Positions 1-64,000 of a stretch of 64,000 nt of DNA are shown piece after piece. Under the pieces are notes generated by a model that was not told the DNA's origin, ran no database searches, and worked only from the letters and a program-made list of their open reading frames with translations. The number at the start of each line of letters is the position of its first letter. Position 1 is the first letter of the stretch. The stretch comes from Nitzschia sp. pyKryTriq1. Taxonomy: Eukaryota > Bacillariophyta > Bacillariophyceae > Bacillariales > Bacillariaceae. The stretch is from positions 186,001-250,000 of the forward strand of contig OY101121.1 of NCBI GenBank assembly GCA_956465555.1, given 5' to 3'. The position numbers were made by a program, and so were the translations under genes.

Positions 1-300
1 TGTGAAGACGGACCCAACAATATTACCTTTGGGACAATGTTAAAAGCCATCGCCAAGTTGATGCCCATCGGACCAGCACAAGAAAAGCTATTGGAATCCT
101 TGTTTCGGCAATGTCAAAAGTCGGGACAAGTCGATTCTTTTGTGCTCTCTCAAGTCAAGGCGGCTTCTACCTCCCATCAATACCGGAGATTGGTGTTGGA
201 AGAAGCAAATGTAGCTACCGAAGATGGGGCAAACTACGACAAAATTTTGAAAAACATGCCTCGTGAATGGAGAGCCAACATTGTGGCTTGGGATGGATAG
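1..300 (+). CDS. PPR-like protein, 3' end only
   Basis: The reading frame is open from base 1 and ends in TAG at 298-300, giving about 99 residues; the 5' part lies outside the window. The first residues (NNITFGTMLKAIAKLM) fit the second half of a pentatricopeptide repeat, and the rest (LFRQCQKSGQVDSFVLSQVKAA, LPREW-like MPREWRANI) is what diatom PPR proteins show after their last repeat. PPR proteins usually bind organelle RNA and act in its processing. Which RNA is bound cannot be told from this tail. The next gene is convergent and starts its stop codon 88 bp away. Confidence 0.6.
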   Translation, partial: CEDGPNNITFGTMLKAIAKLMPIGPAQEKLLESLFRQCQKSGQVDSFVLSQVKAASTSHQYRRLVLEEANVATEDGANYDKILKNMPREWRANIVAWDG

Positions 301-387
301 GACAGCATATGAGAATCCTGATAATACTTCTAGTAGCAAGGCCTGCATTATTTGTTTTGGCGTAGCTATAGTTGAATATACAATTTT

Positions 388-1587
388 CTATATGGCACTC
401 CCACCTCGGCTTTCTTCGGTGTTCTTGTCCAGATTATCTTCTTGGACCATCAGCGAACTCACTTCGGTACGAAGACGGTCTTGAAGCTCCTTTTTGTTAC
501 CGGTCACTTTCAATCCCCGTGATTTCAGGATCTCTTTCAGGCGGGCAACGGTCAAAGTACCAATGGGGTCGGCAGCTTGTTGTTCGCGTTGCTTCTGAAG
601 CTCTAGTTTCTTTTCATCTCGTTTCTTGTCTTGCTCTGTCTTGACCTTGTCAGCAGACTCAGCCGTGGTAACATCATTGGTTTGGAGAAATTCTTCCTTC
701 TTGTCGACCGGAACGGCGGAATGCCAGGGCGAATTGGTATCCAAAAAGGGTATGGTAGGTTTTTCCTCTTTCGGTGGTGGGGCCTCCCCTCCCATGGAAT
801 TGAAAGGCACTCGCTCCCCATCCGCATCGGTAATCCACTCTGACCCATCACTTTGCCGCGTCACCTCCGTCATTAGCCCCGATTCTGTGAGTTGATCCAA
901 CGAGCTCTGGGTCAAGTTGAGACCTGAGCTAAACATGGTTTTATCGACAAGTGACATGTTGATATTATCAATATCGACTCCGAGACTCGCGGCATAATCC
1001 CGGACATCCAGTTCCTCGGCCTCATCGTAGCGTCGAAATGTCACTTCTTCATCTTCTTCTTGAAAGTAAAGACCTTTCCAGTCGTAGTCAATGACGTCAA
1101 AATCGTCCTTGGGCGTCCGAATTCGCTTCTCGATGGTGACAGTAACCTGTCGATGTGAGGAGCCAGAGTTATCATACTCCGGGTCCGAAATAACCCAAAA
1201 CGTCCCCTCTAACGATACTCGGCCACGAAGTTTTCGAGTTGGATCCAGCAACACTATTTCTTCTTCATCATCGTCTGGACGACGCAGTCGCAAATCAATC
1301 GAATCTTGTGTCGCTTTAAATAGAATATCTTTGGCACGCGTTTCTTTTGGAACATTGACAGTCACTTCTAATTCAAAGGCCTCCTCGTGCCAGGTGTAAC
1401 CCTTGGCAATCCCGTCGCCACTCATGGGCAGCGCCGTAGTACTGGTACGAGTACCACCCTTGATGGATGATGCTCGACCCGGCCCATAAAATAATGATGG
1501 AGTAGAAAACGCATCGTGTAGAGGAGCCTGCTGAAGATGGAGCAGACAGGAGCACAGCAGCGAAAGCATACTGGTGGAAGACTTCAT
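388..1587 (-). CDS. Plastid-type CS-like + SAP domain protein (399 aa)
   Basis: Single-exon gene starting at ATG 1587. The N-terminus is hydrophobic and followed by HDAFSTPS, a diatom plastid-targeting type AF site. Residues about 62-175 resemble a CS/p23 (NudC-like) beta-sandwich: YTWHEEAFELEVTVNVP, then strands rich in charged residues and a WVISD segment. The middle (about 176-330) is acidic and unassigned. Residues about 344-380 form a SAP motif (GTLTVARLKEILKSRGL…KKELQDRL), normally a nucleic-acid binding helix pair. A co-chaperone fold joined to a nucleic-acid binding motif in a plastid protein suggests a role near the nucleoid or transcription machinery, which is inference only. An LTR element sits 126 bp upstream of the start codon. 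Confidence 0.7.
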   Translation of the reverse strand: MKSSTSMLSLLCSCLLHLQQAPLHDAFSTPSLFYGPGRASSIKGGTRTSTTALPMSGDGIAKGYTWHEEAFELEVTVNVPKETRAKDILFKATQDSIDLRLRRPDDDEEEIVLLDPTRKLRGRVSLEGTFWVISDPEYDNSGSSHRQVTVTIEKRIRTPKDDFDVIDYDWKGLYFQEEDEEVTFRRYDEAEELDVRDYAASLGVDIDNINMSLVDKTMFSSGLNLTQSSLDQLTESGLMTEVTRQSDGSEWITDADGERVPFNSMGGEAPPPKEEKPTIPFLDTNSPWHSAVPVDKKEEFLQTNDVTTAESADKVKTEQDKKRDEKKLELQKQREQQAADPIGTLTVARLKEILKSRGLKVTGNKKELQDRLRTEVSSLMVQEDNLDKNTEESRGGSAI

Positions 1588-1712
1588 AAGTTTAGTTTCT
1601 GGGTTTCAACGGTAAAACAAATTCTTAAGTGTTGATGGATTGTGATATGGTGGTCGATCAACGAGTAAATGATGGATGATATGATGATGATGATGATGAT
1701 GATGACGGGAAG

Positions 1713-1718
1713 GATATG
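1713..1718. repeat. Target-site duplication, left (GATATG)
   Basis: The six bases directly before the left LTR are repeated directly after the right LTR at 3519-3524. This fixes both element ends. Confidence 0.85.
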
Positions 1719-2399
1719 TGTTGAAGATGCACTTATGTCGGAAGAGTCAAACACGGAGAGACCCGACGGATGAAGTGCAGACGATGAGAAACGGTTCGAT
1801 AACGGAAACAAAATGCCAACTTGAAGTATACGGGCACTACTCGCGAACTCATCTAAATGAATTGATTGGTCCTAACGCGAGATGGGCGAAGTTCGGATTG
1901 ATGTATGATTAGACAATGAGCGAGGTCGGATGGCATCCGACCGGGCGTATCAAACGAGTCATACAATATACTGGAGATTCACTCGGGACTTGAATCTACT
2001 GATTTAATCGATTCGGATGCTATGATCAAGATATATGAACTAAACTGATTGTGATCTTGGAATACAAAAGTAAGACCGGATTGGAAACAAAGTAAGATCA
2101 GATCGACGATATGTGTTGGAGAGATATATGGGAAAGGAGATAAAGTGAACTGAAGATCTATGACAAGTTAGTCTTGGATGATCTTATTCTATTCGTGAAG
2201 TCAGGATGAAACGACAAAAGGTAGAATAGAATTAATTTGCTTTAGCTCACAATTCGAAAAGGGATATACTGACGAGCGTATTCTGGATTGTGACTGCTGT
2301 ATTTGATCACACAGTAGTAGTAACAAGTATAAGTATATCTGAGCGGAGATATTGAGTTGAGACACGTGACGAGTCACGAGTGGTATCAGAACTTTAACA
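1719..2399 (+). repeat. 5' LTR (681 bp)
   Basis: Begins TG and ends CA; same length and apparently same sequence as 2838-3518. A TGGTATCAGA word resembling a plant Copia primer-binding site lies within the last 20 bases of the LTR. Confidence 0.92.
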
Positions 2400-2429
2400 C
2401 GTTTTAAAACGACAGTCTAGAGTTCTAAG

Positions 2430-2789
2430 ATGACGAAAGATAAGGACTACGAGAAGACCTACGCGGTGAGCTTCAATGGCGATGACAAGAACTGGAGAGC
2501 CTACAGGCTCAAGACGCGCGCCACTGGAATGAAAAAGAAGTGGTGGAAAGTGATCCAGAAGGCTGGAAGCACTAGTGAAAGCGCTGAGGACAAAGAGCTA
2601 CGAGACGCAGCAGGGTACTATTTCGCGATGACATGCGAGAAGACAGCTGGAGACTACGTTAAGGCAAATCAATCGGATCCGTACTTGATCTGGAAGGCGT
2701 TCCTACGACGATTCGATGATTTGGACATGAATGACTTGACTACGCTTTACACTAACTTTACGGAGCTGATCACAGAAACTGTTTTGTGA
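2430..2789 (+). CDS. Truncated gag-like protein of the LTR element (119 aa)
   Basis: ATG at 2430, 30 bp inside the left LTR. The protein has the look of an N-terminal Copia gag segment: a start of FNGDDKNWRAYRLKTRA, a WWKVIQ motif, and SDPYLIWKAFLRRFDDLDMNDL before it stops at 2789. Normal Copia polyproteins run past 1000 residues, and no zinc knuckle is present here. It may still help package the RNA, or it may be a passive remnant. Confidence 0.7.
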   Translation: MTKDKDYEKTYAVSFNGDDKNWRAYRLKTRATGMKKKWWKVIQKAGSTSESAEDKELRDAAGYYFAMTCEKTAGDYVKANQSDPYLIWKAFLRRFDDLDMNDLTTLYTNFTELITETVL

Positions 2790-2828
2790 ACATGCTGACG
2801 TCATGATGAATGGATTGTTACCGTATCG

Positions 2829-2837
2829 AAGGGAGGA
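2829..2837 (+). other. Polypurine tract
   Basis: AAGGGAGGA lies directly before the TG of the right LTR, where plus-strand priming is expected. Confidence 0.7.
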
Positions 2838-3518
2838 TGTTGAAGATGCACTTATGTCGGAAGAGTCAAACACGGAGAGACCCGACGGATGAAGTGCAGA
2901 CGATGAGAAACGGTTCGATAACGGAAACAAAATGCCAACTTGAAGTATACGGGCACTACTCGCGAACTCATCTAAATGAATTGATTGGTCCTAACGCGAG
3001 ATGGGCGAAGTTCGGATTGATGTATGATTAGACAATGAGCGAGGTCGGATGGCATCCGACCGGGCGTATCAAACGAGTCATACAATATACTGGAGATTCA
3101 CTCGGGACTTGAATCTACTGATTTAATCGATTCGGATGCTATGATCAAGATATATGAACTAAACTGATTGTGATCTTGGAATACAAAAGTAAGACCGGAT
3201 TGGAAACAAAGTAAGATCAGATCGACGATATGTGTTGGAGAGATATATGGGAAAGGAGATAAAGTGAACTGAAGATCTATGACAAGTTAGTCTTGGATGA
3301 TCTTATTCTATTCGTGAAGTCAGGATGAAACGACAAAAGGTAGAATAGAATTAATTTGCTTTAGCTCACAATTCGAAAAGGGATATACTGACGAGCGTAT
3401 TCTGGATTGTGACTGCTGTATTTGATCACACAGTAGTAGTAACAAGTATAAGTATATCTGAGCGGAGATATTGAGTTGAGACACGTGACGAGTCACGAGT
3501 GGTATCAGAACTTTAACA
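2838..3518 (+). repeat. 3' LTR (681 bp)
   Basis: Second copy of the LTR. It is followed by the right target duplication GATATG at 3519-3524. Confidence 0.92.
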
Positions 3519-3524
3519 GATATG

Positions 3525-6500
3525 CACATCTTCTTCTTCGAATTCTTCGCCATTCGCCGCATAATAAAACAATGATGATCATCGCATCGAGGATGATTAT
3601 TTTTTGATGGTTGCGAGGGTCATTTCGGTCTGTACCTCGTACGTTTAGACCTGAAACAGCATGTCCAGTCCAGGAGGCCTTTTATTTTTAATTAGGAGCG
3701 GCGGCAATTGGATTTATTGAGCAGGCCACTACACACTACCACGCGCACTTAAATACCGATCGACGAAACAGCGAAACTTGGTTGCACCAAGGTTGCACCG
3801 CGCACTACTAATGGGTAGACTACTGCGGCACCCACTATTTATTTTGGCCGGAAACCCAAATCAAACGAATCATAGGCAGCATAGAGAAAATATCAATAAC
3901 TGAAATTCGCTAATACACAGACCGACCAGGCGCTCCCTACCAAATGTACCTCCTATGGGCTGTGCAGCGTTTGGGTTTATAAATAATTCTTTAAGCAGCC
4001 TTATATTCAGTAAATGAAGCTATGTGCAACGGATAAGCCCTCCGAGAAGAACTTAAATTTGTATGCATGGAATGCAGTACTGGCGGTTTCGCCTACATGT
4101 AGCTACCGGTAGCTAGTAGAGCGGAAGGAAGAATAGAGGGTCGCGGTCTACGCTGGCGCAAAAAGTCAAAATTGCGCACCTTGTTGTACCGTTGACCGCG
4201 TTGCCAGGCTATTCGTCGTCGTGTCTCTCTCTTCTCTCTACTCTCTCTACCGTACCAGTAGTAGAGCTCTATGCGACGAGTTCGGGTCGTCCTCGTCCAC
4301 AAAGCGTCAACAAGAGGGGGGGGAAGGAAGACGACATCATCATGCTGCACGTACTCTAGTTGTTCTCCCGGTCAACAATTATCATGTGACTCTTCTCCAT
4401 CTTCTTGCTGCACTTTACTACTAGTAGTAGTAGAGAGACGACCTACAAGAAACCAACAGGAGCAGCGTCGCCCGGCCGGGTAGAATAAGGTTGGAACTAT
4501 ACGCCAGGCCACGCAGCAGAAGGCCCTTTGCAACAGGAAGAAGTTGAAACCATTGCCATGAGTGTGGTGTTACCATGATACGTTCTTGTTACTCCTCCGT
4601 CTAGCAATTGCTTCTTGTGCTGTCTCCTCTTCATCCTCCCGGCGGCGCTTGTCCCCACATCATCTCGCCAGAAGCAGGAAGAAGGAGACCATACCGCCGC
4701 TAAGACGAGTAGAATCCTAGTAGTACTGGAACCCCATGATCATGAGTAAGAACCACTGCTGCAATAGTACAGTCGTAGGAAGCGGTGAATCGCCCGGCCT
4801 ACGATGTACGACGCCAGCGGTGCTGACTATAGAAGCACCCTCCTTCGTCACGATGCCAAGGAGATTGCTCGTTGTTGATGATGGCCTCTTGGTGTTTCTT
4901 TCTTTATCAGCTGCATATTGTTGCTGAGCGAGGAGCAGGTGCGACGAGGACGAGGACGAGGACGACAGAGAAGGGAAGGAGAGAGAGAGAAGCATGAATC
5001 GTCTTGCTGATCTCGTCCTCCTCGTCAAGGGGAAACATGCTGATCATGATCCCACAACAACAGACGATATGCTCTTGCTGGCGACGACGAGGACGGCGGT
5101 CTTCTTCGCGAAGGTAACTGATTCGAGGACGAGAGGTGGCGCCAAGAGGCAGCAAGCACCAGGACGAACAGAAGGACAAGTGAAGGAGGAGGACAGGACT
5201 TCGACGAACAAAGACAGTGACGGTTTTTATTACTACTACGAGACCAAAGAATCATTGAGAGGATATCTTTCTTCATGTGGTTTCGTTTCATCTTTTCCCT
5301 CTCTCTGTCGTTCTTCTTGAGAGTGGTTGTTCTGCTTGACTTCAAGGCTTCGCGAGGAGGAGGAGGAGCAGGACGAGGCGGGGAGGGCCACCAGGACGAG
5401 AGACATGGTAGGAGTCTGCCCGGCTGCTATAGTCGTACTTCCTGGTGCTGCGGTATAATCTTCTATGTTGATTAGTAGTTTTTTGCATCCTCTCCGTCGC
5501 CCTATCAATCACGCAGCAGAGGAGCAGCAGCAGGAAGGGGCTTCCTTGATCCACCACGACTCGTGGTCCTCTCGCCGAGCCAGCAGAAAGAAAGAAGAAG
5601 GAAACAAACCAGCAGGCACCGCAAAGTCGTCAGCCGCGCCTCCGTAGCTGTCGGAGAAGGAGGACAATGACGCAGAGCAGGAACTAGGGCTGACGAGGGA
5701 AAGGAGAACAGCAAGAGCGTTCAGCAAATCTACTTCTACCCTTATAGTAGTAGTCTGCCAATCGACGGTCGTGTCATTCCTTCTTGTTCTTCTTGGTGCT
5801 AACCTCGGTGAACTGGGAGGAGGGAAGCATCACAGGTGACCGGGAGGAAGAGGGCCTTCTCCTCTGTGTACCAAGAAGAAGAAGCAAGAAACTAAAAATG
5901 ATGTGGTGTTCCTTCTTCCTTCTTGTCTCCTAGTAAGAGCAATCATGCATCATAAAGCTGAATGAAGGCGGCGATATGATGCCACCAGCCACCAGCATAG
6001 GAAGGGACCGAAGAGCAAGGCATCCGCAAACGAGCGGCTATCAACGTCAGAAGAAGAATAAACAACAGACGCAACAGGGCGAAACTATCGGTTCTTCGTC
6101 ATCGCGATCTCGTCTCCTCCTCCTTCTGGTCTTGCTTATCATGCCGTTGACGAGACTCCATCTGGTGGTGGTGGTGGTCCGCCTTGATCTATCTTCTTGA
6201 CTCGTTGTGGGGATCTTTCAGGAGGTCTTCCAGCAGAACTAGTACCCGCTGCCATGGTTGCTGGTGGTGCTCTTCTTCTTCCTCCAGCAGCGCCAGAAGC
6301 GCACCAGCACTGCTTCGTTGCTGCTATGATGATGCCCCGCCGCTCCTCCTGGTAGGCTGACTGCTCCATGCTGGGACGACTACTACTATTGCTACTAACA
6401 TTTACAACGTTCCTACTACAGTAGTACGACGAGCCGTGGTGCTGCAAGGATACTGGCGAGCAAACAAGAGGATAATCCAGATCATAGTGTTATTCTCACC

Positions 6501-6530
6501 TCGCTACATCCATCATCACGGCGCATATGG
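3525..6530. other. 3-kb stretch without a supported gene
   Basis: All open frames are below about 110 codons and are made of Ser, Arg or Gln runs from CTC/GTC/GAA-rich DNA. Several overlapping minus-strand frames between 4.7 and 5.7 kb are tinted by TCCTCGTC repeats but show no family motif. A perfect palindrome TAGCTACCGGTAGCTA lies near 4100-4115. The stretch may hold a decayed gene, a non-coding RNA or spacer. I see no promoter or RNA fold I can name. Confidence 0.4.
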
Positions 6531-6533
6531 GAG

Positions 6534-7169
6534 TTATGAGTTATCATTCTTATGTTCTTTTGTGTGACGGTGGTGCGGTCTGCTGGATCGATGTGGACCG
6601 GATCTCATTACGAACTTTGACCAATGCGACCGCACGACGACGACTCGTGACTCATTCGATGCAGGACGACTCGAGGCACACATCATCTTCTGTTTCAAAA
6701 CAAGACAGACGCAGTCATTTGTACGGAGTACTACAGGTATTTGTACTGTAATTGTACGATCGCGGTGCTCGCGTTGCTTCGTCTCTCGCGCTTGCTTGCT
6801 GGAAACAACATCCTCTACCGGCATATATCCTCTACGAGAGTATGTACCACCCAAGTTGGTTTTGTGTCTTACTTTTCCTCTCGTCTTCTTGTACTCTAGT
6901 TCCGGAGTATTGTTACGAGTACTAGAGCGAGGCAGAGTGAATTGAATCGGACCCAAGTCTACCAGAGTGGAAAACTTGGATACAAATTCACCAATGGTAA
7001 CGCTACGATCAAATCCTTCTGGGGTGAATAGACTCAATACAACTCCGGTCTTTGGCATGCCCGATGGTACGGGCACAAGGAGACCCCGTTTGGCCCTGCA
7101 GTCGAACTGGTGGACACCATTTATGGATCCTAACCAATGGTCTCCTCGTGTGTCACCAGAAGATGCCAC
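6534..7169 (-). pseudogene. Unassigned coding-like segment
   Basis: An open frame of 211 codons with a balanced first 70 residues (SINGVHQFDCRAKRGLLVPV, KTGVVLSLFTPEGFDRSVTIGEF) and a tail that turns Arg/Ser rich. The natural-looking part ends near FSTLV at a GTAGAC, which could be a splice donor. A second minus-strand piece at 7706-8140 carries a faintly similar LCPKHLLVPV…YAVQK segment ending at a GTGCGT donor-like site. They could be exons of one gene or broken paralogues. No family was recognised. Confidence 0.25.
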
Positions 7170-7705
7170 TCAGGTACAACGACCCGTCGCACAAGCTAGG
7201 CGGAGACCAGCGTTGTTTTGGAGAAGAGTCTTCGGTCGTCGCTCTCGGCCCCGAGATGTTTTATCAGGCGATCTTGACGTAGACAGGTACTCAGTACCTT
7301 CCTTTTGTTGCTGTAGCCAGTGCTTCTTGTCTCCCACAAAGTATATCGACATGAGATAAAAGTCTTTCGTCGCGAAACAAGCAGATGGGTCTTGCAGCAT
7401 GTTGGGCACACCTTCTTTCTTCGCACAAGGCGTGGATGCAAGACAAGACTTTCAAATGGCACCGTATCGCATTCGAAAAGGCACTCATTTCGGGCTTCTC
7501 CACGGGATCGGCCACTGAAGGAAAAATCGGGGACCGTCTGAGACCAGGTGACCACCATCTTTGCTTTTTTATTGGGATGGTGAGTCTATACTGGGATGAG
7601 CGGCCATTTAATCTTGATAGATTGTTACAATTAGTAAATTACACTTGGGAGCCTTGACAAACAATTCTGCTACTCACGCCGCTGACGGCCCGCTGCGTTC
7701 TACTG

Positions 7706-8379
7706 CTAGTCGACCGAAGAGAGACGTTTTGCCTGTGCGCTTTTGAGGCTCAAGTAGTAGTAGTAGTAGTAGTAAAAACCCGATGGGAGAGGTACGCAGT
7801 GAATCCCTTTTGCCGCTGGACGATAACCGCAGTTGCTGTGGTCCAACATGTCTATCCATAGGAGTATCGTTACAGATTCAGGCGGGGTAGCACGCACCTT
7901 CTGGACTGCATACCCGCTCCTTCTTTGCTGGACGGGCACCAGTAAATGCTTGGGGCAAAGCCGTTGACCAGCGAAGTCCTTGTTCGTGTGTTGTGTAAAG
8001 TAGAAATGGTTGCGACTACTGAGCTCTACGCCTCTGCAATGTGATCGTCCAAGAAAAAAGTTATATGACACAAGCATCAAAACACGAAACTGCCGCCCCC
8101 TCCTGACCGAATGGATGGTGATCTCGACCTGGGAAACCATAGTATTAGCAGCATAGGTAGGAAATCATCGAAACGCCTCTTCGCAGCCGTCATGTATGAG
8201 AAGATAAGAGATGCGATGGGGATCCTGTAAGGTATGATTGATCCACCCGCCTTGTACTTTGGAAGAGAGGAGTACAAGCATGTGGTTTCATCGTGGTGTA
8301 TTTTTTCCTCCCTGAGTATTCGAAAAGCACTTCTTGGCACGGTATTTCCATTGTTCCGTCTTCTTCCAAGACGAGTCAT
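7706..8379 (-). pseudogene. Unassigned coding-like segments, possibly exons or a decayed copy
   Basis: Two overlapping frames (8077-8379 and 7706-8140). Candidate splice signals are visible: a TTACAG at about 8226-8231 and a TTTCCCAG at about 8130-8137 (read on the minus strand). The protein fragment KDFAGQRLCPKHLLVPVQQ looks non-random, but I could not join the parts into a credible gene. A (TAG)n tract at 7753-7774 lies inside the frame and speaks against coding there. Confidence 0.2.
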
Positions 8380-8386
8380 CGAGCTA

Positions 8387-9101
8387 TCAATCGATAGCTT
8401 GTATTATGGTAATCAATTCCTGAAGTTTCCGGCAGTTCTTGTCAAAGAATTTGCGCTGCATCAAAGGAATCGAGGATGATGATGATGCACTCTTGGAAGA
8501 TTCTTGTTGAATAAGTCGACCACGATACCACTTCCGAGCTTGCAGCAATGCCGAACGTTTCGCTGTCCTTGCCGACCCATTCACACTCAAGACCGATGCT
8601 ACAATTCTCGATCGCTTGCTTTTGGTTTCTGCTGGTACTTCGTAGTGGGTCCACAATGTCAAGCAAGCCCGAACTTTTCCGCAATCGTCCCGAGGCACTC
8701 GCAAGAGCAGTAGTCGTGTCGTCGGATCCCAGAGACGGACTTTAAAAAAAATAAAAATCACAATGTGGATGATGTAAAAAAAGAGAAACCACAATCCAGC
8801 GCTTTCTGTTGAGTCGAATGGTTTTGGCGTGACAGGGATCATATTACCTTGAAAATAGTACATGTTAATCTCCACTTTACATACCTTGAGTATCGAGGGC
8901 TACCCCCTCGCCCGCAATGCCCAGATGAGAGGAAATAGTTTGTCGTATGGTGGTTGCCAAGTCTCTTCTAGAAGGAAACAGTGATTTCCCCATTTGCTCA
9001 ATGTCCAAAATATCGACACCATGATCATCATCCACTGATGTCGCTGCTGTTGCCTCCACATCCAATCGAACCAACAGCCATCGCGTCTTGAGGCGGACCA
9101 T
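8387..9101 (-). CDS. POP5: RNase P/MRP subunit POP5 (189 aa, two exons)
   Basis: Exons 9101-8885 and 8739-8387 on the minus strand, with intron 8740-8884 (donor GTATGT, acceptor TTTAAAG, phase 1), give 189 residues. The start MVRLKTRWLLVRLDV matches the family start (MVRFKxRYLL). The junction yields ALDTQG-VRLWDPTTRLLLLRVPRD, the central POP5/Rpp14 strand pair. Then come KVRACLTLWTHY and a stretch ending SVNGSARTAKRSALLQ, the usual site of the 'GTIRxCQKxL' segment. POP5 is a protein subunit of nuclear RNase P and RNase MRP (tRNA 5' and rRNA processing). The C-terminal Ser-rich tail of about 40 residues is longer than in most homologues. It shares an upstream region with the divergent gene at 9736. 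Confidence 0.85.
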
Positions 9102-9735
9102 ACTAATATTGACTGAACAATATACTCGTATATATCAGAACTACGCTCTCTCTCTCTCTCTCTCTCTCTCTCTAGAGCACTACTCTACTAGTCAAATGAT
9201 CAGTGAAAATGGTATACAGTAGTGCTCGTAATCTGGCTATACGAGTACGAATAGAGGCAGAGAGAGCATCAATAACAACATGTTTCCGACTATTATTGCC
9301 GTTGGATGTTGTTGTTCTTTGCCCTATTATAATTTATTAGTGTTCATTTTTGTTTAGATTTTGGGGGGGAAATTTTTTCGCGGGCTTTTTGGACGGTCTC
9401 GATGGATACTGTCTGGCCGTCGTCCGATCACAAAAATACGTTATAATTCGGTCCAAGTGGTCGTTCACTTTGGGGACATTCAGTCCCCGAGTTATTGTGA
9501 TAGTGCATTCATTCCCCCAGTTTCCAGAAACATAACGCTGGGGGCTGCTGATGCTACCGGTAATATGATGCGATATGATGCGGGATATTACATGTATTTG
9601 TGATGTGATATTATTCCTGTTGCATCTATCATACCTATCCTCATCTCGTCTGCCAATACAAGTACTGTACCAGGTGCTGTCCCATCTACTACTCGCACTC
9701 GTAAAGTCTAATATCGTACGAGAAACATCCTCATC
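9102..9735. promoter_or_regulatory. Divergent intergenic region between POP5 and the propeller-like gene
   Basis: About 630 bp between two divergent start codons, so it must hold both promoters. It contains a (CT)14 tract at 9146-9173, which may form an initiator-type pyrimidine stretch, and GTACGAGTAC-like words near 9240. No TATA box was assigned. Confidence 0.45.
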
Positions 9736-12700
9736 ATGACTGCTGAAATCATCCAAGGTCCTCATCGCGACCCCGAGCAATCCAAATCTGATGGAGGATC
9801 CGAATCAAATGATTCATCACCGACGCCTTCCTTGGAGGAGGAGGATGATGACCGGATGGTCAGCAGCAATGAAGCTGCCGGTATTACTTGTAGCGAAGAC
9901 GACCAGAGGAATGTGATACCGGTACAAGTACGACCGAATACCAATATTACACACAACAACATGCCGATGCCGGTGGTAGTCCAGCAAGGCCATCATTCTT
10001 CTTCCAATGCAAATGCCATGCACACGCATTATTCTGCTGCTTGGGATGTTCCACCCCTCGTGGCGTCGCCGTACACGCACAGCACTACTGGCACTGGTAC
10101 TGGTACTGGTACTGGTACTGGTACTACTGGTATTACTGGTACTGCGCCCTCCGATGGACGGCCCTTTTGGAAGACAAGAAAGTGCCGTCCCGTCACACCA
10201 CAACACATGGCAAGCATTCTACTGTTGTCGGATATTCCTTATCCTGAAGACGACAGGAACAATAATAATAATAATGCCACTAATGGCAGCACTGGTGGAG
10301 TGGCCGAAGGAGACTTGGAGGGTCCTAGTAGCAGCAGTATCAGCATCACGATTCTGAACGAGGACGACGAAGAGGATGAAGATGGCGTTGTTGGAACTAC
10401 TGGAAATACTACGACAAATGCTATGGACGCCAGGGATGGGGCGACAAATAAGATACACAATCCACCACTACCGGTGCCGACATCGACCACCAAGGTGGCA
10501 TCCTCGACGACCTGTTCCTGTCCGCCCTTGTTGTGGAATCAGGAATTCTTGATGGTGGCGTTGGTCACCGGGGAAATTCGAGTATATGGAAATCTTCTGG
10601 GGACGGTGCTGCTGCGAGGAGATGACCCCTCGAAAGAGATCCACAACAACATGATGAGGAGGATGGCCGACGACGACGAAGACGACTCCTCATCACAGCA
10701 ACCGACACCTTCTGCGCCATTCCCCACCAACAACAGCAACAACAACAGCTCCCCGACTGGTCTGCTTGCTAACGTGGCGCCTCTGGCAGCCACTCCACCC
10801 ACCATTCTCGCTCCCCTAGCCACATTGATACTACCTTCCGATTCTTTTATTGTGCAAATCATTCCCGGCTTGCCGCAAAAAGTTGACAAGACGCATGCCA
10901 AACGGGAAGAAGAAGAACAAGAACAAGAGGTGTCGTCTTTTATTGCTCTGTCCGTGGAAGGTCACGTCTATCAATTTCGATTTCTGGTGGAGAAAACAGC
11001 ACAAGATTCCTCATCGTACTCGTACGAATACGAGTACACCCTAGAACTGGAGCATTCTTGGAAGACTGGATCATTGGGGGCTACGTGCATGACGGTGGCA
11101 GCAGCAACTCCTCCCATCAACCCTCCAACGAATATTGTTGGTACAAGTACTAAACAAGGAGAAACACCATCCTCCACTCCATCCTCATCCAAAACCAAAC
11201 AACCACAACATCCCGAGACGCTTCTTTTGATTGGATATACATCCGGTTCTATCGAGTGTTGGAAGCTTTTAGTCTCTCCTACAAGTACGAATACTGCAAG
11301 TACGTCACAACCATCATCATCGTCCCGAACAACCGCACGAATGGCTCCGCCTCGGACACGTCGACGACCACATTGTTTGTGGAAAGGCTTGGTCGAGGAG
11401 CCATATTCTGTCATGTCCCTGCAAGTCTTGCTTCCCCCACCGCCGCCACCACCCCCACCACCACCATCTGCTAATGCCAAAGTTCATCAGCAAACCACCA
11501 CGGAAACAACAACTTTCACCACAGAGAATAGGCAGGATGACCCTCTTGTATTGATCAGCACGCTTCAGACGCCAGTAGGCGAGGAACCACCCATCCTTCA
11601 AGCATTCGATTTAGGCGCTATCTGTTCCCGAGCCACCAACGGTGCCACCGTTCGGCAGACACGAGATGATGCCCCCAATAATAATAATACTGGTGCTGCT
11701 GCTGCTGCATCCAGCGATAATCTTCCATTGGTATCCTTTCGAATACTCCCCGATCCGGCCATGGGTCTTATCGAGCCTACCAACACTACATCATCGAACA
11801 AAAATATGATTCCCTTGTTGCCACCAGATAATGATGATGATGACCATGAGGACAGCAGAAGCAGCGGCAGCAAAACTCCTCGTCTTCCCTACCCTGCTTC
11901 GACCACCCCCAACAAATTGAATTCCATTTTCGTTCCGAGTCAAGGCGCGAATCGTGCAATACCTCTTCATCAAGGCCGGGCTTGTGGAATTTGCTTGGCC
12001 AACGGTACGGTTGGCATTGTATCCCCGGGGTGGGGAATTTCCTGTGACGCCCATCAACTCTTATTGTCGTATCCAGCCATTGGAATGGGACAAATTGTTC
12101 TTTGGAACAACAACGAAAAGGACGAGGAAGAGGAAAGAAAGAATCAGGAGTACCTTGTATGTTGTCTTCGTGCGGGAACGTGCTATCTGATTCCAATCGG
12201 CGATGACCATGAGGAAGATGATGAGCGGCCACAAGCAACGATTACCACCATTGGGTATCCGCATGATGTGGACGCCGATACCACGAGCGTCTACGTTCAA
12301 GAATTCACGGCCGGTTCCTTAAAGACAACCGCCAGTAGCAGCAGAAGCAGCAGCAGCAGCACTGATGACAGTAACCCAACGACCGTACCAGTGCTAATCT
12401 ATGTCTTGCCTGGTGGTGTCATTGAAATCTACTCCTGCCAGCTGCTACCCCCCTCTATAAATGAGCCTGCACCACCATCGATAGAGGACCAGGTTTTACA
12501 GGAAATGATTCAACAAGGTTGTTTCCAAATGACCCTGCAAGTACTAAAACAAAAGCAAGAACCACAATCCGAAGAGACAGGCCTTGAAATCGACGAAAGC
12601 AACGCGGGGCAAAAAGAATTATGGGATCGAGCCAAAAAAGAGGTCGATTCTTGTTCCACTTCCGCTGAAAGCAGCCTCTTGACGATGTCGTCACCACTGG

Positions 12701-12762
12701 AGAGTCTGAAAAAGATGCCAGCATTTCGGAGTCTTTTGCTGGATTTGGCTTCCACAGCATGA
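9736..12762 (+). CDS. Large low-complexity protein with degenerate beta-propeller repeats (1008 aa)
   Basis: Single open frame from ATG 9736. Ordered blocks are separated by Ser, Thr, Asn, Asp and Pro runs (one 14-residue proline-rich run near residue 565). The ordered blocks read like WD40-type blades: FLMVALVTGEIRVYGNLLGTVL (about 273), SSFIALSVEGHVYQFRFLVE (about 403), LLLIGYTSGSIECWKLLV (about 496), RACGICLANGTVGIVSPGW (about 750), YLVCCLRAGTCYLIPIG and VLIYVLPGGVIEIYSCQLL (about 890). The end is helical (QVLQEMIQQGCFQMTLQVLK). Such proteins are mostly scaffolds. I do not recognise the orthologue. There is no signal peptide. It is convergent with the cyclase gene, 71 bp apart. Confidence 0.7.
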   Translation: MTAEIIQGPHRDPEQSKSDGGSESNDSSPTPSLEEEDDDRMVSSNEAAGITCSEDDQRNVIPVQVRPNTNITHNNMPMPVVVQQGHHSSSNANAMHTHYSAAWDVPPLVASPYTHSTTGTGTGTGTGTGTTGITGTAPSDGRPFWKTRKCRPVTPQHMASILLLSDIPYPEDDRNNNNNNATNGSTGGVAEGDLEGPSSSSISITILNEDDEEDEDGVVGTTGNTTTNAMDARDGATNKIHNPPLPVPTSTTKVASSTTCSCPPLLWNQEFLMVALVTGEIRVYGNLLGTVLLRGDDPSKEIHNNMMRRMADDDEDDSSSQQPTPSAPFPTNNSNNNSSPTGLLANVAPLAATPPTILAPLATLILPSDSFIVQIIPGLPQKVDKTHAKREEEEQEQEVSSFIALSVEGHVYQFRFLVEKTAQDSSSYSYEYEYTLELEHSWKTGSLGATCMTVAAATPPINPPTNIVGTSTKQGETPSSTPSSSKTKQPQHPETLLLIGYTSGSIECWKLLVSPTSTNTASTSQPSSSSRTTARMAPPRTRRRPHCLWKGLVEEPYSVMSLQVLLPPPPPPPPPPPSANAKVHQQTTTETTTFTTENRQDDPLVLISTLQTPVGEEPPILQAFDLGAICSRATNGATVRQTRDDAPNNNNTGAAAAASSDNLPLVSFRILPDPAMGLIEPTNTTSSNKNMIPLLPPDNDDDDHEDSRSSGSKTPRLPYPASTTPNKLNSIFVPSQGANRAIPLHQGRACGICLANGTVGIVSPGWGISCDAHQLLLSYPAIGMGQIVLWNNNEKDEEEERKNQEYLVCCLRAGTCYLIPIGDDHEEDDERPQATITTIGYPHDVDADTTSVYVQEFTAGSLKTTASSSRSSSSSTDDSNPTTVPVLIYVLPGGVIEIYSCQLLPPSINEPAPPSIEDQVLQEMIQQGCFQMTLQVLKQKQEPQSEETGLEIDESNAGQKELWDRAKKEVDSCSTSAESSLLTMSSPLESLKKMPAFRSLLLDLASTA

Positions 12763-12833
12763 ACATCTCAATAAAAGTGTTTGTCTATTTTGTTTATTGG
12801 TTTGTTACTGGGCAACTCTATCACACTACTCTA

Positions 12834-15800
12834 CTAGGGTGATTCGTAGTCCGAGTCTTCAGGTGGAACTTCTTCGCGATTTTGAATCGGCAGAATTACA
12901 CCACCCCATTCATCCTTGGATCCCCATATTCTCTCCAATTCGCTCTTGAGTGGTTCGGTTCTAAAGCGTAACGGCTTGAAGACAAAGGCATTCGCACCCG
13001 AGTCGTCAAACATCTGCTCGACATCGTTGGCCGACATGCCACAAATCTTGCTTCGCACACCCAGTCTTCGCAACTCGGCAACGGCTTCCGGTCCAATAAG
13101 CTTGGATCCGTCTGTCCCCATGTACATATCTATAAATATGAGATCGAACTCCTTCTCTGCCTTGGCGACACATTCCAAGGCCTCCTCACCGGATCCCGCT
13201 TCTTCAATGGACCATTCTGGGGCAAACCTCTTCACAGAGCGAGTGAACATTTTTCGAAGAATTCTATCATCGTCGACAACCAATACTGACATGACTTGGG
13301 GTAACTCAACAGAGGAGTCGTCCATGTCGGCTAACGATAAAGATGAATCGTTCAGCTTCTTTTTGATAGCCTTCAATCGCTGTCGTGTTGGCTGAGGAAG
13401 AGATGAAGTTCTCACAACAGGCACAGAAGACATGGAACCGCGGCGTTTGGACGGTGAAGAAGATTGAGCACCCTCACGTTGCATGTGGCGCAATGACTCG
13501 ACGATTCCCGAGATAATACCTTTCCCGGTAAGCGCCCACTCTCTGCGGTTCTGTTCCGCATAGTTTAGATATTCATCACTCGATACGCCAAAGACTCCAC
13601 AATCGGCAAGCCTTTTGGCCAAAGGAATAATGTAATTATCAAAAAATTCCAACTCTCCTTGGTACCAGTCCTCAGACGGATCATTGTCACGGCCTTCTAG
13701 ATACGCCTTGTACCTTTCCTCGAACAAACGGCCATTCCATTTCTGTCGCAGAAGCAACACGACAAAGGTGTCGAGTGAGTTTTTAATTGACATTAGGGAG
13801 GAAAACTCCACCAGAATATGTCGAGGTACTTACTCGGTAGATGTGCCAGTGTTGCATTGTATGAGAAACGTCCGACACTTGAATGACGTGCTCCATGACA
13901 ATGGTCGCCTTGCGGCCGACCAAATCTTCCAAATCTTCGTCGCTAGAAGAATCAGAAAACACCTTTTCCCATCGTTCTTTCCGACCCATGACAAGTTCCT
14001 GGTCCATAATATCCGTCGCCATAACAGTATTGACCATCAGTTGACGGAAGCGCCTAAAGTCGTCTTGCGTGGTATAGATGGTAGAACGAAGATTGGCGAA
14101 TCGTTCTTCCATGAGCAGATTCCAGGCCAGATTGATCGAGTGTTGCTCGGCTGGACTTCTGCCGTTGAACTGTACCGCGAGGGGACTCTTTTCCTTGTTC
14201 AGTTGCGAATTGTGAACTCCGGGGTGATCGACATCATGAACAAGAGCGGACAATGCCACCGTGAACTGAGCAAGTGGATCAGACGAAATACCGTAGGTCT
14301 TTTGGTGCAAAGTATACCCATCGTCACTCTCTGATTTCTTTCCATCTCTTCTGGGTACGATCCGTGAAAAAAGTTTTACAACGCTCATTGCTACATGACT
14401 GGAATAATAGAGAGAGAGAGAGAGAGAGAGCGATACTTTGGGTGAGAGAGGAGACAAATGGCGGCTTCGTCCTCCTGATTGGATGCTAGTATCGCAACGT
14501 ACCCAGCATGTTCAAAACTATGAAAAGGGGTGGACGAATATGCTTGCGCAATGGATAGTACATAGTCGTGCAATTCGGATAAAATCATGTCATCGAGCTC
14601 GTAGTCATCATCACATCCAGTCTCCCCATTTTGAGCGTACCAATAAGAATCTTTCAAATCGGGCATCGTAACCGTTTCTTGAATTTCATCTCTTGGACAC
14701 ACGGCGTTGTTCTGCTTCAATAGCTGTTTCCCTAGGAGGTCCAAGGCTTCGTCTTCTCGGGCCAGCAATCCTGACTGACCATCATCATTATCATCATCAT
14801 CATCATTGGCGAGTACCGGTAGTAATAGTCTCGCCCGTTTCACCTCTTTTAAGAGATTTGCCAACTCCATGGTAATCCAATCAACTAGCCTCAAATGTTT
14901 CTCTGGTAAACAAACCGAAATTGTCCTAGTATGCATTCGATCTTTGCTGACCACTGATTCAGCAGAGCTTTGGCTCATGATTGAGAGCAACGAGTTTCTT
15001 CTTTCCTCCCTGGTGGTCTGTAGCCAGTATGTCTTCAGTTCACCTTTGCCTGTTAGTATTATACACACCACGCACCGCAACACCGACAGTCAAACGTATT
15101 AGAAATAAGAGTAAGTAAGGCAGTCATGGTCCTCATCAATGCAAGAAGTTCATTAAGTTCATGATTCATTCATACCTTTGGCAGTGACTTTGTCTTCTCT
15201 AGGTACCAACCAGTGATGCTTTCCGGCCGAGAATATATAGGCCGCCGCCTCGCTCGAAATGTGAATTTTTCCTGCCTTTCCAGTAGATTCCAGACGCGAA
15301 GTAGCGTTCATGGTATCTCCAAACAATTGAAATCTAGCCCGGTCACCTCGTAACACTCCTGCTGTCACTGGACCACTGTGTATCTGTAGCACGCCGTACA
15401 AAAGACTGTGAGTTGACTCTGCCGATGATTGTTCATTCACCGCCCACCCATCACACACCACACACACACACTCCTCTTTACGATTACTACCGCGGTATTA
15501 CTTACTCCGGTCCGCATCGCCAAATCTGCCGTATCCGGGCCCAGTGTCTTTTCGAGTTCCTTGAGCAAGACTGTGAGTCTCGATCGGCAGTGAGAAGCAA
15601 ATCGGCACATGACCAAGGCATGATCCTTTCGTTTGACGGGAAGCCCCGCGACTGCGACATAGCAGTCCCCAATCGTTTCGACTTTAAAGACACCCAGCTG
15701 CCTTGCAATATTGTCAAATTCAAAATAAATCGCCTCCAGTAACATAAACACCGCCACGGGCTCCCTCATACTCGACCAAGCTGTGAAACCCACCAAATCC

Positions 15801-16825
15801 CCAAACATGATGGTCGCTTCTGGAAAAAGGTCGGCAATAATGTTATTCCTGTTGTTGTTGCTGTTGTTCTTGTTCTTCGTGGATGATGATGACACCACGA
15901 CCTCGTGCTGTCTCTCACTTTCCGCCAGAAAATCTCTCATTTGAGATGATGATGATGATGATGATGACGGCGCCCCCCGAGTATTATTCGTAGTGTCTCG
16001 TTTTGTAGTATTGCCATTTTTCAAGCTCTTGTGCTCGTTGTACTGGTTGTGGTTGTGTTTTGGTTCGTCGTCGTCCTCGTCTTGTTGGTCTTGCATTAGT
16101 GATAGTAGCCGTTGATGGACATCTTCGGGGAACAACGAAGTTACCAATGCGTGCGAACGTTCCGTGACTTGTAACAGCCGGATGTGTCGATCTTGTACCA
16201 ATTGATCATAGCGGCGAAACAAATAGTAGGGAAGCAACATGCTGGTCGCATAGCCTACAAGCACCAAAAAAACTAGTACGGAAGACCGCCAAGGCCTTTC
16301 GGTCTCGGAATGATTGATGAAATGATGATCATGATGATCATGATCATGATTCTTCAACGCCGCAAGTAAGAGTGCCACCAAGTAGTAGAACCCTGCACCG
16401 ATTCCAGCGGAACTCAACACGAAGGAAGCGAGAATGGATTCTTGGAGACGCTGCAGCTGAGCGCTTTCCGTGTTGTGGTGAGTATAGGCATCATCCTGCT
16501 TGTTCTTGGTGATATTCTTGATCCTCGCTGATGCTGATGCTGATGCTGTTGTTGTGGCGCCAGTAGCAGTAGCATCATTGATCGGCAGTTTCAGAAGTCT
16601 GGAGGATGGGCCATTATTATTCGTGCGGTTTGAATGTAGTACATTGGACCTTTCCGGTTCTGCCAAACTGTCGCCGATGCCGGACAACGAATCATCATCA
16701 TCAGCATCGGCCTCCCAGGTTTCAGTTTCTGCATCCCCATCATCATCATCAGTGATGATGATGGAAGAGGAATGGTGCTGCGTGATGTGAAGATGCGTAT
16801 TAGAGGTCGTCCATGGTCGTTTGAA

Positions 16826-16886
<61 letters not shown>

Positions 16887-16887
16887 G

Positions 16888-16932
<45 letters not shown>

Positions 16933-16936
16933 CCAT
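12834..16936 (-). CDS. Membrane class III nucleotide cyclase - phosphodiesterase - receiver domain fusion (1219 aa, five exons)
   Basis: Exons 16936-15506, 15383-15176, 15049-14503, 14398-13834 and 13742-12834; introns of 122, 126, 104 and 91 bp all have GT…AG ends and keep the frame. Order: Ser/Asn-repeat N-terminus; two membrane segments (about residues 170-195 and 215-240); class III cyclase (about 370-546) with metal motif MFGDLVGFTAWSS, KVETIGDCYVAVAG and FGDTMNATSRLES; PDEase_I domain (about 690-1000) with FHSFEHAGHVAMSVVKL and HDVDHPGVHN; Ser-rich linker; response-regulator receiver (about 1067-1189) with acidic pocket VVDDDR, phospho-acceptor Asp about 1122 (FIDMY), CGMSAND and FKPLR. 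The protein could make and break a cyclic nucleotide, with receiver control. The Glu in VETIGD favours GTP as substrate. Cyclase-PDE pairs are known in diatoms; the receiver tail is the odd part. Confidence 0.92.
15506..16936 (-). other. Exon 1 of the cyclase-PDE-receiver gene
   Basis: Codes the Ser/Asn tract (from a GCTGTT-type repeat at about 16826-16930), both membrane segments and most of the cyclase domain. It ends at a GTAAGT donor after RTG; the next exon resumes with IHSGPVTAGV, as in the family. Confidence 0.85.
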
Positions 16937-17800
16937 CTTACTTGGTGGTTATGCTGTTGGAGTATTAATGAAAAGGAAAAGGCGCGAAATAATAATCATC
17001 ATCCATCATCGCTCATGCATAATATCGCGGAAGAAGAAAATATTACGTATCATACCGCTAATAAATGTAATGGGTACGAAATTGCATCCAGTAAATCCGG
17101 ATATTATTTCTTGTTTGTCCGAAGAAACGGACTTTAAATTTTTCGGAGTTTCCATCGTTCGCCGAGTGGGTCCCAAGGCATATATAAAAAGTCGGACCAA
17201 CGACCAACAACAGTCAGTCAGTCAGTCGGCCGCTTTTACGAAAAAGTCATTCATATTCCGGGTTTTTCTGATTTTTTTCCACAAAACACGCTGCAACAAC
17301 CACAACAAAAGGCATAACAAAACACAAAACACAAAACATCATCAGCGACCGCATAATAAAACAACCATCATACGAGGAAAGCTCATATGACTGTGGTGTG
17401 TGAATCATCATCTTACGACTATTGAATTGTAATATCCTTGACACACGTTAAGGTACACTGATAGTATACAGAGAGTACAGTATTACCAGTACCGGTACCG
17501 TACTCGTATCTACTATCGGTAGTAGATTAGATACAGAAGAGGCCTCTCGAAGGTATGTCAAGAGTATCCATACTTTTTTGACAAACAGCATATGTATACC
17601 ATACGTAATACCATCACGGGGAATAAACCGAGAACAACCAAACCATACCCGTACTTCGTACAGTCATAGTTTACTTGCTACATTATACAGTACATACGAA
17701 GCGGCATAATGCGAATGGTGCAACTAACTAACTATACAAAGTGAAGTGTACAATCAATACACACATACAAAGAGAAAGAAACATCATCATCATCATCGTC
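16937..17800. promoter_or_regulatory. Divergent intergenic region, cyclase gene / GT17 copy 1
   Basis: About 860 bp between divergent start codons. It holds a (CAGT)n tract near 17211-17228, a run of AACACAAAAC repeats near 17280-17340 and a CCAGTACCGGTACCGTACTCG cluster near 17480. No protein-like frame was seen. Confidence 0.4.
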
Positions 17801-19753
17801 ATGGCAGCAGCGTTCTTATTCCGCGGACCATCACGACGAGGCGGCAGAAGCAGCCGAGATAAAATTGGTTGGGCTCTTTTGATCATACTTCTCGTTCCTT
17901 TGCTGGTTCAAATGTGGAATGGGATGAGTCAAGTGCACCGTCAGATCGATTTTATGACACATTGGGAAGAAGAACAGGCAGATCGACCCAAAAATCATGA
18001 AAATATTAATATTAATGCAACCATCCGCAGCGTGCGAGATGATAGTGCACATACGAATGCTGACCATCACCGTCAGGACAACAAGAAGATCGAGTCGTCG
18101 TCGTCCTCTGCTGGTGCTATGAGGAGCCGCCCCCGTTTCGATGACGAAGCAGCAGCAACAGCAGCAGCAGCAGCTCGACCCAAGGAACAACCAGCGCCAT
18201 GGCCAGTGATAGGACATGATATGCGTAATACCGATACTGGGATCATCAGTAACGTATCGATGACAATAATACCGGAACGTCCTAACAGTCCTGATAGTAC
18301 TATTACAGGTAATACAGCAGCTGCGCCAGAAGTGCCAGTGGTGCTGCTGGTTGACAACTTCTTTTTGCACCAGGTCGAACAGCTGGATGGTATGAAAGAA
18401 TCCTTACGGCTCTTGTTGGGTGCAGCCACTGCGGCTGGACGCCGAGAAGAGGACATGCCACAGGATCAGCACCTTGACGAAGAAGAGGAAAACAAGGCAC
18501 GATGTAAACGGTATGGATTTACATTATCCTCCCCCTTGAAGCGGCGACGCATTTTCTGGGGAAGTCTCATTGCAGATGATAGTTGGCACGTCTTGGGTCT
18601 CGCCAGTATGGAGTATTATGGGTTGTTTGATACGATCGCTTTTGTGGAAAGTAACACGACGCAAAGTTTGTTTCCTCGCTCTCTACGATTTCCTCCTGGA
18701 TCGGCCCGCAAGGCACTCTTGACAAGTCCATTACTCTGGGGAAATACCACGAGGGTGCATGTCGACTATTTTTGGGATGACGAGAATTCTTCCAAGGTGT
18801 ATCACAAAATGGAACTGGCACGAGAGAATGATCAGCGCAATTATATCTTTCAACGATGGAAAAAGAATGGAATGACCGAGAACGATATTGGATTCCTATC
18901 AGATACTGATGAGATTGCCAATCGAGACTTTTTAAAGGCTCTCCAAGTATGCAATGTGCCAGAATTCTTTCCAGCCGCAGAAGAAAGCAGAGGAAATACT
19001 CCATCATCGTCGTCTCTCACACCCGCCCGACCACATGATTGCTTGTCGCCAAAGGTTGGATCATCGAGCATCGTCTTTGAAGGGAGTCCGAAATGTATGC
19101 AAGTACCAAGAAGATGGTATCATCCCGAATTCCTAATTGGAGCTTGCATTCAAGGTATTGGAAATGATACGCTGCGAGACGTGAGTGCTCGTAAGATCAA
19201 ATCGGCAGCCTACCAACGAGTATTCGCGTGGAGGAACCATCATGTTCGACACATTCCGTGGGTTAGTAGTAGTACTACGAATGGTACGACGAATACAACA
19301 ACAACAACAACAACAACGGTTCCACTGGGCCCCTTGTGGGATGCCACCGATATGCGCATGATGGCGGCAGGGGGTCGACGAGCCGAGGGAATTCAGAATG
19401 GCGCGCGTCTTATACCGACTGGTTATCATTTTCACAACTTTTTTGATTCTCTTTCCACCTTGAGAAACAAATATTTCACCTATGGTCATCGGAAAAAAGC
19501 CGCCATGGAAGTGCCTCTGAGCGCCATTCATCCGAATGATGTGGGTTTCATGGTGACGTGTTTGACTGGTCGTAGTCAGCCGAACACTACCACCAGCAAA
19601 TGGCGTCAACCGAAACCATCCGACTGGGATGTGCTGGATCCAGTGTATGCTACCCCTGTGGCATTTCAAAAGGTACCCAACTATGTCGCGTTGCGGCATA
19701 AAGAATTTCAGGACGAATTGGCGGCCGATGAGCTACTGCACCCCCCGCACTAG
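17801..19753 (+). CDS. GT17-family glycosyltransferase, copy 1 (650 aa)
   Basis: I start at ATG 17801 (MAAAFLFRG); the frame is open further upstream only with a GTG. Type II layout: short basic tail, membrane anchor at about 20-42 (ALLIILLVPLLVQMW), low-complexity stem to about 190, then the catalytic part. The motif string RRRIFWGSLIADDSWHVLGLA, DTIAFVESNTTQS, ARENDQRNYIF and IGFLSDTDEI fits family GT17 (beta-1,4-mannosyl-glycoprotein N-acetylglucosaminyltransferase type); DTD is the probable metal/sugar-nucleotide site. GT17 enzymes add bisecting GlcNAc to N-glycans in the Golgi; the product in diatoms is not known to me. The stop lies 65 bp from the end of the convergent TPR gene. Copy 2 is a close relative. 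Confidence 0.85.
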   Translation: MAAAFLFRGPSRRGGRSSRDKIGWALLIILLVPLLVQMWNGMSQVHRQIDFMTHWEEEQADRPKNHENININATIRSVRDDSAHTNADHHRQDNKKIESSSSSAGAMRSRPRFDDEAAATAAAAARPKEQPAPWPVIGHDMRNTDTGIISNVSMTIIPERPNSPDSTITGNTAAAPEVPVVLLVDNFFLHQVEQLDGMKESLRLLLGAATAAGRREEDMPQDQHLDEEEENKARCKRYGFTLSSPLKRRRIFWGSLIADDSWHVLGLASMEYYGLFDTIAFVESNTTQSLFPRSLRFPPGSARKALLTSPLLWGNTTRVHVDYFWDDENSSKVYHKMELARENDQRNYIFQRWKKNGMTENDIGFLSDTDEIANRDFLKALQVCNVPEFFPAAEESRGNTPSSSSLTPARPHDCLSPKVGSSSIVFEGSPKCMQVPRRWYHPEFLIGACIQGIGNDTLRDVSARKIKSAAYQRVFAWRNHHVRHIPWVSSSTTNGTTNTTTTTTTTVPLGPLWDATDMRMMAAGGRRAEGIQNGARLIPTGYHFHNFFDSLSTLRNKYFTYGHRKKAAMEVPLSAIHPNDVGFMVTCLTGRSQPNTTTSKWRQPKPSDWDVLDPVYATPVAFQKVPNYVALRHKEFQDELAADELLHPPH

Positions 19754-19817
19754 CTAGTAGAAATAAATGCGACGGCATGAAAAAGTCTTTCGTTGCAAAG
19801 AAAGCAAACAGGGTTGG

Positions 19818-22490
19818 CTATAATTCTTCCTTGACAGTTTTTGGTGTAGCCCCCTCGGTGACGTTTTGGATACTGCGTCGATACGATTCCAGGTCGACCT
19901 TCTTGGTTTCATCCTTGGGCTTCTCACCTTTTGGTTTTATGGGAGGCTGCTGCTGCTGCTGCTGCTTTTGAGACGTGAACTGTTTTCCACCACCTGGATA
20001 CCCCCCAGCACCACCCATGGTGGATTGGTGGTGCTGCTCTTGCATCATATTAAGCATCTCGTTGTAGTTCTCATCTTGAGTATACGGATTGACCCCATCT
20101 CCATACAAGGACTGGAAAATATCCAAGGCTTTCCATTGGGTAAATATACTATCTTCAAATTGATAGTTTCGATAGTAGGCCAGGGCCAAATTCACCAGGA
20201 GATCAGCCATGGCGACAGACTTACGATCTTCTGGAGAATTGGAATACTTTTCCACGGCAAGTTCCAAATATCCAATGGCTCGTACTAGGTTCGTCTCGTC
20301 CCCCAACGACAAGTACATTGTCCCCAGTGATGCGAGTAGATCGCCTTCATAACCATCATCTTTTTCATAATAGTATGCAGCATCGCCATGATCAGGACCA
20401 TCGAGTCCATCATTAGAATAGGGACGTCGATTTTGTCCTCCGCTACCACCAGCACCACTGGTACCCAAACGATATTCCTTGAGTGCCTCCAAAGTTTCCG
20501 AAATGGCCATTTCCACGTCGCTTCGATAAGTACCTCCACCATCTCCTCCGTCCTCCCCCATAAACTCATCATCGCCTGGTTCCATCACCATGCTGGTAGT
20601 GACGGGTGCCACTGGAATATTGTATTGAGCATGAAAGTCCATGGCATTTTGGTAGGATTCCTTGGCACACGGATAGTCGCCCAGTTGGACACATGTATCC
20701 GACAAACTCAAATACAGATCGGCAATGGCAGTTTGAGAGTTCTGCTGAGCCTGGATACTATTGGTTGCTGCTGCTGCTGCTGCTGCTTTGGGCAATATCG
20801 AATCGCTTTGAATGGCTAGCGCCTGTTCGTAGTACCGTCGGGCCTCTTGGAGCTTTCCTTCCATGGTAAATGCGGAAGCCGCCTGTTGCAGAGCGGTGGC
20901 ATAGCCCAACTCCCATTCTTGACGATCCTCCTCCTCCTCCTCCTCCCGATGCGGGGATCTCTTTCTTTTTTCATCAGCATCTTCCTCTTCCACCTCCTCC
21001 TCCTCTGCTGCTGCTGCTAATAATAATAATGAGGATTCATAAATTCCAATAGCCGTTTGAAAATGTTCCTGTGCCTGACGAAGAATCGAAAGAGCATGAG
21101 ATGGTGTTGCTCTGTTGTTGTTGTTGTTGTTGTTGCCCATTACCATGGCGGAAATCATGGCCGTTGCCATTGGATCCATGGAATACAAGAGCGCCATGCC
21201 GAGTTTGGTACTGCATTCCGCCAACCTAGCTTCGACTTGCTGCTTTCGCTTTCGCTGTCGCTGCTGTTGCTGATGGGTCCATTCTTCTTGGGTGTTCCTC
21301 CCCTCACCATCACCATCTTCTTCTTGCTGCTGCTGCTGCTGCTGTTCATTCAGTGATAACAATAGAATACTTTGATATATTCGTTGCGATTTTTGATAGG
21401 CTTCGACCGATTGATGAATGTATCTCAAGTCTGGATCCAAATAGTAAGCTTCTCCCAGGTAATAATAGGCCGTAGCCAATACAATATCTTGGTCCAGTAC
21501 ACGTACTAGTAGGTGTAGTCTTCTTTGATCTGTGTTCACCTGTTGTTCCAATACATGAATCGCTTGCCGATAGGCATTTATGGCCAGTTCCACTTGTTCC
21601 ACCCACACATTTTCATCCTCACGGATATGATTTGGTTGATTGGCAGTGGGAAAGTGAGCCGATCCCAATTCCAGATACCAATCGACCCACTCTTTCATCA
21701 ACACAAGCCAAGAATCATAATCATCATTATCATGATGATCCTCATGATCAATATCGTCCATCACACTGCTTTTATCAAATAATAAGACCAAGTCCTTCTT
21801 GGGTGCACGATTCAAGACAGCTTGTACACGTGACCCATGTTGAGAATACGGAGGACGATAGGTCGCAAGACCAATCTCCAAAACCCGTTCTTTGGGTGAT
21901 GATAATGATGATGATGATGATGATGATGACGAGGAGTCTGGATCGGACCATTCTTCTTTTTCCTGGAATTGTTCTGGTGATGTAGTAGTAGCAGTAATAG
22001 TAGCAGTAGTGCTCGCCGCCTTGTTGTTATTGTGTTCGGACTGCTGCTGCTGCTGCAGCTGCTGCTGGTAATGCATGACACCGGAAACAAGGTAGTTGGT
22101 GGGCAAACCTCGTTCATCTGTGACCCGTGTTGGCTCCAGAGGAATGACGGTTCGGATGTGGACGTGGCCGTCGTCGTCGTCGCCGTCGTGATCCTCGCCA
22201 TCCTCCTCCTCGTCCAACCTTGATGCTGCTGGTCGAACAAATCGAAATTGGCACACCACAATGATGTCGGAAGACGAAGAATCACCATCACCATCGCCAT
22301 CGCCATCGTCCTTCTTGCCCTCGTACTGACAATCCAATATACTAATACTGTCCGTGACAATCTCTTCGGATACTTGAACGCTTTTATCATACGCGTATGG
22401 CAACGATGATGAGCCGACAATGTGGAGTGATGGGAGTAATAGGAGCAGCATCAGCGTCAGCATCGGCCACATCAAACCGCCCATCTTCAT
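19818..22490 (-). CDS. Secreted or luminal TPR-repeat protein (890 aa)
   Basis: ATG at 22490 (MKMGGLMWPM) follows an upstream GTG and is preferred; the next Met is two codons on. A signal peptide (LTLMLLLLLPSLHIVGSS) ends near residue 27. Acidic and Gln-rich spacers alternate with helical TPR-like pairs: DIVLATAYYYLGEAYYLDPD, ALSILRQAQEHFQTAIGIYESS, EARRYYEQALAIQ, ADLYLSLSDTCVQLGDYPCAKESY, LGTMYLSLGDETNLVRAIGYLELAVEKY and LLVNLALAYYRNYQFEDSI. TPR arrays bind partner proteins. The end is Lys/Gln rich. The partner and compartment are unknown. Trinucleotide runs (CTG, CCT, GAT) explain most spacers. Confidence 0.75.
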   Translation of the reverse strand: MKMGGLMWPMLTLMLLLLLPSLHIVGSSSLPYAYDKSVQVSEEIVTDSISILDCQYEGKKDDGDGDGDGDSSSSDIIVVCQFRFVRPAASRLDEEEDGEDHDGDDDDGHVHIRTVIPLEPTRVTDERGLPTNYLVSGVMHYQQQLQQQQQSEHNNNKAASTTATITATTTSPEQFQEKEEWSDPDSSSSSSSSSSLSSPKERVLEIGLATYRPPYSQHGSRVQAVLNRAPKKDLVLLFDKSSVMDDIDHEDHHDNDDYDSWLVLMKEWVDWYLELGSAHFPTANQPNHIREDENVWVEQVELAINAYRQAIHVLEQQVNTDQRRLHLLVRVLDQDIVLATAYYYLGEAYYLDPDLRYIHQSVEAYQKSQRIYQSILLLSLNEQQQQQQQEEDGDGEGRNTQEEWTHQQQQRQRKRKQQVEARLAECSTKLGMALLYSMDPMATAMISAMVMGNNNNNNNRATPSHALSILRQAQEHFQTAIGIYESSLLLLAAAAEEEEVEEEDADEKRKRSPHREEEEEEDRQEWELGYATALQQAASAFTMEGKLQEARRYYEQALAIQSDSILPKAAAAAAATNSIQAQQNSQTAIADLYLSLSDTCVQLGDYPCAKESYQNAMDFHAQYNIPVAPVTTSMVMEPGDDEFMGEDGGDGGGTYRSDVEMAISETLEALKEYRLGTSGAGGSGGQNRRPYSNDGLDGPDHGDAAYYYEKDDGYEGDLLASLGTMYLSLGDETNLVRAIGYLELAVEKYSNSPEDRKSVAMADLLVNLALAYYRNYQFEDSIFTQWKALDIFQSLYGDGVNPYTQDENYNEMLNMMQEQHHQSTMGGAGGYPGGGKQFTSQKQQQQQQPPIKPKGEKPKDETKKVDLESYRRSIQNVTEGATPKTVKEEL

Positions 22491-22941
22491 GTTGCTCGAG
22501 AATTTCACTTCTTGTACTTGTATTCCAGAAAGTGTCTATATATTCTATTAGGGTGTTGCTGGATGCGTTATCTGAGGATGCAGAGAGTACTAGTAGTAGG
22601 AGCAAGGAGTGTGAATGAGTCGACAATAGATGAAGAGAGAGAGAGAGGCATTTCCGAAAGAAAAAAAACGACCCAAAAAAATAAAGCAGTCACACCAAAA
22701 TAATAGGCGGCGGGGATGACGCTCTTGAGGCTTCAACGCTCAACCCCGATTTGGGGCAAAACAACCCCCTTATTTTGAGAGAAAAGTACTGTGTTATTAG
22801 CTTGACGATGAGACGATGACTACTACAGTACCACAAAAACTCAACCACTACTGCGTACTACTACTACCACTACTAAGTACTAGTCTACGGGTACATAGTT
22901 GGTATCATTCATTATTAGTATTGTTGTTGTTATTGTTGTTG
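22491..22941. other. Intergenic spacer between two minus-strand genes
   Basis: About 450 bp with an (AGAG)n tract near 22635-22650 and TACTAC repeats near 22855-22880. No open frame of note. It must contain the TPR gene promoter and the 3' end of the next gene. Confidence 0.4.
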
Positions 22942-24468
22942 TTATTGTTGAACTTGTGCTTGCACTTGTTCTTGTACTTGTGCTTGTACTTGTACTTGAA
23001 GTGCCGACCAAGTACGATTGGGTCGAATGCGTCGTCGTCCCGTAATATTTTGGAGGACCAGATCGGAGGGCAAATCCAACAATTGTTGAAAGAATTCCTT
23101 TTGGATCCGATCGGGAATCACACTGGCATGTTGAGTATTCTTGATATGCATCAGGGTTGGATAATGTTGTTGAGGATGATGAGGATGATTTTGATAATCA
23201 TGATCATCATGATCATCAGGAACGCTCTTCATCCTCTTTTTCGTCTTTGTCTTGCCTGCTCCATTTGGTTCTTTTCCTACTAGCAGTTGACTCATTCCCT
23301 TGACGGTAAGGAATTCGAGATGGGGTTCCTGGGGCATTCGAATCAATCTACAATTTGTAGTCCCTTGTCGTTGCTGTTGCTGCTGCTGTTGTTGCTGCTG
23401 CTGTTGTTGTTCTTCCCACATGAGTGTTAACGATGGCTGATCTTTGTGTTCCTTGGGATTGGCATCCATATGATGTCGCCATCGTTGTAGACAACCTCCC
23501 TTTTGGACGAGGAATTGACCTCCTTGTAACGGGCTAATGTTACCACCAAACAGTACCATGACGTCGGCTCCTTGGTGGTTGTTGTTACCGGTATTGTTGG
23601 TGCTGTTGTTCTGGCTTGCTGCTGCTGCTGGCAAAAGATATTGTTGCTCTACATGATGGAACCAAGGCAGTAGAGGCTGTCCCACGACAATGTCAATATC
23701 CAAATAGTAGACATATTGAACGGAATGCATCAGACGCGAGTCTCGTTGCAGGTAGTCCAAAAGATACGTCTTGAAGCGTTTGTAGGGCAAATCTCGATGC
23801 AGCTCCCAATTCCAATCGGATCGAAGGGGCTGCATTACCACCAAATTCGAGTCCTGGCTCGTCAACGACTCATAGCGTTCCACGGGCGAGTCGGTCAACA
23901 GGAGGATCGGATCGAGAAACTGCCCTCGTTTGCGAATCGAAATAATACATCGTTCCACCAGAGTGGATTCGGCAGCGGAAGGTCCCATGCTCAGCAATGC
24001 AATCGCTCGTAATGGTGCTGGTAGTACTGCTGGCGGAAGATGATGATGATGATGATGATTCTTCTTCAGAGGTGATGCTGATGATGATAATGATGGTGGT
24101 GGTGGTATCAGTGGATATCGCCAGACGGAATGAAACGCCACTTCTTCCATCCCACGAACAGTGTGATTATTTTGATGTTGATTTTGGAGTGGCTCCGCAT
24201 CGTTAATAGTATGATGTTGCCGTGGCGGTGGTTGTTGTTGCTGTTGTTGCTGCTGATGTTGTTGCTGTTGTTCCTCATCCTGCGGCCAAATAATAATCCC
24301 TTCTGTTCCGACGACTCGAAGATTGTTCCACAGAGAAAACAGGCAAAGAAGGCCCAGAGCGACCAAAACTCTGCGGCTAATACTGCTGGAAGGCGAGGAG
24401 TAAGAATAATAGGGCGAGCGAAGAAAGAGGAAGAGTCCTCGCCGCCCTCCTCCTCCTCCTCGACGCAT
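22942..24468 (-). CDS. Golgi-type glycosyltransferase-like protein (508 aa)
   Basis: The frame opens at ATG 24609, but ATG 24468 (MRRGGGGGRRG) gives a normal type II start: basic tail, then an anchor (VLVALGLLCLFSLW) at about residue 31-45. The likely catalytic part contains RAIALLSMGPSAAESTLVERCIISIRKRG-like strands, PILLLTDSPVERY, RFKTYLLDYL and YVYYLDIDIVVGQPL, where DID is a DxD metal site; later there are VMVLFGGNISPLQGGQF and a HLEFLTVKGM segment. This pattern suits a GT-A fold enzyme. I cannot name the family with certainty. Long Gln, His and Asn runs come from CAA/CAC repeats. It lies next to GT17 copy 1 and the TPR gene, so glycan genes cluster here. Confidence 0.65.
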   Translation of the reverse strand: MRRGGGGGRRGLFLFLRSPYYSYSSPSSSISRRVLVALGLLCLFSLWNNLRVVGTEGIIIWPQDEEQQQQHQQQQQQQQPPPRQHHTINDAEPLQNQHQNNHTVRGMEEVAFHSVWRYPLIPPPPSLSSSASPLKKNHHHHHHLPPAVLPAPLRAIALLSMGPSAAESTLVERCIISIRKRGQFLDPILLLTDSPVERYESLTSQDSNLVVMQPLRSDWNWELHRDLPYKRFKTYLLDYLQRDSRLMHSVQYVYYLDIDIVVGQPLLPWFHHVEQQYLLPAAAASQNNSTNNTGNNNHQGADVMVLFGGNISPLQGGQFLVQKGGCLQRWRHHMDANPKEHKDQPSLTLMWEEQQQQQQQQQQQQQRQGTTNCRLIRMPQEPHLEFLTVKGMSQLLVGKEPNGAGKTKTKKRMKSVPDDHDDHDYQNHPHHPQQHYPTLMHIKNTQHASVIPDRIQKEFFQQLLDLPSDLVLQNITGRRRIRPNRTWSALQVQVQAQVQEQVQAQVQQ

Positions 24469-25830
24469 TTTTGTATTTACAATATTACGAGTATGGGGGA
24501 CTGATGGTAATAATATGGATGATGGGTTCAACATCGCATCATCGCATGCTGGATATACAACATACATAGCTTTACACGACAAAATGAATGTGCGCGAAAA
24601 CCCCCCCATTTGCCGCCCGCATTCCCGCCCTTCTACTTAACGAAACATTTTAAATCTTCTTTCACGGGGCGGAACCCTCCGCGGACCACCCCGTGTCGCA
24701 AAAAATGTCTCAACGGTACTCAAATTCCAAACTTTACTAGTCATTCGCGCACTTTTGCACAAATCCCCCCCCCATTCGCGCCCCCATACGACACGAAGGG
24801 GACAACATGCAATTAACACCACTTTAGAAAGAAATCCAACTTCTCGCACCGCATTCGCGCCCCCGCATTCGTTCACCAGAGACGCTACCTCGAAGCTCGC
24901 ACCGCACTCTCAACCATCATTCTCTCCTCACATCCTCCTCCTCCATTCTCGCTCTTCCCCTCCACGCCAGCCTGCTCCCGAGTCGGCACCGCTCCTGTCC
25001 CACCACCACCTCAGTCACTAATAATACGCCATCTTCAATCCCAGATTTAACTGTTTTCAAACGCTCCGATCGCTGAATAATATTTCTTGATTGCTATTAA
25101 ATTAGTATATATTATTTCCGCCGGACGTGTAACAGTTGTAGAGCCAGCCCGTCAATGATGAAGCGATGCGACGACGATTCATTCACACAACAAGTATTAC
25201 CGTTCACACAACAAGTATTACCGGCACCTCTACCGACACATCAACCGGCCCACATCACAAAAGCACGCACAATGGGCCGAAACGCAAACCCACCAAACTT
25301 CAGACCCACATAACACACATCCGATTATTTCTCCAAAGCCAACCATGTACATCCCTCATCGTCAAACATCCACCATTCTCGGACGCTTGATTCTCTTAGG
25401 ACGAACCCAATCTTTTCCAGCGTCCTCCTGTAACTTCTTCTTCCTACAATCATCGCATATCGACAAGTAGCAAACCTTCTCGTGCTCTTGCAGAGTACCA
25501 TCCTCCTCCTTCCTTTTATTTTCGAACCCCTCATGGCAATAATGTGCCTTCTTGTCCAATATCTTACGACATACGACGCAGTCCTTCACGATTCCGAAGT
25601 ATCTCTCACTCCCCCCGTACGAAGCCCTCCAAGTCTTACTGCACTCCCGCAGCTGACCAGCCACCGTCCGGTGGCAACACGGCCAATTCTAACGAACACC
25701 CATGTCGTGAACTGGATTCGCGATGTACAGAAACAGTCCCAAATCGAGATCCAATCGGATGAGTCTGCAATTCAATCGGACGGTAGTCTTGGAAGCGACG
25801 TTCCAGCGGAAACTATTGTTTACTATACAT
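24469..25830. other. C-rich spacer with a possible zinc-binding frame
   Basis: From 24600 to 25020 the plus strand is rich in CGCCCCC and CATTCGCG words, partly repeated (24769-24788 and 24850-24869). A direct repeat TTCACACAACAAGTATTACCG occurs twice at about 25180-25222. On the minus strand 25362-25664 is open for 100 codons with CVVC, HYCHEG and CDDC patterns that could bind zinc, but it has no ATG start (GTG). It may be a piece of a mobile element. Confidence 0.35.
25362..25664 (-). pseudogene. Cys-rich fragment, possibly from a mobile element
   Basis: One hundred codons with paired cysteines (DCVVCRK, AHYCHEGFEN, SICDDCRKKK) and a basic end (RPKRIKRPRM). It resembles a small treble-clef zinc domain. 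No start codon, no extension and no family match from reading. Confidence 0.25.
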
Positions 25831-26299
25831 GAAGAATGAACAATACAATCCAACGATTGTGATTCCCTAAACGGAGTGAAAGACTACCATAACAGGAAAG
25901 GATGTGGGATAGAGATATAGACAGTTGGGAGCGAATATTAGTATCTTCATCGCGGAAGATATGATTAATTGGATTCGGTAGTTCCAAGACTGACCGGCGA
26001 GAGCAAAGATCCAATTCCAACAAACGGAGTTATCAAAGGTAGAATAACATTGTCATAATCTCGAGTTTGAGACGAAAGTTTACTTTACTTTACTTTACTT
26101 GAGAGAGGTTCGTGCATCGGAAGATCAGACGAACTACTAGCAATACTACACGACACGGGACTGAAGAAGTAGTCCCACGAGTCATCAGTCAGCTGACGAA
26201 GAACAGACTACGGAGATTTCAACACGCTTGCGCAAGCGACTGATTGAAATACTCACATAATCAGAAGGCCGAGCGCGAGATTTGCAAAAAGAAAGAACA

Positions 26300-26569
26300 A
26301 TGAGCGACGCGAAGGAAGACGTAGAGAGCTCTTATATGAAGGTGCAACACTTTGACGGAAAAGATCCAAAACAGTTTAGAGAGTGGAAACTGAAGTCCCT
26401 CGCCTATGCAAGGAGGAAGAAGTTCGCGGAAGCGTTCACTAACGATTACTCTGGCACCACTGATGAAGAAGAAAGAAAGAAAAGAGACTACGCCATTGCA
26501 GAGGACATGGTCGACCTTTCAGGAACCGACGCGAACAACCAAGGCGACGAGATGAGGCTGGATTTCTAG
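26300..26569 (+). pseudogene. Truncated Copia-like gag fragment (89 aa)
   Basis: ATG at 26300. The protein runs MSDAKEDVESSYMKVQHFDG then KDPKQFREWKLKSLAYARRKK, the pattern of an N-terminal retroelement gag, and stops at 26569 after a FLDL-less acidic segment. It differs clearly from the gag piece at 2430-2789, so it belongs to another element family. It is followed at once by the first of two 194-bp repeats. Confidence 0.5.
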
Positions 26570-26577
26570 TTCAATGG

Positions 26578-26771
26578 CCGCCCGCCATCCCTTCACACCT
26601 TGACAAGGACGAGGCAAGGAGATGTACCCAAGGGTATCCCCGAGAGAGGACGATCTTGCTACGCAGATCGAAATCGATCAGGGGCATAGGCCAACGAATT
26701 ATTTCACCAACACTACTATAACATCGGTCTACAGTGTCCGAGGAGTTGAGGGTTTGTTGGCGCCTGCGCCA
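26578..26771 (+). repeat. 194-bp direct repeat, copy 1
   Basis: Runs from CCGCCCGCCATCCC to TTGGCGCCTGCGCCA; it matches 26934-27127 base by base at an offset of 356. Confidence 0.85.
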
Positions 26772-26933
26772 TGGCTACCCCCAACGAACGAAGGACAGAC
26801 AAGAAGTCGAACGAACACCCAAACCTGAAACCGATACCAAGAGAGACGACCGATGGATCTCATAAGATCATCGAGTCAACTTCGGTATCGCAACTCCCAA
26901 CTTCGGATTTCTAGATTAATTAGCTTTAAAAAC

Positions 26934-27127
26934 CCGCCCGCCATCCCTTCACACCTTGACAAGGACGAGGCAAGGAGATGTACCCAAGGGTATCCCCGAG
27001 AGAGGACGATCTTGCTACGCAGATCGAAATCGATCAGGGGCATAGGCCAACGAATTATTTCACCAACACTACTATAACATCGGTCTACAGTGTCCGAGGA
27101 GTTGAGGGTTTGTTGGCGCCTGCGCCA
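26934..27127 (+). repeat. 194-bp direct repeat, copy 2
   Basis: Second copy of 26578-26771, separated from the first by 162 bp. A GGATTTCTAG word precedes both copies at similar but not equal distance. Function unknown; probably debris of the same element as the gag fragment. Confidence 0.85.
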
Positions 27128-27503
27128 GAGGAAGTAGTCATTGTGACTTAATTATCGGGTGCGGGAAACTTCATGCCTGCAGAACCGTGACAACCGGGGT
27201 GCATGTACTCGTAGTAGATACAGAGTAGCTGATGCAATAACTTTTCAATATTGAAAGTGGCTTCCACTTTTCTCATGACGAGATCAGAGCGAATGAATGA
27301 ATCGAGAGATGTCGCGAGGTCGACACCTTACCTACTACAGTCAGTATAATACCGATGTTATGTGGTTTCCGCTCGGAGTTCAAAGTTGAGGATCCTCTTT
27401 TGGGAGCTAGTCGGGTTGGTCCACTGTAGAAAAGTCGCTCGACTGTTCTTGATGCAAGACTACTACCTGTACCTGTACTCGTAGCTACTAGACTACTACT
27501 GCC
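27128..27503. other. Spacer after GT17 copy 2
   Basis: About 375 bp with no open frame of note. It contains two TGTACTCGTAG words (27205 and 27475). Confidence 0.4.
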
Positions 27504-29117
27504 TCATCCTGTCGCATTATTTATTTCTGAAGGTGGGTGCAGTAGCTCATCGGCCGCCAATTCGTCTTGAAATTCGTGATGCCGCAACGCGACATAGTTG
27601 GGTACCTTTTGAAATGCCACGGGAGTAGCATACAGTGGATGGAGCACATCCCAGTCGGATGGTTTTGGTTGACGCCATTTGCTAGCGGTAGTGTTCGGCT
27701 GACTCTGACCATTCAAACACGTCACCATGAAACCCACGTCATTAGGCTGAATGGTGCTCAAAGGCACTTCCATGGCGGCTTTTTTTCGATGCCCATAGGT
27801 GAAATATTTGTTTCTCAAGGTGGAAAGAGAATCAAAAAAGTTGTGAAAATGATAACCAGTCGGAATCGCATTCGGTATACCCTGACTTGTAGTTCCCAAT
27901 ACTTCTCGTTGAGCCCCCAACATACGCATATCAGTGGCATCCCACAAGGGGCCCAGGGGAATCGTTGTATTCGTACCATTCGATTCCCACGAAACGTGTC
28001 TAACATGTCGTTTTTTCCATGTGACGACTCGTTGGTAGGCTGCCGATTTGATCGTACGATCACTCACGTCTCGCAGCGTATCATTTCCAATACCTTGAAT
28101 GCAAGCTCCAATTACGAATTCTGGATGAAACCATTTCCTTGGTACTTGCATACATTTGGGACTCCCTTCAAAGACGATACACGATGCTGAAATCTTGGGC
28201 GACACGCAATCATGCGGTCGGTCGGGTGGGAGGGATGACTTAGTTTTTCCTCTGCTTTTTGCGGCTGGGGAAAATGCCGGAACGTTGCAGACTTGGAGAG
28301 CCAGTAAAAAGTCTCGAGTGGCAACCTCATCAGTATCTGAGAGGAATCCAACGTCATCCTCGGTCATTCCATTCTCTTTCCATCGTCTAAAGATATAATT
28401 GCGCTGATCATTCTCTCGTGCCAGTTCCATTTTGTGATACACCTTGGAAGAATTCTCGTCATCCCAAAAATAGTCGACATGCACCCTCGTGGTATTTCCC
28501 CAGAGTAATGGACTTGTCAAGAGTGCTTTGCGGGTCGAGCCAGGAGGATATCGTAGGGAGCGAGGAAACAAGCTTTGTGTCGTGTTACTTTCCACAAAAG
28601 CGATCGTATCAAACAACCCATAATACTCCATACTGGCCAGACCCAAGACGTGCCAACTATCATCTGCAATGAGACTTCCCCAGAAAATGCGTCGCCGCTT
28701 CAAGGGGGAGGATAATGTAAATCCATACCGTTTACACCGAGCCTTGTTTTCCTCTTTTTCGTCATCAAAGTGCTGATCCTGTGGCTGTGGCATGTCCTCT
28801 TCTCTGCGGCCCGTGGCTGCTCCCAACAAGAGCCGTAATGATTCCGTCATACCATCCAGCTGTTCGACTTGGTGCACAAAGTCAGTCCGTGATGTACTGT
28901 TCGACGCGGTACCGGTCCCAGCGGTCGGGTTGTTGGGCGGTCGCGATACTTTTATGTGTTCGATGGGTCGAGCCGCTTCTTCTTCCAAACGTGTCATAAA
29001 CTCGACCTGACCATGCACTTGAATCATCCAATTCCACGTTTGAATCAACAAAGGAACGGGAAGCATGATCAAAAGAAAGAAGCTTCGATGGAGGAGGAGT
29101 CCCCGGAACGCTGCCAT
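27504..29117 (-). CDS. GT17-family glycosyltransferase, copy 2 (537 aa)
   Basis: ATG 29117 (MAAFRGLLLH), anchor LLIMLPVPLLIQTW at about 15-29, a short stem, then a catalytic region almost the same as copy 1 (RCKRYGFTLSSPLKRRRIFW, ARENDQRNYIF, VGFLSDTDEV). It lacks most of the low-complexity stem of copy 1, which explains the 113-residue difference. The near identity points to a recent duplication, yet the copies lie 8 kb apart and in opposite directions with retroelement debris in between. It is head-to-head with copy 3. Confidence 0.85.
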   Translation of the reverse strand: MAAFRGLLLHRSFFLLIMLPVPLLIQTWNWMIQVHGQVEFMTRLEEEAARPIEHIKVSRPPNNPTAGTGTASNSTSRTDFVHQVEQLDGMTESLRLLLGAATGRREEDMPQPQDQHFDDEKEENKARCKRYGFTLSSPLKRRRIFWGSLIADDSWHVLGLASMEYYGLFDTIAFVESNTTQSLFPRSLRYPPGSTRKALLTSPLLWGNTTRVHVDYFWDDENSSKVYHKMELARENDQRNYIFRRWKENGMTEDDVGFLSDTDEVATRDFLLALQVCNVPAFSPAAKSRGKTKSSLPPDRPHDCVSPKISASCIVFEGSPKCMQVPRKWFHPEFVIGACIQGIGNDTLRDVSDRTIKSAAYQRVVTWKKRHVRHVSWESNGTNTTIPLGPLWDATDMRMLGAQREVLGTTSQGIPNAIPTGYHFHNFFDSLSTLRNKYFTYGHRKKAAMEVPLSTIQPNDVGFMVTCLNGQSQPNTTASKWRQPKPSDWDVLHPLYATPVAFQKVPNYVALRHHEFQDELAADELLHPPSEINNATG

Positions 29118-29604
29118 GATGTGTGTGTGTGTGTGTGTGTCGTCAAGTCAAGTCAAGTCAAGTCTTTTGCTCTCCCTCGCTGCTCCTGAGATCGGGCCGA
29201 TTTTCCTTATTGGGAGGGCGAGTGAAAGACAGAGATGTGATGTTGCGAAGCAAAAAGCAAAGCAAATGATCCTGAAATACCCCAGTTTACGCGGGTATAT
29301 AGCCGTACTGTAGCCCTACAATGCGATGGGGGTCCACGTGCGATCTAAAAAAATGGGGCATCCGAATGCCGGTCGGATCTAGCGCGCGCCGGGCTTTTGT
29401 CCTGCCGTAAGATGCACGTACATTCCAGTACATGTCGCCGGCCGGGCGCGAAAGATACATAAAACGGCCATTTTTTCTTCATTCGCCGCAAAAATAAAAA
29501 AATAAATCGCGGATGACATGATGATCATGGATTCATTTCTTTATTATTATTTGTTTCCTCCTTTCATTCTCCAATAATAATTGCAAACAAAGACAACTAA
29601 CAGC
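29118..29604. promoter_or_regulatory. Divergent promoter region of GT17 copies 2 and 3
   Basis: 487 bp between start codons. Next to copy 2 lie a (TG)10 tract (29120-29140) and (TCAAG)4 (29141-29163), both in its presumed 5' leader. A CATTCGCCGCAAAAATAAAA word at 29484-29503 resembles CATTCGCCGCATAATAAAAC at 3551-3570. Confidence 0.45.
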
Positions 29605-31194
29605 ATGGCTATTAATTTATTACTGTTTCGACAACAAAGACTTCTTGTTCGGGTCTTGGTGCTGGGATTTTTGCTCCTCTTGGCGGTCCGGACGCGAGAA
29701 CTCACGATTCGAATGGGCGCTATTTCCAAGGCGACAGACCGCAGCCAACAATTAGAAGACTTGCTGCTGTTTGACAATGGACCCACTATGACTGCGGCAA
29801 CGCTGGTGGGAAAGAAAAAGAGAGATCATGTCGAATATACTGCGGATCAGCTCGTAGCCAAAGTAGAAGAGATCGATGGAATGACTGAATCGTTACGAGT
29901 CTTGCTGGGAGCCGCAGTCGCCAGACAGAACGATCCTCAGGTTATTGCTTATGCTAGCAGCAAAAGCAAAAGCAGCAGTATCAGTGGAATTGACATGGCG
30001 ACCGAAGAAGCACGTTGCAAGCGCTTTGGATTTACATTGGCCAACCCCTTTCGACGCCGCCGGATCTTTTGGGGCAGTTTAATTGCAGATGATAGCTGGC
30101 ACGCTTTGGGATTGGCGGCCTGCGAGTTCCATGGTCTCTTTGATACGATTGCTTTTGTGGAAAGTAATACCACACAAAGTAGAACTCCTCGTACCTTGAG
30201 GTTTCCTCCAGATTCTTCTCGCAAGGAGTTATTGACCAGTCCCTTATTATGGGGAAATGCGACTCGAGTCCACGTGGATTATTACGTTGACAAATGGGAG
30301 GATAGCCGCAAAAAGAGTCTTTGGAGAGAAAACGATCAACGAAATCAAATTTTTAAAAGATGGAAGGAGAATGGCATGACGGGAGAGGATATCGGCTTTT
30401 TATCCGATATCGATGAGGTGGCAACTAGGGAATTCTTGCTGGCACTCCAAGTTTGTAACGTGAAGGAATTTACTCCTTCATCGTTGGACCAGAACGGAAA
30501 TCTGCATCATGATTGCATCAGTCCCAAATTATCTTCCTCGACCATTGTCTACGAAGGGAGTCCACAGTGTTTGCAAGTGCCAAGGCGATTGGGGCGGCCG
30601 GATTGGGTCCTTGGAGAATGTATTCAAGATATTGGAGACCCGGCCGAACACCCGCCCGTTCCTCGCACCCAACGAACCGGTGCTCTGGAGCGGATTGCCA
30701 ACTGGACAAAATATGTGGGCACCAAAACTACTACTAGCAACAACAATATTACCATTCAAGTCAATGGTCCCTTGTGGGATGCTACGGACTTTCGAATGAT
30801 CTCTTCACGGCGCGCTGCCGGAACGACGAGTCAGGGCTACCCCCATATGCTACCGACCGCCTATCACTTTCACAATTTCTTTGATTCCTTGCAAACGATG
30901 CGAAACAAATACCAGACCTACGGGCATCCCAAACCAGGTGCCATGGATATGGCTCTAGGAGAGATCCAGAAGAACGATATTGGCTTCATGGTCGATTGTT
31001 TGACCGGTCGATCCACGTCCGGAAGCAAATGGAAACAACCGGGACCCTCGGACTGGTATCTGATGGATCCTATCTATGGGACTCCTGTTGCATTTCAAAA
31101 AGCATCGAACTATGCTCGATTGAGACACGAAGAATTTCAGAAAGAATTGGCGCAAGACGAAGCATTGCATCCGCCGAACATCACGAAGAAGTAA
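29605..31194 (+). CDS. GT17-family glycosyltransferase, copy 3 (529 aa)
   Basis: ATG 29605 (MAINLLLFRQ) is the first true ATG; the frame further up would need TTG. The anchor VRVLVLGFLLLLAV lies at about 14-27. The catalytic core keeps RRRIFWGSLIADDSWHALGLA, DTIAFVESNTTQS, RENDQRNQIFKRW and IGFLSDIDEVATREFL, where DID replaces the DTD of the other copies. All three copies share a VEEIDGMTESLRVLLGAA-like segment before the core. It is clearly more diverged than copies 1 and 2, so it is the older branch. It is divergent from copy 2. Confidence 0.85.
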   Translation: MAINLLLFRQQRLLVRVLVLGFLLLLAVRTRELTIRMGAISKATDRSQQLEDLLLFDNGPTMTAATLVGKKKRDHVEYTADQLVAKVEEIDGMTESLRVLLGAAVARQNDPQVIAYASSKSKSSSISGIDMATEEARCKRFGFTLANPFRRRRIFWGSLIADDSWHALGLAACEFHGLFDTIAFVESNTTQSRTPRTLRFPPDSSRKELLTSPLLWGNATRVHVDYYVDKWEDSRKKSLWRENDQRNQIFKRWKENGMTGEDIGFLSDIDEVATREFLLALQVCNVKEFTPSSLDQNGNLHHDCISPKLSSSTIVYEGSPQCLQVPRRLGRPDWVLGECIQDIGDPAEHPPVPRTQRTGALERIANWTKYVGTKTTTSNNNITIQVNGPLWDATDFRMISSRRAAGTTSQGYPHMLPTAYHFHNFFDSLQTMRNKYQTYGHPKPGAMDMALGEIQKNDIGFMVDCLTGRSTSGSKWKQPGPSDWYLMDPIYGTPVAFQKASNYARLRHEEFQKELAQDEALHPPNITKK

Positions 31195-31841
31195 ACACAA
31201 CATAATCGCGTGGTAGCATCATGAAATGTCAGTTGATATGCGGATGAAGAATGATGGAAAAAATTTCTATACCTTTCGATTGTGAAAGCCACATGCAATC
31301 TTCTCCTTGTTGGCCTCGGCTTTTAGGATCGGTTCCATCATCATTCGGCACGACGAATTTCAATTCAAGAACCACCCCATCATCCTCTCTCGTCTTGACA
31401 CTTCTCATTGGAGTAATAATATCATAGACTACTGTTTGCGAAAACACCTTCAATAAGGTGTTGATCTACTCGTACGAGTTAGTCTAGTCAACGTCCACCG
31501 CCGTCTGGCCACTACCACTACCGAGCGGTGCGCCAGAAAATCGATGGACCCTAGCTCTGTACATTTGTACGTATTCTGGTACATTGTCAGTCACGAACGT
31601 CTCATCGACGATTTGAAAATGTACCAGCGGACAATCAGAAGCAAGGCTGACCCTACCACAAGTATCTTATGGTACATGTTTGTTCGTTCCTTTTACTGTA
31701 TCTCTCTCTATAGTCTACTCTCGACTACCGAGAGAGAGAGAGTACGAGTAGTAGTAGTACGAAATTAATGACTCTTACAGATTGTAGGTGTTGGATTTCC
31801 CATCGACAAGTCTTGATCCGAGGAGGGGGACCCCGTTGACC
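31195..31841. other. Intergenic region
   Basis: About 650 bp. It has TACTCGTACGAG at about 31467-31478, an (AG)n tract at 31728-31742 and TAGTAG repeats. No supported gene. Confidence 0.4.
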
Positions 31842-32780
31842 ATGCGCCTACGGCCCACATCAGCTGCCGGTAGCCCGGATGAGGGCCCAACCAAAAAATG
31901 GAGGAAGCTACGACACGCCTTGGCGGCCATGATACTAGCGTCTGCGGTGATTTCATCAACTATTGTTTCCTCTTCATCCGTTGCCGGTTGTGCTGAGACG
32001 GTAGCATTTTTGCCTACGTATGACGCTCCCCAAAAGACCCTTTTCGATGCTGCTGCGAAACAAGCCTTTGGTTACGTCGTCAGGGAAGCGGACATGTCCG
32101 TTCGATTACCCTTCGATTTGACAACGTGGACGGAACGTTCTCTTGGGGGCTTGACGGATCACGACCGGTTGGCCATCGCGGAAATTTATTCTCACGCCAA
32201 TTCCGTCTTTGAATTTGGCTTGGGAGAATCCACCAAGATAGCAAATCACGTGGGCGTCCCGAATTACGCTGGGATTGATTCCGACCCGGTTTGGGTAAAC
32301 AAGACTCGATCCGCCGTTGCATCTCATTTTCGATTTTACTTTGCCGATATTGGAACAACCCAAGCGTGGGGGTATCCAGTCCATATGGGTTCCAGATCAC
32401 AAGTTAGCAACCGTTATGGTGAGGAAAATGAAGGTTTGCCCAAAATGGTTTTGGAATATCAGCTGGCGCCTCTTCTTGTGGAAGCGTTGCCCTTTGAGGT
32501 GTATTTCGTCGACGGTCGTTTTCGGATCGGGTGTGTCTTGACGAGTTTCTTGCATGCTGCCGCACGCGGTGCCCTCGATCAGAGTGGTACCACCGTTTTA
32601 TTGCACGACTGTGATGATCGTCCAAGGTATTATATCGTCGATGGTCTGTTCAATAGACAAGTTGTCGTCGTGCCAAATAGAACTGATAGCAGTAAGCTAT
32701 GCTCCTTCCATCGACGACCTGAGACGACAGATGAAATGATTTTTCTTGCGTGGAATAACTTTTCAAATTACGTGTTCTGA
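31842..32780 (+). CDS. Methyltransferase-like protein with membrane anchor (312 aa)
   Basis: ATG 31842 (MRLRPTSAAG); the frame continues upstream only from a GTG. A membrane or signal segment (ALAAMILASAVISSTIVSSSSVAG) spans about 28-52. The segment SVFEFGLGESTKIANHVGV looks like the glycine-rich SAM-binding loop of class I methyltransferases, followed by an acidic strand end GIDSDPVW. VYFVDGRFRIGCVLT and TTVLLHDCDDRPRYY follow, with the DGRFR pattern often seen in such folds. Substrate unknown. Its place beside three glycosyltransferases would fit a sugar methyltransferase, which is a guess. Confidence 0.55.
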   Translation: MRLRPTSAAGSPDEGPTKKWRKLRHALAAMILASAVISSTIVSSSSVAGCAETVAFLPTYDAPQKTLFDAAAKQAFGYVVREADMSVRLPFDLTTWTERSLGGLTDHDRLAIAEIYSHANSVFEFGLGESTKIANHVGVPNYAGIDSDPVWVNKTRSAVASHFRFYFADIGTTQAWGYPVHMGSRSQVSNRYGEENEGLPKMVLEYQLAPLLVEALPFEVYFVDGRFRIGCVLTSFLHAAARGALDQSGTTVLLHDCDDRPRYYIVDGLFNRQVVVVPNRTDSSKLCSFHRRPETTDEMIFLAWNNFSNYVF

Positions 32781-33524
32781 GTTGACCGCTCATGAGCAGC
32801 AGGCTACGACGAGTTTCTTCGCTGTTTTACTAAATATCATGTTTTGTTGGTGCACGAGTATCTATTTGCATTAGAAGTAGCTGTAGAAATCAACGAAATT
32901 ATCCATTTACAGTACTGATAAACTCAAAGAGTCAACCACGCCATCGTAAGAGCGCTGTGGTCGTCATCCCGGGGTGCCGACCGAGGCGCGGTTGTCGCAT
33001 TCCTCAATATATTGAAGACTATCATGCTTGTGAAAATGCTCTCCTGGCATACCTATTCTTCAATTCAATAGTGAAGACTTGCAGGTCCTTTTAAAAAAGA
33101 GGACTGACTTATCTTTCTTTCATTATGTCCAGGTAGGGGGGCGTAAACCCGCTGTAGACAATACAGCACGTTTCAATAGAGTACATTCATCCGTGTAACC
33201 TGCTGCTGCTGCATCACCATCGTTCCAATGACGAAAAAGCTTAGCGGCTCTAGTGCCGTACTGGCTAGACTATCTAGGTAATCGTCGTCCATTGTCGATG
33301 GCGGATTGTTGTGTTGGGTTGGGCACAGATACTGCTCGACGGTCCATCCATCTCTGATGGCTGGCTGTCAAGATCCAAGTGACCCTGTCAAATGTCCTTA
33401 TGACTACTTGGATTCAGTATGGCGGGCAGTCGCCTATCCGTACACGTTACGTCCCCTCTACTTCTTTTGGCTCGACAACGCTGAACCGAAAAGATGAAGC
33501 TGGGTCGCGTATGATTCCTTGCAC

Positions 33525-33902
33525 TCAAGCGCAGGCCTTTTCCTTCACTGAACGTTGATTTCCGTGGGCTCTCGTTGCTATGATCCATTCTCCTGGTTGT
33601 TTCTTTTCCGGGTCTTTCATTCTGTTGAGGAAGGTGGAGAGCGTTGGTACATCGTCGTAGTTTCTCCATGTTTCTGATTCGTCTGTTCCGTTCGGGTCTA
33701 TCGCTTCTAATCTGGCTTCGTGCATCGCTTGTTTGACGGTGTTGAGTCCGGTTCCGATGATCGTGATGGTTCGCCCTGGATCTGTTGCTGCTGCTAATGG
33801 TGTCCGTTGGTGGTATTGTCCTGTGTGGATGATTCGTTTGTTGGTTCTTGGGATCATTCTTTCTTCCTCGTGTTTTATTGCTAGTAGGGCTCGCGGTTTC
33901 AT
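33525..33902 (-). pseudogene. Probable retroelement fragment
   Basis: Open for 126 codons; the frame extends upstream as TTWYNPITEEKRTTKEDL and reads KPRALLAIKHEEERMIPRTNKR, GRTITIIGTGLNTVKQAM and GEWIIATRAHGNQRSVKEK. The word use looks like real protein, and the run is broken at both ends. No catalytic motif is present, so the family stays open. Confidence 0.3.
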
Positions 33903-34172
33903 CAAATCTTCTTTTGTTGTGCGTTTTTCTTCCGTTATGGGGTTGTACCATGTAGTGGTGATGAGAGCATCATGGCTCCGCTATCGGTCATCGACGGACG
34001 AACGACGGACAGTGACGTCACAGAGGGATCTTGGATACCGATAGGAGAAACAAAATCTTCATCTACGGGACAACGCCGTGATGAAGTCGGAGTAGTGAGA
34101 TCCCGCGGACGAAAAATAATTACTGTAAAATAAAAAAGGACAGGAGAACAGAATTGGATACGGTTGTGACGA

Positions 34173-34445
34173 TCAAGCGAGGATAGGAGATTCGTAGGGG
34201 GAAAGGGCGACGGTAGTCGCGGCAGGGGGCGACTGGAAAGACGCAGAGTCAAGAGCGCGAGGAGCTAAGGTGGGCGTTTCGGCCCTAGCCTTTTTCTTCT
34301 TGCGCTTTGATGACTTAGAGGGAGCGTCGGGAGATGCGATCTCGACCTGGTCTGAAGGAGCCGGGAGCTCAGCGGAAACAGAGGTCTCGTCGGGGCTATC
34401 AGGAACGCCAGACGAACGAGACATCGGTAGAGAAGAGGCCTGCAA
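34173..34445 (-). pseudogene. Ser/Pro-rich fragment with a basic patch, probably mobile-element derived
   Basis: About 90 codons; an ATG inside (MSRSSGVPDSPDETS) starts an acidic, Ser/Pro-rich chain with SSKRKKKKARAETP. It stops near 34173 without an obvious donor. It may be the N-terminus of the same broken element as 33525-33902. Confidence 0.25.
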
Positions 34446-34938
34446 AAGAGCAGAGGAAACGATAAAGAGATCAAAACCTGTTGTGTTTGAAGAGTGTGAG
34501 CTCTAGAGATTACGGTTCTACTTCCTTGCTCTTCATCAATCTCTTGGCTGTGAGGCTGAGAAGCAATCCTAATGGCTGACGTATGCACCATGACGTGTAT
34601 AGTCCGGACAGACGGACAGACGGTGGTCGACAACACCGGTGCATGCAAGACGGTTGCTTTTCTCCACGTTCAATAAATCTGAAGTAACTACTGAGCACTG
34701 TACCTGGTAGGTTACTTAAGGACATAACGTGAGAAGGCTTGGAATTTTTCAAGTCGAATTAAGGAAGTTCGTACGACTCAAAGCTAGGGAGCCTGCATAC
34801 CTTCCATTAAGTGATGGATAATAGCCTAAATCGTTTGAATTGCACCAACTTTTGTTAACAATTTAGACCTAGATCACTTCAGGTGGATCTCTTGACTCGT
34901 TGATTGTAAATCCTAAACTTTATGCAGTTTTGGCCATA

Positions 34939-35160
34939 TGCCTTTTGAATCACGAATTCTGCACAACTTGTTAATGCTTTCGAACTACGACAGTTCTCCA
35001 TCCTTTAATATGCCTTAGGATATGCTTTTTGATTCACGAATCGAATTTAATTTGTTTAATGGTAAAGAATGCGACAATTCTTTATCCGACATTTTCGAAA
35101 GGAAATATGCCTTTGATTCACGAATGCAATAGCGTCATGTCGCATTGTTTAAACAATTTC
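34939..35160 (+). repeat. Three diverged tandem repeats (about 85 bp)
   Basis: Three units begin GCCTTTTGAATCACGAATT (34939), GCTTTTTGATTCACGAATC (35024) and GCCTTTGATTCACGAATGC (35109). Each continues with an ACTTGTTAATG / TTTGTTTAATG / TTGTTTAAACAATT block and a TTTCGAA word. Spacing is 85 bp both times. Confidence 0.6.
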
Positions 35161-35399
35161 GAACCGTTGACGCAAGTCTCATTTTGATTTTATAGAACGC
35201 GACTAAGAAAATCCACTGCGATTTGCGATGGATACGGGTGGAGGATCGTTCGCTTTTTTGCAAAATCATTGCTGCGTATGCACCTTTTGTGCACATCCCA
35301 CACATAATTTGTGTGATCTTCGGTTGTTGTTGCAGAGAAAAGAACAGCATTTCCAAAAGGAAAACAAAGTGTACTACTACTGCATTCGCATTCACCAGC

Positions 35400-38300
35400 A
35401 TGACTTCGATCATCGCCCCGCTGCCTTGCCGCCCTACATGTGCGTCTGAAGACGCGAAAGTTGATGAGGATGAGCCTCCTAAGAAGAAGGTGGTGATATC
35501 TTTCAGCTCTGGTGCTGCCGCCCCCGCCGCTCGAAGAAAGAGAGGCGACAGCACTGGCTCTCGCTTGCTGCCGCTTGCGATGTTTCTTCTTTCGCTCTCA
35601 CTTCTTGTCAAAGTTTCCGAGGCTCGCCTCTTTTCGACCACCTCCTTGCTCGCAGGGGAAGAACGAAACGAGGAGGAGAACCGTGGTGGCGGTGTTACCG
35701 ACAGGCTGATCGCGCTCTTCTCTGCTGCTGAGAGAATCGAGAGCTCTGCCTCCATCATCAAGAAAGAAGAACAACTCACTGCTGCTGCTTCGTCGTCGAT
35801 GTTGAACGCCTTTTCGCGTCGTCTACGAAAGCTCGGAACTACTGACGAGAGTACTACTGCTATCAGCAACAGTAGCTCCGAAACCCCCCATGCTGCTGCA
35901 AAGGAAGATCTACCCACGGAGGGCGCTGGAATATCCAATCGCTTGTTGGCGCTTGTTTTCGGTGACACCAGCACTGCTGCTGCTGCTGCAAGTCCTTCTG
36001 CCGCGGCTGACGGGCTGAAAGGAGGAGTCTCGAAGAAGAAGAGCATCGTGCTGGACCAGAAAGCACCAGCAGATGCCACAATGGATGTTGTGGATCCTTC
36101 TCCTCCCCCGCGCCCCGCGAATGAATACTCGCAAGGGCTGCGAGCCCTGCAACCACCCGCTACTGCCCCACATTGCACTGGCAAGTCCAAGGGGAAAGGA
36201 GGAAAGTATGGAAAGTATGGAAAGTATGGAGAGACTGGAGATGGATATGTTGGAAAGCATGGAAAGTATGACGATAGCAATGTTGGAAAGTATGGAAAGG
36301 GAGACGATGGGGACGAGGACAGAAGGAGGAGAACCAGGAGAGGAACTGGGAAACTAGGGAAACAGAACCCGCCCTCTGGTGCGGATGAGAAAGAGGACGA
36401 ACTGGGCGATGGAGCCGCTGTTGTTGTTGTTACGCCTGGTCCCGTTGTTCCGTCTTCTGCACTCACCGATAATGAATCATGTTCCCCAGATGGCTGGGTC
36501 TTCCAGTGCGACAAGTATCTGTACGTTTGCGGAACCTTGGAAAAGGAGGACAACACTTGCTACGACGAAAAGAAATTGAAAAAGAGCAAGGATATCACGG
36601 ATGATCAGTGTGCCGCATTAATAAAAGCAGTCGAGGAAGGCGCTGGTTGCAGCGCTTTGTGTCCCAATGGAAAAAATCTGTCCAATTATGGAGTTCAGAA
36701 CTCTTGTGAAGCGACCTACAACAAGTGCGCCTGTGATGAAGCCCCAGACGCCAGCGGGTGCGAGTCGTGCAAGGAAGACGAAGATGACGAAGAGTGCGAG
36801 GAAGAACCCACGCTACCACCTCAATTTGATATAAAGTTGACGTGTCCACGAGAATATCCTGATATCGACCTTGCAGAGTGGTGTGCTCACCCAGAAACTG
36901 ACAGGCGACGATTGACACCTATGTCGTTGCCAGCTTCATCCGATGTCTTGTTAGAAGCTTTCTACTGCGAGAAAGAGGAGACCTTGAGAGAAGAGCATGA
37001 GTGCCTGGGGTGGTTTAAAACTGGACCTTGCAGTGAAGGATTGCCATGGCAATCCTTATTCCCAGGCGCCAAGAATGGGGAAGCATGCTCATTGGAAGAT
37101 GATGAACCTTCTTGTTGCTCGTGCTGTTGCATAGGAGATGGCGCTGGCGGTGGCGTTTGCGTCCCATCGAGTGAATGCCCTCCAACTCCAGCTCCCACGC
37201 CCTTTCCCACGTTGGCTCCGACGCCCGTGCCCACGTTGGCTCCGACGCCCGTGCCCACGCCCGTGCCCACTTTGCCTCCGACGCCCGTGCCCACTTTGCC
37301 TCCGACGCCCGTGCCCACGCCCGTGCCCACTTTGCCTCCAACGCCAGTGCCGACGCCCGTGCCCACTTTGCCTCCAACGCCAGTGCCGACGCCCGTGCCC
37401 ACTTTGCCTCCGACTCCAGAGCCCACTCCGCCTCCGACAACGCCTGATGGCACTCCCCCACCGACGCCCGTGCCCACTTTGCCTCCGACTCCACAGCCCA
37501 CGCCGCCTCCGACAACGCCTGATGGCACTCCCCCACCGACGCCACAGCCCACGTTGCCTCCGACGCCACAGCCCACTCCGCCTCCGACAACGCCTGATGG
37601 CACTCCCCCACCGACGCCACAGCCCACGTTGCCTCCGACGCCACAGCCCACTCCGCCTCCGACAACGCCTGATGGCACTCCCCCACCGACGCGACAGCCC
37701 ACGTTACCTCCGACGTTTGTGGACAGTTGTCCGCGAGACTTTCCTGAAATCGATCTCCACGAAGCTTGTGATGAAGACTCAAGCAGTTCTGAGGAAGAAA
37801 ACCGAAGCAGAAGAGAATTATACCCGATGCCCGATTCAACAGATGATGTCTTGCTCGAAGAGTTTTACTGCGAGGACGAGCACATCCTGAGAGAAAAGCA
37901 TGCGTGCTTGAGGTTTTACAAAACGGGTCCATGTTTCGAAACATTGCCGTGGCAGTCAGAGATCCCAGGCGAAAAGAACGGCCAATCTTGCGACATTGGT
38001 TCTTCTTGTTGTTCATGCTGTTGCAAGGAAGGAAAGTGCGCCCCATCCAGTGAATGCGTTCCAACGCCCCTCCCCACTTTACCACCGACGCCTGCTGCAA
38101 CTCCTCCACCGACGCCAGCGCCCACGTTGCCTCCAACACCAGAGCCCACGTTGCCACCGACGCCAGAGCCTACGTTGCCCCCGAACCCAGAACCCACCCA
38201 GCCTCCGACGCCACAGCCGACGTTGCCTCCGACCCCAGAGCCAACTCAGCCCCCGACGCCACAGCCGACGTTGCCTCCGACCCCAGAGCCAACTCAGCCC

Positions 38301-39434
38301 CCGACGCCAGAGCCCACGTTGCCACCGACCCCAGAGCCGACGTTGCCCCCGAACCCAGAACCCACTCAGCCCCCGACGCCACAGCCGACGTTGCCTCCGA
38401 CCCCAGAGCCAACTCAGCCCCCGACGCCACAGCCGACGTTGCCTCCGACCCCAGAGCCAACTCAGCCCCCGACGCCAGAGCCGACGTTGCCACCGACCCC
38501 AGAGCCGACGTTGCCCCCGAACCCAGAACCCACCCAGCCTCCGACGCCACAGCCGACGCTGCCTCCGACCCCAGAGCCAACTCAGCCCCCGACGCCACAG
38601 CCGACGTTGCCTCCGACGCCACAGCCGACGTTGCCTCCGACCCCAGAGCCAACTCAGCCCCCGACGCCAGAGCCCACGTTGCCACCGACCCCAGAGCCGA
38701 CGTTGCCCCCGAACCCAGAACCCACCCAGCCTCCGACGCCACAGCCGACGTTGCCTCCGACCCCAGAGCCAACTCAGCCCCCGACGCCACAGCCGACGTT
38801 GCCTCCGACCCCAGAGCCAACTCAGCCCCCGACGCCAGAGCCGACGTTGCCACCGACCCCAGAGCCAACTCAGCCCCCGACGCCAGAGCCGACGTTGCCA
38901 CCGACCCCAGAGCCAACTCAGCCCCCGACTCCAGAGCCCACCCAGCCTCCGACCCCAGAGCCGACGTTGCCTCCGACGCCACAGCCCACGCCACAGCCCA
39001 CGCCACAGCCCACGTTGCCTCCGACTCCACAGCCCACTCGGCCTCCGACCCCAGCGCCCACTCGGCCTCCGACTCCACAGCCTACTTCTCCTCCGACGCA
39101 ATGCTTCGATGATGCTACCACCTGGATCTTCAAATGTGGACAAGGTCTCTTTATCTGCGGGCCTACACCTGACACGCTTTTGAATCACGGTAGCACTTCG
39201 ACTACCACATCCCTTTCTTTGGATGGTAGCGATTGCCAAAATTTGATTGCTTCAGCCGAATCGGGAGAGCAGTGCAATAAAAAATGTCCCAACGGCAGCG
39301 AAGTTTCCAATTATGGCGTGTATGGATCGACTTGTCAACCCGACAACACGTTCAAGTGCGAGTGTAATGAGGGATCCTCGCCTAGCGGTACTTGTGTGCA
39401 AAATCTTCAACGAAGAGATTTGTTCAGGTGGTAG
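35400..39434 (+). CDS. Cys-rich and Pro/Thr-repeat wall-type protein (1344 aa)
   Basis: ATG 35400 ([10 protein letters not shown]); the frame is open upstream only via TTG. A membrane or signal segment ([18 protein letters not shown]) lies at about 58-78. Layout: acidic/Ser region with [10 protein letters not shown] repeats (about 265-310); Cys domain A (about 359-457, DGWVFQC…[12 protein letters not shown]); Cys domain B (481-590, [14 protein letters not shown]…SCCSCCC); Pro/Thr linker; a second B (776-887); a long linker built of PTPxPTxP units (888-1233); a second A (1235-1333, [12 protein letters not shown]). RRRL and RRDL sites occur. Alternation of Cys domains and Pro-rich spacers recalls diatom pleuralins and other extracellular matrix proteins. 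I infer secretion to wall or mucilage; no enzyme motif seen. Confidence 0.75.
37179..37720 (+). repeat. Pro/Thr-coding minisatellite, linker 1
   Basis: Units around CCGACGCCCGTGCCCACTTTGC (PTPVPTLP) and a longer unit with ACAACGCCTGATGGCACTCC (TTPDGTPP) that occurs four times between about 37435 and 37690. Confidence 0.85.
38062..39100 (+). repeat. Pro/Thr-coding minisatellite, linker 2, with 168-bp higher-order repeat
   Basis: A basic 24-bp unit codes PTPxPTxP. A rarer PNPEP unit (CCGAACCCAGAACCC) marks a higher-order period: it occurs at 38181, 38349, 38517 and 38709, i.e. 168, 168 and 192 bp apart (seven units, the last interval with one extra). Confidence 0.88.
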
Positions 39435-41141
39435 AGACGGACCTCCAAACAAGACCGAACATTCCTTATTGCATCGGGGAATAATCATTTCATTGGGAAG
39501 AGTGAGTCAGTCAGTCAGTCAGTCAGTCGTCCAAAAGGGGAGAGCTCTTCCTTCGTTTGTTTGACATTATCGACTTTCCCATTATTCACGCCTTCTGTAA
39601 CTGTATGCATCCATGTTGTGCATCATCATATCATCTCTCCCTTCGGATCGGATCGGATGATTGATTTTCACCCTTGGTTTTCCTACTACATATTTTTATT
39701 ACATATTTTTATTATTATTCATACCGATATATTATACATAACCTAAACGTAATCATACAACCGCAATCCCATTCTTGATACAGACAGTCATTGCAATTGT
39801 CATTGCGACTGTGGATGCGTAGTCTGCTCTCTCTAGAGTAGTAGCTAGTACATACTAGTATACGGTAGGCTGGATTGATTTTTTTGGTGTGACTCTCATG
39901 AAATCGTTTTCGGTCGTTCCATTATTTTTTCGTCGTCGGCGACGCGAAATAAGGCTGAGTGATGTGCGATGGATGAATACTACAATAAGGTGAAGTGTAC
40001 TGTACGAGTACTGTACGAGTACTGTATTATTGTTGGTACGAGTATACACGTTTTGGGAAGAGGATTCGTCGTCGTCGTCGAAACACACAGATGCAAAACA
40101 AAACCATGCAATAAAATACTGCGGAAGATGAGGTTGTTGTTGTTGTTATTGTCGTTGTTGTTATTGTCGTGTTGTCGTTTAATATCGCGTTGTGGGTTTG
40201 CGGTTGTGGGTGTCTTGGTGAAAATAATGACCGCGATACCATCGCGATATTATGACCGAAAATCCATCACTGCGTACCTGCTACGTACGCGAACCATGCA
40301 TGCGTACTGTACAGAACGCGTAGCGTATAATGACTACTATTACTGTACTCGTACCGGTATTCCACTTCCGGTACGATAGGTAGTAGTAGTAGTAGTAGTA
40401 GTAGAGTATATTCCTCGTAGTGAGCAGCGATGTGTTGAAATACCTCGTACTGTTCCTGCCCTTTGGGGGGCAGCAAATGTTTTTCGTCTTTTTCTCGAAA
40501 AGAGGTTAAATCCCGAGTCAAGTCACTACTGCTGATTTTAACTTGAGCAGTCTTATCTACTTCCCGCAGCAGCTTGCATGCGAGTATGTAAATACGAATT
40601 AAACAAGAGAATGGTTCTCGAGTTCTTCTTCTTTTTCGTTTGAGCTTCTTGCTTTATTAGAAGACAACTAAACTACTGTGATGGATACATACAGAGATCG
40701 ATTTTTGGAACGGAGGCGGTTTTTCATCTTCATCCAAGCAAATATCCAATAATAAATAATGATAGCGACCCAACGGAAGAACCCTGTGTCGAACCGAACT
40801 AGCGGCACCCCGCCATACTTATGGATGCCTGTGTGATAATAAAGAAAGAAAGTTCTTCATCGAACGACTTCGTACTGGATAGAGAACAAGAACCATACTC
40901 GTACTGTAGTAGTACGAGCAGCACTACTGCACTGCGTACCGGTATGAGTACCAAATCTACCCTAATTGTTTGTAGACGAATGCTGCATGAAGAAACGAAG
41001 CAAGAGCACAAACTTTTCTTCTCCGCCGCACAACTTTGATGAGATTCAGCACTTCTGTTGAAAGATCATTCTGATTCTTCTTCGTGCGCATACTACTAGT
41101 AGTAGTACGACTACCAAGAATAGTAATAACACCAGTGCACC
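39435..41141. other. Intergenic region, 1.7 kb
   Basis: Contains (TCAG)n at 39506-39528, TGTACGAGTAC repeated at about 40000-40022, a (TAG)n tract at 40378-40404 and CGTACCGGTATTCC near 40350. A 136-codon plus frame at 39969 is a Leu/Arg artefact of GTTGTTGTT repeats. No gene supported. Confidence 0.4.
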
Positions 41142-43166
41142 ATGATCATGGTTTCCTCCACTACTATTAGTATGATACCCAAAAAAGTGGATTCCACCAG
41201 CAACAACAAGAACTTCAACAAGCAGCGGGCGGCGGGTGCTCCTGAGCTACAAGTAAAGCAGCAGCATCGAGTTCCGCCCGAGGAAGACCGCTACAAACGC
41301 ATTTCGTCGCGTATTATTCTTGAGGACGACGACGGTACCGCCGTGATGAGGAAGAAGAACTCGGCTGGTGCTGATGGTGGCCCCCGCTGCTTTGCCTCGC
41401 TCCAGCATGATCATATCAGCTGGATGATGACTTCTTCTCGTCCGCCAGTCCTCTCCTCCCTAGCAGCACTGTATCCTCCTGCTGGTTCTCCCTTTTCATC
41501 GAAAAACACCAAGCGCCTCAGGAGTACAGCGGCGGCCAACGACAACAAGAACGGCGGTGACGACAGGCTGGAGAGCGGCGACGTCTCAGTCGCAGAACAA
41601 GCAGCAGCCGTTTCGTCGACGGGAACACCGCAAGCGTTTTCTGCTGCTGGTGTCGCTCAAGCAAGAAGAAGCACCAGCGTCGTGGTGGGGGAAGAAGAAA
41701 GACTACTACTACAAGATGGCATAACTTGTTTCACTGATACTGCTGGTGCCACGGATGATCATGACGGCGGTGGCGAACAAGATGCAGCTCTACTGGTAAA
41801 CGATGAGGAGGAGCTGGGTCGATTCTTACTATCAACGCTGGTGGAGGAGGATGAGGACAAGGATAACGAGGGAGGTGCATTTACTACTGGAAGTACTAGT
41901 AGCATGATCAGCAGCACACCACCGGATGCTACTTTTGTTGCTGCCCCCATCCTCGCATCCAACAAGAACAACAACAAAAGAGTGGTGTTTCCGACGAATC
42001 ATCTTGGTACACCCCATGGCGAGACTTGCTCCTCGTCGGTGGTCAAAGATACAAACATCGAGCTGCTAGACGAAGGATTTCTATTTCTTGAGGACGACAC
42101 CCCAGATACTGGTAGTAGTATTGTGGTGCCAAGACGCGGAGTGTCTACCCCTTTTAGCAACAGTCCCATCGTCATGAACGACTTCTTCTTTCCTCGTCCT
42201 CTCTCCAAGATTTGTCGAGACCAACGAGATCATGATGATGAACAAGATGACCATGGAAGAGCTCCTCGATGCGTGAGCCTTTCATCTTTTGACCTCCCAA
42301 GCAGCAATGATCCTCGCCACAAACACGAATCAACAAGAGTGGGCGGTCGTGCTGGTGTTTCTTCTTTCTCACGTGGTGGACGAGGACCATCATTCCGCGC
42401 TCCTGCTGACGCTGGTCAAGATCATGAGGATATTGCGATTTCGGCATCCTCCTCATCCGCCTGCGTTTCTTCCTGCTTGCCGCGCCGCTTTCGCATCTAC
42501 CAAGAAGACCAATGGATGGTCAAATATCAGGAACTCAAGGATTTCGTCCGTCGCACGGGACATACATTCGTTCCGCATGGCGTTCCAGAGAAGAATTCGT
42601 TAGCGCGATGGGCCAAGCGGCAGCGATATCAACTCAAGCTCCGATCCGAGGGAAAGGAATCCACCATGACAGATCATCGCATCGCCCTTTTGGACGAGCT
42701 GGGATTTGTATGGAGTTCTCACGCAACCATTTGGGAAGAACGTTTGGCCGAATTGAAGCAATTCCAACAAGATATGGGACACTGCAATGTTCCTAGTCAA
42801 TATCCTATCAATCAAAAACTTGCGACATGGGTAAAGGTAAGCCGGGCCACAACAACATAATCAGGATGGTCGTGGGTGAATAGTTCTTCTTCGATTTCTT
42901 CCTGCTCACTCCAGCCATCATGCTGGCCCTGTCACCATCGTCTTTCCTCCTCCTCCTCATTGCCGCTTTCTTGCTTGTTGTTTCAGTGCCAACGACGCCA
43001 GTACAAGTTGTGGACTACCGGTCGCAAATCGAATATGAACCTGGAACGGGCCATGATTTTAGAAGACATTGGATTTGTCTGGGAGCTTCGTTGTCATTTG
43101 CCACGTGACCAAAAATCAGGAGTCACATCACCACCACCAGCAAGTGAGGTTCAAGAGGAAGACTGA
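41142..43166 (+). CDS. Helicase-associated (HA) domain protein (624 aa, two exons)
   Basis: Exons 41142-42836 and 42987-43166; intron of 150 bp (GTAAGC…TTTCAG), phase 0. The first 440 residues are low complexity. Two HA repeats follow: WMVKYQELKDFVRRTGHTFVP…LARWAKRQRYQLKLRSEGK…RIALLDELGFVW and IWEERLAELKQFQQDMGHCNVP…KLATWVK-CQRRQYKLWTTGRKS…AMILEDIGFVWELR. The intron falls inside the second repeat, and joining restores the normal W-V-x-x-QR pattern, which supports the splice. The HA domain is a small helical unit, greatly expanded in diatoms, thought to bind nucleic acid. No helicase core is present. Confidence 0.85.
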
Positions 43167-43499
43167 CTGACCGACTGACTGGCTGAATTCTTGTTGCCTT
43201 ATTGTCGGGATCGTACGTGTTAGTGATTGGGTTTCTTGTTTCTTCCAAGGAAGAACCACCATCGGTAAACATTCTCCATCACACTTTGTTATACCTAGGT
43301 AGAAATCATAGCAGGAGAGTAATGCATACTCGGGTGGAAATTCATCAAGCATGGGTTTACTATTTGGTAGCCAAATAGTAGACTCTAGTAGACGCTTTTG
43401 GTGCTGTTGTTGTTGTTGTTGTTGTTTGTACTTGGTACTAGTAAGCAGCTGGATCGATATTAGTATACAAGAAGAGCCTACTCTCGAGTAGAGTAGTAG

Positions 43500-44705
43500 C
43501 TAGTACCGCTCTTTGGTAGTCGCGGTTGTCTCCACCAACTTTTGGTATGCCCGAACAAAGGCCCTTCGAAAGGACGAGTCGTCATTAATATCATCTTTGG
43601 CAAATCGCTGGACATGTCGTCGTAGTCCTGGATCCACGACCATGTCCACATCGGTAGGAATAAAAGCGACTTGGCCCAATTCGATTTGATTCTTCGCGTT
43701 CCAAGCCAACAAGGCTTGAAAATACGTATTGTCGAATCGATTGACCGATTCCGTGACAAAAGGAAGTAAGACAGGGGCATCTTCCAAGCAAGATCTGGTT
43801 AAATTCTTCAAGCAATCCTTGGGCATGCCCAATAGGGACACATGCCGGCCCAAACCATGCGAGCCTCCCGTCAAGGCGATCCATTCCGGCTCGGTCAAGT
43901 GGTGGACACGGCCAAAATACAAGCGCAATCCGTCAGAATCCAATCCCGCCGAGGGCAAGGTTGTGGTGACCAAGGATCGTGGCGTGGAGGCTTGAAGAGG
44001 ACGTTGGAGGAATTCGGCATCCGCCGTGGTGGCATCGGGCCGACCCATTCGAATCCGAATGGAAGGTCCGCCCACTGTTTCAAATGCTTGGGCTCCGGCC
44101 AGAGCAATGGCATCGGCCAAGGAAAGGATGCTGCGTTTTTCGTTGTGAAGAAGCAACAAGGAATATTGATCTTGCACAACTTTCAAGGGTTTGGCAAGAC
44201 CTCGATTTTCGGATCGTTCTAGTTCGTATCGAATGGATCCATTGGGACCTCCTCCTCCTCCTACTACTCCTCCTCTTCCAGTTTGCAGATTATTATTATG
44301 ATTTCCACGAATACGCACACCATCATCTCGAGTGGCAGCATCGTGGAACGCCAATCGCACGAGCGGACCGGCAAGGGAGGGATCCGTGGACACCAAGTTG
44401 CGGATTTGTTCTCGAAACAGTTTCGATTCTTGCTGTAAGGTCCACAGCAGCGCGTCTTCTAATACATTGCCGGCATCATCAGTTGGACTTATAATAATAT
44501 CGGTATTAGTCCTCGTAGCAGTACTTCTGCTATCTTCAGCAGCAGGATGCTGAGACGACTGGTGACTATCCTCATTCTCGGCAAACCTCCAAAGAGCAAA
44601 CGGTGTCGACAATAAAGATGTTTCAAGGAATTGAGATCGATCCAGCAGCAGGGCCAATGAAAAGAGGAGAGAAGGGATCCAGGAAACAAACACCGTCATC
44701 GTCAT
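43500..44705 (-). CDS. Class I-like heme peroxidase (401 aa)
   Basis: ATG 44705 (MTMTVFVSW). A hydrophobic N-terminus (WIPSLLFSLALLL) suggests entry into the secretory route or an anchored form. Distal heme side: LVRLAFHDA with Arg and His; GGPNGSIRYELERSENRGL; proximal His in ALTGGSHGLGRHV; then FDNTYFQALL and FIPTDVDMVVDPGLRRHVQRFAKD, as in ascorbate and cytochrome c peroxidases. The distal aromatic is Phe where class I enzymes usually have Trp, so substrate use may differ. The enzyme reduces H2O2 with an organic or protein donor. It is convergent with the HA gene. Confidence 0.85.
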   Translation of the reverse strand: MTMTVFVSWIPSLLFSLALLLDRSQFLETSLLSTPFALWRFAENEDSHQSSQHPAAEDSRSTATRTNTDIIISPTDDAGNVLEDALLWTLQQESKLFREQIRNLVSTDPSLAGPLVRLAFHDAATRDDGVRIRGNHNNNLQTGRGGVVGGGGGPNGSIRYELERSENRGLAKPLKVVQDQYSLLLLHNEKRSILSLADAIALAGAQAFETVGGPSIRIRMGRPDATTADAEFLQRPLQASTPRSLVTTTLPSAGLDSDGLRLYFGRVHHLTEPEWIALTGGSHGLGRHVSLLGMPKDCLKNLTRSCLEDAPVLLPFVTESVNRFDNTYFQALLAWNAKNQIELGQVAFIPTDVDMVVDPGLRRHVQRFAKDDINDDSSFRRAFVRAYQKLVETTATTKERY

Positions 44706-45885
44706 TCAATGGTCTCATCATTCCAAACCGCATCCACGCATCAACTTGGATCTTTTGTGGCGAGAGATATTATGCGCGAGAGTGAGAAACTCTCCTCGTA
44801 CCGCGGTACTCGCGGTACCGCGGAGCAAAAGGTCCGCAAAAGCGCGTTATGGCGCTGATGCGATGCGCTGATGCGAGATCGATGCGATCTTTATCTTTGA
44901 TCGATTTGATCGATTTGCGCACGACTGAAGTATTCGTGACCTAGATGATTCGACATTATTATTTTTTGTTGGTTTCCTCTTTATGCATTATTTATTGTTC
45001 TTTATGCACGACGAATGAAAGCGAACGCCGCCGGCGAGTGTCTCGGTAGAAAATTGAAGTTTGTACATTATTTTATCCGACTTCCGACACGATGTATGCA
45101 ACGACTCGTAGATACGGGATTGAATTCGTGATCAAATGTAAATGATTTTAGAAGAAGTGAGACTATTTTTCTGGGGTGTTTTGAGATGTTTTGATGAAAA
45201 AATCTTTTGTAGCCGTGAAGTAGTCGTGAAGTGTCAGGGGCATGAACGACTTATCATAAATGTAGAGGTGATGGCGATCTTGGATGTCCTGTGAAGTAAG
45301 GATCGCTTCTAGATGAAATGCATTATTCTTGACAGCTTTGTCACGACTAGTTGGAACTCTATGACGTCACCCAGTGTCAGGCTGACGTCGACAGGAAGGA
45401 AGGACAGACCGATGACGTCGACAGCACACTGCAATGTTCTCGTGCTGAAGAAGCCCAAGAGTCATGTCGGGCATATTTGTAAGCCGTTTCGCTATTTCCA
45501 TTTATAGACAGCGCAGAACGAGATCAGTCGAAGAACAAAGAACGCTTCGGATTCCCTGGTTTTCTGATAATGCCACCGAAGAACATTGAGAAAACGAACA
45601 AATTCCATGCTTTTCAACAAATATGCCTTGTTCCGCTAAAGAACACACCGATTCCCCAGCCACATAGCAACAACACGTCGTCGCATAGCTTGCATTGCTC
45701 TTCGGGTTTTGTTTTGTTGATGCGGAAGCAGAACTGTCGGAACGGGACACACAAAAAATTGGGGATCGATTTGCGAATGAAAATTGGGATTCTAGCTAGT
45801 AGCTTCTCTTTTATTGTAGTAGCGTGCAATATTGTCAGACTACCAGAACCCACAACTCATCTTGCCCATCAAGCAGTCGAAAACA
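44706..45885. other. Divergent intergenic region, peroxidase / HSF
   Basis: 1.2 kb. It includes an inverted repeat CCGCGGTACTCGCGGTACCGCGG (44800-44822), repeated GCGCTGATGCGA words (44852-44874), ATCGATTTGATCGATTTG near 44905 and three GACGTC-type sites near 45363-45420, possible bZIP boxes. No gene seen. Confidence 0.4.
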
Positions 45886-47013
45886 ATGATGGAAGAACAG
45901 CAAAAGAAAAAGAATACACGAGGAGGATCGGAAACCATGTTTCCAGGGCGGCTGCATGATCTGCTGGAATACGTAGAGGAACAAGGCCTAGACAATATCG
46001 TGAGCTGGGTCAATGGCGGCACCGCTTTCATGGTCCACAAGCCGGATGAGTTTATCAGATTGCTATCCTTTTTCTTTGGTCAATCAAAGTATCGGTCATT
46101 CACCCGACAACTGAATATGTGGTATTTTGAACGTGAAAGCTTCGGAGTTTTCAAAGGAGCTTGGCACCACCCATATTTTAAAAAGCACCACAAAGGGCTT
46201 TGTGCCAGGATGAGTCGCCACGAAGCACCCCGTCGCGAACTTCCGAGACTTGAAATCGTTGATAGCCACATTCACTCTTTAAGCAGTGCTCGCTTTCATT
46301 CGCAAAAAGTATCGCTTTCTGATTATCGAAAACAACAAGCATCTTGGTCCCCCCCGGCTTTCCCCTCTGCCGCTTGTATGGCGAAAGAAGAACAAGGTGT
46401 TGTAAACCCAGAGCAACAGCAGCAATTGCCTCCCTTGCTCTGTGGTAGCAATTTCCACTCGGAGACTCCGCAACACGGAAGTCCGCTTTCCAATCAGCAG
46501 GAGTTTACTTTCCATAATTTCAGTTCTGAGAGGAGGCAGCAGGCATTGTCTTTTCCTTCCATCATGGATTATCAGTCGCAGCCTTCTTGTTCAACTTACT
46601 CGCCCGCGGCCACGGCACCGCACGATATGTTCACAACGATGACTCATCATCCACAACACTGGCAAGTCGACGAGCTCGCCACTCAGTTTGCTTGTTCCGT
46701 TAGCCAAGAAGAAAACCAAGAAACAATCGCATACAGACACCAGGCGCAGGAAGAAAAGAAAACACCGCCGTTTTTACCTGACAGGCACTTTCTTTTGGGT
46801 GGCGAACAAGGATCTTCTCAAAACAAGCACCACAACCACAACAACCTGACACATCTCTCCTATCATGTTGGCGTTGGCAGCAGTAGTGCTAACAGCAGCA
46901 GCACCAGCAATAGGCAAACCGAAGCCACGAGTCGCTTTGGACCGACCCTCGAAGACTTCATTGGTGATGATGAAGGAATGTATCTGCTGAATCTCTTACA
47001 GAATAACCCATAA
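45886..47013 (+). CDS. HSF-type transcription factor (375 aa)
   Basis: ATG 45886 is the first ATG; upstream the frame would need TTG. Residues about 18-115 form an HSF DNA-binding domain: FPGRLHDLLEYVEEQGLDNI, VSWVNGGTAFMVHKPDEF, then FFGQSKYRSFTRQLNMWYFER (recognition helix) and GAWHHPYFKKHHKGLC. The rest is Gln/His/Ser rich with no clear heptad coiled coil, as in many diatom HSFs. It should be nuclear and bind heat-shock elements or a variant. HSFs are the largest transcription factor family in diatoms, so the target cannot be told. It is convergent with the hydrolase gene, 259 bp apart. Confidence 0.9.
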   Translation: MMEEQQKKKNTRGGSETMFPGRLHDLLEYVEEQGLDNIVSWVNGGTAFMVHKPDEFIRLLSFFFGQSKYRSFTRQLNMWYFERESFGVFKGAWHHPYFKKHHKGLCARMSRHEAPRRELPRLEIVDSHIHSLSSARFHSQKVSLSDYRKQQASWSPPAFPSAACMAKEEQGVVNPEQQQQLPPLLCGSNFHSETPQHGSPLSNQQEFTFHNFSSERRQQALSFPSIMDYQSQPSCSTYSPAATAPHDMFTTMTHHPQHWQVDELATQFACSVSQEENQETIAYRHQAQEEKKTPPFLPDRHFLLGGEQGSSQNKHHNHNNLTHLSYHVGVGSSSANSSSTSNRQTEATSRFGPTLEDFIGDDEGMYLLNLLQNNP

Positions 47014-47272
47014 TCATCACCATACCAATTAAAAGTTCTAATAGAATTGATTTGATAATTAATGCCTCCTCTCCTATTTTTTTCAGTAAATAATATTCTT
47101 TGCGTGATGGGATCCAGTAGTAGTAGTAGTAGTAATATGTTAACAAAAAAAGTAGTAGTAGCATCAAAATACGCTCAATCGGCCTACTAGTAGTAGTACT
47201 GTCGAATTTTATTACAATCAATTGGAAATAAAATTTAAAAAAAAGGTAATAGGCGGACTTTTCACTTTTTTA

Positions 47273-48832
47273 TTATCCGATGTACTTGGCCCACTGCCGA
47301 ATGACCCCCTCGGACACATAGGAAGTAAAGTCGTCAGGGAGGTCGATGGAGGGAGCGTAGCCATCCCAAAGATTCCATGGAGTAGGCAGTACATGGGAAT
47401 GTCGAACCATCGCCCCCGTCGCTTCACATTTCTCTACGATTACCTGGCGCGCAGGTGGGTCCATAAAGGCCAACTCGAGTGGAACAATCCCATCGCCCAG
47501 CACATCCGACCCCACTCGGCCCAGGAGAGGCAAATACGAGCTAGCCGCTACCAATTCTTCCACATTGGTGGATAAAAAGGCTCCCTTGAGACTGGAGCTA
47601 CAAACACAGGTAATATCAATCCCCCGGTCGGCCAAGGCCTGTGCCGAGCAAGTCGGCGCCTCGTCGATTTCTCGTATCAGACCCCTTGTTTGGTCCACCA
47701 ATGCCGAATCAGGAGCCACATGAGGTGTTCCAAGAGTAATTAACGATGTACATCTTTGCGCTGCAACTCTTCCCACTGCGGAGGAAGACCTGTGGATAAC
47801 AGTCAGTCAGTGTGTTAGAAGGCGATGAGAATAAAGAAGAAGAATGAAACATTGGCCGACCAGCCAACCAACCAACCAACCACACCACACAGCAGAGCAC
47901 AACACCACACAGCAAACAACACAACAAGAAGAACAGGAAACAACTCACCGGCTGAGGCCACCAAGATAGGCTCTTGCGACCCAACCACCAATGGAATGAC
48001 CAATAATACAGATATTGGCATCCGGTCCTTCCTTGGCAAATATCTCCGACAATCCCGTTTCTATAGCGTCAAAATACCAGCCGAGCGTCTTGTGGACCGG
48101 CAAGGTGGCATCCCAAAAGTTTCGGGTAGGAAGTTGTTTTGCCACCTTGATCCATTCGGTTCGTGGCAGCGGGGCCACAATCGTGGTGCCAATTTCAATT
48201 CCATTAATTCCAATTCCAGTTTCAATTCCAGCAATACTATTGTTCGTTTTACCACCATCACCACCACCACTGCTGCTGCTGCTGCTGCTGTCCTCACCAA
48301 AATAATAATCTCCTTGCCGTAATAGTAAATTGTCAAACAAAACTTGATAATCGTCGGGAACGCAAAATTGGGCGGGACAGACGAGTAAGGACACACGCCT
48401 ACGACGTTGTTGCTGTTGTTGCTTGTTGTTCTTTGCAATCGTCGTCGTCGTCGTCGTCGTCGTCACTTCTTCGGAACTACCACTCTTGCTGCTGCTGCTG
48501 CTGCTGCTGCTTGTTGTTGGATTTTCATTACTATCTGGTTGGGAAGTACCGGTACTATCACCAGAGGAGGAAATTGATAATGATGATAATGATAATGATG
48601 AGAAAGATTTTTGAAGCAAAGACACACTCGGTCGTCCAGGACCATGACAGTGATGATTCTTCGTAAACGGATGATGATGCTGATGATGATGCTGATGATG
48701 ATATTGCTGATGATGAAACGCCAGAACTTGTTTTTCGGCGTGGAGCGGCCACAACAAGAATACTCCAAAGAAGAAGAGGACTGGGACGGTGGTCGTCGTC
48801 GTGAGCAGGGGAAAAGAATAATTAGAAGGCAT
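47273..48832 (-). CDS. Alpha/beta-hydrolase (lipase-like), two exons (466 aa)
   Basis: Exons 48832-47949 and 47789-47273; intron of 159 bp (GTGAGT…TCCACAG), phase 2. I start at ATG 48832 (MPSNYSF); the frame above needs TTG. A signal or anchor segment (VPVLFFFGVFLLWPLHA) is followed by His/Ser runs and VSLLVCPAQFCVP. The nucleophile motif is CIIGHSIGGWVARAYLGG in exon 1. The likely Asp (VLGDGIVPLE) and His (MVRHSHVLP) lie in exon 2 with SLITLGTPH. The fold matches lipase/PGAP1-like esterases. Exon 2 was copied to 51927-52349. Confidence 0.85.
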
Positions 48833-49762
48833 TGTGCTTCTTCTTCTTCTTCTTCTTTCTTGTGACGCGTGATGATGTTGTTGTCGTCCTTCTGTTGAAC
48901 AACAATGCAATAATAGAAATACTGTACCGTAGGAGGAGGATATGAGGACATCTCACAACGGCTGCGTCAGCTCTCACCGTCCTACGTCATGTCATACCAT
49001 TGACGAGCTGGGGGATAGTGTGGCAAAAGGGCAGGGATTTATTACTAGGCCGCACCTTTGCCCCCAAAGGAGTCGAACGACTCGATTGGTTCCTAGCCGG
49101 AGGGCAGGGCGCGGGTGGGTTAACAAGAAAATTCCTGGTTTTGGTTTTCTCGTAACCGATGGTCCGAGGAAACAAAACAGCAAATTATGAGTCTCATGGT
49201 CATCGCTCTCTCTTGACTCTCTCTCGCTGCTCGAGAGTTGGTTCTCTCTCGCTGCTCGAGTGCCGGTGAGATGCACATGGGTGGCCAACAAACGCTGAGT
49301 GTCTAGGAGTGGTCCCGCCGAAGTGCCTATTCTGCGGACACTAATCCTGGATGCAAAGCGAGCTGAGCATTCGACGCTTGTATTCCTTCTGGACTGGGGT
49401 TTCAATCGGAGACTGTGTATTTATTTTTAAAAAAGCCAGTAAGTAAGAATTTTTCCTTTTTCCAGCGTTATCGTGTGGGGGTGCACGGGCCGGCTGTTGC
49501 GGAGGCCAAGGAGCCTGCGCCGGATGTAGCTGTGCTGGTGGGGGTTGTTGGAGTAGGACAGCTCCGCCAGCGGGCGGTCCCGCGTTTATGATGCAACGGT
49601 CACGAAGGTGACCAGAGATATACCTTAGTTTAAACTACTTACAGCAATTGCTGTTGTAACAACTTCAGATTTATGACTGTCGTTGGTACAACACCATTGT
49701 CTTCTGGTTCATTTGCACTTCGCCACTGTCGCGCCGCAGCGAGGCGGGCGACGGACAGGCTC
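48833..49762. other. Spacer upstream of the hydrolase gene
   Basis: About 930 bp. A CTCTCTCGCTGCTCGAG word occurs twice (about 49220-49262). The minus strand of 49470-49595 reads as a Pro/Gln-rich peptide and may be retroelement debris. This part is missing from duplication unit 2. Confidence 0.4.
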
Positions 49763-51191
49763 ATGGGAAGAACATCAAATCAATGGGGGGTATGGGACAT
49801 GACCTAGCCAATGAAACTTCGATATCAGTGGTCGTTTGTTCCGTTAGTCTTCCCGACCTCCAGCAAGTTACGGGCGGTGTAGCAGCCCATACAGTACCTT
49901 CAGGTACCCATCATATAATTTGTGTCCACCAATAGATGTGGTCACTCTACCAGCGTATCTCTCGGGCGACCTCTCTGGTAGTAGAGGCTAATGACTTGCC
50001 ATGAAATATAGCGGCAGTAACTTTGTGTTGCCGTGTACGAAAGGTAAAACTCCTACGAAAGCTAGTAGGCAAGCGCCATTACAGAAAGGCTAAAGACTAG
50101 AACACCGCAGCCGGTCATTTTCGTTGCTTATGCGTTTGGTGCCACAGCGGCAGGCGGGGAAGGTGGCTTACCGGCGATCAGGGGGAGCAGGTCCTCGACG
50201 ACTTGTCCGTTAACAAGAAAGTCGAAACGAAGCGGATGGAAGTAATCCAAAGTTTCGGGGCCCGTGTTGATCTGAATACCTCCAAGAACGGCAGTTCCTT
50301 TCTTGAGGCCAGCCTTGCCTGTGTTGATGATGTCTTTCATCAAGAGGTCTTGAGAGTCATAAAGGGCATACGGAAGCTCCAACATCCGGTTCTTAGCATC
50401 CGTCAGACGCTTCCCATGTGGGAGGATCAGTTCCTGAACAGCACCCTGCTGAAAGTCAGTGAACGACTGAATCTTGGTGGAGATTGCTGCGCCTCCCTCG
50501 GTGATACCCTTAAGGTAATTGGAAGCCGCAATGGCACTTCCACAGCAGGTATCGATGAGCTCGATTCCCTTACGCTCGACCTTGCCGATAGTTCCGTCCG
50601 CGGCTACACCGACGTGAGGGCCATAGACGATGAGGCAGTTTCCACCGTCAGGGATGTGAGCCGCCATGGCGCCAAAGCCAGTGTTTCCGCCAAAGGGAAA
50701 GCCGGACAAGCCACCAAGGCTGAAGTTGTCACCATAAACCTTGACGAAATCGTCTTCCAAACGACGAGCAAGCTCATCGCAACAGAGCGAGGTGCACAAC
50801 AACGTGTTGGAGCCGCTGAAGCCCCTATCAGTCAAGGTGCTGACAACCTTCATCTCGAGCTCTCTGTTGGAGAGCGCACCGGGAAAGTACGATTTCACAA
50901 TCTTGTCGACCTTGCTTTTGCTCATTTTGCTGACACTATAAGCGCGGGACGACATGGAACCACCAGTTGAAGCATATGCAGCAACTGAACAAGCTGAGCC
51001 AAGAGACCTCCGCTGCAATATTCGCTGGGACGTTGACAGTGCCACCTTCATCTTCTGTGTTTTCTATGAAATACTTTTTCAATTTGGGGTCTCAGTCTGA
51101 AAGAATCACAGTCCCTCGTCCACTAACTATTGTGGTTGTTCCGTATTTTCCTCAACACAAGAATTCTGCGTCCAAACATTATTTCACCAGC
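49763..51191. repeat. 1429-bp duplicated block with LCIB copy 1
   Basis: Matches 52507-53935 at a constant offset of 2744. I noted only three differences: A/G near 50408, T/C at 51020 and C/T at 51185, so identity is about 99.8%. Confidence 0.9.
50128..51051 (-). CDS. LCIB-family (theta-type) carbonic anhydrase, copy 1 (307 aa)
   Basis: ATG 51051, single exon. The N-terminus (RILQRRSLGSACSVAAYAS…SSRAYSVSKM) is basic and Ser-rich with an R-A-Y-S site, which looks like a mitochondrial presequence and not like the AF-type plastid signal of the neighbours. The core fits the limiting-CO2-inducible LCIB/C family: SYFPGALSNREL, NTLLCTSLCCDELARRL, SLGGLSGFPFGGNTGFGAMAAHIPDGG, IVYGPHVGVAADGTIGKV and DTCCGSAIAASNYL. 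The conserved Cys, Cys and His residues would hold zinc as in beta-type enzymes. The family interconverts CO2 and bicarbonate. It differs from copy 2 by one residue (Ile11 for Met11). Confidence 0.88.
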   Translation of the reverse strand: MKVALSTSQRILQRRSLGSACSVAAYASTGGSMSSRAYSVSKMSKSKVDKIVKSYFPGALSNRELEMKVVSTLTDRGFSGSNTLLCTSLCCDELARRLEDDFVKVYGDNFSLGGLSGFPFGGNTGFGAMAAHIPDGGNCLIVYGPHVGVAADGTIGKVERKGIELIDTCCGSAIAASNYLKGITEGGAAISTKIQSFTDFQQGAVQELILPHGKRLTDAKNRMLELPYALYDSQDLLMKDIINTGKAGLKKGTAVLGGIQINTGPETLDYFHPLRFDFLVNGQVVEDLLPLIAGKPPSPPAAVAPNA

Positions 51192-51363
51192 GCCCATCTC
51201 GGCGCTGCCACACGTTCTTTCCCTTGGTATTACAGTGCCTGGTACCACGTACCAGGTACCGGTAATAGCTGTACAGCAGTGCGCTCGTAGCTCCTCGCGT
51301 CGCGGGGGAGAGAGTGGCTGATGACTGACGACTCAACGCGAACGTCGTCGTCGGCATGAAGAA
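51192..51363. promoter_or_regulatory. Upstream region of LCIB copy 1
   Basis: Differs from copy 2: about 53 bp of extra sequence with CTGGTACCACGTACCAGGTACCGG (about 51239-51262), an inverted GTAC-rich word. In copy 2 only CTGGTACCATCAGGTACCGG remains. The promoters may therefore not act alike. Confidence 0.45.
51356..51363. repeat. Target-site duplication of the MITE (left), ATGAAGAA
   Basis: Repeated at 51636-51643. Unit 2 has a single ATGAAGAA at 54047-54054. Confidence 0.9.
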
Positions 51364-51635
51364 TAGGGTTCTGAAGTTTCTGGTTTTCCGATTTGAGCGG
51401 ATTTTCCTGGAGGAACTTCCCGGAACCTGCGGAAGAACATCCAGAACATCCGGCTTCTACGTGGCAGGACACGTACGGGTCAGTTGGAAAACCCAGACAG
51501 TACCGGAGTAGACGTCTGTCCTGCCACCAGTATTCAGAAGTTACGGGATCTTCCAATAATCGGGCATAGAAACTTCTGGAAACTTCAACCGGAGAACCTG
51601 CGGAGAACATCCTTGCAAGAAACTTCAGAAGCCTA
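51364..51635. mobile_element. 272-bp hAT-type MITE
   Basis: Starts TAGGGTTCTGAAGTTTCT and ends with the inverted form of TAGGCTTCTGAAGTTTCT, an 18-bp terminal repeat with one mismatch. It is flanked by an 8-bp duplication ATGAAGAA. The duplicated unit 2 shows the empty site. TAGGG ends and 8-bp duplications are marks of hAT elements. Internal inverted GTGGCAGGAC/GTCCTGCCAC and two CCTGCGGAGAACATC-like words are present. No coding sequence. Confidence 0.9.
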
Positions 51636-51926
51636 ATGAAGAAAGTTCAAAGTGACGTGTGTCTGACGTGTGCTTTTGTCGCGTGCGCGGCGGGCTTTTG
51701 GTGAATTACGTATTGACGTACTTACGAGTACATGCATGGGACTACACAAAAGGATAAGGAAGTCCATACATACAAATATCCAAAAGCCCCCCAGAGACAG
51801 CAAGCAAGCAACGCAACGCAAGAGGTCTCTGGCGCGCATTGCGAGCTCTGACGTGTGCGCATGCGTGGCTTATTTCGAGCCGTTTTAGCACAGGTGGTGT
51901 ACCGGTATACGGTACTGGTAGGCATC

Positions 51927-52349
51927 GCCCACTGCCGAATGACCCCCTCCGACACATAGGAAGTATTAAAGTCGTCAGGGAGGTCGATGGAGGGAGCGTA
52001 GCCATCCCAAAGATTCCATGGAGTAGGCAGTACATGGGAATGTCGAACCATCGCCCCCGTCGCTTTACATTTCTCTACGATTACCTGGCGCGCAGGTGGG
52101 TCCATAAAGGCCAACTCGAGTGGAACAATCCCATCGCCCAGCACATCTGAACCCACTCGGCCCAGGAGAGGCAAATACGAGCTAGCCGCTACCAATTCTT
52201 CCACATTGGTGGATAAAAAGGCTCCCTTGAGACTGGAGCTACAAACACAGGTAATATCAATCCCCCGGTCGGCCAAGGCCTGTGCCGAGCAAGTCGGCGC
52301 CTCGTCGATTTCTCGTATCAGACCCCTTGTTTGGTCCACCAATGCCGAA
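51927..52349 (-). pseudogene. Truncated copy of the hydrolase exon 2
   Basis: Matches 47289-47708 with a 3-bp insertion (one extra residue, DDFNTSYV for DDFTSYV) and a few changes. The Asp and His motifs (VLGDGIVP, MVRHSHV) remain; the exon with GHSIGG is absent. The frame runs on past the old end into flanking DNA (to 51722) because the join replaced the stop. It is a relic of the tandem duplication and no working hydrolase is expected. Confidence 0.88.
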
Positions 52350-52506
52350 CTTGTGAAGTATTTTGGGGTTGGTAGCAATGTTGTGCACTCCTTGATGTTG
52401 TTGGATGTGGTGCGATGGATAAAAGAACAAGTACTCGTACACGACGACGATGTCCTTTTTTTTCATGCATATTTTACGAGTACCGGTACTCGTACACGAC
52501 GCGACG
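52350..52506. other. Unique bridge in unit 2
   Basis: 157 bp with no counterpart in unit 1. It contains the perfect palindrome ACGAGTACCGGTACTCGT (about 52477-52494) and AAGTACTCGTACACGACGACG before it. It may be filler DNA from the repair that removed 2 kb. Confidence 0.55.
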
Positions 52507-52871
52507 ATGGGAAGAACATCAAATCAATGGGGGGTATGGGACATGACCTAGCCAATGAAACTTCGATATCAGTGGTCGTTTGTTCCGTTAGTCTTCCCGA
52601 CCTCCAGCAAGTTACGGGCGGTGTAGCAGCCCATACAGTACCTTCAGGTACCCATCATATAATTTGTGTCCACCAATAGATGTGGTCACTCTACCAGCGT
52701 ATCTCTCGGGCGACCTCTCTGGTAGTAGAGGCTAATGACTTGCCATGAAATATAGCGGCAGTAACTTTGTGTTGCCGTGTACGAAAGGTAAAACTCCTAC
52801 GAAAGCTAGTAGGCAAGCGCCATTACAGAAAGGCTAAAGACTAGAACACCGCAGCCGGTCATTTTCGTTGC

Positions 52872-53795
52872 TTATGCGTTTGGTGCCACAGCGGCAGGCG
52901 GGGAAGGTGGCTTACCGGCGATCAGGGGGAGCAGGTCCTCGACGACTTGTCCGTTAACAAGAAAGTCGAAACGAAGCGGATGGAAGTAATCCAAAGTTTC
53001 GGGGCCCGTGTTGATCTGAATACCTCCAAGAACGGCAGTTCCTTTCTTGAGGCCAGCCTTGCCTGTGTTGATGATGTCTTTCATCAAGAGGTCTTGAGAG
53101 TCATAAAGGGCATACGGAAGCTCCAACATCCGGTTCTTAGCATCCGTCAGGCGCTTCCCATGTGGGAGGATCAGTTCCTGAACAGCACCCTGCTGAAAGT
53201 CAGTGAACGACTGAATCTTGGTGGAGATTGCTGCGCCTCCCTCGGTGATACCCTTAAGGTAATTGGAAGCCGCAATGGCACTTCCACAGCAGGTATCGAT
53301 GAGCTCGATTCCCTTACGCTCGACCTTGCCGATAGTTCCGTCCGCGGCTACACCGACGTGAGGGCCATAGACGATGAGGCAGTTTCCACCGTCAGGGATG
53401 TGAGCCGCCATGGCGCCAAAGCCAGTGTTTCCGCCAAAGGGAAAGCCGGACAAGCCACCAAGGCTGAAGTTGTCACCATAAACCTTGACGAAATCGTCTT
53501 CCAAACGACGAGCAAGCTCATCGCAACAGAGCGAGGTGCACAACAACGTGTTGGAGCCGCTGAAGCCCCTATCAGTCAAGGTGCTGACAACCTTCATCTC
53601 GAGCTCTCTGTTGGAGAGCGCACCGGGAAAGTACGATTTCACAATCTTGTCGACCTTGCTTTTGCTCATTTTGCTGACACTATAAGCGCGGGACGACATG
53701 GAACCACCAGTTGAAGCATATGCAGCAACTGAACAAGCTGAGCCAAGAGACCTCCGCTGCAACATTCGCTGGGACGTTGACAGTGCCACCTTCAT
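52872..53795 (-). CDS. LCIB-family (theta-type) carbonic anhydrase, copy 2 (307 aa)
   Basis: Same protein as copy 1 but for Met11 in place of Ile11; one further silent change near 53152. All zinc-ligand motifs and the presequence-like N-terminus are kept, so both genes look functional. Its upstream DNA lacks the extra 53 bp and the MITE of copy 1 but has the 411-bp insert further up, so expression could differ. The duplicate raises gene dose of a CO2/bicarbonate enzyme. Confidence 0.88.
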   Translation of the reverse strand: MKVALSTSQRMLQRRSLGSACSVAAYASTGGSMSSRAYSVSKMSKSKVDKIVKSYFPGALSNRELEMKVVSTLTDRGFSGSNTLLCTSLCCDELARRLEDDFVKVYGDNFSLGGLSGFPFGGNTGFGAMAAHIPDGGNCLIVYGPHVGVAADGTIGKVERKGIELIDTCCGSAIAASNYLKGITEGGAAISTKIQSFTDFQQGAVQELILPHGKRLTDAKNRMLELPYALYDSQDLLMKDIINTGKAGLKKGTAVLGGIQINTGPETLDYFHPLRFDFLVNGQVVEDLLPLIAGKPPSPPAAVAPNA

Positions 53796-54187
53796 CTTCT
53801 GTGTTTTCTATGAAATACTTTTTCAATTTGGGGTCTCAGTCTGAAAGAATCACAGTCCCTCGTCCACTAACTATTGTGGTTGTTCCGTATTTTCCTCAAC
53901 ACAAGAATTCTGCGTCCAAACATTATTTTACCAGCCTGGTACCATCAGGTACCGGTAATAGCTGTACAGTGCGGGTAGTAGCTCCTCGCGTCGCGGGGGA
54001 GAGAGTGGCCGATGACTGACGACTCAACGCGAACGTCGTCGTCGGCATGAAGAAAGTTCAAGGTGACGTGTGTCTGACGTGTGCTTTTGTCGCGTGCGCG
54101 GCGGGCTTTTGGTGTATTACGTATTGACGTACTTACGAGTACATGCATGACTACACAAAAGGATAAGTAAGTCCATACATACAAATA

Positions 54188-54598
54188 AGACCGGTGCGCA
54201 GGATTAGCCCCCCCCCCATTGTACCCATAACCCATCCACGCGACAGATGCATTTTGAGAAACGAGAAAAACATTCTTGCGATTTTAGCGCGCACGCGTGC
54301 GTTACCGTCATTATTGAATCCCGATCCTATTACGTTTTCGGTCATAACTTTTGATCCAAATGTCGTATTGAGAACACAAAAACATCACGGAATACCTATT
54401 TTTTGGGCGTGGCCCAGCGCGGCAAATAATAAACATACGAGGAAGACCGACATAAGATTCCCCGGACGAAATTGGATGCTCTTTCGACTGGTTGTGTTGT
54501 TTTCGGCGAGGAACCATTTTACTATGGAGTAAAGGGTCGCCACAGCGACCCTTTTTAAATAAAGGGTCGCCACAGCGACCCGAAATCTAATTGGCGTT
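54188..54598. mobile_element. 411-bp insert with two tandem hairpins, in unit 2 only
   Basis: Absent from unit 1, where ACAAATATCC is continuous (51773-51780). In unit 2 AAATA stands on both sides (54183-54187 and 54599-54603), a possible 5-bp target duplication. Near its right end GGGTCGCCACAGCGACCC occurs twice, each a 7-bp stem with CACA loop (about 54534-54551 and 54564-54581). I see no terminal inverted repeat. Alternatively unit 1 lost this DNA between two AAATA words. Confidence 0.6.
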
Positions 54599-54985
54599 AA
54601 ATATCCAAAAGCCGCCCCCCAGAGACAGCAAGCAAGCAATGCAACGCAAGAGGTCTCTGGCGCGCCTTGCGTGCGAGCTCTGACGTGTGCGTATGCGTGG
54701 CTTATTTCGAGCCGTTTTAGCACAGGTGGTGTACCGGTATACGGTACTGGTAGGCATCGCGATCGTCGGCGACCTCACTGCATCATCATCATCATCATTA
54801 TTGTCGACACGTCCTTCCTGTCGTCGTCTTCTCGCCTTTGAACATCATCATTGGCGACGTAATAGTATATTATCAATAGAAAGGATTCTAACGGCGGAGA
54901 GACCAAAAAGTTTTTCAACTTTCATCTTAATTTATTTTTTTATTTCATAAACACACGTGCAGGAAGCAAGCAAGCAAGCACAAGC

Positions 54986-56435
54986 ATGATGAAGAAGATT
55001 TCAGTGGTGAGCGGCCTTGTTTGCCTTTTGCTGCTGCTGCAGCCCTCGACGGTCTTGGGGTTCGTCACTCCGTGTTGTTCGCAATCTGCTGCTGTTGCTT
55101 CCGTGACTACGGGTATTGTCCGGCAGCATCAACGCCCGTCGCCTTATTCGGCGACGATGACGACGACGACGCATCTGCAAGTTTCCGCTTCCGCTTCGTC
55201 GGTGGACGAAGGAAGCCACAATAAGAACACTTCCTCCCCCTCCGCTACTTCGTCTTCGTCTTCTTCCGCTTCTCTCAAGAAACCAAAGAAAAAGACACTC
55301 AAGGAACTACGAGAAGAGGGCGGCATTTTCACCTTCAATACACCCATTGGAGCCTTGAATCCGTATGCTATCTACTATGGCCTTCTATCCTTGGCGTTGG
55401 GCCTTCCTTGGCTAGTGGCACTCAAGTCTTGTCAATTATTTTACTTTATTACTCGTGGCCGTGTGGATCCAAAGGTGAGTGAGTGAGTGTGGTTGGAGGA
55501 GTGTTCCTCGTGTTGCTACGATTGTATCATTATTATTATTATTATTATTTTGACATTGTATTCACTGTTTTATTTGCCGTGTGTTGTGTTGTTTTGTGTT
55601 CCTTTGTTTTGTTCTATTTTCCACAGCGCCGCCTTCCAATCTTTTTCAGCCAAGTTTGGGGCGTCCTGGTGCTTCGTCTTTCGCGTAGCTATCCCGAAAT
55701 GGAAAACTTGCACGTCCTTCAAAAGTTTTATGAGGAGGGACGACCTGCCATGTTTGTTGCCAATCACTGCAGCTGGATGGACATTCCATTCCTAGGAGCC
55801 ACGGTGGGATGGAGAAATTACAAAATCGTTTCCAAAAAGGAACTGGGCGCCGTCCCCATTTTGGGGTCGGCGATTCGGATCGGAGGCAATATCATGGTCG
55901 ACCGGTTAGATCGTAAATCGCAGCTGCAAACTCTCAAACAAGGAATCAACTACCTCAAAAAGGTGAGAATCATGATCATCACTATCATTGTCATATCATA
56001 TCATATTATTATATCATGTCGAATCAAAATGAATTATCAGAAAATGGCATGACGAAGATTGGCGTCGTCTCACCTCACAACATCCTATTATCTCAAATTC
56101 GTCTGAACCATTTGTTTGATTTTTTTTAGGAGGGAGTTCATCTCTGTACGTTTCCAGAAGGTACCCGATCCCGGACAGGGCGCATGATGAAATTTAAGAA
56201 CGGTGCTTTCAAAATGGCGCACAAAGCTGGCGCCCCCGTCATTCCGATATCGATTCAAAATTCCAACAAGGTCATGCCTACCGGGTGGATGTTCGCCATG
56301 AAACCCAGCTACAAGACCGCCAAGGTTGTGATTCACGCCCCCATCGAATCGGTCGGCAAGACCGAGGAGGAATTGGCCGAGGCTGTCCGACAAAGTATGA
56401 TTGCCGGACTTGGCGATGACCAGAAACCACTATAA
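54986..56435 (+). CDS. Plastid 1-acyl-sn-glycerol-3-phosphate acyltransferase, PlsC type (376 aa, three exons)
   Basis: Exons 54986-55474, 55627-55962 and 56130-56435; introns of 152 and 167 bp, both phase 0 with GTGAG donors. Signal peptide LVCLLLLLQPSTVLG followed by Phe (GFVTP) suits a plastid bipartite signal; the next 70 residues are Ser/Thr-rich. A membrane segment (YYGLLSLALGLPWLVAL) follows. Catalytic NHCSWMD (the HX4D motif) lies in exon 2 and FPEGTRSRTGRM in exon 3, then GAPVIPISIQNS. The enzyme makes phosphatidic acid from lysophosphatidic acid, the second acylation of glycerolipid synthesis. Confidence 0.92.
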
Positions 56436-57112
56436 ATAAAGGGAGAGGGACAAGGAAATCCTGTACTCGAAGCGATCTGCTGTAGTACAAGACTGATGAG
56501 GGCGATGCTGCTTCGAGAGGAGCATCGGCCTTGCCAACACGACGACGACAACGACGACAACAACTGATTTCAGCTACTACAGATACAACAACGACGAGAT
56601 GAACGGCGGCTATATATATGCACGGCTATGAACATTACATACATAATATTCCGCATTTTTTTCTTCTCTTTTTTTCACAAAAGCGTACACTAGTAGCTAC
56701 CTGGAGTAGCTACTACCGGTAGCAATATTATGTGTATCCAAGTACAAGTAGAAGTAGGAGAGCCAAGACTATAGTAGTTTGGCAAGACAAGGCGGTAACT
56801 GACGAGTTGACTACTTTGATCCAAACAAACCGGATTCTTCGTACAGTAATATCTGCTTCGCAAAAGCTTCAAGGCGGAAAGTTCAACCGCGCGATCTTCT
56901 CATTCGAGGTTCGCGGTTCGCGCAAACCCGCAGAGAAAAAGCAAGATGGTGCGATTCTCGCGATTCTTATGATATCATGTGTCACCTGTCATCTGTTGTT
57001 GGTGTCATGATCGGATTTAGAGTAAAAGAGTAATGTATTACTCGGACTCATACAAGTAGACGATCATCAGGATCATAAAGCTTGCTTTACTCCATTTCCG
57101 GTAGTTGACAGA
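56436..57112. other. Intergenic region AGPAT / bestrophin
   Basis: About 680 bp. ACAACGACGACG repeats at 56540-56600 and AGTAGCTACTACCGGTAGC at about 56706-56724. A 92-codon frame at 56732 has no support. Confidence 0.4.
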
Positions 57113-58598
57113 ATGATGCCTGCTCTTCGAAACGTGGCGTGCATTTCCCTCGCGGCGGCGGCCTGGTGCGTTACTTTCACTGGTATGGCGACGGCCTTCC
57201 CCTTGCAAGCACCCCATGTGGCGGGCGGTGTGCCTTCATGTTCTTCTTCTTCTTCTTCTCTTTCCTTTTCATCAGAACCATCGTCGCATCAACCATCAAC
57301 GCGACTGTACAATGCTGGGACCACCAAGCAACAACCCAAGTTTCCCATGCCCAAGTCCCTTTCGTACGGCGAAGAGTCGCGAACGTATCGTCGCACTATT
57401 TACACTCATGACGATTGGATCAGACACCGCGCTCCCAATCGCTACTTCCTGAGAGCCAGGACCACATTCCGATCGGGTGTGTACGCCAATATTCTCTTAC
57501 CGGTACTCAGTGTGGTTGGGGTGGCCGCATTTACAATAGTGTGGAATGCCTTGGCAGTACAATATGTGGACTTTCGAGGTGTCACTCATCCGGGCCTTCT
57601 CGCCTCGACGTTTGTCCCGGAGCTCCGTTTGCCAATGGCGCCGTTCACCTTGACCAGTGCATCATTGGGCCTCCTGCTGGTGTTTCGTACGAATACTGGG
57701 TATGGACGATGGGATGAAGCACGAAAGAACTGGGGAATGAACATTAATCGAACACGAGACCTCTTTCGAATGGCAGCGGCCTGGTACGATGACGTAGGGG
57801 CGGGAGTCACGGAACAGCAACGTCAAAAGGATTTGTCTACCTTGTCCTTGGCCACTTGGGCATTTGTCCGCTCTATGAAGCGTCACTTGTCACCTGACAA
57901 TGATGAAGCTGGCTTTAGAAAGGAGCTCTTTGATAAGCTTCCCGACAGCCAAGCCGAGTCCATCCTGAATGCCAAGCACCGCCCCAACCGAGCCCTATTT
58001 GACTTGTCATGTGCCATTGAGAATCTACCCATGCATTTTCTACGAAAGAATCAGCTCCATGCAGCTCTGACCAAGTTTGAAGACAATTTGGGAAGCAGTG
58101 AGCGAATACTAGCCTCCCCCGTTCCCCTCTTTTATTCTCGACACACGGCGCGTTTCCTGTTCTTTTGGATGTTGGGTCTTCCATTGGCCTTGTATAATTC
58201 CTTCAAATCATGGAATCATATCATGTTGATTCCCATGTGTGCCTTTATTTCCACATTTATGTTTGGCATTGAGGAGTAAGTCGTCGTTCAGCACGAAACG
58301 AATTTCAACACATCGTGGTACAACATCATTGCATCATCTCACTGTTTTGTGTATTTTCCTCCCTTCCTTCCACTCTCATAATATTATGCTCAGACTAGCA
58401 AATCAACTCGAGGAACCATTCACAATATTACCTCAGCAAGCGTTTTGTGACAAAATCTATCAGTGGTGCACGGAGATGGTGTCTTGGCGTCCCGGCGACA
58501 ACGGTGTGGCTGTAAATCACTATGCCAAGTCATGTGATTTTGCTCCTACCAGTAGTACGAATACTGCGATGACAGCATCGGAACAAGAATTGTTCTAG
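57113..58598 (+). CDS. Bestrophin-like anion channel, plastid type (455 aa, two exons)
   Basis: Exons 57113-58275 and 58394-58598; intron of 118 bp, phase 2. Signal peptide ending MATAF-PLQAP, a clear diatom plastid motif. The body has the bestrophin/UPF0187 pattern: HDDWIRHRAPNRYF, membrane segments VYANILLPVLSVVGVAAFTIV and FTLTSASLGLLLVFRTNTGYGRWDEARKNWG, then FFWMLGLPLALY and FISTFMFGIEE-LANQLEEPFTILP across the splice, the acidic Ca-clasp-like segment. Plant relatives sit in thylakoids as anion channels, and algal ones are linked to bicarbonate supply to the lumen. Its location beside two LCIB genes fits inorganic carbon handling, by inference. Confidence 0.9.
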
Positions 58599-59151
58599 AC
58601 TTGACTATAGATACACGACTGTAACATATACCTGGTACTACTTGTAGCTCAATGTACTGCAAACTCTTTGCGGTTCTGTAGACTCCTCTCCAGACGTTCA
58701 GCACCGTTGCTCTATTTTTTGGGTCCTGAGAGTGACTGAGTCAAAAAGGCAGTCCTGGATCCAATCGGTGACGACGACTCATGGGACTACATCAGTGGTC
58801 TGTCCGTCCGTCTATGCCAGGCCAGACGACGAACCAAAAGGACGAGCGCATTGCCACTTGGAAGCAAAAGTTGAAGTTTCGAAGCGTCAGTGCGAAGGAC
58901 GGACGCTAGATGCTTCTTTGCGTGCGTCAAAACGGACTTCAACTTGGCACGGATTGCTTCCATTCTCGCGTTGTTTTCTTCATCTTTTCTCGCTACAGTA
59001 GATTACTACTCGCCTCTTTCTTCGATCCAACAACAACCTCCCAAAGCCTGCTACCTCCACACCACATCGTCGTCTTTGTTTTTCGACTTGTTGAATCACT
59101 CAACTAGTTTCTCCATACTCCTCCTCCTTACATTCTACCAAACCAAGTACC
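58599..59151. other. Intergenic region bestrophin / GUN4
   Basis: About 550 bp, no supported gene; pyrimidine-rich DNA (CTCCTCCTTACATTC) precedes the GUN4 start, a likely leader. Confidence 0.4.
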
Positions 59152-60189
59152 ATGAAGATCTCACTGACAGTTGCAATTCTGAGCGCCACGCTGGGCGTTT
59201 CCTCCGCCTTTTCGACCGTTTCGTTCTCGGCTCGTTCGCACTCTCTGTCGTCGACGCTCGTGTCGGTCGCAGCAGAGGCCACCATGGCAGAGTCTGGTGT
59301 TCCCCCGGCCACAAGCGAAACCAGCAGTACGGCTGAAGACGGGGAAGTTCCTACCAATCTCCCCAGCGAATGCGGCATGGATTACGTGCCTCTGGCGACC
59401 ATGCTGGCGACCGGACAGTTTGCGGAAGCGGATCAGGTGAGTACACGAAAGAGTATCATATACGATCACCATTAGCAGTCCAGTCCTCATCTCTGTTTTC
59501 ATTCTCTTTGACAACAACACCATTGGCGTTGCATAAATAATATACATGATAGTTTACTCGAGATGCCTTGATTGAAATTTCGGGAGCCAAGGCCAAAAAG
59601 CGGGATTTTGTCTACTTTACCGATGTGAAGAACATTCCTAGCACAGACTTGGCCACCATTGAAAGGCTGTGGAACCAATTTTCGGGTGGAAAGTTTGGAT
59701 ATTCCGTACAAAAGGTACGTAGTACATACGTTTACTTGCTTTGCGGGCTGGAATGTTGTTGCATCACGTCCAACTTGGAGGATGCCACACCTCATGTCGT
59801 GGACTCTGGTTTCGTTTCTTATGGACCTCTCCGCCACACTTCTTCTTACACCCTTTTCTTTTTCTGCCTCATCACTGCTTATCTTTCCAAAAAATGATCA
59901 CTTCGTACTAAACTAATACGACGACGACGACGTACCAATATTACAGAAAAAGTTTAAGCAATCCAAGGACGATTTCGAAGTCTTTTGCCGAAAAATTGGT
60001 TGGACGACGACAGATGGAGAGGTGGAACGCAAGAAGCGTTGGTTCGGGGCTTCCGAATTCATCTATGATGTCAAAAAGGCACCAGAAGGACATTTGCCAT
60101 TGACCAGTGCGCTTCGGGGGACTTCCTTGATCAAAAATTTGTTGAATCACCCGGTCTGGGACAATGACGATTGGATGAAGCAGCCCTAA
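59152..60189 (+). CDS. GUN4: GUN4 domain protein, Mg-chelatase activator (229 aa, three exons)
   Basis: Exons 59152-59436, 59553-59714 and 59947-60189; introns of 116 and 232 bp, phase 0. Signal peptide ending VSSAF-STVS (plastid motif). The GUN4 domain fills the rest: LATMLATGQFAEADQ-FTRDALIEISG, FTDVKNIPSTDLATIERLWNQFSGGKFGYSVQK, then DDFEVFCRKIGW and APEGHLPLTS. The two joins each restore the family pattern. GUN4 binds protoporphyrin IX and Mg-protoporphyrin and stimulates the ChlH subunit of Mg-chelatase, the first step of the chlorophyll branch, in the plastid stroma or at membranes. Confidence 0.93.
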
Positions 60190-60577
60190 ATAATATTAGA
60201 GGAGTAGTATACTAGTACACGACATTTGAGATCAATGAAAAATAGAAAGAATGGACACCGCACCCCAACATTGTGGTACTAGTATAGTATGCCTTACACA
60301 CACCACTCAAATGGCGCCTTGCAAGCCCTCCCTCATCTCTCTACAGTACCTCTTTACAATAAATGTAGAACAAATATGTGTCGGCTATTTTTTATGGTTA
60401 TGAGAGAGTTTCATTGTAGCTCATTTACATATTGTTCGTCCACTAATTCATTCAAGCACGAAGATAGACTGACACCCAAGATACTGACTTTTGCGGTAAG
60501 ATAATAATAGGATTGTGCTGTGCGTGCTCTCTCATCACGTCATAATATCATGTTGCTCCCCATAGTATCGTCCATGA
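60190..60577. other. Short convergent spacer GUN4 / NTT
   Basis: About 390 bp between two stop codons. No gene seen. Confidence 0.5.
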
Positions 60578-62873
60578 TTATGCTTCGGGGTTTGCCTCCA
60601 TGGCTTCATTGAACTGTCCAGCAAGTGAATTCGCTGCCTTGAACCACACGAAGATCATTGCCATCAAGACTGCCGCAAAGTACTGCAAACAACAAGTGAA
60701 AAAAGAGAGGCAAACGAAAAGCGGTAAGTATATGATTGTGGTAGATACCCATGGCATGAATTCGCACTTGGATTTTTTATACAGCAGCAGGTATAATATT
60801 ACGTACCGGGGTCGCTGCGGCGAGACTGCCGACTCCGAAAATGAGAATCTGCTGAATCAAAGCACCTCCACTCTTTCCGAGAGGGTTTCCAATCACATCA
60901 ATGGCCGCCTTGCCTTTGGTCTTGGATTCCTTATCCAAAGGAATATACGCCATTTCCTTGCAGGGATCAAACAAGGCGTATTTGGAACTCTTGCTCAAAA
61001 TGTTTTGGGCGGCACCTACAACTACGGCCAACATGAGAGGAGTGGTACCCAACGCGGCCGTAATGGGTTTGAAAAAGTCCGAGAACAAGGTCAAGGCAAA
61101 GAATCCCAAGCCCGTGACACCGATCATGGAAGGTGTCACCAAAGCCGCAATGCGCCAACCGAATTTGGCAAAGATGGATCGTCCCAACAACATCATGATC
61201 AAAGTCACAGTACCCGTTGCCGAAGAAAAGTTACCCATAAAGGCAGAATAGTCATTGGGGTTGGGGAAGGCTTGCTTGAGCTTGGATTTCCAGCTGACCT
61301 CCACAATGTTGATACATAGACCGTACGAGATGACAAGAGTGGCCAAATCCCGAATGTAGGGAGAGCTCATCAAGAATTTGGCGGATTCTCCCATGGACAT
61401 TTTGGTTTTCTTCTTGCGAGGGGCGGCACTCACAGGAGCAGCTGGTTCTTTTGCCTTTTGTTTGAGAATATTGTCTTGCATGTACTTGTGGGCGGCCAAT
61501 AGCACTCCTCCCGAGGCCAAGACGGCTCCCATGAGATAGCGAAGTGAAACGGCCCAGGCGTCGACACCAGGAGCCAAAGTGGATCGCATCAGGGAGACCC
61601 ATCGAACGTATTGCCCAGAGAAAATCAAGGCGACATTGGCACCCAAACCAAACAATGGATCTGCGAGACGCGAAAAAGAGAATGGTTAGAATGGAATCCT
61701 CATCGAGTTTTGCTTTGCTTTGTTTTCTTTTCTTTTGTTGGACAGTCAGAAGTCGTAATAAACATTATAATTTTCACTCACAGTATTTCTTGGCTTCATC
61801 CACCGTGGTAACTTCATTGGCAAATCCCCAAAACAACAAGGATGTTACCACACTTCCCCACATTTCGGCCATGACATAAAATACCGCAAAACTCCAGTTG
61901 CGAATGATGGACAGGGGTGCCGAAAATCCCAATGGCAATTTCGTCGCCAACATGTCGACCAGTCCATGGGGATGCAAGAAGGCTCGATTGGGATAGACGA
62001 CCAACGCGAACAAACTAAAAAAGGCCAAGAAGGGAATGACACAAGCATAAAACACTTGATTTTGGTCCATACGGTCGGTCATGGCGGCATACAATCCGGT
62101 AAAGCCAATGGCGGTGGGCAAATTGACATAGGTTTTGATAAAGGGGATGACTTCGGCGCCACTTCCAGGAGCCGTGACCATGAGTACATCTTTGGTATCT
62201 CTCAAAATTGTGTAGTTGAAAAGAATGCAAAAGAACATGAGACCCAAAGGGAGCAACTTCTTTCGTTCCTGTTCTGTGGGAAGAGATGCTTTGATCTGAA
62301 ATACAACATGATGTGATATATTATATGAGCAGAATAGAAGATTCAGAATGGAAAATATGAGTCATGGTCGGCGCAAACCAGAAACAAAAACAAAAACAAA
62401 GAGGGATGGGATCCAAGGGTCGATATAGACACAAGATAGACATGGAATGATGGTGCAAGACAAAAAACCTCGATCGTGTCCCACGTTGTCCAAAAAGGTA
62501 CTGGCATCATCCTCGCTGATCATGATGATGATTCAGCAGGATTTATGATTCTGAAGACATATATATATAAGTTTGACACGACGCGACGTACCCTGCCCAA
62601 GAATCCCTTCTTTTCCACGGACCCACCATCTGCAGCAGAAGTATCTGACATTTGAATCAATCTTGTTTGCTTCATGTTGTTGTTTTTGTTGAACATCAAC
62701 GCTGAAGGCGACGACGACGACGATACAAGAGGCGAGCTCCCAATGATGCCGACTGGTGATGGTGATGTGCCATACTGGAGAGGTGTCGTAAAGGCAGAAG
62801 TTGTAGTACTAGCGAGTAGTGCTGCTAGAGCAAGGCTGGCAAGAAAGATCTTGCTTTGCTGGCTCATCATCAT
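60578..62873 (-). CDS. Plastid ATP/ADP (nucleotide) transporter, NTT family (584 aa, four exons)
   Basis: Exons 62873-62592, 62295-61782, 61660-60807 and 60682-60578; introns of 296, 121 and 124 bp with GT…AG ends, phases 0, 1, 0. Signal peptide ending STTTSAF-TTPL (plastid motif). Family features: LLPLGLMFFCILFNYTILRDTKDVLMVTAPGSGAE at the first membrane span, then NWSFAVFYVMAEMWGSVVTSLLFW, YYPLFGLGANVALIFSGQYVRW (restored across intron 2), SSPYIRDLATLVISYGLCINIVEVSWK and LFDPCKEMAYIPLD. These 12-span carriers exchange ATP, ADP or other nucleotides across plastid membranes. The last exon gives the end YFAAVLMAMIFVWFKAANSL. ATG 62873 opens three Met codons in a row. Confidence 0.93.
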
Positions 62874-64000
62874 AATCTTGAGGAATTACTACTACTGATT
62901 GTGTTGTTTGAAATCAAAAGAAGTGATGTTGGTGGACGAGATGATCGATGATGACACTTTTCTTCTCTAGAGCTAGAAAATTGTTGACCGATTCCTTCGA
63001 CGATTGGCCGCCGATGATTCTTCTTCTGGTGTGAGGAATGCTTTCCTTCCTCTTCCACCGACGACCAAGCAAAATTCTTCGTTTGAGAAGATTTTTGGTT
63101 GTCGGCGCATCATCCATCACCCATCAACCGAAAAATCGGCGCGACGGACGCACGACACGCACTGCCAGATGGAGAGTTCCCATCGAACGTTCGTCTGTCA
63201 GGCGTCTTCCTTGGTATGCATAGGGCGTCAAAACCTGCTCTCGTTCCATTCGCTTCAACAATTCCGTTTCCCTAGACTACAAAAGTTTCGTTAAAAAATG
63301 TTGTTTGGTATTCTGGGACGTACGTCACTGGTGGCGCGGCCGCCGCGCCGGCTGGCGATGAGATTCATTCATTCGCTCTTCTTTTGATTTTCTTCGCTTC
63401 GGCGATTTTGTTCCACGTGTTGCACATTTTCTTCCATTTCGAGGGATGACACGCCGTGACATTGACGCGACGGGGAGACGGCAAGACGTTTTCGGTCGAA
63501 CAAATCGACTATTCCAATCCAATTAATCCGTTTTTACGGTCGATGGAACGACGTCATTTCTGGCATTATTGTCCAAAAATTATTATTTTGTCAGAAGTTG
63601 CAGTGACCGAGCCATCGACGATGACCGCGACAAATGACCTACGTGTGACGGAAAGACGAGATGCGAGCCTGCCTCGCTCGCTCTCGTTCATCTCCAACGT
63701 AGAAACCCCGTAGATGTTGGTACTAACAATAGTCTACAGGAACGAAAGCAAAAAGCCAACGACCGAACACCTCAAATTTTCGACGCGCGCGGACGCTGCT
63801 GCCCCTTCGCTCCGCTCGTCCCGCCGATGCGATGCGATGCGCGATGCGATGCTGTCCGTCGGCTGTCGGCGGCATCGCCGCGCGAGGAGAAGAGAGAGAG
63901 TTATTGGATGCTGGTGGAGAGAGAGAGATGAGGCGAAAGGTAGTAAGAAAGGACTTGCTTCAGTTCGGCATTTCACTTCACCCCCATCGTCTCTCTGACA
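62874..64000. other. Right-hand end without a supported gene
   Basis: 1.1 kb with only short frames. GCGATGCGATGC repeats occur at 63826-63850 and AGAG tracts at 63890-63930. The left part must hold the NTT promoter. A gene could begin beyond the window. Confidence 0.4.

Follow-up and report, generated by a model that had tools for sequence, protein, structure and literature searches.

A predicted diatom guanylate cyclase/phosphodiesterase with a receiver domain akin to hybrid histidine kinase receivers

Fusions of a guanylate cyclase to a phosphodiesterase (GC/PDE) are known from diatoms, as the initial annotation of this locus had noted, and are described as bifunctional in Seminavis robusta (PMC4726125, PMC8027222). 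An extracellular stretch between the membrane spans is described for the pheromone-responsive members. In Dictyostelium, a relay from histidine kinases through RdeA to the receiver (REC) of RegA is reported to activate a class I PDE (PMC11988041, PMC3783435), and two RegA-like proteins are reported from Physarum (PMC4758236). A second Dictyostelium protein, ACB (AcrA), is a membrane protein with a receiver and a cyclase on one chain; its receiver lies N-terminal to the cyclase, a kinase-like part lies further upstream, and the available text of PMC11988041 mentions no PDE.

Analysis of a window of 64,000 nt from Nitzschia sp. pyKryTriq1 (the whole stretch of DNA studied, in which all positions are given) revealed a minus-strand gene whose five exons join in frame into 1219 amino acids plus a stop, across four GT...AG introns (Table 1). 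A domain search of the product returned Guanylate_cyc (E 5.4e-42), PDEase_I (aa 722-936, E 1.9e-29) and Response_reg (PF00072, E 3.9e-11), in that order; these matches are not attributable to chance because each exceeds the Pfam curated cut-off. Residues expected of a cyclase were present (metal aspartates D380 and D424; also E420, N503, R507 and K546), as were the metal-binding His/Asp set of the PDE (H723, H727, H783, D784 and D905; also E813) and the acidic pocket (D1074-D1076), D1122, S1154 and K1173 of a receiver. Hydropathy analysis identified two membrane spans. The initial annotation had proposed five in-frame exons that encode a pair of membrane spans, a class III cyclase with both metal aspartates, a PDE with HDVDHPG and a complete receiver, and each of these features was recovered; its approximate placements of the phospho-acceptor Asp (about 1122) and the Lys (about 1173) proved exact, and the spliced receiver retains its phospho-acceptor.

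Table 1. Features of the GC/PDE-receiver gene, with positions in the 64,000-nt window.
Feature	Position	Strand	Basis
Whole gene, 5 exons, 1219 aa + stop	12834..16936	-	in-frame join of exons
Exon 1, aa 1-477: N-terminus of low complexity, the two membrane spans, cyclase start	15506..16936	-	gene model, hydropathy
Membrane span 1, aa 168-195 (approximate)	16352..16435	-	hydropathy
Inter-span loop, 22 aa, His/Asp-rich; site of the ectodomain in most sampled paralogs	16286..16351	-	paralog comparison
Membrane span 2, aa 218-240 (approximate)	16217..16285	-	hydropathy
Class III cyclase, aa 371-557, split by introns 1 and 2	15018..15826	-	Pfam, residue check
Intron 1	15384..15505	-	GT...AG; gap at same site in 9/20 paralogs
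Exon 2: cyclase continued	15176..15383	-	gene model
Intron 2	15050..15175	-	GT...AG; junction read through in paralogs
Exon 3: cyclase end, linker, PDE start	14503..15049	-	gene model
Class I PDE, aa 722 to about 985, split by introns 3 and 4	13539..14525	-	Pfam, residue check
Intron 3	14399..14502	-	GT...AG; gap at same site in 12/20 paralogs
Exon 4: PDE core with HDVDHPG	13834..14398	-	gene model
Intron 4	13743..13833	-	GT...AG; junction read through in paralogs
Exon 5, aa 918-1219: PDE C-terminus, 82-aa linker, receiver; one open frame	12834..13742	-	gene model
Receiver, aa 1070-1176	12966..13286	-	Pfam, alignment, AlphaFold2, Foldseek
D1122 codon, predicted phospho-acceptor	13128..13130	-	residue alignment

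To compare gene structures, we used an ungapped scan of 20 paralogs that left their splice signals out. Nine paralogs had a gap of 80-299 bases where intron 1 lies and 12 had a gap of 82-113 bases at the position of intron 3, and the modeled junctions at introns 2 and 4 were continuous in 19/20, with weak local scores at intron 2. The gene model is drawn from genomic sequence, and the locus could in principle be two genes, or a mis-joined model, with the cyclase-PDE and the receiver as separate products; the initial annotation had considered transcripts ending between PDE and receiver. However, two genes are unlikely because the PDE C-terminus and the receiver share one open exon with neither stop nor intron between them, and the intron 4 junction ahead of that exon is one of those read through in the paralogs. 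We therefore give separate products hardly any credence, and the predicted cyclase-PDE and receiver are treated as a single gene.

The genome was searched for related genes by scoring open frames exon by exon. Because only the best candidates were scored, all domain counts are lower bounds. At least 44 clusters of a cyclase and a PDE were found (same strand, less than 3 kb apart; a cluster is not a gene model), and a receiver match was present in this gene only, the other 43 having none. One of these, L039 (C12), was considered as a second copy; its alignment continues beyond the PDE into linker sequence, but it ends in its own stop, without a receiver. In the catalytic columns the protein was 54.5-61.6% identical to 22 paralogous loci; its position within the GC/PDE family was not settled by the tree, where it sits on a long branch. 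A class III cyclase followed by a class I PDE, homologous to the diatom fusions, identifies the predicted product as a membrane-anchored member of that family, plus a receiver. Two N-terminal spans, cyclase and then PDE are also the order described for the S. robusta enzyme; in contrast to that description, the stretch between the spans is only 22 aa and a receiver follows the PDE.

Comparison in full with 20 of the 43 other clusters (the first 20 in list order, not a random sample) revealed that the chain ends soon after the PDE in all 20, unlike in the receiver-bearing protein; we regard this as usual for the family, not as defining it. An ectodomain match was found in 18 of the 20, and in this comparison the receiver-bearing protein lacked the extracellular stretch, having the short loop instead. 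This stretch too is not taken as defining since it is usual but not universal, one paralog (L029) having MHYT in its place. We infer that the ectodomain was lost in the receiver-bearing protein rather than originally absent. As the protein lacks what 18 of 20 paralogs have, a phosphorelay may take the place of extracellular input, not supplement it.

Guanylate cyclases are distinguished from adenylate cyclases by Glu and Cys at two purine-recognizing positions. We take E420 and Q496 to be these positions; E420 fits GTP and Q496 fits neither class, and both residues recur in 23 of 25 relatives; the two remaining sequences do not cover these positions. To our knowledge, the purine-binding Gln is invariant across mammalian PDEs, and its place (QIGFI/QVGFI) is presumably taken here by E947, as aligned by eye. 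Glu occupies this position in 25/25 relatives under the same by-eye placement, the HMMER alignment to PDE4D being gapped there. Because of this apparent Glu where mammalian PDEs have Gln, the specificity, or even the activity, of the predicted PDE is uncertain. The nucleotide of the predicted cyclase and PDE is presumably cGMP.

The receiver was 48-51% identical to the receivers of five hybrid histidine kinases encoded by this genome (L026, L027, L028, L059 and L060) and shared with them an insertion after the phospho-acceptor Asp. The five carry kinase domains ahead of the receiver (L060 and L028 by Pfam, L027 and L059 by an adjoining HATPase match, L026 by eye), whereas Pfam listed neither HisKA nor HATPase in the 1219-aa protein. 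In a tree of 23 rows from the 45 receiver matches, the receiver fell with these kinases in a six-row clade (100/99, with bootstrap not fully settled). One pattern-based scan of prokaryote genomes revealed at least 63 loci with 26-42% identity among the matches listed, of which those over about 109 or more residues reached at most 35%, higher values spanning 53-67 residues; set against 48-51% within the genome, these values led us to reject recent transfer from a sequenced prokaryote. The earlier term "bacterial-type" holds at the level of the domain family, but the closest relatives found are same-genome hybrid kinases, not prokaryotes, and alignment and tree place the receiver as a descendant of hybrid-kinase receivers within this genome. 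Among viral contigs, 12 stretches were matched, and no relative was among them.

AlphaFold2 modeled aa 1063-1198, run with 32 prokaryote receivers, as five alternating strands and helices (mean pLDDT 88.5); prediction of exon 5 without an alignment gave a mean pLDDT of 42.4. Foldseek matches in the PDB included SLN1 receivers complexed with the HPt protein YPD1, among many other receivers. A relict receiver, structurally intact but with no physiological kinase, on an enzyme controlled otherwise, would fit the long receiver branch (0.91) and the finding of one such protein in the genome. Nevertheless, 43 of the 55 columns invariant in the five hybrid-kinase receivers are kept, the acidic triad and the Asp, Ser and Lys among them, and we regard this reading as very improbable.

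Candidate partners are encoded in the genome. At least 38 HATPase matches were found (best 38 of 57 candidates scored), 34 of them with a REC match within 3.5 kb. Among at least 45 receiver matches, 38 were taken as kinase-borne by a HATPase match on their strand no more than 3.5 kb away; the other seven represent six places, of which L055 has a HATPase by Pfam and L026 a kinase by eye, which leaves few receivers apart from a kinase. Because C1 and C3 have near-identical segments, the counts include some kinases two times. A CHASE sensor is present in L060, and in the two clade kinases scanned, HisKA matches fell below the Pfam cut-off of 26.9 bits (24.6 in L060, 15.7 in L028). At least two HPt matches were detected, one in a short frame (Pfam E 9.8e-7) and one in a multi-receiver hybrid. 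Tentatively, much as Dictyostelium kinases mostly converge on RegA, many hybrid kinases may act through one or two HPt proteins on one cyclic-nucleotide enzyme with synthesis and breakdown on its chain.

On balance, we consider the protein probably to be a phosphorelay-controlled GC/PDE without an ectodomain, similar to RegA except that a cyclase shares its chain. Hybrid kinases would sense stimuli, and phosphate would pass from His to Asp to His (HPt) to Asp, ending at D1122, where phosphorylation would shift the net output of the enzyme. In the simplest route, the phosphorylated receiver would stimulate the adjacent PDE, as in RegA, and thereby terminate a local signal whose cyclic nucleotide the protein itself had made. 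We infer the phosphotransfer to D1122, the arm acted on and the direction; the initial annotation had proposed that the receiver sets the balance of synthesis and breakdown, but it may instead act on one arm. The three Pfam domains, the catalytic and receiver residues, the modeled receiver fold, the kinship of the receiver, the genome's kinase and HPt domains and the precedent of RegA support this mechanism. Like RegA, the protein has a receiver and a class I PDE on one chain in a host with many histidine kinases; RegA is cytosolic and cAMP-specific, with an N-terminal receiver and no cyclase described, whereas the diatom receiver is C-terminal and accompanied by a cyclase and membrane spans. 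The likeness to ACB, a membrane protein joining receiver and cyclase, raises the option that the receiver chiefly controls the cyclase, which phosphorylation would activate in the way suggested for ACB, while the PDE brakes constitutively; this is decidedly unlikely, as the receiver precedes the cyclase in ACB but here comes after the PDE and is separated from the cyclase domain by about 500 aa.

The receiver may also take phosphate without allostery, since its nearest relatives are kinase-attached and presumably intermediary, and pseudo-phosphorylation of the intermediary receiver of CckA is reported to cause no structural change (PMC9981736). It would then be a passive acceptor or docking module of the Rec-inter type, recruiting the enzyme to kinases or HPt proteins or acting as a phosphate sink, with no catalytic switch. 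The PDE-receiver linker, 82 aa of which two-thirds are S, T, P, Q, N, E, K, R, D or G, favors this reading, and its length and mostly polar make-up do not speak for tight coupling. However, this receiver is joined to enzymes and not to a kinase, and its 12 altered clade-invariant positions fit a change of partner or role; we judge the passive reading unlikely relative to phosphorelay control of the enzyme. Weighing against phosphorelay control are the same 12 positions, the HisKA matches below cut-off and the apparent Glu at E947.

No cyclase-PDE-receiver protein was found among the titles and abstract openings of the best-ranked matches in the open literature, which suggests that the receiver-bearing form is new, the fusion without a receiver being already known. 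Histidine kinases of diatoms are known from their sequences. No targets of these kinases were named in the literature searched, as far as its available text goes, and a review describes the function of CHASE-kinases of diatoms and other groups as not characterized (PMC6944256). A receiver on a cyclic-nucleotide enzyme is a concrete candidate output for diatom two-component signaling, and the analogy suggests that histidine-kinase sensors may set messenger level by a route like that of slime molds. If so, two-component sensing would be tied to cGMP signaling, which has been linked to mating and to stress in diatoms (PMC8027222, PMC7335047). If many kinases do converge on this protein, it would provide a cytosolic output of diatom two-component signaling and represent an independent origin of the design in which many kinases act on one messenger enzyme.

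Joining the five minus-strand exons of the gene yielded an in-frame product of 1219 aa in which every intron was GT-AG, and a Pfam search of this product returned Guanylate_cyc, PDEase_I and Response_reg, each above cut-off. The phosphodiesterase (PDE) and the receiver (REC) both lie in the single frame of exon 5 (aa 918 to the stop), so their join needs no splice, and exon 1 holds both membrane spans in one frame, which rules out a hidden ectodomain between them. Comparison with 20 fetched paralogous loci, based on gaps by position rather than on paralogue splice signals and with some low local scores, showed the intron 1 site to be gapped by 80-299 bases in nine loci and the intron 3 site by 82-113 bases in 12; at introns 2 and 4 the junction of our model was continuous in 19/20 paralogues, although local scores were weaker for intron 2. 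Taken together, the gene model, the Pfam domains and the shared exon 5 frame confirm at the sequence level the initial annotation of cyclase, PDE and receiver on one chain. The assembly comprises 40.65 Mb in 20 contigs, with the window at C7:186001-250000; eight silicon-transporter matches were identified in it, seven of them with E < 1e-260, compared with none over cut-off in 14 control genomes, which makes a diatom origin almost certain. Other genes of the window are listed in the table; CO2-related functions are grouped at window 50128-58279, with two LCIB-type genes and a bestrophin-like gene.

Features of the window and two related loci elsewhere in the genome
Feature	Position	Strand	Basis or remark
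Cyclase-PDE-receiver gene	window 12834-16936	-	five exons
Loop between its membrane spans	window 16286-16351	-	22 aa, 7 His + 3 Asp
Glyco_transf_17 match	window 17732-19753	+	E 2.1e-7
Gene resembling 17732-19753	window 27504-29147	-	by eye
Gene resembling 17732-19753	window 29581-31194	+	by eye
Long frame, Pro-Thr-rich repeats between cysteine-rich parts	window 35196-39434	+	possibly a cell-wall or secreted protein
LCIB-type carbonic anhydrase family gene	window 50128-51063	-	PF18599, E 4.3e-71
LCIB-type carbonic anhydrase family gene, near-identical neighbour of 50128-51063	window 52872-53807	-	from translation
Bestrophin-like gene	window 57026-58279		PF25539
L028, hybrid histidine kinase	C1:4616609-4620058
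L029, guanylate cyclase-PDE (GC/PDE) paralogue	C1:3232000-3239500		MHYT, PF03707, E 7.3e-19

Genome-wide searches identified at least 102 cyclase, at least 58 PDE and at least 45 REC matches. Cyclase and PDE were clustered without a receiver at 43 places and with one only in the window gene; the other clusters were cyclase-only (21), PDE-only (7) or REC-only (39). All 20 fetched paralogues reach a stop codon 17-166 aa past the PDE end. When the ectodomain of the paralogue L039 was used as query, a match between the spans was found in 18/20 fetched paralogues, L039 itself counted. In the paralogue L032 the match was confined to the surroundings of the second span, with a long inter-span region visible in the frame, and the query did not match L029, which carries an N-terminal MHYT membrane sensor instead of an ectodomain. 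In the window protein the match started only at the second span, with none between the spans. The His/Asp loop found there may be mere low complexity or may sense metal or pH. In a tree with 22 relatives the position of the window protein was not fixed and its branch was long (0.99), so that, as far as one genome can show, the fusion may be old. The diatom GC/PDE fusions and mating-pheromone link named in the initial annotation are published: excerpts of PMC8027222 describe eight S. robusta GC/PDE genes, all sex-pheromone-upregulated, with a layout of small N-terminal intracellular part, extracellular stretch, GC and PDE, and an excerpt of PMC4726125 gives the combination as known to its authors in 2016 only from diatoms. 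A literature search, covering texts in part, found no cyclase-PDE protein with a receiver, which is weak evidence of absence; by this search the GC/PDE fusion itself is already known and the receiver-bearing form would be new.

The receiver is complete in sequence, as first annotated, with D1074-1076, D1122, S1154 and K1173 all present. The structure predicted for aa 1063-1198, with 32 prokaryote receivers in the input, had a mean pLDDT of 88.5 and receiver-like alternating strands and helices, and its Foldseek PDB list mixed CheY-type, OmpR-type and hybrid-kinase receivers, SLN1 bound to YPD1 included. The closest matches in the genome (45-52% identity by search) were L026, L027, L028, a look-alike of L028 on C3, L059 and L060. 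The receivers of L026, L027, L028, L059 and L060 showed 48-51% aligned identity to the window receiver, share with it an insertion after the Asp, and formed one clade with it in a tree of 23 rows (100/99; bootstrap not fully settled). Prokaryote receivers, among the matches listed, reached at most 35% identity over most of the domain and at most 42% over part. The five kin within the genome are hybrid kinases, as judged from Pfam for L060 (CHASE, HATPase and REC, with HisKA under the cut-off) and for the L028 frame, from HATPase matches beside L027 and L059, and from inspection of L026 by eye. The extracellular part of L028 is homologous to that of GC/PDE paralogues (40% identity, E 1.8e-30 versus L040). 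As L028 combines this ectodomain with a receiver of the window clade, sensor part and receiver both seem, from these sequence comparisons, to have passed, in one direction or the other, between the kinase and cyclase-PDE families.

Both cyclase metal aspartates noted initially are present (D380, D424), together with N503, R507 and K546. E420 is the residue usual in guanylate cyclases; at the position of Q496, guanylate cyclases usually carry Cys and adenylate cyclases Asp/Thr. The same Glu and Gln occur in 23/25 relatives, the remaining two not covering these positions. Compared by sequence with solved structures, the cyclase matched adenylate cyclase 9 best, with soluble guanylyl cyclase beta and the ANP receptor close behind. 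For the Seminavis protein, cGMP was argued by Moeys et al. (PMC4726125, in excerpt). The PDE metal-binding set is complete, and the solved chains matched include PDE4 and PDE9. Residue 947 is Glu in the window gene and in 25/25 relatives. Aligned by eye (GE[L/I]xFF versus Q[I/V]GFI), Glu947 falls at the purine-pocket Gln position of other class I PDEs, and Gln stands there in L009, the one canonical PDE of the genome compared by eye; the HMMER alignment to PDE4D is gapped at this position.

At least 38 HATPase matches were identified, 34/38 with a REC match within 3.5 kb, and at least two histidine phosphotransfer (HPt) matches, one in the multi-receiver hybrid L049 and one in L050 (82-aa frame, Pfam E 9.8e-7; apparently stand-alone, by eye). 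Several near-equal-score pairs of cyclase, REC and HATPase matches across C1 and C3 suggest segmental duplication or separated haplotypes. A HATPase match lay within 3.5 kb of 38/45 REC matches, a count that may miss intron-split or divergent receivers. The other seven map to six loci. L026 and L055 are kinases or resemble them; in L057 (by Pfam) and L058 (by eye) the receiver is joined to a LuxR-type DNA-binding part, at a guess of plastid type; the last two are the LRR-REC protein L056 and the window gene. Thus, among the 45 matches, the window gene and L056 alone combine a receiver with something other than a kinase or a LuxR-type regulator.

In Dictyostelium, kinases signal through the HPt protein RdeA to Asp212 of RegA, a class I PDE with a receiver, and activate the PDE (PMC11988041, in excerpt); RegA is termed the sole response regulator in an excerpt of PMC3783435, although the receiver-bearing cyclase ACB is a suggested second target, partly RdeA-independent (PMC11988041, same excerpt). 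Hybrid kinases, HPt and a receiver fused to a class I PDE are alike in kind in this genome, and by this analogy our leading reading is that D1122 would be phosphorylated via the relay and would stimulate the PDE on the same chain. The initial proposal of a phosphorelay setting the balance of synthesis and breakdown is supported in part, with kinases, HPt and phospho-acceptor present, but kinship with kinase receivers counts against PDE switching, because the intermediary receiver of CckA is allosterically silent (PMC9981736, in excerpt), as do the long PDE-receiver linker and the Glu947 read by eye at the usual Gln position. If D1122 phosphorylation does stimulate the PDE, the cyclase of the same chain would be the source of a local cyclic-nucleotide signal.
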